A stretch of DNA of 50,109 bases, taken from positions 1-50,109 of IMG/VR virus record IMGVR_UViG_3300017782_000029; one strand, written 5' to 3'. The notes beneath the pieces were generated by a model, which searched no databases, had not been told where the DNA came from, and saw nothing but the letters and a program-made list of their open reading frames with translations. Made by a program: the position numbers and the translations under genes. Positions 1-50,109 of the stretch are shown here, piece by piece (the first letter of the stretch is position 1; each line of letters opens with the position of its first letter). Origin of the DNA: a virus.

Positions 1-1
1 A

Positions 2-157
2 ACACAACTTGGAAATATTACAAGAGAGTTGGAGGAAGTTAATCTTAGAGTCAGTAAATTAGAAAGTAAACACGAAGCGGAAATGGATGAAATTCATAAG
101 TGGTATAAACAATCACTTGAACTCAATCCACTTAAATGGGGTAAGAAGAGGAAATAA
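2..157 (+). CDS. C-terminal end of a coiled-coil protein (partial)
   Basis: This is an open frame from the window edge to a TAA at 155-157, giving 51 residues. The visible part is highly charged with heptad-like spacing (TRELEEVNLRVSKLESKHEA), which suggests a coiled coil, and it ends in a basic KWGKKRK tail. The start lies outside the window. Its place just before holin-like and lysozyme genes, in a genome whose fibre genes sit at the other end of the window, would suit the end of a fibre, chaperone or lysis-associated protein. I cannot name the family. Confidence 0.6.
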   Translation, partial: TQLGNITRELEEVNLRVSKLESKHEAEMDEIHKWYKQSLELNPLKWGKKRK

Positions 158-168
158 AATAGGCACTT

Positions 169-486
169 ATGGACTTTTTAGCGGTATATTCAGAAGCGGG
201 AATGATAGGCGTAGTCGGAGCTATGTTTGTTTATATGGTATATAGTATGAATAGACGAGCAACCGAACAGGCTGAGGCGTTAGAAACTTTGAAAATCGAA
301 AATAGAGGGCAAAGTGAAACTCTTGAGAATATGGAAGGTATGATTATTAAACTTATAGCTAGGTGGAATAAATCAGATGACAAGCTTGATAGAAAGTTTG
401 ATGCCATTACAAAAGAGATAAACGATGCTGACAATCAACTATCAGAAATAAAGGGCTCTTTATCAAGAGTAAATGGACATAAATGA
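169..486 (+). CDS. Holin-like small membrane protein with coiled-coil tail
   Basis: This 105-aa protein has one hydrophobic segment at about residues 10-27 (AGMIGVVGAMFVYMVYSM), followed by a charged coiled-coil domain to the end. A short N-terminal membrane anchor plus coiled coil is the architecture of BhlA/UviB- and XhlA-type holin-related proteins. The muramidase gene lies about 0.7 kb downstream in the same run of overlapping genes. A holin or lysis accessory role is inferred from topology and position only. The stop codon overlaps the next start (ATGA). Confidence 0.6.
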   Translation: MDFLAVYSEAGMIGVVGAMFVYMVYSMNRRATEQAEALETLKIENRGQSETLENMEGMIIKLIARWNKSDDKLDRKFDAITKEINDADNQLSEIKGSLSRVNGHK

Positions 487-635
487 TGGACAGTTTAAGA
501 GTAACCGGGATGACAACAAGCTTAGGGTTTGTTTATTGGACAGATGTATTATCAGGTATACTGATGTGCGTTATGTTTGGAGTACAAATTTATTATTTAT
601 ATTTAAAAACAAAGAGAATAAAGGAGAGTAAGTAA
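483..635 (+). CDS. 50-aa single-span membrane protein
   Basis: This small gene starts at an ATG overlapping the previous stop and ends at a TAA that overlaps the next ATG (TAATG). The protein has a hydrophobic span at about residues 15-41 (WTDVLSGILMCVMFGVQIYY) and ends in a basic tail (LKTKRIKESK). Its size, single span, basic C-terminus and place between a holin-like gene and the muramidase make it a second candidate holin or antiholin. No sequence family was recognised. The tight coupling on both sides is the main evidence that it is real. Confidence 0.6.
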   Translation: MMDSLRVTGMTTSLGFVYWTDVLSGILMCVMFGVQIYYLYLKTKRIKESK

Positions 636-859
636 TGGATATAAAAGGAATGATGTTAGAGTTAGCTGAAAAACAAGCTGACGCTATGAAAGATAAAATG
701 ATGGATGAGTTAGGAAGCGAAGATATGGCTTCTAAAATTGCAACTGCTATTAATAAAAAGATTGATATACCTTTCGTATCAGAAGACAAAGAACAGATTT
801 TTTTTGAGAAATGTGTTGATGTAGTAACTGATATTATTGAGGGAATGTTTAAAAAGTAA
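635..859 (+). CDS. Hypothetical 74-aa helical protein
   Basis: This small, soluble, mostly helical protein is rich in Lys, Asp, Glu and Met. It starts at a TAATG junction and ends at another TAATG junction. No family was recognised. It lies inside the lysis-region cluster of small genes, so it is probably co-expressed with them. Confidence 0.6.
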   Translation: MDIKGMMLELAEKQADAMKDKMMDELGSEDMASKIATAINKKIDIPFVSEDKEQIFFEKCVDVVTDIIEGMFKK

Positions 860-978
860 TGGCTAAAGTAAGCTGGATGTGGGGCGGTAAAAGATATTCT
901 GGTACTATAATAAGAAAAACTAAGAATTATATTTATGCAAGAACACATAATGGAAAAGTTAAAAGGATAAAAAGATAA
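859..978 (+). CDS. Hypothetical 39-aa very basic protein
   Basis: This tiny gene lies between two TAATG overlaps, at 859 and 978. The product (MAKVSWMWGGKRYSGTI...) is strongly basic and aromatic, predicted to be beta-rich, and ends in KVKRIKR. No family was recognised. The perfect fit between its neighbours with no gap, rather than any domain, supports it. Confidence 0.55.
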   Translation: MAKVSWMWGGKRYSGTIIRKTKNYIYARTHNGKVKRIKR

Positions 979-1238
979 TGGCAGAAGCGTGGACTAGAAA
1001 AGAAGGTAAATCTGAAAGCGGTGGTTTGAACGCTAAAGGAAGAGCTTCTTATAAAAAAGGGAATTTAAAAGCCCCTGTCACTCAAAAAAATCCAAAAGGA
1101 AAAGCTAAGGCAAGAAGAGCTAGTTTTTGTGCTAGAATGTGTGGTATGAAAAAAAGACTAACAAGTGCTAAAACAGCTAGAGACCCTGATAGCAGAATAA
1201 ACAAAGCTCTACGTAAGTGGAATTGCAAATGCAAATAA
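978..1238 (+). CDS. DUF6321-like small basic protein
   Basis: The N-terminus AWTRKEGKSESGGLNAKGRA is the signature I associate with the DUF6321 family of small basic phage proteins. It is followed by a Lys/Arg-rich body and a Cys-containing C-terminus (CARMCGMKK...WNCKCK). The function of the family is not known to me. Its 86 aa fits the expected length. The start lies in a TAATG junction, and the 3' end overlaps the muramidase start. The family name is recalled from the motif, not searched. Confidence 0.75.
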   Translation: MAEAWTRKEGKSESGGLNAKGRASYKKGNLKAPVTQKNPKGKAKARRASFCARMCGMKKRLTSAKTARDPDSRINKALRKWNCKCK

Positions 1239-1714
1239 CAAAGTTTGATGATGCCGTAAGAATTATATTAAAGCACGAAGGTGGATATGTAAACGACCCT
1301 GTTGACCCGGGTGGTGAGACTAAGTATGGGATAAGTAAAAAAGCTTATCCTTTTCTTAATATTAAAGACCTTACTGAAAAAGACGCATCTGATATTTACT
1401 TTAAAGACTATTGGTTAAAAGCCAAAGTATCTAAAGTACCTGAAGAATTGCGAATGATTTATTTTGATATGGTAGTTAATATGGGAAAGTCAAGAGCCGT
1501 AAAGATACTACAAGAAGCTATTAGTGCTAAAGGCGTAAAAACAGAGGTAGATGGCGGTATTGGACCAAAGACGATAAGTAATGCCCTTAAGTCAGGTTTA
1601 GAGCCAGAAAGGCTACGTAGCTATAGGGTTAAGTACTACGCAGACTTGGTAAACAGAAAACCTAAATTAGGTAAATATTGGTATGGTTGGTATAGAAGAG
1701 CGACATCTGTCTAA
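1229..1714 (+). CDS. GH108-type muramidase (endolysin)
   Basis: This is the lysis enzyme that cuts peptidoglycan glycan strands. The N-terminal motif HEGGYVNDPVDPGGETKYGI is the hallmark of glycoside hydrolase family 108 (ZliS-type N-acetylmuramidases), with the Glu of HEGGY as the expected catalytic residue. The C-terminal half carries the PG_binding_3 pattern (ILQEAI...VDGGIGPKTISNAL). About 161 aa is normal for the family. I chose ATG 1229; an in-frame GTG at 1217 would add four residues (MELQ) and is also possible. Both starts overlap the previous gene. No signal peptide is visible, so export would need a holin. Confidence 0.9.
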   Translation: MQITKFDDAVRIILKHEGGYVNDPVDPGGETKYGISKKAYPFLNIKDLTEKDASDIYFKDYWLKAKVSKVPEELRMIYFDMVVNMGKSRAVKILQEAISAKGVKTEVDGGIGPKTISNALKSGLEPERLRSYRVKYYADLVNRKPKLGKYWYGWYRRATSV

Positions 1715-1994
1715 TAAAAATACACCTAAAAAGATTTTTGATAAATTAGAGTTCAGAGGAACTAAACGATTTAAACAAGCTCCTGAAGAATGTAATTGCT
1801 GTGGTCATACACATATTGTAGGCATAGAATTAATTGGAGCTAAGAAGGGTGTCTTATATTGGGAGTGTAACCGATGTGAAGAAAGATACCTTAAATACAC
1901 AAAAGTTACAACAATGAAGTACTTAAAAATAGCATCCGAGTTATGGATAGATTTAGGAGGTCTAGAAAACATATGCGAAGAACTACCAAATTAG
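1683..1994 (+). CDS. Zinc-ribbon-like hypothetical protein
   Basis: This 103-aa protein has two Cys pairs (ECNCCGH near residue 37 and WECNRCEERY near residue 60) that could bind one zinc ion as a small ribbon. The C-terminal part is hydrophobic-helical (TMKYLKIASELWIDLGG). It overlaps the muramidase by 32 nt and the phosphoesterase start by about 20 nt. No Shine-Dalgarno sequence is obvious at ATG 1683, so the start is uncertain. Function unknown; the Cys pairs are the argument for a real protein. Confidence 0.55.
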   Translation: MVGIEERHLSNKNTPKKIFDKLEFRGTKRFKQAPEECNCCGHTHIVGIELIGAKKGVLYWECNRCEERYLKYTKVTTMKYLKIASELWIDLGGLENICEELPN

Positions 1995-2764
1995 ATGAAA
2001 AAGTTGTTAAAAGAGGAATTGTTACACCAGATAAGCACTTCCCTCTTCACGACCAACCAGCAATTAATGTTGTTTGTGAAGCGATTAAAAGAGTTAAACC
2101 AGATTTTTATGTTGACTTGGGAGACACAGGAGAGTGGGGTTCCGTCAGCCATTTCCAGTGGAAGAAAAAGAAACGCCCCCCTTTGGAGTATCAATTACCA
2201 AGGGTCTACGAAGACATTAAGAACGTCAATAAAGGAATGGACCAAATTGACGAAGCACTTGATTATGCTAACTGTAAAGAAAGATATTTTGTTGAAGGGA
2301 ATCACGAACAATGGCTAAACTCCTTCTCAGAAGAGAATCCGTATCTTCAAGGGCTTTCCGTAAAAGAAGCTTTGCTCTTAGAAAAAAGAGGATACGAGTA
2401 TTATCCAAACGGGAAATACTTAAAGATAGGTCATCTACATTTTTATCACGGAAATCATTACGCAGGAGTAGCACACGCAAGAAATCATTTAATAAGGTTG
2501 GGATGTAATGTTATGTATGGACATCATCACGATTTACAAATGGCTAGTGTTACGCACGTTGATGGACCTAAGTCAGCTTGGAGTATTGGATGTTTAAAGG
2601 ATATGTCAGATGAAGCTAACGGATGGCTTGGAAATAGAAAAACTAATTGGCAACACGCTTTTGCAGTGGTTGATTACTATACAGACGATAGATTTACAGT
2701 TCACGTTGTTAATATATTGGATGGTGTCACCTCACTCTGGGGCAAAACTATAGACGGGAATTAA
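1973..2764 (+). CDS. Calcineurin-like metallophosphoesterase
   Basis: The metallophosphoesterase motifs appear in order: TPDKHFPLHD (D-x-H), DLGDTGEWGS (GD), EGNHEQW (GNHE), FYHGNH, and YGHHHD (GHxH near the C-terminus). Together they build a two-metal phosphoesterase site. The substrate cannot be read from sequence; phage members of this fold act on nucleic acids, protein phosphates or nucleotides. I prefer ATG 1973 (MRRTTKLDEK), which has AGGAGG at 1955-1960 upstream. ATG 1943 would add ten basic residues and has no clear Shine-Dalgarno. It sits between the lysis genes and the nozzle-like gene. Confidence 0.85.
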   Translation: MRRTTKLDEKVVKRGIVTPDKHFPLHDQPAINVVCEAIKRVKPDFYVDLGDTGEWGSVSHFQWKKKKRPPLEYQLPRVYEDIKNVNKGMDQIDEALDYANCKERYFVEGNHEQWLNSFSEENPYLQGLSVKEALLLEKRGYEYYPNGKYLKIGHLHFYHGNHYAGVAHARNHLIRLGCNVMYGHHHDLQMASVTHVDGPKSAWSIGCLKDMSDEANGWLGNRKTNWQHAFAVVDYYTDDRFTVHVVNILDGVTSLWGKTIDGN

Positions 2765-2765
2765 T

Positions 2766-3044
2766 ATGCCTAAAAGAATATTTGAAATTGCAAACTTTGA
2801 TAGAGGGATAATGTCTTCGCCTGAAGATGAATTAGACCTACCTACAAATGCCGCTACTTATAGTCTTAACATAGACCCTTTAACAAGTGGGGAGTTAAGA
2901 GGAGTTCCTAAGAGTAACTATTTAAAAAAGACAGGTTTTACAGCAACAATAGAATTAACTAGTTACAATAGACCTACTACTTATTCTTATCCTTCATCTT
3001 CAGTTGTTACAACAGCTAAACCAGACCAACATCAGCTTAACTAA
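2766..3044 (+). CDS. N-terminal part of tail nozzle-like protein (split gene)
   Basis: This 92-aa product begins PKRIFEIANFDRGIMSSPED, then a DLPTNAATYSLNIDP segment and GELRGVPKSN. That resembles the beginning of podoviral nozzle or tubular proteins (GI...D..DLP...NI....G.L). It stops exactly where the 1488-aa frame starts (TAATG at 3042-3046), so the two may be one structural protein encoded as two chains, or a gene split by a frame change. The following frame is closed by a TAA at 3038-3040, so a simple -1 slip upstream would not fuse them. Structural role inferred. Confidence 0.6.
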   Translation: MPKRIFEIANFDRGIMSSPEDELDLPTNAATYSLNIDPLTSGELRGVPKSNYLKKTGFTATIELTSYNRPTTYSYPSSSVVTTAKPDQHQLN

Positions 3045-6000
3045 TGGCTTTTACTGGAGCAGTTAATCCTAACAATAAAAGTTACTTAGCTATAACTGGT
3101 AACTTTACAGGTACTCAAAATGAATATTTTGAAGTAAAAGTTAGGTCTAGTAATAAATGGTTATGGAGATATAAAGGTGAAACACCTACTGTAATATCAA
3201 ACGTTACAAGCGATATATCAAATAATAAATTTACTACTTCTAGTAATCATAATATTGTAACTGGTCAAACAGTGAGTTTAAGTAATTTTATCTTTACAAG
3301 CCCCTCTAATCCGGGCACACAAGGATTGCAAAACAATTTTACTTACTATTTTATAAAACTTACAGACACTACTTTTTCTGTAGCTTCTACTTTAGCACTT
3401 GCTAACGCAGGTACTGCATTGTCAATATTTGGCACATCTCAAAGCAATTTAAAAGTTGCTACAGAATGGTCAGCTTGGTATGATAAGGATGGCGATGTTA
3501 GTGAGTATGGTGATACTGTAGTAGTAAATACTAACTATACACTACGAAATGGAATTAGTGTAATGTTTACTAGAGATAATGCTAGTACTTATACCACAGG
3601 AGATAAGTGGTGTTTTATTGCTTATGCAGATTACACTTTTGAAAACTTAGGTAGTGACTTAGAATACTTACAAGGTATTGATATAGATGATAGTAGAAAT
3701 CTATTAGCTATTGACGGCACAGGAAATGTAAGTGTTGTTGAAAATATTGATGGAGAAAATCCTACTATATTAAATGCTCAAACTAATATAGGACCTGTAT
3801 CTAATAGTAGATTAGATTTTGAAACTAAGAATAAAGAAATATATGTAGCTAAGGGAAAAGACAGACCTGCTAGATGGCTTGGTTATAATAAAAATGGAGG
3901 GATGTCAGGAGAAACACCTGAGTTGCAATTAAAATCTCAACCAGCTATGGATGTACTTGTTTCTTCTATAGAAACTCCAGATAGAAATGCTTTTTATAAA
4001 TCAATAGCTTTAAGAGGCGGTGGTGGAGAGGCTACTAAAAATGCAAGAATTATTGTTGGGTTAAAAGAAGATACAGATACTAATAAATTTTTTGTATATA
4101 ATCGAAATCTTGATAGACAATTTGAAGTTACTGTTGAATCTCAACCTTACATTGTTAAAAAATATTTAGGAATCTTTGATAGTAATAAATATACAGATGG
4201 CTTTATGATTGTAAGGGAGTCTACTAATACATCTTTATATATAGCTGAAGTAGACATATACGACCTTAATACTTCTGGAAGTGGTACTTTAGTAGGGCAA
4301 TCACCTAATAGAATTTGTACTATCGGAATAACCAATCCAGTTTCTCACGCTGGTGGAAGTGGTGATTCAAATAATTCTGGGTTAACTAAAATACACGATA
4401 TTCTTTTAATACCCGACAAAGCTCCGGGACATAGTAGTTATAGTTCAGCTATATCAGGAGGAACTAATTGGACTCTTGTTATAAGTGGTGCTAGAGATTG
4501 CTACGCTCATTGGAGTGATTCTTATTATCCTTCTTATGAGTGGCTTTGGAAAACATCTATGGATGTAGGCTCTGATTATTTACAAGGTAATGTAGCAACC
4601 GGTAGTTGGGACAACATAACTCCAAACACTGTATCTACTTCAGGTCAAGTTGGAGATTCAGAAAACTGGCAGAATATGCAACCTTATGACGCTCTTGATG
4701 GTCAGCAATATAGTAGACCTCCGGGATGGTACTGGGTTTTTGTTAACGGAGATAATAGTACATTAGATACTGTAGACGCAGTAAGTGTTTATGGTACTTG
4801 GGGTGCTAGTCAACCAAACAATCCTTTAGACGATAAAATTAAAAAATTTCAATTTGTATCTATAGATGCTGGTGCTTTACCAAGAGGCTTATGGGGTATT
4901 GAAAACGTACCTAATTTACATTCTTTAGAGTTTTGTGGATATGATAACCAAGGTCAAAATCCTATAATAGGATATACCTGTGAGTTTACATCACCTATAT
5001 ACGCTAATCAAGGTAGTGGAATTTTAGGCGGTGCCTATACAGCAAGTTATGCAGAACAAGTAATTACGCAATGGGAAGCGGCAAGTCATACAGGTTATCA
5101 TTATGCTGATTTATTTGGTCCAGTATATCTTGATGGAAGAGACGGAGAGGTTTCAGAATCAGATGCAAAAGTAGTCGTAAATGATTACCTAAAAAAACAA
5201 GAAGCCAGACCTTTAAGATGGGTAACAAACTTTATACCTATAAGCACTGTTGAAGGACCTCAAGTGTTTAAGATGTTAAGTCACACTGTAGATTGGGAAG
5301 ATAGTAGAGAGTTATCAGTGCAACTAAAAAGCAATTTACCTAACGTAGCTGACAACGCTAATATAAGTGAGCTTACACCTTATCAAGATAGCACTATAGG
5401 AAGCCTAAATTTAGATGCTTGTCCTAGCAATGAGCCATTGTTTGGTTTAAACGGAAGGTTCAATATTTTAACAGAAGGCACTCTTCGAAGAAGAGCTGTT
5501 ATGACTTACATAAGAAGAGGGAATAGGCAATACGGCTTGTATAGATTTGGAGATGAAGCTTCTAGACCTATGAATTTACAAACTACAACTGGTTCTCATC
5601 CTACTGTAGATATATTTCCAAACGATTGGAACAAGCAAACTACTGACCATCCGTATAATGCTTATACTTCTTGGGAAAAAGGTTTAGCTCAACCTGACTA
5701 TGTAACAGACTATAAGCAAAGTTCTACTTATTTCTATGCGATTAGTACTGGAACTAATGCTAATGCTGATTTAGCACAGAAAACTCAATACCTTCCTATA
5801 ATTGGTTCTACTGGAGACGATAAAAATGGTTACAGATTAACAGAGACTAATTGGTGGGCACCTAGTACAGATTGGAAAGATGGAGCTACTACTGTATGGC
5901 ATCCAAATGATGATGTAGCTGATTATGCTTACGCTGTAAAAAATGATGCTTTTCAAGATATAGCTTTTTTTAAAATGATAGCTAGGAATGGAGGGACTAC

Positions 6001-7510
6001 TACTAATTTATTTAGTTCAGGTGGTGGTAATTATTTTAACATAACTACACCAGTAACAGTGACAGGAACTGATTGGGCTGGACCACTAGGAGTTAACACT
6101 GCTTTTTATAGAGCCTCTTTAGTATTAGATGGATATCAAGAAACTGCATTTATATCTACAACATCGGCAGGTCCTGCTGGTGATGATAATGACCCTGATG
6201 ATGAGACAACTGATGGAGGAGACCCTGCTGTTGAATTAGCAAGTGCTAAGGATGTTGGAACACATTTAAAAGTAACTGTACAAATTAAAGGTGGATTTGA
6301 AATACCATCTAGGGTTACAGGAGTTGCAGTTTATAGAGCTATATCTCTTACAGATGGTTCTACTGACCCACAAAGTCAATATAGATTTATACAAGAAGTT
6401 TCTTTAAAATCTTTTGGATGGAATGCAACTACAGGTTATTTTGAGTTTGATGTAATTGACACAGGAGACGCTGAAGCTACATACGAAGCTATTAATGGAC
6501 TTAGTGAGAATATGTACAATCTACATATAAATTATAGCTGTAATGCTCAGCTTAATGGGTATATGTTTGTTGGTAATTGTAGCCACTCAGAAGTAGAAGA
6601 TGCTAGTAATTATGTATTCAGGTCTCAACCTGCTAAGTATTCTGTATTTGATTGGTCTAAAGATTTTTTACAACTACCTTTTGTACCTATAGCTTTACAG
6701 GGTTTTCAAGGTAAACTTTTTGCTTTTAGTAATAATCAAATGGCTATGGTAAATCCTGAAACTTTATATACTGAAGATACTGTAGAGGGTATTGGTTGTA
6801 TAAACACTCAAACTAAAATGGTTACTGATGCTGGGTTTATATGGGCAGATTACAGAAATATTTATATATCTACACCTCAAGTTAGTCCTATAGGAGGACC
6901 AATATTAAATGTAGATGATTACGGTTGGTTAAATTTAACTAACGAAGAAAAAGACAATGTAAGATTTGGTTATGATGCTAAAAGAAAATCAATACTATTA
7001 TTTTTTACAAGAACAATAAGCGGTACTGCATATAACTTATGCTGGGCATATTCACTTGGTAAAAGGAGATGGGACCTTTGGCAAACTGATGGAAAAGTAA
7101 AAGACACATTATTAACAAAAGATGGACATACTGTATTATTATTAGATAATAACAAGATACAAAAATATTTAAGTAGGACTAGTGAAAGAGCCGATTGGGA
7201 GTGGCACTCAAAGAAACTGGGTATGGGTGAGACTATGGTTGACAAGAAAGTCAGGAACATAAAAGTAGAAGGCTCTGACAGAGCTAATATTAGTTTACAA
7301 TACAAAGTTCCAGAAAACAATTCAGCTTGGCAAAGTGGTCAAGATGTAAGTAGTAGTTTTTCTGGCAGTACTAATACAGCTATTAAATTAGCTAATGTAG
7401 ATAATGGGAAACTGCATTGGGTAAAGTTAAAGATAGCTGGTAGTAATACTAATCGTGATGTCAGAGCTAAAGCAACATCGGTAATTTACAAACCTAAGAG
7501 ACCTAAATAA
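3044..7510 (+). CDS. Large tail structural protein, nozzle-like
   Basis: This 1488-aa beta-rich protein is full of Asn, Thr, Ser and Gly. The C-terminal third (about residues 1180-1430) has the pattern of podoviral tail nozzle proteins: short beta-propeller-like strands with GFQGKLFAFSNNQMAM, IGCINTQTKMVTDAGFIWAD, then YDAKRKSILLFF...YSLGKRRWDLW. Residues about 60-140 (TVISNVTSDISNN...) form an inserted repeat-like domain. The nozzle assignment agrees with the preceding 92-aa gene and with the internal virion genes downstream. It is larger than T7 gp12 or P22 gp10, so extra domains, perhaps for adsorption, are likely. Confidence 0.65.
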   Translation: MAFTGAVNPNNKSYLAITGNFTGTQNEYFEVKVRSSNKWLWRYKGETPTVISNVTSDISNNKFTTSSNHNIVTGQTVSLSNFIFTSPSNPGTQGLQNNFTYYFIKLTDTTFSVASTLALANAGTALSIFGTSQSNLKVATEWSAWYDKDGDVSEYGDTVVVNTNYTLRNGISVMFTRDNASTYTTGDKWCFIAYADYTFENLGSDLEYLQGIDIDDSRNLLAIDGTGNVSVVENIDGENPTILNAQTNIGPVSNSRLDFETKNKEIYVAKGKDRPARWLGYNKNGGMSGETPELQLKSQPAMDVLVSSIETPDRNAFYKSIALRGGGGEATKNARIIVGLKEDTDTNKFFVYNRNLDRQFEVTVESQPYIVKKYLGIFDSNKYTDGFMIVRESTNTSLYIAEVDIYDLNTSGSGTLVGQSPNRICTIGITNPVSHAGGSGDSNNSGLTKIHDILLIPDKAPGHSSYSSAISGGTNWTLVISGARDCYAHWSDSYYPSYEWLWKTSMDVGSDYLQGNVATGSWDNITPNTVSTSGQVGDSENWQNMQPYDALDGQQYSRPPGWYWVFVNGDNSTLDTVDAVSVYGTWGASQPNNPLDDKIKKFQFVSIDAGALPRGLWGIENVPNLHSLEFCGYDNQGQNPIIGYTCEFTSPIYANQGSGILGGAYTASYAEQVITQWEAASHTGYHYADLFGPVYLDGRDGEVSESDAKVVVNDYLKKQEARPLRWVTNFIPISTVEGPQVFKMLSHTVDWEDSRELSVQLKSNLPNVADNANISELTPYQDSTIGSLNLDACPSNEPLFGLNGRFNILTEGTLRRRAVMTYIRRGNRQYGLYRFGDEASRPMNLQTTTGSHPTVDIFPNDWNKQTTDHPYNAYTSWEKGLAQPDYVTDYKQSSTYFYAISTGTNANADLAQKTQYLPIIGSTGDDKNGYRLTETNWWAPSTDWKDGATTVWHPNDDVADYAYAVKNDAFQDIAFFKMIARNGGTTTNLFSSGGGNYFNITTPVTVTGTDWAGPLGVNTAFYRASLVLDGYQETAFISTTSAGPAGDDNDPDDETTDGGDPAVELASAKDVGTHLKVTVQIKGGFEIPSRVTGVAVYRAISLTDGSTDPQSQYRFIQEVSLKSFGWNATTGYFEFDVIDTGDAEATYEAINGLSENMYNLHINYSCNAQLNGYMFVGNCSHSEVEDASNYVFRSQPAKYSVFDWSKDFLQLPFVPIALQGFQGKLFAFSNNQMAMVNPETLYTEDTVEGIGCINTQTKMVTDAGFIWADYRNIYISTPQVSPIGGPILNVDDYGWLNLTNEEKDNVRFGYDAKRKSILLFFTRTISGTAYNLCWAYSLGKRRWDLWQTDGKVKDTLLTKDGHTVLLLDNNKIQKYLSRTSERADWEWHSKKLGMGETMVDKKVRNIKVEGSDRANISLQYKVPENNSAWQSGQDVSSSFSGSTNTAIKLANVDNGKLHWVKLKIAGSNTNRDVRAKATSVIYKPKRPK

Positions 7511-7788
7511 TGAAAATTAAAAAGATTATTAAAAAATCAAAAGCTATTGGTAAACCTTCTGGAATATTTAAAGGTGATACTGATAAGTTTTTTGGGCAAG
7601 AAGTAACAAACAAAATTGATGAGTTAAAAGAGCTAATACAGGGTGAAGATAAAACATCTAGTAGTGGTAAAGTTGGTTCTATAAGAGTAATTATAGATAA
7701 AGATACGCCTTATGTGGAGATAAAAAGCGTTAAGGGTTGGATAAGGTCAAGTAATTCATCTGTGAGTGGTTTTGAATTTAAAAAATAG
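7510..7788 (+). CDS. Hypothetical 92-aa virion-region protein
   Basis: This small protein has a very basic N-terminus (MKIKKIIKKSKAIGKPSG) and a C-terminal beta-rich segment (SIRVIIDKDTPYVEIKSVKG) ending in GWIRS...FEFKK. The start overlaps the stop of the large tail gene (TAATG). I do not recognise the family. Position between the nozzle-like and internal virion genes suggests a minor structural or adaptor role. Confidence 0.6.
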   Translation: MKIKKIIKKSKAIGKPSGIFKGDTDKFFGQEVTNKIDELKELIQGEDKTSSSGKVGSIRVIIDKDTPYVEIKSVKGWIRSSNSSVSGFEFKK

Positions 7789-7818
7789 TTATATTAAATA
7801 GATACATAAGGTATAGAT

Positions 7819-8979
7819 ATGAGTTGGTTAAGTGATTGGATAGATAAAAAGTCTGGTAAGCAAGATGCTATAGACATTGAAGCACAGCAAGGTCGTTATA
7901 ATAAAGCAATGGCAGGTACCAATACTGGTTACGAAAAAATGATGGGTATTGCTGAGCAACAAATGGATGTTAACAGTGAGTTAAATCGTTCTAGGTTAGC
8001 AATGATGGAAAGTAGTAGTGCTGACAATGCGGCTGAATCAGCTAGGTTAGCACAAAGAGGAGCGGCTAGTGCGGGTGGTGCTCCAGCGGCGGCAATGGCT
8101 TTCCAACAACAAGATATGGCAAGAAAAGCTCAGTCTGGAGTTATGGACCAATATCAAAAAGGAATGTTTCAACAGCAAGAAAGTGCACTTGGAACAATGG
8201 GCGGTGTCTTAGCTAATCAAGGTCAGATTGCACAATCAGGTTTTAATATGGGCGAATCTGCTAGAGAGTACAATAAAAAAGTTGATGCAAGGGCACAGGC
8301 TAGAAAAGGTGCAATGCTTGGTGGAGCTTTAAAAATTGGCGGTGGATTACTAATGGGTAACCCTGCAATGGCTTTAGGTGGAGCAAGTTCTTTTTTACAA
8401 GAAGGTGGTGCAGTAGGATATAATACAGGTGGTGAAGTAGAAGACCCAGAAAATCCTAAACCAGTAGGTAATGGTCCTACAGATGACAGTAGTTTTTTAC
8501 TTCATATGTTTAGATACAACCAAGGACTGAAAGGTGAAAAGTTTATGGGTGGAGTTAAAGGACAGCTTGGTGCAGGTTTATTAGGTATGGCAACAGGTGT
8601 TAGTCCTGCTTTATTAGGCGTAGCAGGGCATTTATATGGTAGACATAGGTCAGGTAAAATTTTTAAAGAAAGCAACGAAGATTTAATTAATCAAGTAGAT
8701 AGAGATAGATATGACGAAATGAGAAGGGAATTTGGAAGAAAAGCATCAGCAGAAAGGAAAGCACAGGGTATGAATAGATATCAAGAAGGTGGTCAATACA
8801 GCCCACTGCCCGGTGATGTAGTAGATGCTAAACTAGAACCCGGCGAATATGTACTAAATAGAAATGCAGTTAATGCCATAGGTAAAGAAAATCTTGATGA
8901 AATTAATAATGAAAAAGCTCCTAGATTTGATAAAGGAAAAGTTAAAATGAGAATGGGAGGGTATCTTTATGGCGGATAA
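7819..8979 (+). CDS. Internal virion protein, 386 aa
   Basis: The first 160 residues are Gln/Ala/Met-rich helices (DIEAQQGRYNKAMAGTN...RKAQSGVMDQYQKGMFQQQE), followed by Gly/Ala-rich hydrophobic stretches at about 165-195 and 245-275 that could cross or insert into a membrane. The C-terminus carries the motif LPGDVVDAKLEPGEYVLNR at about 328-348, seen in many marine phage virion and tape-measure proteins. The makeup, like T7 gp14-type ejection proteins, suggests a protein injected with the DNA. QEGG motifs are shared with the next gene. Role inferred from composition and order. Confidence 0.65.
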   Translation: MSWLSDWIDKKSGKQDAIDIEAQQGRYNKAMAGTNTGYEKMMGIAEQQMDVNSELNRSRLAMMESSSADNAAESARLAQRGAASAGGAPAAAMAFQQQDMARKAQSGVMDQYQKGMFQQQESALGTMGGVLANQGQIAQSGFNMGESAREYNKKVDARAQARKGAMLGGALKIGGGLLMGNPAMALGGASSFLQEGGAVGYNTGGEVEDPENPKPVGNGPTDDSSFLLHMFRYNQGLKGEKFMGGVKGQLGAGLLGMATGVSPALLGVAGHLYGRHRSGKIFKESNEDLINQVDRDRYDEMRREFGRKASAERKAQGMNRYQEGGQYSPLPGDVVDAKLEPGEYVLNRNAVNAIGKENLDEINNEKAPRFDKGKVKMRMGGYLYGG

Positions 8980-11272
8980 AAATTTAGAAAAGTATTTATC
9001 TGGTTTAAAAAGATTAGACGCTATAAACGTAGAGTCTATTTCTCATAGTGATGCTGATAGAAACTATCAATTATTTAATAAGAAAAACGAACGTAAAAAT
9101 TTAACAGACAATTACCTTAAAAATTTACCAGCTCAAGCTAAGTTTACAGGTATGCCCGTTAACAATGCACAGCAAGACAGAAGAGCAAGGATTCAAAATC
9201 AACAAATGGACCAGAAAGTTCTTCAAGAAGCTAACTTAAGAAATCAATTTGACCAAGCTAGAGGTCTAGGTGGAGATATAGGAAGAGAAGCTATACGAGA
9301 TGTAGCTATGAATAATCCGGGTGGAGTTGAAACTTTTAATAAAATGAATAAAGGTAAGATAACTTTTTCTGAATTAACAGGAGGCTTAGGCAACACTGTT
9401 CAGCCACCTCAAATGGACCCTACTCAAATGGCTCAAGCTAATTACTTGGTAGATGAGTTAGGTTATACCCCAGACGATATGAGGTCTAATCCAGCTTTAA
9501 AAAGAATGATGGATAACAACGCTACAATGCAATCAAGAGCTGAAGCTAACGTAGATAATATGATAGCTAGTGAAGATATTCAAAGACGAAACCAACTATA
9601 TACAAACACGATGATACGAAAAGCTGATGCAGAAAGAGCTGAAAGACAAGAGCGAGATAGGCAAGAATTATACGCATCAGCACCTAACTCTTATTATGGT
9701 CCGGGTATGAAGAGAGAAGACATACTTCAACAAGCTAATAACGCTGTTAAGTATGGAGAAAAAGATAATATTATGGCTATGGTCCAAGGAGTTATGGGTG
9801 GTGATGGTATAGAAAAAACTCAAGGTCTTATGGGTATGCTTAATATGAGAGCGGTTATGCAAACTGCTGGAGCTGATGATAAAATGTTAGCAGAATTTGA
9901 CGAGCTTGGTCATAGTGCCCGTATTGATAAGATGGGTAGAGACTATAAAAAGATGTATGGTGACGGACCATTAAATGCTACGCAATTAGCTGATAAAAGA
10001 AATCAAGAAAAAGAAGATATGAGACTAGCAAAACTTAGAGCTCCTGTTCCTGTAAAAGGTGCTCCAAAAAATAGAAAGTCTCCTTTAAAAGAAGCAATGT
10101 TAAAATCTCAACTATTTGCAGGTAGAATGGCTAAAGGTTTTAAAGATGATAGTTATAAACAATACGTACAACGAGGTGGCTATATAACCAAAGATGGTAA
10201 GCAGGGATACTTACTTGGTGGTTTAGCTATGGCTTTAGCCCCTTCGTTGATAGGTGCTGGTAAAACAGCTTTAGCAAGTAAAGCGGCTGGAGCGGCAACA
10301 GGTGAAGGAGGGCTACTATCTGGTGTTAGTAATATGCTTGGAGGAATGAAAGACAGGTATATGGATAATCCAGTAGCCGCAGGTAAACTAGAAAGTATTA
10401 TGTCTTCTACAGATAGTGAAGGCAATCCTATAGGAGAAGCAGAAGCTAGAAAAATAAGAGACGCTGGAGGAGGAAGTGCTGACCTTGCAACTACTATAGG
10501 TAGAGGTGCTAAAGAGTTTGGTAAAGATTCTTTAAGTGGACTTGTTGGCATAGGTCAAGGAATAGCTGGTGCAGGTGTTGGGGCAGGTAAAGCATTACAA
10601 GCTGGATACAAAGGACTTACTGATAATAAAGCATCTTATGAAGATTTAGCAAGTGGTAAAGAAAAAGGTAGTTTATTACAAAGGCTTGGTAAAGGTATGA
10701 GTTTTGCTGGTAATGTAGTAGATATGGCTAACGAAGATATGCCTTTTTCATCAATGGGACAATCTGATGTACAATTTCACACTGGTAAAGATGGTGCAAC
10801 AAAACCAAAACAACAAGGTTATGTAAACGATGCTGATAATATAAAGCTACCTGAAACAGATATGCCTCAAGACCAAGTAAGTAAAGATATTCAAGATGGT
10901 GAAGTAGGGAAGCGTGGGGTAGAAATGGAAGGAGTAGATGGCAAAGTAATACCTGCCGCTATACTTGATAAAGTTAAAGATATGGATAGCTTAAAAAGTT
11001 TAAAACCTGAGCAATTAATGACTGTACAAAAAGCATTAGGTGGAATATCAGTTGATGGAAAGTTTGGTCCAGAAACTATGGGAGCAATGCAAAAGTATTT
11101 TGACAATGCAAATAGAGCACCTGTTGGCTTACCTGCTCCTGAAGCAACTCCACCACCTCCGCCACCAGATGCAGTATATGACGATAGAATGATGAGACCT
11201 GACTTACAGCAATTCCAAGAAGGTGGTTTTATAAGTAAACTTAGAGCATACCAAAACGGAGGATTAGTCTAA
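8969..11272 (+). CDS. Internal virion protein with peptidoglycan-binding domain, 767 aa
   Basis: The N-terminal half is helical and charged with many Gln, Met and Asn. Around 405-440 a Gly/Ala membrane-like segment (GGLAMALAPSLIGAGKTAL) follows a GGYITKDGKQGY motif. Residues about 672-730 match the PG_binding_1 pattern (MTVQKALGGISVDGKFGPET). A Pro-rich linker (TPPPPPPDA) and a final FQEGGFISKL...YQNGGLV close the protein. I infer an ejection protein that also touches the cell wall during DNA entry. The start overlaps the previous gene by 11 nt and has a good GGAGGG upstream. Confidence 0.65.
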   Translation: MADKNLEKYLSGLKRLDAINVESISHSDADRNYQLFNKKNERKNLTDNYLKNLPAQAKFTGMPVNNAQQDRRARIQNQQMDQKVLQEANLRNQFDQARGLGGDIGREAIRDVAMNNPGGVETFNKMNKGKITFSELTGGLGNTVQPPQMDPTQMAQANYLVDELGYTPDDMRSNPALKRMMDNNATMQSRAEANVDNMIASEDIQRRNQLYTNTMIRKADAERAERQERDRQELYASAPNSYYGPGMKREDILQQANNAVKYGEKDNIMAMVQGVMGGDGIEKTQGLMGMLNMRAVMQTAGADDKMLAEFDELGHSARIDKMGRDYKKMYGDGPLNATQLADKRNQEKEDMRLAKLRAPVPVKGAPKNRKSPLKEAMLKSQLFAGRMAKGFKDDSYKQYVQRGGYITKDGKQGYLLGGLAMALAPSLIGAGKTALASKAAGAATGEGGLLSGVSNMLGGMKDRYMDNPVAAGKLESIMSSTDSEGNPIGEAEARKIRDAGGGSADLATTIGRGAKEFGKDSLSGLVGIGQGIAGAGVGAGKALQAGYKGLTDNKASYEDLASGKEKGSLLQRLGKGMSFAGNVVDMANEDMPFSSMGQSDVQFHTGKDGATKPKQQGYVNDADNIKLPETDMPQDQVSKDIQDGEVGKRGVEMEGVDGKVIPAAILDKVKDMDSLKSLKPEQLMTVQKALGGISVDGKFGPETMGAMQKYFDNANRAPVGLPAPEATPPPPPPDAVYDDRMMRPDLQQFQEGGFISKLRAYQNGGLV

Positions 11273-13041
11273 TGGCTGAGATTAAACAAGCTAGGATTTC
11301 TGGATACTTAAACCCGGATATGCCTGAAGAAGATTTACAGGCAAAAGCTATACAAAGAAAACAAGCCGCTATGCAAGAGGCTATGGGTAAGTATCAGATA
11401 TCTAACCTTAAAGAACAGCAAAGGGTTATGGGTGTTAACAGAAAATCTGAAGACTGGTTTAATCGTAATGCTGATATGTTGTATAGTCAAAGCTCTGACC
11501 CTCTTGTAAAAGAATCACAAAAATTTAGTGACCCAACAAAAATGGCTGATTTATATAAAAAATATCAAGCTGAAGTAGGTGGTAATTTTGCACAATTCCA
11601 GCAGTTTGTTGAAGTTGGTAAAGCAAATGAAGCTAAAAACAATTCAAGAAAACTTACTATGTTAATAGATGAGTATGGTGAAGATGCACCTGAATTAATT
11701 AACAAACAATTAAGAGGAATGGAAGATGGTGAAAGAAATCAGTTGTTTGGTATGTTGGATGATGATACTTACTCTAGACTTGCTGAATTGTACGATGTAG
11801 ATGAGAGCTATAAAGTTGGAGACTGGTGGGAAGAAAACTATGGAAAAGTAGGAACAGGTGTAGGTGTTTTTGGTGCGGCTATGTATGCGGCTAAAAGAGG
11901 AAAGTTTGGTGCTCTAAAAGAAATATTTGGTGGTAATTTATCTTCTGAAACTATTAAAAAAGTAGCTAATGCTGGTAGTTGGAAGAATCACGTTAAAGAA
12001 TCTAGTAAAGCTTGGAGAGGGTTAAATCCTAATGCAAGTAAAAAAGAATTTGCTGAGTGGCAAAAAGATATATTGTATGGTGGCAAGGGAGAAGCTAAAG
12101 CTAAAGCCGCTTGGAAAAACTATTCTGATTCTGGCGGTAAAGGAGTTGGTTCTGATAATAAAAAATTCAGTGCTGATAGAGAAGCTAAGAGAATAAAGAA
12201 TTTAAAGAATAGAAATATAGCTCCTAAAATGAAAGGCAATGTAGCTGTGCAGGTTGTTCCGGGTCAAGGTGTAAGTTCAGTATTACCTCCGACAGTAGGT
12301 AGTCCTTATAGAATGACTGCTGAACAGATAAGAAAACGAGCAATACAAAACAACAATGAGTTAAGAAGAATTAAGACACCAGAGAAATCTTCTGATGTTA
12401 AATTTAGCGGTGGTAAACAGGGAAGTTTATTTGATGAAGCTGACCACGTTATACCTCAAAGAAAGTTAGCTATGCACAAAGCACAAGTTAAAACTATGGT
12501 AGCTACAGGAGAAATGAGTCAAAAACAGGGTAAAATAGTAGATGATGCTATAAATTCTATGGTGCAAAAAGGTGAAAGAGTTACTAAAAAAGGCTTAGCT
12601 AAAGTTATATCTGAAACACAAGGTGGTTATAGCTTACTTGATAAAATTGCTAATAAAGAAATTAAAGGTTTTAAACTATTTGGATATGGAATAGCAGGGG
12701 CAACAATGGGTGGCTTAACTATGGGAACCATAGGTGGAGCTATTGGTGGTGATACCGGTGAAGAAGTAGGTGAAATAGCAGGTACAGCAATGGGTGCAGA
12801 GATGGCACCAAGAATGCTTAAACAATTACAAACCTTGGTAAAAGAAAAAGGTTCTAAGCATATAATGGATAAGATAGTAAAGAAAAAGGGAAGTGCTTAT
12901 CTTGCTGGATTAATGGCAAAAGGTGCTTTAGGTTCTTTATTTAGTGTAGGTACCTATGGAATAGGTAGTGTAGTTACAGGAGCTTTTTTAGCTAAAGATG
13001 TTTACGACATTTACAATATATTAAAAGAAGATATAAATTAA
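11272..13041 (+). CDS. Internal virion protein, 589 aa
   Basis: The protein is helical and Lys-rich with two Gly-zipper-like hydrophobic regions: about 192-210 (VGTGVGVFGAAMYAAKRG) and about 470-510 (GIAGATMGGLTMGTIGGAIG). A final segment near 545-580 (AKGALGSLFSVGTYGIGSV) may also be membrane-active. At residues 389-395 the sequence EADHVIPQ recalls the DH core of HNH nucleases, but no full motif follows. Membrane-inserting stretches and position suggest a DNA-ejection (pilot) protein. It starts at a TAATG junction. Confidence 0.6.
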   Translation: MAEIKQARISGYLNPDMPEEDLQAKAIQRKQAAMQEAMGKYQISNLKEQQRVMGVNRKSEDWFNRNADMLYSQSSDPLVKESQKFSDPTKMADLYKKYQAEVGGNFAQFQQFVEVGKANEAKNNSRKLTMLIDEYGEDAPELINKQLRGMEDGERNQLFGMLDDDTYSRLAELYDVDESYKVGDWWEENYGKVGTGVGVFGAAMYAAKRGKFGALKEIFGGNLSSETIKKVANAGSWKNHVKESSKAWRGLNPNASKKEFAEWQKDILYGGKGEAKAKAAWKNYSDSGGKGVGSDNKKFSADREAKRIKNLKNRNIAPKMKGNVAVQVVPGQGVSSVLPPTVGSPYRMTAEQIRKRAIQNNNELRRIKTPEKSSDVKFSGGKQGSLFDEADHVIPQRKLAMHKAQVKTMVATGEMSQKQGKIVDDAINSMVQKGERVTKKGLAKVISETQGGYSLLDKIANKEIKGFKLFGYGIAGATMGGLTMGTIGGAIGGDTGEEVGEIAGTAMGAEMAPRMLKQLQTLVKEKGSKHIMDKIVKKKGSAYLAGLMAKGALGSLFSVGTYGIGSVVTGAFLAKDVYDIYNILKEDIN

Positions 13042-13044
13042 AAT

Positions 13045-16000
13045 ATGGCAATGCAAAAGGCACCTTGGGAGCCTAAAGCCAATAAAGAACAAACTCGAGA
13101 ATCTGTAGTTAAGTATAGGTTACAACCATCTCTTTGGGAAGGTAATGAAAAAGAGATAGAGAACCTGCAAAAACACGCAGAATATCATCGTATTCCTTTT
13201 GCTCGTTCTAAAGAACATCAAGATAATATGATAATGGGTAGCTTAAAACAATTTGCTTCTGGCTGGGGTGAAGGTTTTAGTGCTAATATAATACAAGGAG
13301 ATGACGAACCTGACACTACTCCAGAAAAAATAGCTAGACAACTTGGTAGTTTAGCAGGTTTCTTAGGCTATATACCGGGTTCAAAATTTATAAAGCCTTT
13401 ACAAGCTATAGCTAAATTTACTCGAAACAAATCAATTCCTATGAGAGTAGCAAACAAAGCTACTCAAACAATGTCTAAAGCGTATCCCACATTAAAAAGA
13501 GACGCTCCTAGTATTGCTAAAATCTTTTCATCTGAAAATAAAATAGGTGATGTATTACAAGGAGCTTTTCATCTTGGTATAGCTAGTGGTGTATCTGATT
13601 GGAGAGGGATAGTAGATGAAGGTATGCCTAGAGCTTTAGAAGCTGTAGGTTGGGGTGGTGTTTATGGTGGTGGTTTTAGAGCGTTAGGTAATATGCCGGG
13701 GTTTGGTAAGAAATTACAAGCAACTCAATTAGACGCCTCTACTGGATTGCCTAAGCTTAAAACATTAACTGGTGGTCAGTTATTTGATTATTCTGTTAGA
13801 GCGGCTGTATCAGGTATTGTATCTAAAGAACTAGCGGAATATCAGCACAATGGTCCATTACCTCTTGAACAAGAAATCTATGAATATGTAATGGGTGCCG
13901 CTTTTAGTTTTAATGACACTCCGTTACAAACAAGATTATCAAGAAAAGCTATACACGACACTATTAAGAATAAGTATGGCTACGAAGAATCTTTTGGTAA
14001 AGTACCGGACCCTGAGCTACATCCTGAATATGACACTTGGACACCAGAAATGCAGAAGTTTGTAAAAAGAGACTTTGATGCTTGGTTTGGTGCGGATTCT
14101 GAGGTTAAAGCGGCTACTTTAATGTTACAGAATCAAGCTATGAAGAACGAAGGCTTAACACAAAAAGACATTGAAAAAACAATGGATGAGATGGTTAAGA
14201 AAAATATTGATAGTGCAGAGCTTAACCCAGAAGGAGAGCTAATAGACCCTGTATTAAAATCAGATATAAAAAAAGTAAAAGATATTATAAAAGACAATCC
14301 TAATAGTGAAGAGTATCAAGACCTTGATATGCACATTAATCAAATTGATAACTTACCCGGTAAAATTTCTGGAGGTAAAGGATATGTAGATAAATACATT
14401 ACTCCAAGAACTGGTAAGAGTACTATGGCTGATAGGTTAGTAGAGTCTTTAAAAATAGCTAAAAAGTGGGATGAATTACACACTACTGTACAAGGTATAG
14501 CTAGACCTAAAGATGGTGCTGTTAAAGAAATGATTGACTTTATACAAAAAGAGTATAAACTAAACAACATAGAGCAAAAAGAAATAGACTGGTGGAGAAA
14601 CTGGGCTGAGCAAACAAGGAAGAAAAGATTAGTTTTACAGACATTTTTTGCAGATGGTGAAGTAGGTTTTGTAGATAAGGGAGTTAGTCCTACAGGAGAG
14701 AAGAAAGAACTTTTATTTGAACCACCTAAAATGCAAGAGATTTTTAATAATATAAATACCAAGCTTGGTAAACCTCAAGAGAACTTTTATACGATAGCTG
14801 ACTTCTTTGTTAGAAAAGGTGAGGAATATGGGTTTACTGGTAAAGATGTAAGAAGATTACAAAACGCATTAGATAAAACTATTGGTCCTGATGGTAAACC
14901 AGCTAAAGCAAAAAATGTTATACGTATGGTTAAGAGTAAAATAGCTAAAGACTTAGACCAAGCTGGTTATTATTATACTGGAGGTCGTGGTGATAAAGCG
15001 GCAATGTACTTTGTTAAAAAACATCCTATGGTAGACCCTGCTAATAGACAAAAAGATTTAGATATGATACAAAAAGCTTTTGAAAACAATGGCTTTGATA
15101 AAGGAAAATTTTCTAAACATTTATTAAAAATGGGTATAAAGTATAAACAAAAATTTAGAGGGGTTAACGACAACTATTATAAAGACTCCTTGATAAATAA
15201 TATATACTACGACATACATAATAACTTCGGTTTTAATGTAGCACAAAAAGATATACCAGCAATGCTTAATAAAATGTTATCAAGTAAAGGTTTTATTAAA
15301 GATGCTAAAGCTTACAATAAAAGAGCTCAGATATGGTTTAACTCTGGTCAAACTACAAATACTAGAGTAGCTAACGAATATTTAAAGTCTTTTAAAGCAC
15401 GATTTAAAAAAGAATATAAGTTACCTAGAGACTGGGAGCCATTAGAGTTTGTAGGTAAGAAAAAAGATGAAGCCAGTTTGGTTATTTGGGATGATAGCGT
15501 AGGTATTGACAAAGATAATTTTAAAGCTGATAGAAAAAATATGGAAAGACCTGAAGGTTTTGATGGTGGTATACCTGCATTGCCTGAATTTATATATGCT
15601 TTAAATAAGTCAAATGGTATAACAAACGAAGGTAGGGTCAACAAATCTTTTATCGTGTCTCCTAACGCTAAATATGGAGCTATGTTAGGCAAGTATATGT
15701 TCTTTGAAGCTTCACCAAAGTTGCAAGAAGCTATGAGGAAAAAAGGTATACACGCATTAGCACCAGAATCTGGTATAAAACAGATGGGATTTAGAAAGTT
15801 TGGTAATGTAAATGTTAAAGGATTTAAGGGTGCTGGTGATAAAATTGAAAGAATAGATTTTGAAGCTCAGGTCCGAAAACTATTAAACAATAAAGGTCTT
15901 TTTATAAATGCAGAAAATGCTAAAGTTGGCGGTAAAAAGTTGCCTCAAGAAAGAATAGGTGATATATATTTAATGCCAGAAGCCAGAAATAAAGGTATTG

Positions 16001-19000
16001 GTTCTAAGTTTGCTGATTTAGTAGAAAATTACAAAAGGTCACAAGGATTAAGAGATATACAGATAATGGCTGTAGGTGGTAGAAAAAAGGAAGGAACAGA
16101 AAAACACGACAACATAAATTTTTGGAAAAAACAAGGTTATAAAGTAACTGGTAAAGCGGTCCCAGTTAAACTAGGCAATAAAGTTCTTAACCCTGAACTA
16201 AGAGGCAAAACAGTATATGCCATACCTATGTCAAAAGATATACAAGGTGATATATGGATAGAAGGACCTAAATACAATATACCTTTAAGAGACATAAGGA
16301 CTATCTTAAGCGAAACGACTTCAACAAATGATTTAGTTGGTGCAAAGTTTGCTAAGCAAATGTGGTCTACGATAATGCACTTTAGTAAAGATAAGACAAA
16401 TCCAGATTTAATTAAAAGTATGTCTGATGAAATAATTAAAAGGTCTGTAGAAGGTGATTCTGAATTAAATAAAGCTTGGGATGCTCATATAAAAAACCCT
16501 AATGATGTGTCTGAAAGAAAAATACTTGAAGACATAGACAATGTTAGTTTAGAAAAATTAGCAGAAGCTGTTACAAATACTAAAGATGAAGGGTTTGCTA
16601 GTAGAGTATACGATAAAATTATACAAAAGAATATAGAAACTACCAGAGAAACAGCTAAAGAAGCTGAGATAGTAAAAGATGAATATGCAAAAAGTCTTGT
16701 TGAGGTTAGTGAGTTTGAAGGTATACTAGATAGAGTTGGAGAGCTATACCCTAAAGGTAACCTTGGTTTTTATATGCACAAGTTTGCTAAGAATTATAGA
16801 CAGAATGCTGTTAAAAATTATATTGTAGATAGGATAAGTAGACCTAAGCTAAAGAATGGTATGAAAGCTAGGATGAGACCATTTGACCACGGAATGTGGG
16901 GCAAGATAGATATAGATGACAGACAAGATGTTTTTTATTTAGATGATGGAGCTAGGGCTAAAAAGATATACGACCCGTTTTTTAACGGCGGGTATGAAAC
17001 GCTTGGTAAAATATGGGATGAATACAATAAGAAAGATAACGGCATATACAAAGAGAACAAAGAGCTTATCGAGGATATACTTGAAGGTGTAGCAATGAGA
17101 GTTCCTATGGACTCACAAAGTGGTGCACACGCATTAAAGTTTGGAGGATTTACTGGAGCAAAAGGTCAAGGAGTATTATTACACGGAAGGGTTATGGATG
17201 CACTTGGTGGTGCAGACCTTGATGGAGACAAAGCTTTTATATTTTTTGGTGGTAAGTCTGGTATGTGGAAAGAATGGAAAGAAATATACAAAGGTCAGTT
17301 AAATGAATTTGTAGATAAAGATGGAAATCAAATACCAGCTAAGAACGAAGACGCAAGAAAACAATTTGTTAAAAGTGATAAAGAATTAATAGAGATGAAC
17401 TCTAATCCTATTAGTAAGTATGACCCTAATCTTAGAGCAACTATGAGTGAAGCGGCTTATGAAGGCAGAGAAACATTAGGTGGAGCTGTAACTACAAGAC
17501 AAGCTTTAGCTTCTGCATACGATGTTATAAGACTATCAGAAAGCACTGCTTACGGACCAGTAAAATATGTTAAAGGTCAGTACCTACCTACTATAATACA
17601 AAAAGGTGCGTATTATTTCCCGGTTGAAACAAAACAAGGTAAAGTAGCTTATGTAAAACAAACGCCTAAAAAAGCTATTGAAAGATTTAAACAATTATCT
17701 AGAGCGGCAATAAACTTAGGAGCTGACCCTATGGATGAAATGGGCATTAGGTCTGCCTCTGAAATAAAACAAATACTTAATGATAGTTTATTTAATTATG
17801 AGTTTATGTATCATAAGAAGGTTGGTAAACTAGATAAAGAAAGATATATATTTACTACTGCTAGTGATTTAAATAGAAATACTACACCATTAAAAGAAAT
17901 GCTAAAGAAATTTAGTCAAAAAGGTTTACATAGTAATTACTCTCAAGCTAACAATGTTTTATATGGTCGTGATTTTTTAACTGGAAACAAGTATAGTTTA
18001 GGTGATATACAGGCAGGGGTTGGTTCTATTGATTGGGTTCCTAGAGAGTCACAAAGAAATTTATTAAACTTTATTGCAACGGAATATAAAAAAATACCTT
18101 ATGAAGATAATATATTTAGAAGGCTAGACTCTGAAGCTTTAAATCAACTATATAGCTCAAATAGGAGAGAGTTCACAGATAGACCTGAACTATTAAAACT
18201 ATTCGATAGAACAAGTATGATAAGTAGACAAGGTCCTTTAATGAGACAGATTATATCTAAGAGGTTATACAAGTTAGAGAATAGAGTAAGGTTAGCTAAT
18301 AATAAATCTGAGTTCTGGGATTTATTTCATAGTAAATGGCATCCACAATATGATGCACAAGTAAATGGTCAAAAAAGAGGAGTGATGGGGAATATACCTA
18401 GTCACTTGTATGGTAAGTTTGTATCTAAAAAAGCTAACACAACAGTTAAAGATAGGTTGCAATACTTAGAATATAAATTAAATCAAGCTGAAGATTTCCT
18501 AGTAAACGATTTGAGCGATATGTCTTCTATTAAACATATACTAAGTGTTAGAGATGCGGGAAATGTAAGTGACGAAGATTTTAAGAAAGTTAACTTAATG
18601 GTTAACGCTTTAAAAAATAGTTCTTATTGGGTTAAGAAATCTAGAGATGAGTTGAGACTAGACATACAAAAAGTTGTAGAAGAAACGGGTGATAAAAAAA
18701 CAGGAGAAGGTTTCTTAAAGTATTTAGGGCTTCAGAAAAAAGGTGGAGAGTCCGCTAAGAATCAAACAGAAATTGATAGACAGATACTATTTGACAAAAA
18801 GGCATTAAAGAAAGCTAATTTACAAAATTTGTATGACTCTATGGTACTTGGAACTTTTCAAAGAACAAACAAAAAGTTATTAGAATTTTTAGATAGAAAG
18901 CCTAAACTAAAAAAGAATGAAGTTAAGTTTAAAGAAATGCTAAGAAAGAATGGTCAAAATACATCATTAATGAGAATAGGTTTTGCTAGTAAAAACGTTA

Positions 19001-22000
19001 AAGACGAAAGCATAAGACAACATCTTGATGAATATAATAAATTATATAAAGAAATAAATCCTGTACCAAAAGAAGAAGAAACATTTATAAAAGATGTTTC
19101 TAAAAAAGCTGAAACTACTACTAAAGCAAAATACAAAACTGAAACTGGTGTTGTAGAAAATAAAATTATAGAAGCATCAGACCTTGATGAATCAGGTAGG
19201 TATTTTATGGATTATATTGAGCCTTGGGCTGGAGGTAAAAAAGGTAAAATAAAAGATAAAGATTTATTAAGTACAACGTACAAATTAATGAATCATTTAA
19301 AGCATTACCATAACTTAGACTCAAGAGACTTTAACGGTTTGTTTCGTAGTATGTTCCAAAAAAATATTAATATGGCTACTAAACAAGATTTTGAAAGTCT
19401 TGAAAGGTTCTTTCAGGATATGAGAGATGGTAGTACTTGGACTAGATTTATTAGTTGGGTTAGTGGTAAGAAAGATACTAGACCTGAAATAGAAAGAAGA
19501 TATTGGAATAGATTTCCAGAAGCTAATCAAAGAGAGTGGTTAAAATATCCGGGTATGGTAAAGTGGAAAGCTGATGTTACGCCGTTTAAAGATAGATTTA
19601 ACAATAGTATTATGGGTAGGTCCATAAGACCTACTACCGTTATTGGTGATTTACAAAACTTTGCTTGGAAAGGTGCTGAGTTTTCTTTACAAACAAGTGA
19701 AGAAGAAACTAATAGATTAAGAGATGAGTTGGCTCCTTACACTCAAACAAATGAATTTGGTAATGATTTCCACAAGATTGCAGTTTCTGTAAGAGAAAGA
19801 GGTATGGTTCACGCATTAAAAGAAATTATGGGTGATGACCCCTTACTTATGTCTAAGCAACAAGCTTATATGGATAATTACAACGAAGTTCAGCCTTTGT
19901 ATAAGAAATTAAAAAAGAAAGTATTCCCTATACCATTGAAAGATGGCACTGTTAACTTAACTGGTGAGCAAATAGTAAAGAATATTAACGATATTTACAC
20001 ACGAAAAAACAAAGCTTTAGAGACTATGATTAATGGTGATGCTGATTGGTTTGATAATTTTACTAAGGTTGCTTACGATAGAAATGGTAATCCTACTTGG
20101 AAAGGTTTAGATGCTTTATATAATAAATATTTAAAGTATTCTAAAGAAAAGTTTAGGAGAGGCGAAAGATTTGATATTAATAAGTTTGGTATTAACGGAA
20201 TGCAAGAACTAAACAAGTTAATAAGTTTAAAATTCTCATTACCAATAGCTAAAAGAAATACCAAGCTTTTAAAAGAGTATGCTGGTAAACTTGGTCTTGG
20301 TAAAAAAATTACAGAAGTTTGGGATTCTGAGTATTATTTTCCTCACGTATCTTTTGATAGAAAGAATGTAGATGCACAATTATCTAAATCTCTTGATTCA
20401 ATTTTTGCAAACAGTAAATTATCAAAGAAAGATAAATACCAAGCGGCTAAAAAACTTATCTATCAGTCAAAAACAATGACTGGTGATTGGGCACCAAAAT
20501 CTATTAGTGAAGAAAACTTTGAAGCTATGCAAGACGTTTATCAAAAAGCGGCAGGTGATAAGAAAAGAGAAGGTGCTAAACAAATATTACCTTTAGGTTT
20601 TAAGCAACCATATAGCCAATATCAAAGAGATTCTCATTTAGCTGGATGGTCCCGTGATGCTGAAGCTTATGAAGCTAATATCAAGAACTTGGTAGATTCG
20701 TTTTATAAAGAAAGTATGCTTACTTTGTCTCGGTCTCATATACAAGAGTTTTATAGAAAATTTAGAAAGCAAACCAAAGACAAAGCATTAGCTACTAGAT
20801 GGGCTAATTTTTTAAAGCTTTATACTCAAAGTTCTATGGGTTATCCTACAGATATTCCAGATGCTTTAATAAATGATAAAAAAATGAAATTAAAGTGGAC
20901 TCCTTATATGTCTTTTGCTGATAGTAATATGAGAAATAGGATTGAGTCTATTCGTGATAAGCTTGGTATAACAAGTAAAGCACTAAAGAAATATGATATA
21001 TCTAAAGAAGATGCTAAAGAATTAAACGAGTATAGTCAAAGTAAATTACAATTTTGGAGCGGGTTAGAAGCTAAGTGGCAAATGGCATCACTACTTGCTC
21101 ACCCTAAGTCTGCTATTACTAATTTATTTGGTGGTCAAATACATACTGGAATTAGTGCAGGTGTACAGAACTTAAAAAACGCTAGAGATATTGATTATTT
21201 AAAAACAAATGTCAATCCCGAATGGCGTAGTATGAGAGATGTAGAGAAATGGGTTGAGGGTTTAGGTATTGTTGAAGAGTTTTTATTGTATGAAGCTGGT
21301 ATGAATAAAGAACTTCGTGGTCGTAGAATGGAATCTTTTATTAGAGATTTTTCTAGAAAGTTAAAAGGCAAAGAAGATTTAAAAAATACAGAGCTAACAG
21401 CTTTAATAAAGAAACACAAAATTACAGATAGTATGTGGAATAAAGCATCTTGGTTTATGCGTAGACCTGAAAGAACTCTACGTAGAGACGCTTTTATAGC
21501 ACACTATCTACAAGCTAAAAAGAATTTTGGTGGTGCTATAAGAGATTATGACCACCCTTTTTTAATAGAGATGGGTAGGAGGGGAGTTAAATCTACACAG
21601 TTTTTATACTCTGCTCCTTTTAGACCAATGTGGACTAACAGTGCCTTGGGTAGGGTAATGTCACGTTTCCAGTTGTGGAGTTGGAACTCAGTTCGTTTTA
21701 GAAAAGACTTGTTAAATGAAGCTAGGTTAAGAGGGTTTACACCGGGTACAGCAGAGTATAATCGTGCTAAGCGATTAGTTACTGCTGACCTTATGGTTTA
21801 TGGTTTATCTAGTATGTTTATGTATAGTCTTTTTGATAACGCACTTCCAGCTCCTTGGAATTGGTTTCAAGATACAGCATCAGCTATGTTTGGTGACGAT
21901 GAAGAAAGAGAACGTGCTTTTTTTGGTCACCCTGCTGGACCACTTTCTATAGTCAAGCCTCCTTTGTTTAGATTTGACCAACCTATATACGAAGGATTAG

Positions 22001-22221
22001 TAGAAGGTAATTGGGATAAGATGACCGACTATTATTTATACACACTACTACCGTTTGGTAGAATCATTAAGGATGTTGTAGGACCCGGTGGAGCTATAGA
22101 GAATCCATTCTATGCTGTTGAGAAATTTACAGGTGTACCATATATACAGGGTGGTAATTTTTTACAGGAAGCTAAGAAAGGAGATGCTGATGCTAAAAGT
22201 TTCTTTTCTAATCTACTATAA
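13045..22221 (+). CDS. Giant virion protein with RNA polymerase-like DPBB motif and GNAT-like segment
   Basis: This 3058-aa protein closes the internal virion gene set. The N-terminus has a conserved-looking GFSANIIQGDDEPDTTPEKI then a hydrophobic GSLAGFLGYIPG. Residues about 965-1060 look like a GNAT acetyltransferase core (YLMPEARNKGIGSKF at 975-989, then NFWKKQGYKV). Residues about 1270-1405 hold RVPMDSQSG (1352-1360), VLLHGRV (1377-1383) and ADLDGDKAFIFF (1390-1401). This order and spacing recall RNA polymerase beta-prime (R.P...G, LH, NADFDGD) and the two-barrel polymerases of crAss-like phages and YonO. The C-terminal 350 aa (TQFLYSAPFRPMW...RFQLW...) look like the tail of other giant phage proteins. 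Polymerase activity is a hypothesis; a structural or pilot role is certain only by position. Confidence 0.65.
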   Translation: MAMQKAPWEPKANKEQTRESVVKYRLQPSLWEGNEKEIENLQKHAEYHRIPFARSKEHQDNMIMGSLKQFASGWGEGFSANIIQGDDEPDTTPEKIARQLGSLAGFLGYIPGSKFIKPLQAIAKFTRNKSIPMRVANKATQTMSKAYPTLKRDAPSIAKIFSSENKIGDVLQGAFHLGIASGVSDWRGIVDEGMPRALEAVGWGGVYGGGFRALGNMPGFGKKLQATQLDASTGLPKLKTLTGGQLFDYSVRAAVSGIVSKELAEYQHNGPLPLEQEIYEYVMGAAFSFNDTPLQTRLSRKAIHDTIKNKYGYEESFGKVPDPELHPEYDTWTPEMQKFVKRDFDAWFGADSEVKAATLMLQNQAMKNEGLTQKDIEKTMDEMVKKNIDSAELNPEGELIDPVLKSDIKKVKDIIKDNPNSEEYQDLDMHINQIDNLPGKISGGKGYVDKYITPRTGKSTMADRLVESLKIAKKWDELHTTVQGIARPKDGAVKEMIDFIQKEYKLNNIEQKEIDWWRNWAEQTRKKRLVLQTFFADGEVGFVDKGVSPTGEKKELLFEPPKMQEIFNNINTKLGKPQENFYTIADFFVRKGEEYGFTGKDVRRLQNALDKTIGPDGKPAKAKNVIRMVKSKIAKDLDQAGYYYTGGRGDKAAMYFVKKHPMVDPANRQKDLDMIQKAFENNGFDKGKFSKHLLKMGIKYKQKFRGVNDNYYKDSLINNIYYDIHNNFGFNVAQKDIPAMLNKMLSSKGFIKDAKAYNKRAQIWFNSGQTTNTRVANEYLKSFKARFKKEYKLPRDWEPLEFVGKKKDEASLVIWDDSVGIDKDNFKADRKNMERPEGFDGGIPALPEFIYALNKSNGITNEGRVNKSFIVSPNAKYGAMLGKYMFFEASPKLQEAMRKKGIHALAPESGIKQMGFRKFGNVNVKGFKGAGDKIERIDFEAQVRKLLNNKGLFINAENAKVGGKKLPQERIGDIYLMPEARNKGIGSKFADLVENYKRSQGLRDIQIMAVGGRKKEGTEKHDNINFWKKQGYKVTGKAVPVKLGNKVLNPELRGKTVYAIPMSKDIQGDIWIEGPKYNIPLRDIRTILSETTSTNDLVGAKFAKQMWSTIMHFSKDKTNPDLIKSMSDEIIKRSVEGDSELNKAWDAHIKNPNDVSERKILEDIDNVSLEKLAEAVTNTKDEGFASRVYDKIIQKNIETTRETAKEAEIVKDEYAKSLVEVSEFEGILDRVGELYPKGNLGFYMHKFAKNYRQNAVKNYIVDRISRPKLKNGMKARMRPFDHGMWGKIDIDDRQDVFYLDDGARAKKIYDPFFNGGYETLGKIWDEYNKKDNGIYKENKELIEDILEGVAMRVPMDSQSGAHALKFGGFTGAKGQGVLLHGRVMDALGGADLDGDKAFIFFGGKSGMWKEWKEIYKGQLNEFVDKDGNQIPAKNEDARKQFVKSDKELIEMNSNPISKYDPNLRATMSEAAYEGRETLGGAVTTRQALASAYDVIRLSESTAYGPVKYVKGQYLPTIIQKGAYYFPVETKQGKVAYVKQTPKKAIERFKQLSRAAINLGADPMDEMGIRSASEIKQILNDSLFNYEFMYHKKVGKLDKERYIFTTASDLNRNTTPLKEMLKKFSQKGLHSNYSQANNVLYGRDFLTGNKYSLGDIQAGVGSIDWVPRESQRNLLNFIATEYKKIPYEDNIFRRLDSEALNQLYSSNRREFTDRPELLKLFDRTSMISRQGPLMRQIISKRLYKLENRVRLANNKSEFWDLFHSKWHPQYDAQVNGQKRGVMGNIPSHLYGKFVSKKANTTVKDRLQYLEYKLNQAEDFLVNDLSDMSSIKHILSVRDAGNVSDEDFKKVNLMVNALKNSSYWVKKSRDELRLDIQKVVEETGDKKTGEGFLKYLGLQKKGGESAKNQTEIDRQILFDKKALKKANLQNLYDSMVLGTFQRTNKKLLEFLDRKPKLKKNEVKFKEMLRKNGQNTSLMRIGFASKNVKDESIRQHLDEYNKLYKEINPVPKEEETFIKDVSKKAETTTKAKYKTETGVVENKIIEASDLDESGRYFMDYIEPWAGGKKGKIKDKDLLSTTYKLMNHLKHYHNLDSRDFNGLFRSMFQKNINMATKQDFESLERFFQDMRDGSTWTRFISWVSGKKDTRPEIERRYWNRFPEANQREWLKYPGMVKWKADVTPFKDRFNNSIMGRSIRPTTVIGDLQNFAWKGAEFSLQTSEEETNRLRDELAPYTQTNEFGNDFHKIAVSVRERGMVHALKEIMGDDPLLMSKQQAYMDNYNEVQPLYKKLKKKVFPIPLKDGTVNLTGEQIVKNINDIYTRKNKALETMINGDADWFDNFTKVAYDRNGNPTWKGLDALYNKYLKYSKEKFRRGERFDINKFGINGMQELNKLISLKFSLPIAKRNTKLLKEYAGKLGLGKKITEVWDSEYYFPHVSFDRKNVDAQLSKSLDSIFANSKLSKKDKYQAAKKLIYQSKTMTGDWAPKSISEENFEAMQDVYQKAAGDKKREGAKQILPLGFKQPYSQYQRDSHLAGWSRDAEAYEANIKNLVDSFYKESMLTLSRSHIQEFYRKFRKQTKDKALATRWANFLKLYTQSSMGYPTDIPDALINDKKMKLKWTPYMSFADSNMRNRIESIRDKLGITSKALKKYDISKEDAKELNEYSQSKLQFWSGLEAKWQMASLLAHPKSAITNLFGGQIHTGISAGVQNLKNARDIDYLKTNVNPEWRSMRDVEKWVEGLGIVEEFLLYEAGMNKELRGRRMESFIRDFSRKLKGKEDLKNTELTALIKKHKITDSMWNKASWFMRRPERTLRRDAFIAHYLQAKKNFGGAIRDYDHPFLIEMGRRGVKSTQFLYSAPFRPMWTNSALGRVMSRFQLWSWNSVRFRKDLLNEARLRGFTPGTAEYNRAKRLVTADLMVYGLSSMFMYSLFDNALPAPWNWFQDTASAMFGDDEERERAFFGHPAGPLSIVKPPLFRFDQPIYEGLVEGNWDKMTDYYLYTLLPFGRIIKDVVGPGGAIENPFYAVEKFTGVPYIQGGNFLQEAKKGDADAKSFFSNLL

Positions 22222-22322
22222 AGTTCGCAAACTGCTAACTGTGATATAAAAAAATATGATAATATGCAGGGGACAAAAGGATTTAAGCCCCCTACATATT
22301 GCGACTAGACTATGGCAAGTAG
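22222..22322. other. Convergent intergenic junction
   Basis: This is the short gap where the plus-strand virion genes meet the minus-strand early operon. It holds the terminator hairpin listed separately and an A7 run at about 22246-22253. Nothing else was recognised. Confidence 0.7.
22261..22300 (-). terminator. Terminator of the minus-strand operon
   Basis: AATATG-C-AGGGG at 22261-22272 pairs with CCCCT-A-CATATT at 22289-22300. On the plus strand C22267 faces A22294, a mismatch, but on the minus-strand RNA this becomes a G-U pair and the stem is a continuous 12 bp. The minus transcript then runs into seven U residues (A-run at 22246-22253 on the plus strand). It therefore looks like an intrinsic terminator for the early operon. 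Confidence 0.75.
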
Positions 22323-22511
22323 TTATTCGCTCAAACGCCCCATTGCTATGTAAAATAGCTCTGGGGTTAATCTTTTAAGGTTACCATCTTGGCAACGCTT
22401 AGCCATTCTATTTACTACGCATTTTAATTCATACATTACTTGGTCCATTGAACCAGAACCAAGTTGAATATTATGGTCTTTAAATGCTTTCTTAATCTCT
22501 GTTTTTGTCAT
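22323..22511 (-). CDS. Hypothetical 62-aa helical protein, histone-fold-like
   Basis: This is the last gene of the early operon. Its pattern, short helix (TEIKKAFKDH), loop, long helix (SMDQVMYELKCVVNRMAKR), then KRLTPELFYIAMGRL, resembles the helix-strand-helix-strand-helix layout of histone folds, where the final part reads like K..I...D...A. The long helix is a few residues short for a canonical histone, so this is only a suggestion. AGGAGGAG precedes the ATG at good spacing. It overlaps the upstream gene by 20 nt. Function unknown. Confidence 0.6.
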   Translation of the reverse strand: MTKTEIKKAFKDHNIQLGSGSMDQVMYELKCVVNRMAKRCQDGNLKRLTPELFYIAMGRLSE

Positions 22512-22689
22512 ACTCTCCTCCTACTTTAATTTTGATAGTTGGTTCAGTTAATAATTGTTTGCTACGTTTAAATTTTCTACTAGCGTGATAGTTAGCCCAT
22601 AGTTTTAACGCCGCTCTTTTACGTTCCGACATATCAGTTATTGGTTTTTTATCTGTGCCTTTATAAGGTCTTTGTTTAGGTTTCTTCAT
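22492..22689 (-). CDS. Hypothetical 65-aa basic protein
   Basis: This small, very basic protein (KKPKQRPYKGTDKKPITD at the N-terminus, then a helix RKRAALKLWANYHASRKFKR) could bind nucleic acid. The start has AAAGGAT upstream. It follows the structured non-coding stretch at 22690-23076 and overlaps the next gene. No family was recognised. Confidence 0.6.
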   Translation of the reverse strand: MKKPKQRPYKGTDKKPITDMSERKRAALKLWANYHASRKFKRSKQLLTEPTIKIKVGGEYDKNRD

Positions 22690-22707
22690 ATTATCCTTTC
22701 AAAAAGA

Positions 22708-22806
22708 AACAAGGTCCCTCCTACTATCCACTACACGTTGAGAGATAAGACACTGCCGTGTAAAGAACTTCGTTGTATAGTTTCATACTTCGGTCAGGAC
22801 CTTGTT
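22708..22806 (-). ncRNA. Candidate structured RNA A
   Basis: A perfect 10-bp inverted repeat (AACAAGGTCC at 22708-22717, GGACCTTGTT at 22797-22806) closes a domain of about 99 nt with internal hairpins ACAC/GTGT (22750-22761) and GTAT/ATAC (22775-22788). It contains no gene and lies within the minus-strand early operon, so transcription from the minus strand is assumed. No known RNA family was recognised. Confidence 0.45.
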
Positions 22807-22811
22807 AAGTT

Positions 22812-22915
22812 ATAGAGAGAGTTGCCTACCGGCAGGACTTTTATTTTATCCAAGAGTTACAAGGCTTCGAGGTAGTTATGTACTTCCCTAATCTCCGTCG
22901 AGATACTCTCTCTAT
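22812..22915 (-). ncRNA. Candidate structured RNA B
   Basis: A perfect 11-bp inverted repeat (ATAGAGAGAGT at 22812-22822, ACTCTCTCTAT at 22905-22915) encloses hairpins TGCC/GGCA (22823-22834) and ATCTC/GAGAT (22891-22904). The second hairpin abuts the closing stem, giving a coaxial multi-branch layout. It lies only 5 nt from element A. Strand assumed from the surrounding operon; function unknown. Confidence 0.45.
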
Positions 22916-22927
22916 TTTTAATTCTGG

Positions 22928-23071
22928 AAGAGTCCCTGACGCCAACCAGTTTACATTTGTCTTCCTTTATCTTTTTTGGTCTAAGTATCGCTAGGATTAT
23001 TCCATTATTGCTACTCTTATTCCTCACTGAGCAACCTTTCGGTTACAAACTCAGACTAATGTGGGACTCTT
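22928..23071 (-). ncRNA. Candidate structured RNA C
   Basis: A perfect 9-bp inverted repeat (AAGAGTCCC at 22928-22936, GGGACTCTT at 23063-23071) spans 144 nt. Inside, CTGAG/CTCAG (23027-23054) encloses CAACC/GGTTA, whose C-A mismatch becomes G-U on the minus strand and whose loop there reads GAAA (a GNRA tetraloop). That asymmetry favours a minus-strand RNA. It ends 5 nt before the stop of the MazG-like gene. Confidence 0.45.
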
Positions 23072-23076
23072 TCATT

Positions 23077-23502
23077 TTAATCGCAATTAGAACCGGGTAT
23101 ACACTTAGTAAACTCTCCAGTTCTTTGCAAGTTTTGTTCGTCTTCTTTATTCCAATTACAATTCTCTTTCATACTTTTCATCAAATCGTTGACTTTGTGT
23201 CCGTATTGCATTTGATTTTCTTCAAAAGCTTGAGAACTTAATAAAGACATACCTTTAAATATGATTGCAAGTTCGTCAGGTTGTACTGTTTTTTTATTGC
23301 TCTGCCTGTCTTTCTTTTCTTTATCATACTGTTCAAGTAATACTGCGGCTAAATAAACTACTAAATCAAGCATTTCTTCTGTTGATTCTTTTAAGTTGTC
23401 TCTACCGCCTTCTCCGTTTAATGGTATGTCTTGTCCATATTTCTTTTGTCCTAGTTTTAATCTATCTTTAACAAGATTTAATACTCTATCATTAGTCTTC
23501 AT
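23077..23502 (-). CDS. MazG-like NTP pyrophosphohydrolase
   Basis: The N-terminal 60 residues (RVLNLVKDRLKLGQKKYG, then NLKESTEEMLDLVVYLAAVL) match the all-alpha NTP pyrophosphohydrolase pattern of phage MazG-like proteins, in which the Glu/Asp residues of the EEMLD helix bind magnesium. Such enzymes trim nucleotide pools by cleaving NTP or dNTP to NMP and PPi. The C-terminal 70 residues are unfamiliar and mostly charged. It sits among nucleotide and replication genes in the early operon. The start overlaps the upstream stop by 4 nt. Confidence 0.7.
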   Translation of the reverse strand: MKTNDRVLNLVKDRLKLGQKKYGQDIPLNGEGGRDNLKESTEEMLDLVVYLAAVLLEQYDKEKKDRQSNKKTVQPDELAIIFKGMSLLSSQAFEENQMQYGHKVNDLMKSMKENCNWNKEDEQNLQRTGEFTKCIPGSNCD

Positions 23503-23762
23503 TTTACTTCCCCTTCAATACTTGGTGGAAATACCATTATTTTGCCTTTTTTACTTAGCTTATCTTTAAAGTAAGTCCAAGGCATAAGAACTTTATTAAA
23601 GAATTTATAATGATAGTTCGTAGTTCCTTCTTTTGCATCGTCTAGTGCTTGGTCATAACCGTGACGATAACCACGCCTATAACTCGCTTCTTGTTCTCGA
23701 TGTCGTTTTTTCTCTTCTCTAGTAAAAGGTTTACTAGCTTCTTTTGCTGTTATTATTTTCAT
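23499..23762 (-). CDS. Hypothetical 87-aa protein
   Basis: The N-terminal half is highly charged and basic (KPFTREEKKRHREQEASYRR, then GYRHGYDQALDDA) and the C-terminus ends in KKGKIMVFPPSIEGEVK. I chose the ATG at 23762, which overlaps the upstream stop as TAATG with GGAGG nine bases away. An ATG two codons earlier (23768) lies too close to that Shine-Dalgarno. No family was recognised. Confidence 0.65.
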   Translation of the reverse strand: MKIITAKEASKPFTREEKKRHREQEASYRRGYRHGYDQALDDAKEGTTNYHYKFFNKVLMPWTYFKDKLSKKGKIMVFPPSIEGEVK

Positions 23763-24196
23763 TACCATCTGCCTCCTTTGGCAAGTTTTCTCATTACATA
23801 TTTATTTAGTTCGTCTGGTAATCCACCTACTAATTGCATTAACAATATAAAGTCTTGCTCATCTAACGGTCCTTTTCTTGTATTACAAGTCTTACATATT
23901 AATTGTAAGTTTTCTTTTGTGCTTGGTCCGTTTTTAGCAAGGGGTATGATATGGTCACAGGCTATATTTCTATAGTCTAATCTTTTATCACAGTAACAAC
24001 ATCCTTTTCCATATATATCATAAAACATTTTTCTTATATCTGTTTTATCTATGGTACATTTTACGTCCGCTTCTATACTTCTTCTTTTTAAAGAAGACAT
24101 TAGCGTAGACATTTTTGAAGATAACTTTTTATAAGCTTTGTTCCAGAATGTCTTATGTATAGGATATAGTTTTTCTTTAAATTGTTCTTTTTTCAT
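23762..24196 (-). CDS. HNH endonuclease
   Basis: The HNH motif is complete: CCYC at residues 66-69, CDHIIPLAKNG with D81-H82, ENLQLI with N97, and CKTC at 101-104. This is a zinc-stabilised beta-beta-alpha metal nuclease. The first 60 residues are a helical extension. It could be a free-standing homing-type or a recombination nuclease. The start has no Shine-Dalgarno; instead a G/C-run hairpin ends just 8 nt upstream, so expression may be unusual. The stop overlaps the next start. Confidence 0.85.
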   Translation of the reverse strand: MKKEQFKEKLYPIHKTFWNKAYKKLSSKMSTLMSSLKRRSIEADVKCTIDKTDIRKMFYDIYGKGCCYCDKRLDYRNIACDHIIPLAKNGPSTKENLQLICKTCNTRKGPLDEQDFILLMQLVGGLPDELNKYVMRKLAKGGRW

Positions 24197-24204
24197 AATG
24201 CTGT

Positions 24205-24230
24205 AGGGGGATAGGATTAACTACCCCCCT
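24205..24230 (-). promoter_or_regulatory. G/C-run hairpin between HTH and HNH genes
   Basis: AGGGGGATAG at 24205-24214 pairs with CTACCCCCCT at 24221-24230 around the loop GATTAA. The single A-C mismatch becomes a U-G pair on the minus-strand RNA, giving ten continuous pairs. It occupies the space upstream of the HNH start where a ribosome site should be, and no U-run follows. It may be a terminator, a processing site or a translational block. Confidence 0.55.
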
Positions 24231-24238
24231 TTAGTTTG

Positions 24239-24448
24239 TTACGCTAGAGTATACTCTGCATATTTGTTACCAGTATGTGACTCAATCTTATTGGTCTTTA
24301 CTTTGTGACCATCTTTTCTTAAGTCGCATATTACAGCCGCTAACCTGAAACATCCACACGAATTTAAAGCTAACATTGGATTAACTTTAACTCCGTCTTG
24401 TAGCATCTTTAATATCATTGATTTTTGGGATTGCTTTTGTCTTGGCAT
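24239..24448 (-). CDS. HTH_39-like helix-turn-helix protein
   Basis: This 69-aa protein follows the pattern of the small phage helix-turn-helix family I know as HTH_39: QKSMILKMLQDGVKVNPMLA, then CGCFRLAAVICDLRKDGHKV, then a wing-like SHTGNKYAEYTLA. Members are small DNA-binding proteins with unknown targets. It may regulate phage genes. AAAGGAG precedes the ATG, and the start overlaps the end of the upstream gene. Confidence 0.75.
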   Translation of the reverse strand: MPRQKQSQKSMILKMLQDGVKVNPMLALNSCGCFRLAAVICDLRKDGHKVKTNKIESHTGNKYAEYTLA

Positions 24449-24645
24449 AAGTTACTTTCTCCTTTCGTAAAGTGTAAGTGAGTTCCGAATTTCCAGAAAC
24501 TAATAGAGAAATCAATATCAAACTGTGACTTTGATTGCATAAACACAAAGCCAAACCTAAATAGATTTAATATACTTAAATACAAACCTTTGTTTAGATT
24601 ATTGTTTATAATGTTTCCTCTTAAAAGACCATTTAATAATCTCAT
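24415..24645 (-). CDS. Hypothetical 76-aa protein with hydrophobic centre
   Basis: The protein has a hydrophobic N-terminal half (GLYLSILNLFRFGFVFMQSK) and an aromatic beta-like stretch (FDIDFSISFWKFGTHLHFTK). AGGAG lies six bases before an ATG that overlaps the previous stop as TAATG, which supports the gene. The last 33 nt overlap the HTH gene. No family was recognised. Confidence 0.6.
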   Translation of the reverse strand: MRLLNGLLRGNIINNNLNKGLYLSILNLFRFGFVFMQSKSQFDIDFSISFWKFGTHLHFTKGESNLCQDKSNPKNQ

Positions 24646-25178
24646 TAACTTCTCCTAACTCGTTTTACTTTCTCAGCATAAAAGCCGGGAATAGCCTCAC
24701 CTTGGTTAAGGACCTTTCTAGCCGCTTTCTTATCAATCTTCTCTACGTGTTCCCACGTTTTGTAGACATCAGGTATAGCATCTTTATCTACTATAGCTAC
24801 TGGTCCAAGAGTTTCGTACAACTTATATCTTGCAGTATCGGATTCATATACTCCGTTTTCGTCACCAAGTTCTGATACAACCATAGGCAAGAGTGATTTA
24901 TTAAAGTAGTCTTTTAAACTTTCTACTGCTTTTTTCCTCACTCTTAATCTAGTTTGTTCTTGCTTGATAGCTTCTATTTCTGCGTCAATAAGATGCTCTT
25001 TTCTAGATAGTTCGACCATAAAATAGTCTATACCATCTACTTTCTTTCTTATTTTACCTTGTATGGTTTGCATTTGACCTTCTAATATTAACTGCTCTTC
25101 GTTATCTGTTTCCATTTGCAGGTTAATATCAGTGTCTATATACTCCCCTATTAGGTCTCGTGTTGTTTTCTTTTCCAT
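24645..25178 (-). CDS. Gp157-like phage protein
   Basis: This 177-aa protein has a long coiled-coil core (about residues 35-95) with GKIRKKVDGIDYFMVELSRK and EAIKQEQTRLRVRKKAVESL, then a beta-rich C-terminal half with VDKDAIPDVYKTW, KIDKKAARKVL and GEAIPGFYAEKV. That order is the layout of the Siphovirus Gp157 family (PF05565), a conserved phage early protein often found near single-strand annealing or SSB genes. Its biochemical role is not well established. It is coupled to neighbours by TAATG at both ends. Confidence 0.8.
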   Translation of the reverse strand: MEKKTTRDLIGEYIDTDINLQMETDNEEQLILEGQMQTIQGKIRKKVDGIDYFMVELSRKEHLIDAEIEAIKQEQTRLRVRKKAVESLKDYFNKSLLPMVVSELGDENGVYESDTARYKLYETLGPVAIVDKDAIPDVYKTWEHVEKIDKKAARKVLNQGEAIPGFYAEKVKRVRRS

Positions 25179-25330
25179 TACCTTCGTCCTTCTTTCTCAA
25201 TATGAACTGCTTGTTGAATGTACCATTCTATTTGCTTTTTAACAGAGCGTTTTTCTTTTTCTGCTATTGTTTGCAGAACTGCTTTTTCTTCTGCTGTTAT
25301 TTCAGCTTTTACAATGTGTAGTTTCTTCAT
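25178..25330 (-). CDS. 50-aa ribbon-helix-helix-like protein
   Basis: This short gene fills exactly the space between two TAATG junctions. Its sequence (KKLHIVKAEITAEEKAVLQT, then KRSVKKQIEWYIQQAV) fits the Arc/CopG pattern: a short beta strand, a helix, a turn with KRS, and a second helix. Such proteins bind operator DNA as dimers. It may be a phage transcription regulator. Evidence is pattern and coupling only. Confidence 0.65.
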   Translation of the reverse strand: MKKLHIVKAEITAEEKAVLQTIAEKEKRSVKKQIEWYIQQAVHIEKEGRR

Positions 25331-27117
25331 TATACTCTCCTTGGTAGTCTAAATGATGGAGTCCAGTCTAAATCAACTGTAAATAGGTCACCATCACTGT
25401 TTTTAAATAGTTCTACAGTCTTTTCCGAACTATCTTGTTTTCCATTAATACCAATTACTTTACGTGATGCGTTTTCTATAGCACCACTACCTTTACCTGC
25501 GTAAATATCTAGTATTTGGTTTCTGCTGTATTCTCTTGACACCTGAGAGACTTGTATAATGATAATGTCCATATTAACAGCTAAGTTTGATAAGTAGTGA
25601 GATATATATTTAATCTGTTCATACTCGCCTCTTATATGCGGCGGAGTCTCTACTAAATCTATATAATCTACTACTACTAACTTAGGTTGTAGGTCCCTAA
25701 CTTGTTTTTGAATTAAGTCAGGTGATGGACTAATAGTTTGCATAACTACGTGTTCTAGTAAATGACCATACATCTTACCGACATTTTTACTGTCTCTAGA
25801 CACATCTTCTTTACTCATACCACTAGCTATTTGCAAGTTTCTTCTGTGCATATACCAGCCACTTAATTCTAATGATAGAAATAGTGTTGGCAACTGCCAT
25901 TCCTTGTTAATAACGTTCTGATGAAAATCGTAACCTAACGCTATGTTCTGAGCTAATGTTGTTTTATTAGCACCAGTAGGACCAAAGATAGTAACTAACT
26001 CACCCGGATAAATTGTGCAATCCTTATCTTCTAAACCAAACATCTTACTAAGGTCTATTGCTCTTCCAGAAAAGTCTGTTTCTAGTCTTTCTTGTAACTC
26101 GCTTTGCAAACTACTACTAGTTTTTACATCAACTAAGTAGTCTTTATTTTTATAATATACACACTTAGGGCTACATACCGTTTTTAACAAAGCGTCGTTA
26201 CATCCATACTTATAGCCATAGTTATATGTAGATTCTACTTTATCTATTACTATTTGTGGATTTAACTGATTGTTATTCCAGTGTAGCATAGCGGCTTTAG
26301 TTGCGTCACTTGGTATTCCGTGTCTTCTAAAATGTGAAGCTACACGCATTATCGAATGATTTCTACTGCCTTTCTCTGCTCCTCTGTTGTATATTGTTTG
26401 TATGCACGGCACAACATTTGTGTTCTCACTTACCTTACCCATTGCTTTAACTTCAGGTATATCTGTACATATGGTACTTTCCATATTTCCATCACCCCAT
26501 AGTTCTGTACCCATATATGCAGTTCTTCTTGTTTGAGCAAGATGTTGTATATCTGGATAAGTACCATTCATCAGTTCATCTCTACTTATAGGGACTTTAA
26601 ATAACTGACTTTTGATATTAAGCGTATGAGCCATTCTAATGATTGCTGTTCTGCTGTACACACTAGGGTCTAACTTAAAATTAGGAAAAGCTTGTAACAT
26701 TGTTTGTTTAACAACGTATGGAAGCTCATTATCTGCCTTAAAATTAAAGTTATCTCCCGCTAACATTATATGATAGCCCGTCCCACTGAAGAAACATTGA
26801 TAGTTGCCGTCTTTCAGATTATATTCACTCTCACAAAATGCGAGAATGTCTTTAGTCATACTATGTGTATACTCATCTGTGTTATCACCTTTATCAACGT
26901 CTATTGGTATTTCATCTATATGTCTGGTACCCAAGAAACTCTTTACAGTTTTATTCTTTTGTACGAAGTCTAAGCCTTCTTCATCGTATATGTATACGCT
27001 TCTGTAGATTGCTTGAGTTTGACCAGCCTCATAAACAATATCCCACATATCATCATAAGGGACTAAGGTCCCCCTCCTTGAAGGGGAACCTATAGCCATT
27101 TCTACATATCGTGCCAC
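25330..27117 (-). CDS. AEP-type primase fused to DnaB-like helicase
   Basis: This 595-aa protein is the likely replicative primase-helicase. The N-terminal domain shows archaeo-eukaryotic primase features: EIPIDVDKG with D73-x-D75, SGTGYH at 111-116, and RMAHTLNIKS with KVPI at 161-176. A PriCT-like segment (SRNHSIMRVASHFRRHGI) and three Cys (306, 315, 319) follow. The C-terminal domain is a RecA-fold hexameric helicase: Walker A GPTGANKT at 379-386, Walker B LVVVDYID at 480-487, and QVSQVSRE at 522-529. The start is a GTG directly after the previous stop without a clear Shine-Dalgarno; an ATG six codons in is an alternative. It lies next to the SSB-like and Sak4-like genes. Confidence 0.85.
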   Translation of the reverse strand: MARYVEMAIGSPSRRGTLVPYDDMWDIVYEAGQTQAIYRSVYIYDEEGLDFVQKNKTVKSFLGTRHIDEIPIDVDKGDNTDEYTHSMTKDILAFCESEYNLKDGNYQCFFSGTGYHIMLAGDNFNFKADNELPYVVKQTMLQAFPNFKLDPSVYSRTAIIRMAHTLNIKSQLFKVPISRDELMNGTYPDIQHLAQTRRTAYMGTELWGDGNMESTICTDIPEVKAMGKVSENTNVVPCIQTIYNRGAEKGSRNHSIMRVASHFRRHGIPSDATKAAMLHWNNNQLNPQIVIDKVESTYNYGYKYGCNDALLKTVCSPKCVYYKNKDYLVDVKTSSSLQSELQERLETDFSGRAIDLSKMFGLEDKDCTIYPGELVTIFGPTGANKTTLAQNIALGYDFHQNVINKEWQLPTLFLSLELSGWYMHRRNLQIASGMSKEDVSRDSKNVGKMYGHLLEHVVMQTISPSPDLIQKQVRDLQPKLVVVDYIDLVETPPHIRGEYEQIKYISHYLSNLAVNMDIIIIQVSQVSREYSRNQILDIYAGKGSGAIENASRKVIGINGKQDSSEKTVELFKNSDGDLFTVDLDWTPSFRLPRRV

Positions 27118-27732
27118 TTAGAAAGAAGTACGACTAGTAGTTCCTGTTACTTGACCATTAACTGGTGTCGCAACAACATTACCCTCTTCTCTAATCAGAT
27201 TCTTGGATTTTAAGAATTGGACAAATGATTCCAACTCTGTTCTTCCTTTCTCTGTATTAGTGGTAATGCGAGGATATACTGTAGTATATGAAGTAGTAGG
27301 GTCCTTCTTTGAAGGCTCCTTATACACATAACAATAGTATTCCCTCTTAGGGTCAATAGGATGTGGTTTAATATGTTCTTCTAGTGACTCAAGCAAATCT
27401 ATTGCTTTACCACTTTCATCGACCATATCACCCTTTACATCTGGACCTCCGTTGAACCCTACAGTATCAGCGAACCGATACCATTTCTTTAATAAAGAAC
27501 AGGTTTTGATGTTACCATCTGCTTCTCTATCATAGGAACCCAAGATTTTCATATCAACTGGATATTGTGAACCTTCTATATCTAACTGTACTCTTAAGAA
27601 TAAGTCAGCCCAATCAAATTGCTCTGTTTGGTCTTCTAGTTCTGTAATTGCACAAGCTTGAAAGCCGAGGTAACTACTTCCTCCTTCACTTCCACTATCT
27701 ATGTCACTTGGTCTGAATGGTGCATTGCTCAT
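27118..27732 (-). CDS. Hypothetical 204-aa protein, possible single-stranded DNA-binding protein
   Basis: The protein is beta-rich and acidic in its first 60 residues (ITELEDQTEQFDWADLFLRV, DIEGSQYPVDMKILGSYDRE), has a helical middle, and a flexible Gly/Thr/Ser tail (NGQVTGTTSRTSF). It lies between the Sak4-like ATPase and the primase-helicase, where phages of this type often carry an OB-fold single-stranded DNA-binding protein. I see no decisive motif, and the usual acidic SSB tail is absent, so the role is inferred from position. Confidence 0.45.
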   Translation of the reverse strand: MSNAPFRPSDIDSGSEGGSSYLGFQACAITELEDQTEQFDWADLFLRVQLDIEGSQYPVDMKILGSYDREADGNIKTCSLLKKWYRFADTVGFNGGPDVKGDMVDESGKAIDLLESLEEHIKPHPIDPKREYYCYVYKEPSKKDPTTSYTTVYPRITTNTEKGRTELESFVQFLKSKNLIREEGNVVATPVNGQVTGTTSRTSF

Positions 27733-28595
27733 TCGCTTTTCTCCTTGTATTTTACTATTTCATTAACAATACTCTCATAATCAAATGGTAGCACTTTCTG
27801 GCTGAGTGGCTTTAATCTACTGCCTACTACACGCTCGTCGTATGCTTCAAATGAAACATAATACTTACCATCGTCTTTATTTGCTGTTGAGTATCCTATA
27901 ACATCAGCTTTAGCCGCTAAGCTATAACCTAGTCCTCTAGGTAGTTCTGGACTTAATTGTGCTTTTCCATCCGTGACTGTTGTAGTCTTTGAATGTGACA
28001 CTAGTATCAGATTACCACCTACTTTCTTGATAAGATTTTGGAACCTTTTGATGATGTCAACGTTCTTCCTTCTGGCTTTACCCCAGTCGGCACCCCATTG
28101 ACCTTCACCCATTGCAGTTATTCCAAGTTCCTGCAATACAGTTTCTTCTACCCACTCGTTTACTTGTCCAAGTGTGTCGATTACTACTGTGTCGTAAGGT
28201 AATTTGTCCCATTCTTTCTCTAGCCATTGATATGCTTCGATTAAAGAATAGACTGGCATAGGTTTTCCCTTATCTTGTCCACTTCTGTAGACAAACCCAC
28301 GCTCTGTTGGTGGAACTATCTCTATTTGAGGTGTTCCACTTTTCGTTACTTGTTTGCCGTCTTTTAAAACTGGACGACTAGGAGCGTTAAGACTCGCTAT
28401 AGTTACAACATTTGCATTATCTACAAATTCTGCACCTAAATCAGTGTCAAGTACTAAGACACCATCTGAACCTGTTTCACTCCAACTGGCACAAGCTGTT
28501 GTTTTACCAGTTTTTGGTTGACCTATGAAAAAATAAGTCAAACCTGAGGGCATACCTTTCCCCCAATCAGTACTAACTTTGCGTACTTCTATCAT
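27729..28595 (-). CDS. Sak4-like RecA-fold recombination ATPase
   Basis: This 288-aa protein has Walker A GQPKTGKTT at residues 25-33, Walker B DTVVID at 135-140, and a sensor-like NLILVSHSKT segment followed by LSPELPRGLGYSLAAKADVI. Size and order match the phage Sak4/AAA_24 ATPases, RecA-related proteins that act with an SSB in single-strand annealing and recombination. The next gene is an SSB candidate and the one after that is the primase-helicase, which supports the call. It overlaps the E1-like gene by 23 nt; GGAGG precedes the ATG. Confidence 0.8.
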   Translation of the reverse strand: MIEVRKVSTDWGKGMPSGLTYFFIGQPKTGKTTACASWSETGSDGVLVLDTDLGAEFVDNANVVTIASLNAPSRPVLKDGKQVTKSGTPQIEIVPPTERGFVYRSGQDKGKPMPVYSLIEAYQWLEKEWDKLPYDTVVIDTLGQVNEWVEETVLQELGITAMGEGQWGADWGKARRKNVDIIKRFQNLIKKVGGNLILVSHSKTTTVTDGKAQLSPELPRGLGYSLAAKADVIGYSTANKDDGKYYVSFEAYDERVVGSRLKPLSQKVLPFDYESIVNEIVKYKEKSE

Positions 28596-29283
28596 ACGTA
28601 TATTCCTCCGTATTTATTCTTGGTATTATTTGGTTCCCATATGTTACTAAATGAGGACTCAAGCAGGTATTAATATAGTCATAATAACTTAAATTACCAA
28701 CAATATTATACACTTGAGATACTATTTGTGCCGCTATGAACTGAGCCGCAAATACAGTATGTTTCATTGAACACGGGGGTTTTGGTACACTATCAGTAGG
28801 AATCCACTCGTCCATATAAGTATGTTCAGGTGTTCTACTGGTTTGTGTACATAATTCTACTGTAGTGGCACCCATACGTCCGTCAATAAAGAAATCCTTG
28901 TTATCAAGTGCAGACCACTTATCAAACAGATTCTTTCTTGATTCCATATCGTCTGTGCATACAATAGTTCTTGGATGTGCATTCTCAAATGGTAGCCATT
29001 TACGCTGATAACCTGTTATAGTTTGTTTGTTATCTGAGTAAAGACTATGCAATGTTCCTGCGGCATCTATTTTACTGCGTCCTACCATATTTGCTGGGTA
29101 TGCTGTACTACTTAGATTGTGTTCAGCGACTGTATCATCGTCCCACACTATTATATCATCCCAGCCCATTATAGTAAGAGCTTGTATTACAAAAGACCCG
29201 ATACCACCAGCACCAACAATACATATATCTGTTAGTGTATCTTGATTAATCAGGTCTTTATTTCTTAAGAATCTCTGGCTCAT
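28573..29283 (-). CDS. ThiF/E1-like ubiquitin-activating enzyme
   Basis: This 236-aa protein carries the adenylating E1 fold: ICIVGAGGIGSFV (nucleotide-binding loop, GAGGIGS at 24-30), VWDDDTVAEHNLSS (acidic residues near 48-50 and N56), VGRSKIDAA (K71), CTDDMESRKNLF (D111) and PPCSMKHT with C171 as the possible thioester Cys. The usual Arg of the NLxR motif is a Ser here. E1-like enzymes adenylate the C-terminus of a ubiquitin-like or sulfur-carrier protein. With Ubl, E2-like and JAB genes upstream in the same operon, conjugation is more likely than thiamine or molybdopterin synthesis. Confidence 0.85.
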   Translation of the reverse strand: MSQRFLRNKDLINQDTLTDICIVGAGGIGSFVIQALTIMGWDDIIVWDDDTVAEHNLSSTAYPANMVGRSKIDAAGTLHSLYSDNKQTITGYQRKWLPFENAHPRTIVCTDDMESRKNLFDKWSALDNKDFFIDGRMGATTVELCTQTSRTPEHTYMDEWIPTDSVPKPPCSMKHTVFAAQFIAAQIVSQVYNIVGNLSYYDYINTCLSPHLVTYGNQIIPRINTEEYTYDRSTQS

Positions 29284-29420
29284 TTGTATTCTCCTTTCAA
29301 CCAGTTTGTTAGGAAGTTTGCCATTAAGAGAAAGATAAAAAATCCTACTCCTATTAGCACACAGCTAACTGAGATTAAAAATAAATTAATACTCCATTCC
29401 CATAAGTCTATAAGTATCAT
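29280..29420 (-). CDS. 46-aa single-span membrane protein
   Basis: This gene starts at an ATG overlapping the previous stop (ATGA) and ends at a TGA overlapping the E1-like start (ATGA). The protein is almost entirely one membrane span (INLFLISVSCVLIGVGFFIF) with a short basic tail. The double coupling supports it. Function unknown; it may tether or regulate neighbouring products at the membrane. Confidence 0.6.
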   Translation of the reverse strand: MILIDLWEWSINLFLISVSCVLIGVGFFIFLLMANFLTNWLKGEYK

Positions 29421-29854
29421 ACCTCTAACTCCATAAACTTATCTAACATAGCGTAAGCTTCCTGTTCAGTACCAAACATAGCTTGGTCCTTAATCTTGGT
29501 AGCTTCTTTGTAAATAGCATTGCGTCTTTCTATTATTATACTATTTACTTTTGCACTACTTAGCTTATGTTCTTTTAAATAGTCTTCCCAACCTATTAAT
29601 AAGTCAGATAGATTTATAGAACCTATGTTAGTATTGTCCCAGCCGCCATATCCTGTTTCACCCATTAGCGTCATTTCTACTATTTTCTCTATGTCTTTTC
29701 TGGTTCTAAGCTCTACTTTACCTGCTTTTATTCCTTCCTGACATACTTCTCTGTTTTTTACAGCTTCTGGGTTTTTTAACTCTTCAGCTTTTTGATTAGC
29801 TACTTCATCTATCCTTGTTACAAGGTACTTTTTCTGTGGTATTGTTAGTGACAT
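29417..29854 (-). CDS. Hypothetical 145-aa protein between JAB and E1 genes
   Basis: This helical, charged protein (LTIPQKKYLVTRIDEVANQK, RTRKDIEKIVEMTL, then GETGYGGWDNTNIGSINLSD) has a good AGGAG upstream. It is the first gene after the structured leader at 29872-29948. I do not recognise its family. Its constant neighbours (JAB, E1) make it a candidate accessory factor or substrate of the ubiquitin-like system, but nothing in the sequence shows that. Confidence 0.7.
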   Translation of the reverse strand: MSLTIPQKKYLVTRIDEVANQKAEELKNPEAVKNREVCQEGIKAGKVELRTRKDIEKIVEMTLMGETGYGGWDNTNIGSINLSDLLIGWEDYLKEHKLSSAKVNSIIIERRNAIYKEATKIKDQAMFGTEQEAYAMLDKFMELEV

Positions 29855-29871
29855 ATTAGTCTCCTAGTTAT

Positions 29872-29948
29872 GGGGGCTGGTCCGGCTTTCACCTACGCAT
29901 CGTAGGACGCACATAGTCGGTTTTATTACTATTGGCTTCACAGCCCCC
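29872..29948 (-). ncRNA. Candidate three-way-junction RNA leader
   Basis: GGGGGCTG at 29872-29879 pairs with CAGCCCCC at 29941-29948. Inside are hairpins CCTACG/CGTAGG around CAT (29892-29906) and ATAGT/ACTAT (29913-29932). The two junction strands share a GTGAA(A)GCC-like motif on the minus strand. It fills the gap between the JAB stop and the next start, 17 nt from the ATG. It could be a cis-regulatory element, a terminator or a processing site. No known riboswitch was recognised. Confidence 0.5.
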
Positions 29949-29954
29949 GTGTTT

Positions 29955-30851
29955 TTATTTAATCCAGCCTTGGTCTATATACCAATGTGGCTCTACTGTT
30001 GGGTCGATGTCCCTTACGCTTTTAACAAATTCATCTTCTGTTATTTCATTAGATTCTAATTTGTTATACTGTTCAGCTATTTGTTCATCTACCTTATCCT
30101 GCTCCTTAGACACTTCTACACCAGCTCCTATAATTTTAACTGTGTCCTCTTCTACTGCCGCTATCTTAGTTTCAGGTTCTTTTGGTTCGTGTCCTCCAAA
30201 CATAGTTGCTTGGTTATACCTGTCGTAGTAACTGTTTAGGTTGTAACCCATTCCGTGACCACCCCAAGTTGTTTTCTTTTCTTCTTTCCTTTTCTTCTCT
30301 ATCTTATCTGCTTCGTAACGCCATTCAGGTTCTGATTTCTCTTTAAGTAGATTGCTTACTTCGCCTTCTCTCATTTGAGGAAACCCGTATTGGTCTTTAT
30401 AGCCTACTGCTGTTACGACTTTATCTTTTTCACTGGCTACTACTGTTGAGAAATACAAGCCTTCTTTACTTGATTCCTGATAGATAGCTTCTTTATCTGT
30501 ACCACTAAAGAAAGCACCCATTGTATGGTGACTATGTATTAAGCCCATAAAACATTTGCCTAATTCAGGTTTCTTTTTGTACACTTTTGGAAGTACCTTA
30601 CCCAGCTCTTCACCATCTAACTCTGTAGAAGTGCCATCACCTAGATGAATAGGTATGAAGTGCTCAAGTCTTACTTTAGTTGGAAATCCATCTCCATCTT
30701 TCTTGAGTACCCTATACCACGCAGGTCCTGACCATTCTACATTTTTAAAACGACGCAATAGATAATTGACTTTCTTCATTACTGCTGGTGGCATTAAAAG
30801 TCTGTATTCCATTTCCGTCACCACATCTGTGGACGTTGTTTGATTTTTCAT
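29955..30851 (-). CDS. JAB/MPN-domain metalloprotease (deconjugase-like)
   Basis: This 298-aa protein contains an exact JAMM motif, HSHHTMGAFFSGTD at residues 106-119 (H106, H108, S116, D119), with an upstream Glu in NVEWSG at E39. These residues bind zinc and cleave ubiquitin-like isopeptide or C-terminal bonds, as in Rpn11 and bacterial JAB proteins. After the domain come about 130 charged residues with a Gly/Tyr/Asn-rich stretch (GGHGMGYNLNSYYDRYNQ). AGAGGG seven bases before the ATG supports this start, even though it overlaps the E2-like gene by 107 nt. Confidence 0.88.
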   Translation of the reverse strand: MKNQTTSTDVVTEMEYRLLMPPAVMKKVNYLLRRFKNVEWSGPAWYRVLKKDGDGFPTKVRLEHFIPIHLGDGTSTELDGEELGKVLPKVYKKKPELGKCFMGLIHSHHTMGAFFSGTDKEAIYQESSKEGLYFSTVVASEKDKVVTAVGYKDQYGFPQMREGEVSNLLKEKSEPEWRYEADKIEKKRKEEKKTTWGGHGMGYNLNSYYDRYNQATMFGGHEPKEPETKIAAVEEDTVKIIGAGVEVSKEQDKVDEQIAEQYNKLESNEITEDEFVKSVRDIDPTVEPHWYIDQGWIK

Positions 30852-32496
30852 TGTCTAACCCTCTTGTTTCTAATCTTAACTGTGTTGAAATGTATCCCTT
30901 AGCTCTTGCATTTAAGAAATGAATCCATTTTATTCTTATGCTATCTTCAGATATATAAGGATATAACGACTCTATCATAAAGTACAACTTATGACCTAAT
31001 TGATATTTAGTACTAAGATACGAATCTCTCGACCCGTCTTCATCGTTCATTGTTTGATACATTGTATCCAGACCATTTGTTATGTTTATGGTATCTTTCA
31101 CACCATACGTTTCATCAAATGTGTATTGTACCAATGGCTCTATCAATGTTTTGTTAGTTGCATTTAAGAAATTTGCAAAACTCCTTATTGCATATAACCA
31201 GCACGATGAATGATTTAGTACATTTATTGACTGTGCACCTCCAAGCGACTCAACGATTCTTTCAAATACATATGTATCATCTAAACCCTCTGTAATTGCT
31301 TGAAAGCCTTCACTACGTTGTATCATATTCTTAACACGACGTATGTTTCTAGCTGTTGGTGTTTCTCTTCCTCTACTAGGATTTCTTAGTACATCTCTCA
31401 TCCTTCTTCGGAAGTTTGATACTGAAGCACCTATTCTAGCATTACCTTCGTAGGTATCCAGTCTCAGTTTATCATCAGTCAATGAGCTTGTAGCATCTTC
31501 ATCATTATTAACAATCGACCAGTCCATAATGGGTCCTGTATTTAATACACGCATCATAGGCATACTAGATGTTACTCTCTCCAGTTTATCTTTAGGAAAG
31601 TGTGCTAGTGTGTCTATCATTGTTTTTAGTTTCCCATCAATCGTGTCTCTTGTTGATTGTTTTAGAAGCTCGTGAACTCTACCGTATACATATAATGACA
31701 GAGATGTAAATCCTTTAGCTTTAAGCTGCTGGAAAACATCAGTTATTAATGTATCATCACGCCATCTTCTGTAGTCAGATGTGTTATTTATCTTTCCTAT
31801 CTCATCCATAATGTGTCTAGTCATTAGAAAGTCTCTAAAACTATCTTGAGTTACATAATTATGCCATTGATTCCAGCTATGATTAATATCCCAGTATGCG
31901 TCATTCCTAGTCCAATTACAACAAAAAGTAAATGCTATACTACATAGTGCACTTAGATTGTTAGTTGATATTGTCTCTGCAAACGCTTGACTGAAATATC
32001 CCATACAAGGTTTATTATCTCCGCTTACGTGTGGGTGTACTGATATGTCACCATTTATAACCTTATGTTTGTTCCAAGGTTCTGACTGTCTATTATAAAA
32101 GAGAGTCATTTTCTCAGCAATAGTTATAAACTTAGCATATTTCTCAGGTCCCATTTCCTCTCTAACGTTTGTTACTATGTATGGTTCTGTATCATTATTA
32201 TGAAACAACAACGACATACTTGGTAAAACATACGCTCTACTACCTTTAAGCTTTGGTCTTCCTAGATTGATTTTAAAAGTAAAGGCACAAGTATCTAGTA
32301 AACCAGTGTTGTGGGTAATAAGAGGTGAATGAAAGTTTAGTACCTTAGCTTGTTCTTGGTACAATGTTACACACTCTCCCATTTCTAATGTGAAGCCCTG
32401 ATTCTTACTATTATTAAAAAACCACAACGGTACTATTTTATCTAGTAGCCGCTGTTCTGCTTTTGTTACTCCAATGAGCTGTTTTTTAGCAATCAT
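30745..32496 (-). CDS. E2-like conjugating domain fused to a large unknown domain
   Basis: In this 583-aa protein the segment DISVHPHVSGDNKPCMG at 150-165 fits the E2 active-site pattern (HPN...G..C): HPH at 154-156 and C164 as candidate catalytic cysteine. It is followed by a helical NLSALCSIAFTFCCNW and DAYWDINHSW, as expected for the C-terminal helices of short bacterial and phage E2-like folds. Residues about 65-110 could be the N-terminal beta sheet. Residues 210-583 are helical and unfamiliar; they may select a substrate or act like an E3. The neighbours Ubl, JAB and E1 strengthen the reading, but the E2 call rests on one motif. Confidence 0.6.
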   Translation of the reverse strand: MIAKKQLIGVTKAEQRLLDKIVPLWFFNNSKNQGFTLEMGECVTLYQEQAKVLNFHSPLITHNTGLLDTCAFTFKINLGRPKLKGSRAYVLPSMSLLFHNNDTEPYIVTNVREEMGPEKYAKFITIAEKMTLFYNRQSEPWNKHKVINGDISVHPHVSGDNKPCMGYFSQAFAETISTNNLSALCSIAFTFCCNWTRNDAYWDINHSWNQWHNYVTQDSFRDFLMTRHIMDEIGKINNTSDYRRWRDDTLITDVFQQLKAKGFTSLSLYVYGRVHELLKQSTRDTIDGKLKTMIDTLAHFPKDKLERVTSSMPMMRVLNTGPIMDWSIVNNDEDATSSLTDDKLRLDTYEGNARIGASVSNFRRRMRDVLRNPSRGRETPTARNIRRVKNMIQRSEGFQAITEGLDDTYVFERIVESLGGAQSINVLNHSSCWLYAIRSFANFLNATNKTLIEPLVQYTFDETYGVKDTINITNGLDTMYQTMNDEDGSRDSYLSTKYQLGHKLYFMIESLYPYISEDSIRIKWIHFLNARAKGYISTQLRLETRGLDNEKSNNVHRCGDGNGIQTFNATSSNEESQLSIASF

Positions 32497-32516
32497 CTTC
32501 CTATCTCCTATTTTAA

Positions 32517-32538
32517 AGGGGGGCTTTTACACCCCCCT
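32517..32538 (-). terminator. G/C-run hairpin after the ubiquitin-like gene
   Basis: AGGGGGG at 32517-32523 pairs with CCCCCCT at 32532-32538 across an 8-nt loop. It lies 18 nt after the Ubl stop and before the Shine-Dalgarno of the E2-like gene. On the minus-strand RNA it is followed by UUUAAAA, so it may terminate only part of the transcripts. Confidence 0.6.
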
Positions 32539-32556
32539 GATTAAACAGACTACTGA

Positions 32557-32766
32557 CTACGCACCAGATGTAACCTTACTTGTTGAGAATGCAACGAAAT
32601 CGTTGTCTCTAAGGTTGTAGTTTGGTGATACTGTGTCAGACCCAACAACAATCTTGACATTCTCTAGTGAGAAGTCCTCTGTTTCAGCTATTTCTGCTGG
32701 TGTGTTTGCTGTTACGTTTGTCTTTAGTGGTTTGCTTGGCATTTGTATTGTTATGTTATTAGCCAT
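32557..32766 (-). CDS. Ubiquitin-like (ThiS/MoaD-type beta-grasp) protein
   Basis: This 69-aa protein has the right size and strand order for a beta-grasp carrier: ITIQMPSKPLKTNVTAN, a short helix near TPAEIAE, VKIVVGSDTV, then YNLRDNDFVAFSTSKV and a C-terminal SGA. The L.D.DFV turn before the end is typical of ThiS, MoaD and prokaryotic ubiquitin-like proteins. The end is Gly-Ala, not Gly-Gly. I chose ATG 32766, with GGAG nine bases upstream; the ATG at 32775 lies directly on that site. E2-like, JAB and E1 genes follow downstream in the operon. Confidence 0.65.
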   Translation of the reverse strand: MANNITIQMPSKPLKTNVTANTPAEIAETEDFSLENVKIVVGSDTVSPNYNLRDNDFVAFSTSKVTSGA

Positions 32767-33004
32767 TATTCGCATCTCCTGCCTGTTTGTTCATCCCCGG
32801 TAAGTCAGGCTTACTATCCGGTTCTTCAAAGCGTTGATTAAATGAGTCGGGTGGTTCTATGTGTTCGCAGTCATCGCATATAATGCCTAGTTCAGAGTTA
32901 TCTGATTCAGATGAACCGTACTCTTCGAACGTAGTGTTACTGGAACGACACTTGGTACACTCATACCCAGCGTAATCTCCGCCTATTATTCCTAATCCTG
33001 CCAT
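32759..33004 (-). CDS. Zinc-ribbon protein upstream of the ubiquitin-like gene
   Basis: This 81-aa acidic protein has two knuckles, YECTKCRSSN at about 14-23 and GIICDDCEHIEP at about 40-51, which form one four-Cys zinc site. The rest is Pro/Asp/Glu-rich and probably flexible. It overlaps the start of the Ubl gene. It could be an adaptor or E3-like factor for the conjugation system, or an unrelated zinc ribbon; the sequence does not decide. Confidence 0.65.
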   Translation of the reverse strand: MAGLGIIGGDYAGYECTKCRSSNTTFEEYGSSESDNSELGIICDDCEHIEPPDSFNQRFEEPDSKPDLPGMNKQAGDANNG

Positions 33005-33186
33005 AACCCGTGTTTCATCCTAGAGTTTATCTCTTGGTAGTTGTCGGTTATAGCTTGTTCTCTCCAATACTCTAATTGTTCTTCAGTAGTCATAAGCTTT
33101 TCATTTATGTTATGAAGTACAAAACAGAGCATTATCATAGAGAATACTAATGTTAAAACAGATATGATAAGTAATACATCTAACAT
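32992..33186 (-). CDS. 64-aa membrane-anchored protein
   Basis: One strong N-terminal membrane span (LLIISVLTLVFSMIMLCFVL) is followed by a charged coiled-coil-like segment (NINEKLMTTEEQLEYWREQA). GGGAGA precedes the ATG. Function unknown. It overlaps the zinc-ribbon gene by 13 nt. Confidence 0.65.
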   Translation of the reverse strand: MLDVLLIISVLTLVFSMIMLCFVLHNINEKLMTTEEQLEYWREQAITDNYQEINSRMKHGLWQD

Positions 33187-33188
33187 AT

Positions 33189-33371
33189 CTATCTCCCAAA
33201 CTCTGGTTCACCTATACTTGCTAGTTGTGGGTGTACCTTTATGAGTTCTTTATACTCTTTCTCTTTTAACTCGATAGCTTTCTTTAACATAGCTTCCGTG
33301 TTACCTAAGAATGAGTCAACATCTATATTGTGACGCTTAAAGAGTGCGTCAATCTCTGCAAATTTACCCAT
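33189..33371 (-). CDS. Hypothetical 60-aa helical protein
   Basis: This small helical protein (KFAEIDALFKRHNIDVDSFL, then MLKKAIELKEKEYKELIKVH) has an ideal AAAGGAG upstream of its ATG and overlaps the previous small gene. No family was recognised. Confidence 0.65.
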   Translation of the reverse strand: MGKFAEIDALFKRHNIDVDSFLGNTEAMLKKAIELKEKEYKELIKVHPQLASIGEPEFGR

Positions 33372-33474
33372 TTGCTTTCTCCTTTAGTGTTTGCCATTCT
33401 GCATAGCATATTAAAGCTATTGCTGTTACTATACCTAGTAATCCAGATAGCACAAATTCAGTTATACTTATCAT
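33364..33474 (-). CDS. 36-aa membrane peptide
   Basis: This tiny gene begins at an ATG overlapping the previous stop (ATGA at 33471-33474) and runs to a TAA at 33364-33366, just inside the next gene. The product is mostly one membrane span (FVLSGLLGIVTAIALICYAE) with a short charged tail. Tight coupling on both sides supports it. Function unknown. Confidence 0.55.
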   Translation of the reverse strand: MISITEFVLSGLLGIVTAIALICYAEWQTLKEKANG

Positions 33475-33716
33475 TTGTTCCCCCTAACATCACACATAGG
33501 ACATTGTTTCTTCTTACGTTTGTAAGTAGGGAAGTCCTGATATACTATAGTCTTTGGTGCACTACTATACCAGCTAGTCTCCCAACAACTATTACATTTA
33601 GTACAATGATAGATGTCTCTGTCTGCACATCTAGCATCATACTTACTATACTTATGAACCTCTGAGGTTACTCGATTACTATTCTTATTAAAGTACTGTT
33701 CGTGATACCATTTCAT
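33471..33716 (-). CDS. Zinc-ribbon-like 81-aa protein
   Basis: The sequence has YHCTKCNSCWETSWY at about 36-50 and KKQCPMCDVRG near the C-terminus, giving CxxC pairs for one zinc ion. The region between is basic and aromatic. AAGGAG lies a few bases before the ATG. It follows the hairpin-rich stretch at 33717-33983. It could bind nucleic acid or protein; the family is not recognised. Confidence 0.65.
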   Translation of the reverse strand: MKWYHEQYFNKNSNRVTSEVHKYSKYDARCADRDIYHCTKCNSCWETSWYSSAPKTIVYQDFPTYKRKKKQCPMCDVRGNK

Positions 33717-33945
33717 ATTAAACTCCTTATTAAACGGTAAAGAACGGATACAGCATAGCTGTTGATTCAGTGTCTTATTGTAGACTGCGGAGTCCTGTAA
33801 TTAAGAGCAACTGTACCCATTCTTGTTATGGGATGCGGAGTCCCTTGGACAATTATCATAGGCTAAATTATGAAGGTTTGTGAGCCTTAGATTAAATGAA
33901 TTAGGGAATGTACGCTTCGCCGATTCCTGCTTGTAGGTGTGATAA
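33717..33945 (-). ncRNA. Hairpin-rich non-coding stretch within the early operon
   Basis: I find no gene here. There are short hairpins: CAGC/GCTG (33751-33761), GACT/AGTC (33783-33794), CCCAT/ATGGG (33816-33832), GGGA/TCCC (33830-33844) and GGAAT/ATTCC (33905-33927). The third and fourth share bases and exclude each other. The 10-mer TGCGGAGTCC occurs twice, at 33786 and 33834. It may be a leader, a small RNA or an mRNA-processing region. No known family was recognised. Confidence 0.4.
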
Positions 33946-33946
33946 A

Positions 33947-33976
33947 ATATAAGGGCGGAATACACCACCCTTATAT
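33947..33976 (-). terminator. Terminator after the first early gene
   Basis: ATATAAGGG at 33947-33955 pairs with CCCTTATAT at 33968-33976 across a 12-nt loop. It lies just past the stop of the 132-aa gene and is followed on the minus transcript by UUUUAU. It would separate that gene from the rest of the early operon. Confidence 0.65.
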
Positions 33977-33983
33977 ATTAAGA

Positions 33984-34382
33984 CTACATCTCTACTGCTT
34001 TAGGTCGTAAGAACTTATAGTAGTATTTGATGCAAGGATTACCTGACTGTGTCACTATGGCTTCGCCTTGTGATATATCTTCTGAAGAATTCAGAGGATA
34101 GTCAGTGTCTTCTAAGAACTCTAGGTCACCGAAGAGCTTACTTAGATTTTGAATTGCCTTAGCAGTTAACAGTTCGGGCAAAGCCCCGTCTGTTTCAAAG
34201 TTGTCTTCAGGCTGAAGTACAACTATACTATGTGGTACACGAGCAGTCTCTGACCTACGGTCATAGTACCTGCTTTTGTTATCCACGATGGGTCTCCCAT
34301 CTTCGATGACGACCTTGCCGTCTTCATCACGCTCCCATTCCTGAGCATTATATGCCGAATGAATTGAGTATGTTTTAGCCAT
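33984..34382 (-). CDS. Hypothetical 132-aa early protein
   Basis: This is the first gene on the minus strand next to the divergent control region, so it is probably expressed earliest. The protein (AKTYSIHSAYNAQEWERDED, then a basic SRYYDRRSETARVPHSIVVL and an acidic C-terminal half) looks soluble. AAAGGAT precedes the ATG. A terminator follows directly. Early position and separate termination would suit a host-takeover protein, but I recognise no family. Confidence 0.75.
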   Translation of the reverse strand: MAKTYSIHSAYNAQEWERDEDGKVVIEDGRPIVDNKSRYYDRRSETARVPHSIVVLQPEDNFETDGALPELLTAKAIQNLSKLFGDLEFLEDTDYPLNSSEDISQGEAIVTQSGNPCIKYYYKFLRPKAVEM

Positions 34383-34398
34383 ATGATTTATCCTTTAT

Positions 34399-34426
34399 GG
34401 TTTAAACCAATAACAGAATTGTTATT
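34399..34426. promoter_or_regulatory. Palindrome pair in divergent control region
   Basis: A perfect 10-bp palindrome GGTTTAAACC (34399-34408) is followed at once by AATAACA-GAAT-TGTTATT (34409-34426), an inverted repeat with 7-bp arms. The right arm belongs to the TTGTTATT box found twice more near 34970 and 35009. It lies 17-44 nt upstream of the 132-aa early gene. It may be an operator or a hairpin in the leader. Confidence 0.5.
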
Positions 34427-34432
34427 GATTAT

Positions 34433-34620
34433 CTAGCAGAGCTAGAGACTAACAGGGGATGTTGACAGGACACCAGCGACCGAGTGAGTAGCGAGGTGGT
34501 TGAGCAACGTGGACAGGGACGGCATTGTTGTGAGGAGGGACGAGTCTCAACAGTGCTGGACCCCCCACGGGGTGAAAACCAAGCGGGTGGGTCAACTAGT
34601 AAAGTGCGTACTCCCATTCT
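34433..34620. ncRNA. GC-rich structured RNA candidate
   Basis: By hand count, about 58% of bases 34441-34600 are G or C, against roughly one third elsewhere. The region has several inverted repeats: CTAGC/GCTAG (34433-34445), CCCC/GGGG near 34561-34572, TGTT...AACA around 34526-34552, and a long-range GTTGAC/GTCAAC (34461-34466 with 34591-34596). Translations here are not protein-like. It looks like a noncoding RNA gene or a long leader; I cannot set the strand or name the family. Confidence 0.5.
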
Positions 34621-34670
34621 ACAGCAATTTTTCAAATAGTTTTTTATTGTTTTTGTATATAATTTTTCGT

Positions 34671-34904
34671 ATGAATTTTATAATAATTTTAATCATTTCA
34701 GGTATTTCAGTAAGCTTTATAGCAGATGAACCTACAATCTCTGAAGGGGACTATTCATTATATGATACTATATATGACCAAGACAGTACAAACCATCAAT
34801 ACATAGACATACGTAACGGTGATAACTGGTGTTGGAGACACAATATATGGGAGAATGTTAGGATAGTAAACCCTAGTAGAGTACGTAGAAAAGACGAAGA
34901 ATAG
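34671..34904 (+). CDS. Hypothetical 77-aa exported or anchored protein
   Basis: From ATG 34671 the protein begins MNFIIILIISGISVSFIADE, a likely signal peptide or anchor, and continues as an acidic, aromatic domain (DYSLYDTIYDQD, DNWCWRHNIWENVRIV). Upstream in-frame sequence falls inside the GC-rich RNA-like block and is not protein-like. The start has no Shine-Dalgarno; a TATAAT at 34658-34663 is so close that a leaderless message is possible. Function unknown. Confidence 0.5.
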   Translation: MNFIIILIISGISVSFIADEPTISEGDYSLYDTIYDQDSTNHQYIDIRNGDNWCWRHNIWENVRIVNPSRVRRKDEE

Positions 34905-34928
34905 TAAATTCTCCTATCTTGTTCATAT

Positions 34929-35018
34929 CGTTTAGTTTAAACGAAACCACTTAAAGTAAATCATAGCTATTGTTATTAGATGTAAACGGTTTTACATTTT
35001 AATAATATTTGTTATTAG
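34929..35018. promoter_or_regulatory. Repeated boxes upstream of the rightward virion genes
   Basis: The stretch contains an inverted repeat CGTTTA-GTT-TAAACG (34929-34943), TTGTTATTAG at 34970-34979 and 35009-35018 (39 bp apart), and a perfect palindrome TGTAAA-CGGT-TTTACA (34981-34996). These sit directly upstream of the rightward gene at 35054. They look like binding sites for a regulator or a phage-specific promoter element. No clean bacterial -35/-10 pair was found with confidence. Confidence 0.5.
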
Positions 35019-35053
35019 TTCTTAACGATTTAAACAAGGGGTGGTTGTCGTAA

Positions 35054-35704
35054 GTGGTAGATATACATCAGTATATAAAGAGTGATGATAAGCTCGACTA
35101 TGATTTATTATGGAAAAACTGTGCTAACATCACGGGATTCCAAGCTGAACGTAAGAGAGGAGTGTTATACTATGAGGTCACAGAAGCATACAAGAGTTAC
35201 AAAGCGTCTTCTAAACATACTAAGGATGGTATTCCATCTACAGATGTTAAAGATGAGGTACTACATAACCCTATTACTCAAGTACCTAGGTCTTCTAAAG
35301 TAACAGAAGACTTTGTTATTTCGTATATAAACAAAGAAGCCCAGTCTAATTTTGTAAAGACCGATGAATACTGTACATATGATGCCGATGAAGAGCGTTA
35401 TATAGCAGAAATCAAAGTTCGTAATAAGCATTATGATACTTGTCTAATAGAATGGGATAAGTATATGGCTAATAAAGGACACGCAGACATAGATGATAAA
35501 GAGTTTCTTTACATAGTTGCTACAAATTCACATATATATGTATTTAACATCAATACAATCCAGAAAAGTAGGTCTAAAATACGTTGGAAAGACCAAGAAT
35601 TACCAAGAAATAGCCATTTTGGTGGATATAATGATAAAAAGACTAAGAAAGTGGGTTATATTCCAATAGGAAGAGCAAGTGTTTGTTATAACTATAAATC
35701 ATAA
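35054..35704 (+). CDS. PD-(D/E)XK nuclease-like protein
   Basis: The C-terminal half shows a typical nuclease core: CTYDADEERYIAEIKVRNKH with D110 and E119-I-K121, followed by an LIEWDKY helix, then FLYIVATNSHIYVFNI strands. The first 80 residues are helical and basic. It may be a resolvase or restriction-type nuclease used in packaging or host DNA breakdown. The start is a GTG with AAGGGG 13 bases upstream, so initiation may be weak. It is the first gene of the rightward virion operon. Confidence 0.7.
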   Translation: MVDIHQYIKSDDKLDYDLLWKNCANITGFQAERKRGVLYYEVTEAYKSYKASSKHTKDGIPSTDVKDEVLHNPITQVPRSSKVTEDFVISYINKEAQSNFVKTDEYCTYDADEERYIAEIKVRNKHYDTCLIEWDKYMANKGHADIDDKEFLYIVATNSHIYVFNINTIQKSRSKIRWKDQELPRNSHFGGYNDKKTKKVGYIPIGRASVCYNYKS

Positions 35705-36461
35705 AGACATCGGACCTACAGAATACCCTGTATATACTAAAGATGAAGCTGATTCAAAGGATATTACTTATTTACATTGGCAACAGGCTAATGCAAAGCA
35801 ATGGGCACTCACCGATGACAATTATGTTGCAAAGATTATTAGTAAGAAATCTTATCAGGACAAGGAAAAAAGAATGTCCTATTATTATAGGATGCCTTTT
35901 GGTTATATTATGTGGAATCCTAAGTATCCTGATAAGAAGTTTTGTTGTGGGGGCAGGGTAGCTAATAATACATTTACTGGTGAAAAGTGGCTTGACGTAA
36001 AAACTAAGTCTGAGGATTATAAGTCTTTAGCAATGTGGGCGGCTTTAACTGAAAATAGGGATGTTGCTATTGACCAAGTGTTTGGTCCTGTAAATGCAAG
36101 TAAAAGACGTAAGTTAAAGCGTCATATGAGAACGGAGGTTTTTAAAAAAATGAAGAGAGATGAAGCTCAAAAACTATTAACTGACAATATGTTGGATGCA
36201 GACTACTTTATTGACTTAATGAAGAAGGGAGTAGACATTGCACTAAAGAAAGAAGATGTCAGTGGTATTCGTGGATTTGTAAATGATGGTATGGAAATAC
36301 ACGGAATGAAGGATAAAGAAACAGTAACAGTTACTGATAAGCTAGAAGCAACACAAACTAGGAAACTGATTGATAATATCAATGCAGAGGAAGATAAGTT
36401 AATTGCATCTAGAACAACTAAAATACCTATTGAGGAGGTAAAGAATGGAGATGATGAGTAA
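35679..36461 (+). CDS. Putative terminase small subunit
   Basis: This 260-aa protein sits just before two tiny genes and the large terminase. The C-terminal half (MLDADYFIDLMKKGVDIALK, then VSGIRGFVNDGMEIHGMKDK and a charged tail) resembles small terminase subunits in its helical DNA-binding and oligomerisation style. The first half has aromatic beta strands (MSYYYRMPFGYIMWNP) and a CCGG segment that I do not recognise. The start is a GTG with AGGAAG upstream, overlapping the nuclease gene by 26 nt. The call is mainly positional. Confidence 0.55.
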   Translation: MFVITINHKDIGPTEYPVYTKDEADSKDITYLHWQQANAKQWALTDDNYVAKIISKKSYQDKEKRMSYYYRMPFGYIMWNPKYPDKKFCCGGRVANNTFTGEKWLDVKTKSEDYKSLAMWAALTENRDVAIDQVFGPVNASKRRKLKRHMRTEVFKKMKRDEAQKLLTDNMLDADYFIDLMKKGVDIALKKEDVSGIRGFVNDGMEIHGMKDKETVTVTDKLEATQTRKLIDNINAEEDKLIASRTTKIPIEEVKNGDDE

Positions 36462-36591
36462 TTATTATCACACGTTAGTAGAGTTAGAGCACTTTCCGGG
36501 TTGGGAATTATATATATTTCTTAACTTGTTATTATGGATTAGTGCTATATTTAGATTAAACAGAATAGAGAGGAAGGTCACAAATGATTGA
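36445..36591 (+). CDS. 48-aa membrane peptide before terL
   Basis: GAGGAGG lies about six bases before the ATG, one of the strongest ribosome sites in the window. The product has one span (LYIFLNLLLWISAIF) and a basic tail (RLNRIERKVTND). It overlaps the genes on both sides. Function unknown. Confidence 0.6.
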   Translation: MEMMSNYYHTLVELEHFPGWELYIFLNLLLWISAIFRLNRIERKVTND

Positions 36592-36709
36592 ATTATTATT
36601 ATTTATCGCAGGAGTATTAGTATTAGTAAATAGTAGATTATGGTCGAATGGTTATTGGAAAAAATATGGTAAGTACGGACAATGGATATCAGGGAAACTG
36701 TCCAAGTAG
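36584..36709 (+). CDS. 41-aa membrane peptide before terL
   Basis: AGGAAGG precedes the ATG, which lies inside the end of the previous small gene. The product starts with one span (IELLLFIAGVLVLVNS) and ends in a basic aromatic tail (WKKYGKYGQWISGKLSK). Its end overlaps the large terminase start by 28 nt. Function unknown. Confidence 0.6.
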   Translation: MIELLLFIAGVLVLVNSRLWSNGYWKKYGKYGQWISGKLSK

Positions 36710-38199
36710 ACGACTACGAAGCAAAGTATGCAGAACAACAGGCTCTAAAGAAGTTAAAGAATAACGTTGGTCTTTTTGGTAGGACAATGTTTCCTACCGC
36801 TATTGCAAAAGCAGTTCCTCCATTTCACCACGAGATATACAGAAATCTGGCAGATGAGGCGAAGAAGCGTGTACTAATTGCCGCTCCTCGGGGAACGGCG
36901 AAAAGTACAGTGACCTCCTTAATTCTACCCCTTCATAGAATCGCTTTTAAGCCCTCTGCCAGTGACCTTTTTATTGTAATCGTATCTGAATCACAATCGC
37001 AGAGTATAAATTTTTTATCAAGAATTAAGTATCACTTAATTAATTCACAAAACTTTAAGGAGATGTTTGGAGACTATGGACCAGAAACTGCAAAGCGTTG
37101 GACGAATAATGACATATTGCTTTCCAATGGTGCACGGATTATTGCTGTGGGAACTGGACAGCGTGTACGGGGGTTTATCGAGGGTGACACTCGTCCTAAT
37201 CTCATCATTGTTGATGACTACGAGTCAGAGCTTAACGCCGCTACTGCTGAGGCTAGGGCAAAAAACAGAAAATGGATAACTGAAGCTGTTATACCTTCAT
37301 TATCTGATGATGGTAGAATAGTTATGATTGGCACTGTTATATCTGAAGATTGTTTTTTATATTGGGCTAAAGAATCTCCTGTATGGAAAGTTCTTTGGTA
37401 TTCTATATATGGCGATGATGGAAAGAGTATATGGGAAGAAAGATTCCCCGAAAAAAGAATACAATCAATAAAACAAGAATTTGAATCAGTTGGTAACCTA
37501 AACGGGTTTTACCAAGAATATATGAATGAGGCACAGAGTCCTGACAATGCACCCTTCAAACCGCAATACATTAAATTACATCATTTCCAGTTTTCCTATA
37601 ATGACGGAGAAAGCATCCTTATTGGCAAGTCGGGTGGAAAGAGCATTAAGAAACCGGTTAACGTCTATTGTGGCATCGACCCTGCTTCTAGTTTATCTAG
37701 GAGGGCTGACTTTTTTGTTATTGCTACTATTGCACTTGACGCTAGTGGTAATATTTATATATTGGATATACTCCGAGATAAAATCGACCCTGCATACCAA
37801 CCTGAAGCAATTATTAAAGTATTTAAAAAATATCATCCAAAAAGAATGACTATTGAGACTGTGGGCTACCAAGAGGCACTGAGGAGTAACGTAAGAAAGA
37901 TGATGCTTGAAGAGAACCTGTATATACCGGGACTTGAAAAAGGCATAAAACCAAGACAAAGAAAATCCGAACGATTGTTGTCCTTGGTTGCCCCACTCGC
38001 TAAAGGTAATTTTTATTTTAGACCAGAAGATTTACACGCACAACAAGAATTTTTATCTTACCCTAGAGGTAAAAACGATGATATTCTCGATGCTATATAC
38101 TATGCACTTGATAAAGCAAAGCCCTCAAGACAAAAAGAATACATTAATCCAGAAGATAGAAAGCAAAGAAACAAAGTACTTGACTGGATGACTTTATAG
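36682..38199 (+). CDS. terL: Terminase large subunit
   Basis: This is the ATP-driven DNA-packaging motor and nuclease. The ATPase domain has a Walker A-like APRGTAKST at residues 68-76 and Walker B LIIVDD at 174-179 with E181. The RNase H-like nuclease domain has GIDPASS with D333 and the C-terminal NDDILDAIYY. The 505-aa length is typical. It lies directly before the portal gene, the usual order. Confidence 0.95.
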   Translation: MDIRETVQVDDYEAKYAEQQALKKLKNNVGLFGRTMFPTAIAKAVPPFHHEIYRNLADEAKKRVLIAAPRGTAKSTVTSLILPLHRIAFKPSASDLFIVIVSESQSQSINFLSRIKYHLINSQNFKEMFGDYGPETAKRWTNNDILLSNGARIIAVGTGQRVRGFIEGDTRPNLIIVDDYESELNAATAEARAKNRKWITEAVIPSLSDDGRIVMIGTVISEDCFLYWAKESPVWKVLWYSIYGDDGKSIWEERFPEKRIQSIKQEFESVGNLNGFYQEYMNEAQSPDNAPFKPQYIKLHHFQFSYNDGESILIGKSGGKSIKKPVNVYCGIDPASSLSRRADFFVIATIALDASGNIYILDILRDKIDPAYQPEAIIKVFKKYHPKRMTIETVGYQEALRSNVRKMMLEENLYIPGLEKGIKPRQRKSERLLSLVAPLAKGNFYFRPEDLHAQQEFLSYPRGKNDDILDAIYYALDKAKPSRQKEYINPEDRKQRNKVLDWMTL

Positions 38200-38217
38200 T
38201 TTGTAAGTTTTTACGGG

Positions 38218-40407
38218 ATGGCTTACAAAGAAAAAGATTCAGAGAAATCTAATGATGACCTTGTAAACGAAACCCACGACCTTTTTAAAACTTATTCAAG
38301 TAAAAGAGAAGTCTGGGCTAATCACGCACAAGAAGACGCAGAATTTAGATTAGGAAGACAATGGTCTTCAGAACAACAACGTGTTTTACTCGAAAGGGGT
38401 CAGGCACCTCTAGTAGTTAATCGTATCCACCCAGCAGTCGAAGCCGCAAAGGCACTACTCACTTCAGGTAGACCGCAATTCAGAGTATCACCAAGAGAAG
38501 ATTCCGATAATAAAGTAGCACAAGTCTTCAATGGTTTATTAGAATATATGTGGTACCTATCTGACGGGACTCAAGCACTCCGCAATGTGATAGACGACTA
38601 CTATACAATGGGTATGGGTGCTATGTGCGTCTATATTGACCCCTTGAAAGATTATGGAAGAGGAGAAGTCTGTGTACACGATGTTGACCCTCTAGATGTT
38701 TACATTGACCCTAACTCTAGACACAGAATGGGTGATGATGCAGAAAATATTATAATAAGCAGATTGTTTACAAAAGAACAGGCACAGGGTATGTACCCTA
38801 TGTATGAAGAAGCAATTAAAAATGCTGAATCAGATTTATATACAGATAGACCTACTACAGATAGAGTAGATGATAAAGGTATATCATTTCCAGAAGATAG
38901 TAATACCCAGACTCACGTTGGCTTTGGACACAACAATGAGTATATAAGAGGGTATGAAAGATATGAAAAGGTATGGGTAAAGCGTTATCACTTAAAGAAT
39001 AACATTAACAAAACTGAAGAAGTATTTGATGAAGAGGCATATGCAGAGTTTCAACAAAGAATAGCTGTACGTATAAATGGTCAAGTTATACTTGATGAAA
39101 ATAAAGCAAAAATGATTCTTGAACAAATTACTCAAGAATTTGAACAACAGCGTCAAAAAGCTGAGATGGAAGGCGTTGATGGACCAGAAATGCCTGAAGT
39201 TGAAGAAGTAGCTTATTCTCAACTAATTCAAGAAGGTTTAATGGAGAGCGTGTCAGTACCAGTACAACGTATTAAAATGTGCGTTATAATGGGAAATAAA
39301 TATCTGTACTCTAGAGTTCTTCCTATCGAACATTATCCCATCGTTCTATTTATGAATATTCACAATAGGACACCCTACCCAGTAAGCGATGTTCGTATGG
39401 TAAAGGATTTACAAGAATACATAAATAAGACACGCTCTCTTATTATTGCTCACGCTACTACAAGTACTAATACAAAAATTTTAATACCAAGTGGTTCTGT
39501 AGATATGCAAGACTTTGAGCAACGCTGGGCACAGCCGGGAGTTGCAATAGAAGTAGATATGGACCAAGGAGCTCCTCAACCTATACAACCTACTCCACTA
39601 CCAAATACTTTATATCAAAATGAACAAGTAGCAAAAACAGACATAGACCATCAGCTTGGACTATATGAACTTATGCAAGGAAATGCGGAAGCGGCTCCAC
39701 ACACATATAAAGCTACAGTTTCACTTGATGAGTTTGGACAAAGAAAGATTAAGTCTAAACTACAGGATATTGAAATGTCACTTGCAAGGGTAGCAAAGGT
39801 AGCTATACCTATAATGCAACAATTATATAGAGCTGAAAAAATGATTAGATTAGTACAGCCTAATAACTCTATGAGTGAGATTGCAATTAATAAAAAGATT
39901 TATGATGACAAGTCTGGAGAAGTAAGCGTTATGAACGACATCTCTAGAGGTCAATTTGATGTTGTAGTGGTAACAGGTTCTACGTTACCAACAAATAGAT
40001 ATGCACAACTTGAAATGTATATGGATGCTTATAAGAATGGCATCATTGACAAGACAGAAGTTTTAAAGAAAACAGAAGTCTTTGATAAGGAGGGAGTATT
40101 GGAAAGAACTGATACTGTAGGTAAACTACAACAATCTGTACAGCAGATGGAAGAAAAAATAAAAGAATTAAAAGGTGACTTGCAAACAAGAGAGCGTGAA
40201 AACTATCACTTGAAGCAAAAAGCTGAATTAGAAAAATTCAAAGGCAAACTCGATACAATCTCAACCCAAGGCAAAGCCTCAGGCAGAATATTCGAAAGTC
40301 GCTTGGATGACGTTCTTGGACAGGCTAAAACCGGTGTTCGTGAAATGAACAAGGAAGCCAAACAACAATCCACACCCGATGCCAAGAAATCGGCTGGAGC
40401 AAAGTAA
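38218..40407 (+). CDS. Portal protein (P22-like)
   Basis: This 729-aa protein forms the dodecameric DNA-entry ring. Visible family features include EFRLGRQWSSEQQRVLLERG, QAPLVVNRIHPAV, the strand DVDPLDVYIDPNSRHRMGD, and a helical stem region with NRTPYPVSDVRMVKDLQEYI. The C-terminal 120 residues are a charged coiled coil (TVGKLQQSVQQMEEKIKELK), consistent with the barrel or crown. It is followed by scaffold and capsid genes. The ribosome site is weak. Confidence 0.9.
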   Translation: MAYKEKDSEKSNDDLVNETHDLFKTYSSKREVWANHAQEDAEFRLGRQWSSEQQRVLLERGQAPLVVNRIHPAVEAAKALLTSGRPQFRVSPREDSDNKVAQVFNGLLEYMWYLSDGTQALRNVIDDYYTMGMGAMCVYIDPLKDYGRGEVCVHDVDPLDVYIDPNSRHRMGDDAENIIISRLFTKEQAQGMYPMYEEAIKNAESDLYTDRPTTDRVDDKGISFPEDSNTQTHVGFGHNNEYIRGYERYEKVWVKRYHLKNNINKTEEVFDEEAYAEFQQRIAVRINGQVILDENKAKMILEQITQEFEQQRQKAEMEGVDGPEMPEVEEVAYSQLIQEGLMESVSVPVQRIKMCVIMGNKYLYSRVLPIEHYPIVLFMNIHNRTPYPVSDVRMVKDLQEYINKTRSLIIAHATTSTNTKILIPSGSVDMQDFEQRWAQPGVAIEVDMDQGAPQPIQPTPLPNTLYQNEQVAKTDIDHQLGLYELMQGNAEAAPHTYKATVSLDEFGQRKIKSKLQDIEMSLARVAKVAIPIMQQLYRAEKMIRLVQPNNSMSEIAINKKIYDDKSGEVSVMNDISRGQFDVVVVTGSTLPTNRYAQLEMYMDAYKNGIIDKTEVLKKTEVFDKEGVLERTDTVGKLQQSVQQMEEKIKELKGDLQTRERENYHLKQKAELEKFKGKLDTISTQGKASGRIFESRLDDVLGQAKTGVREMNKEAKQQSTPDAKKSAGAK

Positions 40408-40418
40408 AGGAACTGAGT

Positions 40419-41366
40419 ATGATAGAACAAGAAGTTACCCCTGAAGTAAAGGGCACTCCTGAGTCAGAACCAGTATTAGATGGTGCGAATCCATTAGAGG
40501 GATTTTTTAGAGCTAACGGAGTTGTCGAGGAGCAACCATCAGAGGACCCATTCAATACGAATGAGATTAATCCAGATGCACCTGCACCAGAGCAACAAAT
40601 AGAAGCTCAACAAGAAGCCCAAGATAACGATGAGAAACGTTATCAATATTGGCAAAGTGAGGCTGATAAAGCTCGTAATGAAAATGCACAGATGGCACAA
40701 CGCCTACAAGCGTTAGAACAACAAGCTCAATCACCTCAGCCTAAAGTAGAAGAACAAAGCGTAGAAGACGATAGGTCTTTTCCACCTCCACCGCCAAAGC
40801 CTAGTAAACCTAGAAGTTTTAATAGAGCTGAAGCACTTGAGGACCCTAATTCTGAATCAGGTAGATATCAAGAAGATGTTGAAGAATGGCGAGACGAAAT
40901 GGATGATTATAATAGATTGCACTCAGAATACAATCTAGCATTAGTCGAAGAAGAGAAAGCCAAGATTCAGGAAGAGAGGGATAATATACTAAGAGGACAA
41001 GCTGAGCAACAACAAAGACAGCAACAGATGGGAGAGATTCATTCTCATTTAAAGAACCAATATCAAGCTAGTGACCAAGAAATAGCACAGTTCGTAGAGA
41101 TTATGGACAAGCCAGAATCGGTTACTATTGATAACTTGTTTAAATTGTATAGATTGCAGAGTGGAAGTCAAACTGCACCTGTACAACAAGCACCTTTAAC
41201 TGAGACTGCACCAAGTGAATCATTCGACCAGATGAAGAGAGCACAGCAGGTCCCAACTAGTATGGGTGTAGTTCCATCTCAAGGGAATAATCAAGGGAGT
41301 CAAGAAGACAATATGATGGATTCTATGATTAGTTCATATAATAAACAGAACCCTTGGGGTTCATAA
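40419..41366 (+). CDS. Putative scaffolding protein
   Basis: This acidic, Gln/Glu-rich 315-aa protein lies between portal and capsid. It has a coiled-coil stretch (EADKARNENAQMAQRLQALE) and a Pro-rich linker (FPPPPPKPSKPRS), then helices. These features and the position are typical of phage scaffolding proteins that guide procapsid assembly and then leave. No catalytic motif is visible. AAGGAA precedes the ATG. Confidence 0.75.
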   Translation: MIEQEVTPEVKGTPESEPVLDGANPLEGFFRANGVVEEQPSEDPFNTNEINPDAPAPEQQIEAQQEAQDNDEKRYQYWQSEADKARNENAQMAQRLQALEQQAQSPQPKVEEQSVEDDRSFPPPPPKPSKPRSFNRAEALEDPNSESGRYQEDVEEWRDEMDDYNRLHSEYNLALVEEEKAKIQEERDNILRGQAEQQQRQQQMGEIHSHLKNQYQASDQEIAQFVEIMDKPESVTIDNLFKLYRLQSGSQTAPVQQAPLTETAPSESFDQMKRAQQVPTSMGVVPSQGNNQGSQEDNMMDSMISSYNKQNPWGS

Positions 41367-41381
41367 AAACAGGAGTAGACT

Positions 41382-42695
41382 ATGGCAAACGTATGGTCTA
41401 GAAGTACAGGTGTAGCTCCGGGTGGCGTATCTATTGATGATAACCGCCGGATTTATAACTTTGGCGAAAGAGTCGCTGAGTTAGCACCTCAACAGTCTCC
41501 GTTTTTTGTTTATCTTAGCAAAGTCGCTAAAGAATCTACTGATGACCCAGTATTCAAGTTCCTTGAACAGCGTCATCAGTGGCAACGTAGAGATTTTGTA
41601 CTAAAAACAGCTATTGGTTCTAACATTGCCGCAGGTAGTGACAGTGCTGAACTAAAGTTAGTTTGTGGATATGACAAATTCGGATTAGCAACAGCGGCAA
41701 CTGCCGCACCACAATTCCTTGTAAAAGACCAAGTCGTAAGAGTTGGTGGCAAGGCTTTCAAAGTTAAATCTATTGAGAATGTAGGTACTGGATTAAACGC
41801 AACTTATGCGGCTAATACAGTTGGTACTTATACATCAGTAAAGTTAACTGCATTAGAAGCATCAGGTGCAATAGCCGCTGACGCAAAAGGTCAGATTATC
41901 GGTAGTGCATATGGTGAAGCAACAATCGACCCAGATGGATGGAAAGATGAGTTGTATACTAGAGAAGGATACTGTCAGATTTTTAAGACAGGTATTCAGT
42001 TGTTCTCTGGTACAGCTCTAGCCACTCGTTATAGAGGTCGTCCGGATGAATATCGTAGAGTCTGGTCAGGTAAGTTAATGGAGCACAAAATGGATATCGA
42101 ACACGCTATGTTGTTTGGTGTTGGTGCCGCTGACGAATCTGGCTCAGGTCCTGTAAGATACTCACACGGGATTGTTCCTTACACTTTGGCAAATGGTAAG
42201 AATTATGCGTTCTCTTACGGTAGTTCAACCTATGATACCTTCATTGATGCAATGGAGAATTTCTTTGCCCCTGAAACAGGAAACAGTGGTGACAAGTTAG
42301 TACTTTGCTCACGCAAGATACTTGCTTGGTTGCAAAAACTAAGTGGAGATGGATTCTTGAAGAACACTGTAACTTCTAACTCTTATAAGTTAGATGTACA
42401 GAACATTCAAGGAGCTTTCGGACATCAGGTAACAAAAGTAAATACCATCTTTGGTAATTTACACTTTGTTGCTGAGCCGTTATTCAGAAACCACGACGAG
42501 AACATTGCGATTGCTATTGATATGGCAAACGTAAAGTATCGTCCATTAGCTGGTAATGGTATCTCAAGAGATACTCATATTGTCACTAATGTTCAGGATA
42601 ACAATATGGACGGAAGAAAAGATATTGTAATGACCGAAGCTGGTCTTGAAATATCTCTTCCTGAGACACACGCTCTAATGACCTTTGGAAGTTAA
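41382..42695 (+). CDS. Major capsid protein
   Basis: The 437-aa product has the size and position of the shell subunit and shows a pattern I associate with marine podovirus capsid proteins: FGERVAELAPQQSPFFVYLS, KFLEQRHQWQRRDFVL and later EPLFRNHDENIAIAIDMANV. An HK97-type fold is likely but cannot be proved from sequence. AGGAG precedes the ATG, and a strong TTCG hairpin follows the stop. High expression is expected. Confidence 0.88.
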   Translation: MANVWSRSTGVAPGGVSIDDNRRIYNFGERVAELAPQQSPFFVYLSKVAKESTDDPVFKFLEQRHQWQRRDFVLKTAIGSNIAAGSDSAELKLVCGYDKFGLATAATAAPQFLVKDQVVRVGGKAFKVKSIENVGTGLNATYAANTVGTYTSVKLTALEASGAIAADAKGQIIGSAYGEATIDPDGWKDELYTREGYCQIFKTGIQLFSGTALATRYRGRPDEYRRVWSGKLMEHKMDIEHAMLFGVGAADESGSGPVRYSHGIVPYTLANGKNYAFSYGSSTYDTFIDAMENFFAPETGNSGDKLVLCSRKILAWLQKLSGDGFLKNTVTSNSYKLDVQNIQGAFGHQVTKVNTIFGNLHFVAEPLFRNHDENIAIAIDMANVKYRPLAGNGISRDTHIVTNVQDNNMDGRKDIVMTEAGLEISLPETHALMTFGS

Positions 42696-42713
42696 GCGTA
42701 GGTAAGTTAAAAT

Positions 42714-42733
42714 GGGGGGTCTTCGGACCCCCT
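42714..42733 (+). terminator. UUCG hairpin after the capsid gene
   Basis: GGGGGTC at 42715-42721, the tetraloop TTCG, and GACCCCC at 42726-42732 form a perfect 7-bp hairpin just past the capsid stop. No T-run follows on the plus strand, so it may be a weak terminator or a 3'-end protection and processing site that sets capsid mRNA level. Confidence 0.7.
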
Positions 42734-42747
42734 ATTAAAAGGATAAT

Positions 42748-43803
42748 ATGTCATTTACAAGTAAAGTACAAAATTATACAAATAGCACATCTTCAGAAAA
42801 TATATTAGATGCGTTAAATAGAGCTGTTAATTATACAGTATCTATTGTAGCTCAAGCAAATCCGGGATTATTACCTGCCTTTGCTAATGTAAACATTATT
42901 ACTAATAATACAACTTCTATTGGCTTTGACTATTATTCAGGTCTAAAAGCAATACATTTATTAAAGGTTGAAAGAGCAGATGGCGAAGAGACTTATAGAC
43001 AATGTCAACCGGTCCCATCTTCACAATCAAGAGATGCTTTTGATATAAATAGTATTTATTACGCATTGCCTGACAATCCTGTTTATTGGATAAGCGATGA
43101 AAATAGTTTATTTATGGCACCATTAGCTACTGCTCAAGCCAAAAAAGGTTTTAAAGTAACAACAGTCCCTGATTTTAGCGGAAGAACTATTAATGATGCA
43201 CAAGAAACAATTACTCAGTTTCCAATAAACTTTAATGAGCTGGTTGTACTTCATTCAGCAGAATTAATACTAATAGAAAGACTTGGAGATTTTAGAGCAA
43301 AGTTACCAACAGATTTAGATGCAGATACTACTTTGTTTGACCAAATAGCAGATGTTTCTGCAAGTATTAGCTACACTTTTCCATCTTCTGATTTTCAGGA
43401 TGCACTAGACAAAGCTAAGAATTTAGTAGATGGCACTACAATGGGTGGTGATACAGAGCCAGAAAGTGCACAGTATTGGTTAGCTGATGAAGATGAAGAT
43501 ATGACAGCCTCTACACTGCAAGTTGCTTCTCAAGAATTACAAAGAGCTAATGCTATTTTAGGAGAGTTTAATGCAGAGCTAGGTGCTCAGTCTACTCAAA
43601 AACAACAAGCGTTATCTGAATTTCAAGCCAACTTACAAAAGAAAATGGCTTTATATGATAAAATTATTCAAAAAATTACAGTAGATTATCAATGGACACA
43701 GGGTCAATTACAACTTATTAGTGCGAAAAAACAAGAGTTTGTACAAATTAACATTGGAACTGCTGGTATAAAAGACAACCCTGAAGAGAGTAAAGCTATA
43801 TGA
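42748..43803 (+). CDS. Head-tail adaptor-region structural protein
   Basis: This 351-aa protein starts the tail module. The first 230 residues are mixed alpha/beta (YYSGLKAIHLLKVERADGEE, then NPVYWISDENSLFMAPLA), and the last 100 form a long Gln-rich coiled coil (ELQRANAILGEFNAELGAQS). It follows the capsid gene and precedes adaptor-like genes, so a connector or early tail role is likely. The exact family was not recognised. AAGGAT precedes the ATG. Confidence 0.6.
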   Translation: MSFTSKVQNYTNSTSSENILDALNRAVNYTVSIVAQANPGLLPAFANVNIITNNTTSIGFDYYSGLKAIHLLKVERADGEETYRQCQPVPSSQSRDAFDINSIYYALPDNPVYWISDENSLFMAPLATAQAKKGFKVTTVPDFSGRTINDAQETITQFPINFNELVVLHSAELILIERLGDFRAKLPTDLDADTTLFDQIADVSASISYTFPSSDFQDALDKAKNLVDGTTMGGDTEPESAQYWLADEDEDMTASTLQVASQELQRANAILGEFNAELGAQSTQKQQALSEFQANLQKKMALYDKIIQKITVDYQWTQGQLQLISAKKQEFVQINIGTAGIKDNPEESKAI

Positions 43804-44066
43804 AACTAAAAGAAATGATAGAAAGAGTACAGCAACATCATCCAAGTATGGGGCAAGTTGAAATAATAAGATATATAAACGATGCTGTAAACGATATGGG
43901 GTTTAGAGCTGAAGTAATAGAGTCAATAGATAGATTTAATACGGTAGCGGGGCAAAGAGTATATCCTTTAAAAAAACATATTATTAAAGTAAAGGGTGTA
44001 GATTACGATGATAAATCAATTAAGAAGTTAATAGGTAGACCTAAAGTAAGAGACTTGGATTTATAA
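43800..44066 (+). CDS. Small adaptor-like protein (88 aa)
   Basis: The sequence (KLKEMIERVQQHHPSMGQVE, then RYINDAVNDMGFRAEVIESI) is helical, followed by strands (YPLKKHIIKVKGVDYDD). The opening helices resemble the start of podoviral head-tail adaptor proteins. It overlaps the previous gene by 4 nt and ends at a TAATG junction with the next gene, with which it may form one functional adaptor. Confidence 0.55.
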   Translation: MKLKEMIERVQQHHPSMGQVEIIRYINDAVNDMGFRAEVIESIDRFNTVAGQRVYPLKKHIIKVKGVDYDDKSIKKLIGRPKVRDLDL

Positions 44067-44557
44067 TGGAAAGACAAAATGTTAATATAAGTCAATATCT
44101 TTGGTGGACAGAAAGAGATTCTGTTCTAATTGCGTATTATGACGCTAGTACAGATAAATTTTCATCTACTCAAGAAGTTAAAGCTATAAACTTACTTTAT
44201 ATACAGAGACCAGATAAGTTTTTAGTTCCGGGTGAAAGTCCTGAAAGAGATGGTTTTAAAACATTTGCAACATCTAATGTAGATGGAGAATATCTTGGTG
44301 CAGAGTTAGCCGGTACAGATTTAGCACCAACTATGCAAGAATCTCAATACCTAAAACAAGAAACAGAAATACCAGAACAATTTCACGAAGCCTTGGTAAA
44401 TCGTGTAATAGCAAATGGATATGAAAGAAAGGTTGAAACTATACCTTTATCACAACATTATATGGGAAAGTATGAAACGGGTGTTAGAAAGGCAAAGGCA
44501 TATGCTTTTAGAGGAAGAGATGGTTCTAGATTATCAATGAAACCAATGGATTTTTAA
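44066..44557 (+). CDS. Tail adaptor-like protein (163 aa)
   Basis: The N-terminal half is beta-rich (ISQYLWWTERDSVLIAYYDA, INLLYIQRPDKFLVPGESPE) and the C-terminal half helical with PEQFHEALVNRVIANGYERK and HYMGKYETGVRKAKAYAFRG. That C-terminal pattern is common in gp6- or gp4-like adaptor proteins of short-tailed phages. With the 88-aa gene before it, it may make up a split adaptor. Inference from pattern and position. Confidence 0.55.
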   Translation: MERQNVNISQYLWWTERDSVLIAYYDASTDKFSSTQEVKAINLLYIQRPDKFLVPGESPERDGFKTFATSNVDGEYLGAELAGTDLAPTMQESQYLKQETEIPEQFHEALVNRVIANGYERKVETIPLSQHYMGKYETGVRKAKAYAFRGRDGSRLSMKPMDF

Positions 44558-44770
44558 ATGAGTACAGTAAAATTTAATGATATAAATATAGCTTTTGATA
44601 CTATAGCTTATCCATTTAGCAATGTATTACTTGGTTTATTTGTAAAAGGAACAGCAACAATTAGAGTTATTAAACCTGTATTTGTTGCATCTACTAAAGT
44701 TAAAACACCAGTAGCACCTGTAATTACTAGAGTAACTACACCAGCTACACCAACATACACGAGGGTATAA
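44558..44770 (+). CDS. Hypothetical 70-aa tail-module protein
   Basis: This small beta-rich protein starts with one hydrophobic stretch (FDTIAYPFSNVLLGLFVKG) and ends with a low-complexity Thr/Pro/Val repeat (ITRVTTPATPTYTRV). It follows the previous stop directly and overlaps the next start as TAATG. No family was recognised. Confidence 0.6.
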   Translation: MSTVKFNDINIAFDTIAYPFSNVLLGLFVKGTATIRVIKPVFVASTKVKTPVAPVITRVTTPATPTYTRV

Positions 44771-45111
44771 TGGCAGGAAGTTTATCAAGTCCCAATCTAG
44801 TCAAAGATGTATATACTAAGCTAGTATGGTATAATACAAGTGATGGTAAAATGTACAGAGACAATGGTTCTACTGATGTAGAAGTGTTGCCTAATTTAGT
44901 AGCTGGAGATATTTTAGTACATCAAACAAGTGGTTCTGTATCATCAGGAGACTTGTTTAAAATTTTAAATAATAGCACAGGAGTGTTCTCTGTAGATTAT
45001 CAGGGAGCAGTGCATTTGAAACCAAGAACATCGGCACCAGCAGACAACTCTGAAGGAACTATCTACTATGACAGTTCTATAGGGTCCTTATTGGTATCAG
45101 TCGAAGTATAG
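44770..45111 (+). CDS. Small fibre-type structural protein (113 aa)
   Basis: The protein is beta-rich with fibre-like patterns: VYTKLVWYNTSDGKMYRDNG, GDLFKILNNSTGVFSVDYQG and the ending SAPADNSEGTIYYDSSIGSL, a short motif common in phage fibre heads and trimerising tail proteins. Together with its position just before the long fibre gene this suggests a minor fibre or fibre-attachment protein. Confidence 0.6.
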   Translation: MAGSLSSPNLVKDVYTKLVWYNTSDGKMYRDNGSTDVEVLPNLVAGDILVHQTSGSVSSGDLFKILNNSTGVFSVDYQGAVHLKPRTSAPADNSEGTIYYDSSIGSLLVSVEV

Positions 45112-45123
45112 GAGAAACACACT

Positions 45124-46539
45124 ATGGCTAAAGCGTGGAAAAAAATCCAGCGGTCTGATGAGGACTTTACTGGTAAAGTTACAGGTACAATAGATGGTAC
45201 ATCTGTAGCGGATATTAAATCAGGAGCGTCAGCAGGAACTGCATCGAAAGTAGTAACAGATGCGGCGTTCGATGGAAGTAATGTTTTAAAGGTAGCTAAT
45301 GCCGCCGCTGGGTTAAAAAACTCAGGGGTTAGTATTAATGCAGATGGTACATTAAGTGGAGCTGGTTCCGGTCAGGTTACACCAGCAGGAGTTGGAGCAG
45401 TAGATACTGATTTAAGTAACGCTCCAGACGCTATTAAAAATAGTGAAACCACTAAAAGTGATGTAGGTCTTGCAAATGTAGCAAACGAAAATCCAACTAC
45501 ATTAAAATCAACAATGTCGTTGAACTTAGTTGAGAACAAGAATCAAGCAACAATATTAGGTGGAAACTTAACTGGTACCATTGGTGGAACAGCTAATGCT
45601 ACTGTTGTAAGTGGTGCCGCAGATGGTGCATTGGTAAAACCAGCTTTTGATACATCTGGTTCAGACCCGATAATTAAAGTAGCTAATGCCCCAGCAACCT
45701 TAAAGAACTCTTCTGTTAGTATAAACTCTGATGGTTCATTAAATAATGCTGGTTCAGGTTCAGTAAGTGCTACTGGATTAGGAGCTATTAAAACTGACTT
45801 GGCAAACGCACCTACAACTATTTTAAATTCTAATACAACGGCTAATGATGTAGGACTTGGAAATGTTCCTAATAAAACTGAAGCTCAGTTATTAGCTGGT
45901 GATGTAACAGGTAGTATTGGTGGTACTGCTGTAGCAACAATTAAAACTGGTGCCGCCGCAGGTGCAACCGCTAACCAAGACTCTACAAGCACAATTTTAG
46001 GTGGAACTTTAACAGGTAATGTTTCAGGAACAGTAGGTGGAACTGCCGTAGCTACTATTAAAAGTGGAGCGGCATTAGGAGCATCTTCAAATCAGGATGC
46101 TACCTCGGTTATTAGGGCTGGTACAACAGCGTCTAACGTAGGGTTAGGCTCTGTAGTTAATCAAGCAATAACAGTAGCGTCTGGTAAAATTAAATTTGAT
46201 GGAAATGCTCAAACCCTAGATGCTGATAAAATTGGTGGTAAAACAGTGGCAGAAGCTGAAGCCGCCGCCGCCGCTACAGCAGAAAGCAATATTCTTGATG
46301 GTGCACCAGCAGGGTTACAAACATTAAATGACTTAGCCGCCGCTTTAGGTGATGATGCAAGTTTTGCTACAACTACTACTAATGCAATAGCAACTAAAGG
46401 TCCAGCACCTCTTACGCTAACAGCAGAAGATGTAGATGGAGACGCAACTTTTTCAAGTTCAGCAAATACTCCATCAAATCTAGTAGTAGGTCAAGTAGGA
46501 ATATTTGGCGGTAATCAATATGTAATTGTAGACGTTTAG
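45124..46539 (+). CDS. Tail fibre protein with DVGLGNV repeats
   Basis: This 471-aa protein is built of Gly/Ala/Thr/Ser-rich repeats such as DVGLANVANENPTT, DVGLGNVPNKTEAQ and TGSIGGTAVATIKTGA, typical of trimeric phage tail fibre shafts. The N-terminus MAKAWKKIQRSDEDFTGKVT is nearly the same as that of the 580-aa fibre at 47507, so both probably dock on the same virion site. The last 50 residues (GPAPLTLTAEDVDGDATFSS) may be a short tip. AGGAG precedes the ATG. Confidence 0.8.
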   Translation: MAKAWKKIQRSDEDFTGKVTGTIDGTSVADIKSGASAGTASKVVTDAAFDGSNVLKVANAAAGLKNSGVSINADGTLSGAGSGQVTPAGVGAVDTDLSNAPDAIKNSETTKSDVGLANVANENPTTLKSTMSLNLVENKNQATILGGNLTGTIGGTANATVVSGAADGALVKPAFDTSGSDPIIKVANAPATLKNSSVSINSDGSLNNAGSGSVSATGLGAIKTDLANAPTTILNSNTTANDVGLGNVPNKTEAQLLAGDVTGSIGGTAVATIKTGAAAGATANQDSTSTILGGTLTGNVSGTVGGTAVATIKSGAALGASSNQDATSVIRAGTTASNVGLGSVVNQAITVASGKIKFDGNAQTLDADKIGGKTVAEAEAAAAATAESNILDGAPAGLQTLNDLAAALGDDASFATTTTNAIATKGPAPLTLTAEDVDGDATFSSSANTPSNLVVGQVGIFGGNQYVIVDV

Positions 46540-46548
46540 GAGTAAAAA

Positions 46549-47097
46549 ATGGCAAAGAAAGCGATAAAAGCTTTTGCATTAAAAGACCTAAAATGTTCTT
46601 TACCCGACAGTGGTCAGTTTCCTGAAAAGGAGACTGGCACTTCAGGTAAGGAGTATATAGGCTTACCACTTTATGAATACGAACCCCTAAAAAAATCTTT
46701 ACAAGATAAAGGTTATAAACCTGAAGAATATGATTATATTGTAGCTACATCAGATGGTAAAGTTTTATGGGGTGGTAGAAGAGTATGGTTAATGCAAAAA
46801 GATATGGGACTAGACCAAGACCAAATGATTGATTGTGAGGTATGGGAAAAACAAGAATGGTTAGATGAATTAAAAAAATCAATGTTAGCTAATGTTAACC
46901 CTAATCTATTTGTAACAAAAGATAAAGATGGTAAAAAAGTTATGCCAACTGCTAAATTAACTATGGCACCAGAACATAAAGGATATCAAAACTTAAGAAA
47001 ACTTCATAAGAATATGAAGATGCCTTACAACCTTGATAATTTCGTATTGTCAAATGGTTTAACATTAAAAGAACAAAGAGAGTTAAACGATAAATGA
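46549..47097 (+). CDS. ParB/Srx-fold-like protein in the fibre module
   Basis: The segment EEYDYIVATSDGKVLWGGRR followed by VWLMQKDMG and IDCEVWEK (about residues 60-105) resembles the ParB/Sulfiredoxin nuclease core (dG..l.G.rR...a...g....v.v). The second half is helical and Lys-rich. A partition or nuclease protein is unexpected between fibre genes, so it may be a DNA-modifying or virion-associated protein, or simply a look-alike. AGGAG precedes the start, and the stop overlaps the next gene. Confidence 0.45.
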   Translation: MAKKAIKAFALKDLKCSLPDSGQFPEKETGTSGKEYIGLPLYEYEPLKKSLQDKGYKPEEYDYIVATSDGKVLWGGRRVWLMQKDMGLDQDQMIDCEVWEKQEWLDELKKSMLANVNPNLFVTKDKDGKKVMPTAKLTMAPEHKGYQNLRKLHKNMKMPYNLDNFVLSNGLTLKEQRELNDK

Positions 47098-47345
47098 GTT
47101 TCTGGGATGATGCAAAATCAAAATTAAAACCGGCGAAAGCCAACGAAGAAGTAGTAGACTTACAACAAAAACTATCAAAGTTAGAACTTTCTGACATAGA
47201 TTATATTTATGATATGATGTTGAATGGAAACTATAGGGGTAGAGAAATAGAACAAGCAACAACAACTTTTCTAAAAGTTAAGTTTATTAAAGCTATGCTA
47301 GAACAAGGAGATAGTAATGGAAAAGAAGAAGTTAAAAACAGTTAA
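47094..47345 (+). CDS. Hypothetical 83-aa protein
   Basis: This charged helical protein (DDAKSKLKPAKANEEVVDLQ, then DYIYDMMLNGNYRGREIEQA) overlaps its neighbours: 4 nt with the previous gene and 29 nt with the next. No family was recognised. Possibly a fibre chaperone or assembly factor by position. Confidence 0.6.
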   Translation: MSFWDDAKSKLKPAKANEEVVDLQQKLSKLELSDIDYIYDMMLNGNYRGREIEQATTTFLKVKFIKAMLEQGDSNGKEEVKNS

Positions 47346-47514
47346 GTGCACCACACAAGAACTTGAAGGTATCTGCACACTAATATCAGGTATTGAAGTT
47401 AAAGTAGGCGAAGGAGCTTGGGTGTATGAAATGCACAAAAAATTTATGAAAGCATTTGAAGAGGCGGCTAAAACTGACCCTGATTATGAATTACAAGAAG
47501 TAGACAATGGCTAA
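47317..47514 (+). CDS. Hypothetical 65-aa protein
   Basis: This small acidic protein (KTVKCTTQELEGICTLISGI, then AWVYEMHKKFMKAFEEAAKT) has an AAGGAGA-like ribosome site at about 47307 within the end of the previous gene, and its stop overlaps the start of the second fibre gene. No family was recognised. Confidence 0.6.
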   Translation: MEKKKLKTVKCTTQELEGICTLISGIEVKVGEGAWVYEMHKKFMKAFEEAAKTDPDYELQEVDNG

Positions 47515-49249
47515 ACAATGGAAACAAGTACAAAGAGCTGACTCTGATTTTGCTGGTAATGTAACCGGCACTTTTGGTAGTAAAGGATTATCTGACTTTT
47601 ATAGAACAGATAATAAACCTACTAAGTCAGATGTTGGTCTTGGCAATTTAGACAATACTAAGTTTTCTGCTGGTAAATTTATTGGTGTATTAGCTAAAGC
47701 AGACGGAACAGCAGTCTTTGACCCTAGTACAGGAGACTTTACTGGTAAGATAGATGGTGAAACTGCCGCTAATATTAAGACTAAAGCTACAGCAGGTAAC
47801 GAAGCTAAAGACGCTGTAGACGGTAATAAAACTATTACAATGGTAGGTGGCTCACTAAGTATTGGTACTCAATCAGGTGGTGTATATCCTTTTAGTGTAG
47901 ATACTTCTGGTAATTTAAAAATTAAGGATGATGAGTTTCAAGCATTAGCAGATGGTACTGTTAACTGTAAGGGTAACTTTACTATTAATCAAGATACTAA
48001 TGGTGATTCTAAAATTGTATTAGCAGGTGATGGTACTGGTACTGCTGAAGTAGAAGTAAATGGTGCTAATCCTACATTTGACCTTGGTGGAGCTAGTCCA
48101 CTTGGTACTTCTACTTTATTTTTAAAAAGAAAATTAACAAGCAATCAAGCTAGAATACAATTTCAAACAGGAACTGGTGCCGGTGCTATGACTAACCAAT
48201 TAAACATTGGGGTGTCTAACAATACAATAAATGGTAGAAAAGACCAGTTTGCAATAAACTATGGACCTATATGGAGTAGTGGAACTGCACCTGAAAGAGG
48301 TTTAACATTTGACTATGATGGCAAAATGGGTGTGTATGCTAACACTAAAACTGTTTCAGGTTTTACATTTGGTAGTGATGGTACTAATAAACACGTATAT
48401 ATTAAAGATGGTGGAATGGGCATTGGTACTACTTCTATATCTGATGATAATCTAAATGTAGCTGGTACAGTAACAGCTAACGCATTTAGTGGTAATGGTG
48501 CAAGTTTAACAAACACACCAAATACTACATACTCTCTTGACATTACTGAGAATAATCCAGATGTTATTTTAGGTTTAAACCCAAGTAGTGGTTCTACTCA
48601 ATATTGGACTCTTGAAGGTAGCGATGGAATTGATATAAATACTAATGAAAGTACTAGAACTAGTTCAATTAGTATTCAGCCGGGTACAATTACTGGAAGT
48701 ATGATTGACAATAATACTATAACAGGAACTCAATTAAATACTTATGCAGTTAATAGTTCTTCTATATTAGGTACGGCTGTAGTAACCGGCGATAAACTTG
48801 CAGATAATTCAGTAACAAAACATAAAGCAAACCTTGGTTGGCATACACAAACAAAAATATTTATACCACCAAGTGAATTTGTGGTTAATGACGATAATGC
48901 TTATGGTAACTTAGCCCTTATTGATAATGGTGGACAAGCTAGGGTAATGTATTCAGCTCACGAAGCTTATGCAAATGTTCCAATACCTGCTGGGTATAAA
49001 GTAACTCATTGGAGAGTAAACGGAACTGCTAGTGTTACAGTATCTCTATCATATTCTACAATAGCGACTAGTACAACTACAAGCTGTCAAGCACCTGCAC
49101 AGCAATATACAAATACTACGAATGTTACTAATCCATCTACAGGCGTTAATGCAGATGAAACAAATGGTAGATATTTAGTTATAGGATGGTTTCCTGCTAA
49201 TACAGCTACTTATCTTTATGGAGCAGTACTAACAATAGCGAAAATATAA
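47507..49249 (+). CDS. Second tail fibre protein
   Basis: The N-terminus ([20 protein letters not shown]) closely resembles that of the fibre at 45124, followed by a [18 protein letters not shown] repeat. The middle (about residues 95-330) is beta-rich and Asn/Gly/Thr-rich shaft sequence. The C-terminal 150 residues ([20 protein letters not shown], then [14 protein letters not shown]) look like a globular tip that might contact the host. The two related fibres may be alternatives or different parts of one tail. The stop overlaps the next ATG. Confidence 0.75.
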
Positions 49250-50109
49250 TGGCAAAAGAAAAATTAACAAATTCAAATTTAATTAACTTAACAAGTAAGC
49301 CTACTACCTACAAGACTAAGTCTAAATTGGCTCATATGTATAAGTCAGACGATACTCAAATGAGTGTTGATGAAGACCCTATTTCAAATAACATAATTGA
49401 TGTTATAGAAGAATTAAGAGGGGACTTAAACAAGCTACACGATGATGTACATCATATGTATAAAATGGTATACAATGCTTTTGGTACAGAAGAATCAGAA
49501 AAATGGGCTTCAGCAGGACCTACAGGTCCTAAGGGAAGTACAGGTTCTCAAGGTGCGACAGGACCAGCAGGTTCCGCAGGTTCTAAAGGAGACACGGGTG
49601 CTCAGGGACCAACCGGACCTAAAGGCTCAACTGGTAGTGCCGGAAGTAATGGAACTGACGGAAGTGATGGTGCTAAAGGGGACACAGGAAGCACTGGACC
49701 TCAAGGACCGAAAGGCGACACTGGTTCAGCTGGGGCTAAAGGTGACCCCGGTAATGATGGTAGTGATGGAGCTACTGGAGCAAGAGGTGCTACAGGTGCT
49801 AAAGGTAATGCTGGAACAAATGGCTCAGATGGTGCAAAAGGCGATACTGGCTCTACAGGTCCACAAGGACCAAAAGGAGACACTGGCTCGGCAGGAAGTA
49901 ATGGAACCAACGGTTCAGCTGGAGCTAAGGGCGATAAGGGAGACACTGGCAATACTGGACCCACAGGACCCGCAGGAAGTGCAGGGGCAAAAGGAGACAA
50001 GGGTGACACTGGGGATACTGGTGCCGCTGGAAGTAATGGGACTAATGGAACTAATGGTTCGGCAGGTGCTAAGGGAGATACAGGAAATACCGGACCAACT
50101 GGTCCAACT
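49249..50109 (+). CDS. Collagen-like tail fibre (partial, cut by window end)
   Basis: This frame is open to the last base, giving 287 residues. The first 89 are a helical head ([20 protein letters not shown], then [19 protein letters not shown]). From residue 90 onward it is unbroken Gly-X-Y repeat ([19 protein letters not shown] and on) for at least 66 triplets. Collagen-like triple helices of this type are known in phage fibres. The base composition of the repeat is much richer in G and C than its surroundings. The start overlaps the previous stop as TAATG. Confidence 0.85.

Follow-up and report, generated by a model that had tools for sequence, protein, structure and literature searches.

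Does a virus of marine bacteria carry its own pathway for tagging proteins with a ubiquitin-like modifier? The question is raised by a virus record of 50,109 bases (IMGVR_UViG_3300017782_000029), analysed here at its full length as the window, which encodes terminase, portal and major head genes and in which a preliminary description, made from the sequence alone, had seen a complete ubiquitin-like (Ubl) conjugation cassette within a phage replication operon. To our knowledge, every bacterial Ubl system described to date is a host operon, and several of these act against phages. Here, we report that, in this virus of marine bacteria and in dozens of related ones, an apparently complete, conserved set of Ubl-tagging parts lies beside the DNA-copying genes, and that a related set is found in common human-gut crAss-like phages, where it has so far been labelled as vitamin genes.

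All four open reading frames (ORFs) were confirmed on the minus strand of the window, at the place and in the order of transcription previously described: the Ubl (32557-32775, 72 aa), the E2-like protein (30745-32496, 583 aa), a JAB/JAMM metalloprotease (29955-30851, 298 aa), the ORF of which overlaps that of the E2-like protein by 107 nt, and an E1 with a single ThiF domain (28573-29283, 236 aa). The limit of the cassette, earlier put at 32766, was misplaced: the Ubl ORF opens at 32775 and 32766 is its second methionine. Furthermore, although the set is present and in order, its genes are not all adjacent, as two minus-strand ORFs, one of 145 aa (29417-29854) and one membrane-like of 46 aa (29280-29420), lie between JAB and E1. 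The 145-aa protein, which has no match in Pfam or PHROGs, is missing from relatives L021, L031, L036, L044, L047 and L050, is present in many others and is probably an accessory protein of unknown function. A Sak4-like single-strand annealing ATPase (27729-28595, minus strand; phrog_124, 2.5e-27) lies directly downstream of E1, and the primase-helicase (25330-27117, minus strand; Pfam DnaB_C 3.8e-15, PriCT_1; phrog_19) is downstream too, as reported, but a 204-aa ORF (27118-27732) separates the two. An 81-aa protein, C4 zinc-ribbon-like by sequence, is encoded by an ORF that overlaps the Ubl start (32759-33004, minus strand); its gene lies upstream of Ubl in many relatives, sometimes 1-2 kb off, and its product is a possible accessory factor.

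Elsewhere, the window encodes, downstream of the primase-helicase, a Mu Gam-like end-protection protein (24645-25178; phrog_253, 8.5e-13), as well as an HNH endonuclease (23762-24196), a Glycosyl hydrolase 108 endolysin-like protein (1217-1714), a 3058-aa ORF to which no Pfam family matches above its cut-off (13045-22221) and a collagen-repeat protein that runs off the record end (49249-50109; Pfam 4.5e-33). Inverted GGGGGCTG/CAGCCCCC arms occur in the intergenic stretch between JAB and the 145-aa ORF (29855-29954). The terminase gives no support for assigning the phage to Crassvirales: its matches in phages are about 22-31% identical and are scattered over many phage groups.

The Ubl ends in K67-V-T-S-G71-A72 (Gly71 codon, 32563-32565), so one residue must come off to expose Gly71. 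Its AlphaFold (AF2) model, beta-beta-alpha-beta-beta with a floppy tail (mean pLDDT 86.8), agrees with the earlier reading of a Ubl-sized beta-grasp protein ending in SGA: in a fold search of the PDB, TtuB, a plant ubiquitin-like domain and SUMO were best, followed by ubiquitin, FAT10 and the Caldiarchaeum ubiquitin, with all five best matches from the ubiquitin family. The Ubl of the window itself had no family match, and tblastn against phages returned nothing significant (best E about 6). Among aligned relatives, 10 of 22 gave beta-grasp matches in Pfam, to TGS (best 6.6e-5) and ThiS (best 5.7e-4), and the family profile matched archaeal SAMP2 (0.0036) and PF1061 (0.0083), ranked behind one repeat-protein match that we discarded as an artefact of short repeated stretches. 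TtuB and SAMP2 are sulphur carriers as well as modifiers. The alignment shows no variation at K67, S70 or G71, and K-x-x-S-G plus zero to five residues forms the C-terminus in 36 of 39 distinct Ubl ORFs; two more run from KVKSG into a longer tail (AKVLFCTMI) and one ends in KVGG, while the divergent L225/L226/L233 group has a Ubl with Gly-Gly, either terminal or before a short tail. A fixed glycine followed by variable tails is what a processed modifier would show; the beta-grasp fold and the activatable C-terminal glycine are both in place.

Between the Ubl and E2-like genes lies a G+C-rich hairpin (32517-32538, minus strand; AGGGGGGT-GTAAAA-GCCCCCCT), which we do not call a terminator because it lacks a T-tract; a terminator scan found none beyond chance level. 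Folding of this gap across 43 lineages gave a mean z of -3.24, with 79% below -2, and the hairpins of relatives are strong, differ in sequence and often have GNRA or UUCG-type loops. The hairpin possibly stabilises the Ubl mRNA, and the structured gap may, by inference, raise Ubl output.

The motifs reported for the ThiF/E1-like enzyme are present: E1 matches Pfam ThiF (7.6e-12), has the nucleotide motif GAGGIGS and carries, in PPC-SMKHT, a candidate catalytic residue, Cys171 (codon 28771-28773), which is invariant in the alignment and the catalytic role of which is inferred. It thus has an adenylation domain with both nucleotide motif and conserved cysteine. The best solved relatives of its family profile are the NEDD8 E1 UBA3 (4.3e-9), UBA6, UBA1, MccB and the SUMO E1 UBA2, with MoeB (8e-6) and ThiF (1.2e-5) ranked behind the Ubl-conjugating E1s. 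E1 scored under every NCBIfam cut-off, those for ThiF, MoeB and UbaA included, and none was found in plasmids.

The metalloprotease motif HSH-x7-S-x2-D was likewise recovered, within HSHHTMGAFFSGTD, and with E39, H106, H108, S116 and D119 the JAMM signature E...HxH...S..D is complete. The match to Pfam Prok-JAB (E=1.2e-4, 22.3 bits) falls under the 25-bit cut-off; the family profile is nearest to the Rpn11 and CSN5 isopeptidases (archaeal Rpn11 homologue of Caldiarchaeum, 1.8e-5; CSN5, 1.6e-4; then Rpn11). H106, H108, S116 and D119 are invariant in 23 aligned rows, and E39 is kept in most, being missing or misaligned in a few divergent ones. Its predicted role is Ubl-precursor processing and deconjugation. 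Searched by tblastn against phages, JAB matched only Crassvirales-like and Flavobacterium phages.

The E2 assignment is the weakest link, with a block of about 40 active-site residues and the order of secondary-structure elements as its basis. The active-site sequence, HPHVSGDNKPCMG, holds an HPHx7C motif (H154-P155-H156 and Cys164; Cys codon, 32005-32007), and relatives show little or no variation at H154, P155, H156, P163, C164 and G166. The H-to-Cys distance of 10 and, in most relatives, a Trp eight residues after the Cys are as in eukaryotic E2s; the window has F172 in place of that Trp. The proposed E2-type core occupies roughly the first 215 residues; the C-terminal region after it is mostly helical and has no known function. 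With the profile trimmed to this core, UBE2W took the two top ranks in the whole PDB, its HPH and Cys in line with those of the phage core, but with weak E-values (0.017, 0.019); hhalign against five UBC sequences gave 2.7e-4, versus at least 0.08 for controls. The model is confident over residues 10-200 (helix, strands, active-site loop, helices), an order that, judged without superposition, can be read as resembling an E2. The earlier claim of an E2-like protein has support from the core profile and element order but not at full length, where no significant E2 match came from Pfam, PHROGs, Foldseek or a profile search of the PDB. Pfam UQ_con reached only 0.12, in 2 of 45 sequences, and tblastn against phages found no match; the best viral-library fold match of the model (4.9e-4) was an unnamed protein and was not used as evidence.

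Related contigs were gathered by searching with E1, E2, Sak4 and primase-helicase, using the best 80 matches per search. Among the matches listed, which included 73 distinct Sak4 sequences, E1 is present in all 60 distinct Sak4 lineages with enough upstream DNA, and the order Ubl-E2-JAB-E1-Sak4 holds in 29 of 29 lineages with at least 5.6 kb upstream, one of them with JAB in two pieces; this count is biased upward, since some loci had been fetched with cassette proteins. The conserved order proposed as a check on the preliminary description is therefore met, and the cassette is core to this marine phage group, an extent which that description undersold. In 53 of 55 lineages, the E2 and JAB ORFs share 50 nt or more, and the E1 ORF often overlaps Sak4. 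Comparison with the close relatives L005 and L004 puts the pairwise dN/dS of each of the seven genes below 1; with L005, the better resolved, values are 0.05-0.18 for cassette genes, against 0.05-0.06 for primase-helicase and Sak4, which means that E2 and E1 change more rapidly than the replication genes do. As order and catalytic residues are kept in dozens of diverged contigs, with dN/dS below 1, the cassette is not a product of chance.

Homologous sets extend beyond the marine group. In crAss001 (gp79-gp78-gp77-gp76) and nine related faecal phages, the gene order is the same; E1—annotated as ‘thiamine biosynthesis’—and JAB are homologous to the marine proteins by profile (hhalign 5e-55 and 8e-45), the E2/JAB ORFs overlap in most, and the Ubl-like domain ends in K-[IV]-x-SG (N-terminal in gp79, ending KKIKSG). 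Unlike the marine Ubl, this domain is followed after SG by an extension of about 100-200 aa; the candidate E2 carries HSH in place of HPH and lacks a significant profile match, and the neighbours are a primase and a uracil-DNA glycosylase instead of Sak4. Because profile support is weak for Ubl (E 0.006) and E2 (0.018), homology of these two is argued from their position, from the SG junction and HxH/C motif, and from the overlap of genes. The main groups (marine, L225-type and crAss) come apart in the E1 tree and in the JAB tree alike, the crAss group being less well supported in the latter. In cr106_1 (L114, 1677-2880), an HNH endonuclease gene splits the Ubl-like ORF (ending KKIKSGKF) from a C-terminal-extension ORF and sits just past the predicted processing junction. 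Flavobacterium phage Fpv1 is less clear than crAss, its E1 lacking the GxGGIG pattern and its JAB the motif searched for. E1-JAB-Ubl sets and E2-like proteins also occur in Patescibacteria metagenome-assembled genomes (MAGs) and one Verrucomicrobia MAG, possibly as a cellular relative of the phage set. Such sets were located at L117 6051-8948, L118 6034-8907 and L122 5186-8651; the Ubl ends in KIKNGG or KIKNG in Patescibacteria and in NASLG in Verrucomicrobia, the E2 of which reads HPHISNNDFCLGG.

What favours conjugation and deconjugation is the list of parts, together with an activatable C-terminus and a gene order that is conserved, and we think it probable that the locus encodes a working, phage-core Ubl pathway tied to replication, its activity, substrate and purpose being inferred. 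JAB would trim the Ubl precursor, exposing the SG terminus; the ThiF-type E1 would adenylate the glycine and probably hold Ubl as a thioester on Cys171; and Ubl would be handed to Cys164 of the E2-like enzyme and then onto amino groups of target proteins, from which JAB could also remove it. Completeness of the set, as originally proposed, now has independent support gene by gene, in what can be read from sequence as folds or family matches, catalytic residues, order, a C-terminal glycine with variable tails and purifying selection; the thioester relay, conjugation, deconjugation and targets remain inferences. Against a working pathway, there are no activity data and nothing shows which proteins carry the tag; a proteasome partner or clear E3 was not found. 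Given the fixed place of the set in the replication operon throughout the lineage, the likeliest targets would be proteins found at the replication/recombination fork of the phage, much as SUMO is attached to PCNA. Such replication-linked targeting is the purpose we prefer, tentatively and without proof.

Its main rival is host take-over or counter-defence, in which the same chemistry would tag host defence sensors or replication or transcription factors. Bacteria use Ubl/E1/E2 sets against phages, as in Bil (PMC11354881), and the E1 of the window matches PADLOC E1-E2 models; however, every lineage with sufficient sequence has the set in the same replication-linked spot, which is not typical of accessory counter-defence genes, and the frequent overlap of E1 with Sak4 also argues against this reading, which is possible but doubtful. 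Fixed position, co-inheritance in two trees and occurrence in all relatives examined are not cargo-like either, and the set has features unlike Bil, so that a captured Bil-like operon, kept for example to exclude rival phages, is very improbable despite the related E1-JAB-Ubl sets in Patescibacteria MAGs.

A different chemistry is conceivable, in which E1 thiocarboxylates the Ubl C-terminus for sulphur donation (to tRNA, for example), as in ThiF-ThiS, TtuB and SAMP2, and the E2-like protein has another role. TtuB and SAMP2 are among the nearest Ubl matches, E1s of 236-aa size are ThiF-like and the crAss homologues are annotated as thiamine biosynthesis. Yet Pfam scans of the window ORFs tried (some small ORFs were unscanned) revealed no sulphur-transfer partner near the cassette, be it rhodanese, desulfurase or thiolation enzyme; E1 falls far under the ThiF/MoeB/UbaA cut-offs and is nearer to conjugation E1s; and the HPHx7C protein is always present. 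We consider sulphur transfer improbable and retain Ubl conjugation tied to replication.

If that is true, bacterial viruses operate a protein-tagging pathway of their own, with homologues in human-gut crAss-like phages; the ‘thiamine biosynthesis protein’ annotation of ThiF proteins in crAss-like and Flavobacterium phages would need correction, and a lineage would be added to the question of how ubiquitin signalling originated. The cultured phages crAss001, DAC15 and Fpv1 allow direct tests. We found no description of phage or crAss-like Ubl conjugation in the literature, among open-licence papers only. In its boldest form, which we think unlikely but worth stating, two or more major phage groups (marine podovirus-like and Crassvirales) would have inherited their own ancient, replication-essential Ubl pathway, in which the modifier is processed from a precursor and an E2 of HPH type tags N-termini instead of lysines, making it the equivalent in viruses of SUMO fork control.

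Among known systems, the UBE2W family shares with the phage enzyme HPH instead of HPN, equal H-to-Cys spacing and, in most phage relatives, the Trp eight residues past the Cys; it differs in that the phage protein has a large, mostly helical C-terminal region, a bacterial-virus origin and no overall sequence similarity. According to one report, only the Ube2w family has HPH, and its second His can replace the HPN Asn (PMC4630614); according to another, no E2 other than UBE2W is known to modify the N-termini of proteins (PMC9527308). Extending that specificity to the phage enzyme by analogy is speculation.

Bil (BilABCD) likewise comprises four separate Ubl, E2, JAB and E1 proteins, of which JAB exposes the Ubl C-terminal glycine (PMC11354881). 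However, BilA has two Ubl domains versus the single 72-aa domain of the phage; BilD has inactive and active adenylation domains plus a Cys domain versus one ThiF domain in 236 aa; BilB has CEHH (Cys, Glu +6, His +8, His +13) versus HPH upstream of the Cys; and Bil is a defence operon whereas the phage set occupies a replication locus. Type 6d and PRTRC, which we take to be one group, also resemble the phage set. Iyer type 6d operons bring together genes for a small Ubl with C-terminal glycine, an E2-like protein, JAB and E1 (PMC1779556), but the 6d E2 lacks the upstream His of the phage protein; PRTRC membership was rejected on scores of 28.9 of 144.75 bits (PRTRC_ThiF) and 15.1 of 101.8 bits (PRTRC_A). 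CBASS type II Cap2/Cap3 and 6A share similarity of the E1 adenylation domain and a JAB partner, whereas the phage has separate E1 and E2 ORFs and a dedicated Ubl gene; the 6A-MBL model scored 35.7 of 320 bits, and scores for the curated ThiF/MoeB/UbaA models of the ThiF-ThiS and MoeB-MoaD sulphur carriers were all sub-threshold. The cassette fits no named family tested (Bil, PRTRC, CBASS/6A, ThiF/MoeB): it would work like the Bil and 6d systems, yet fails their defining features.
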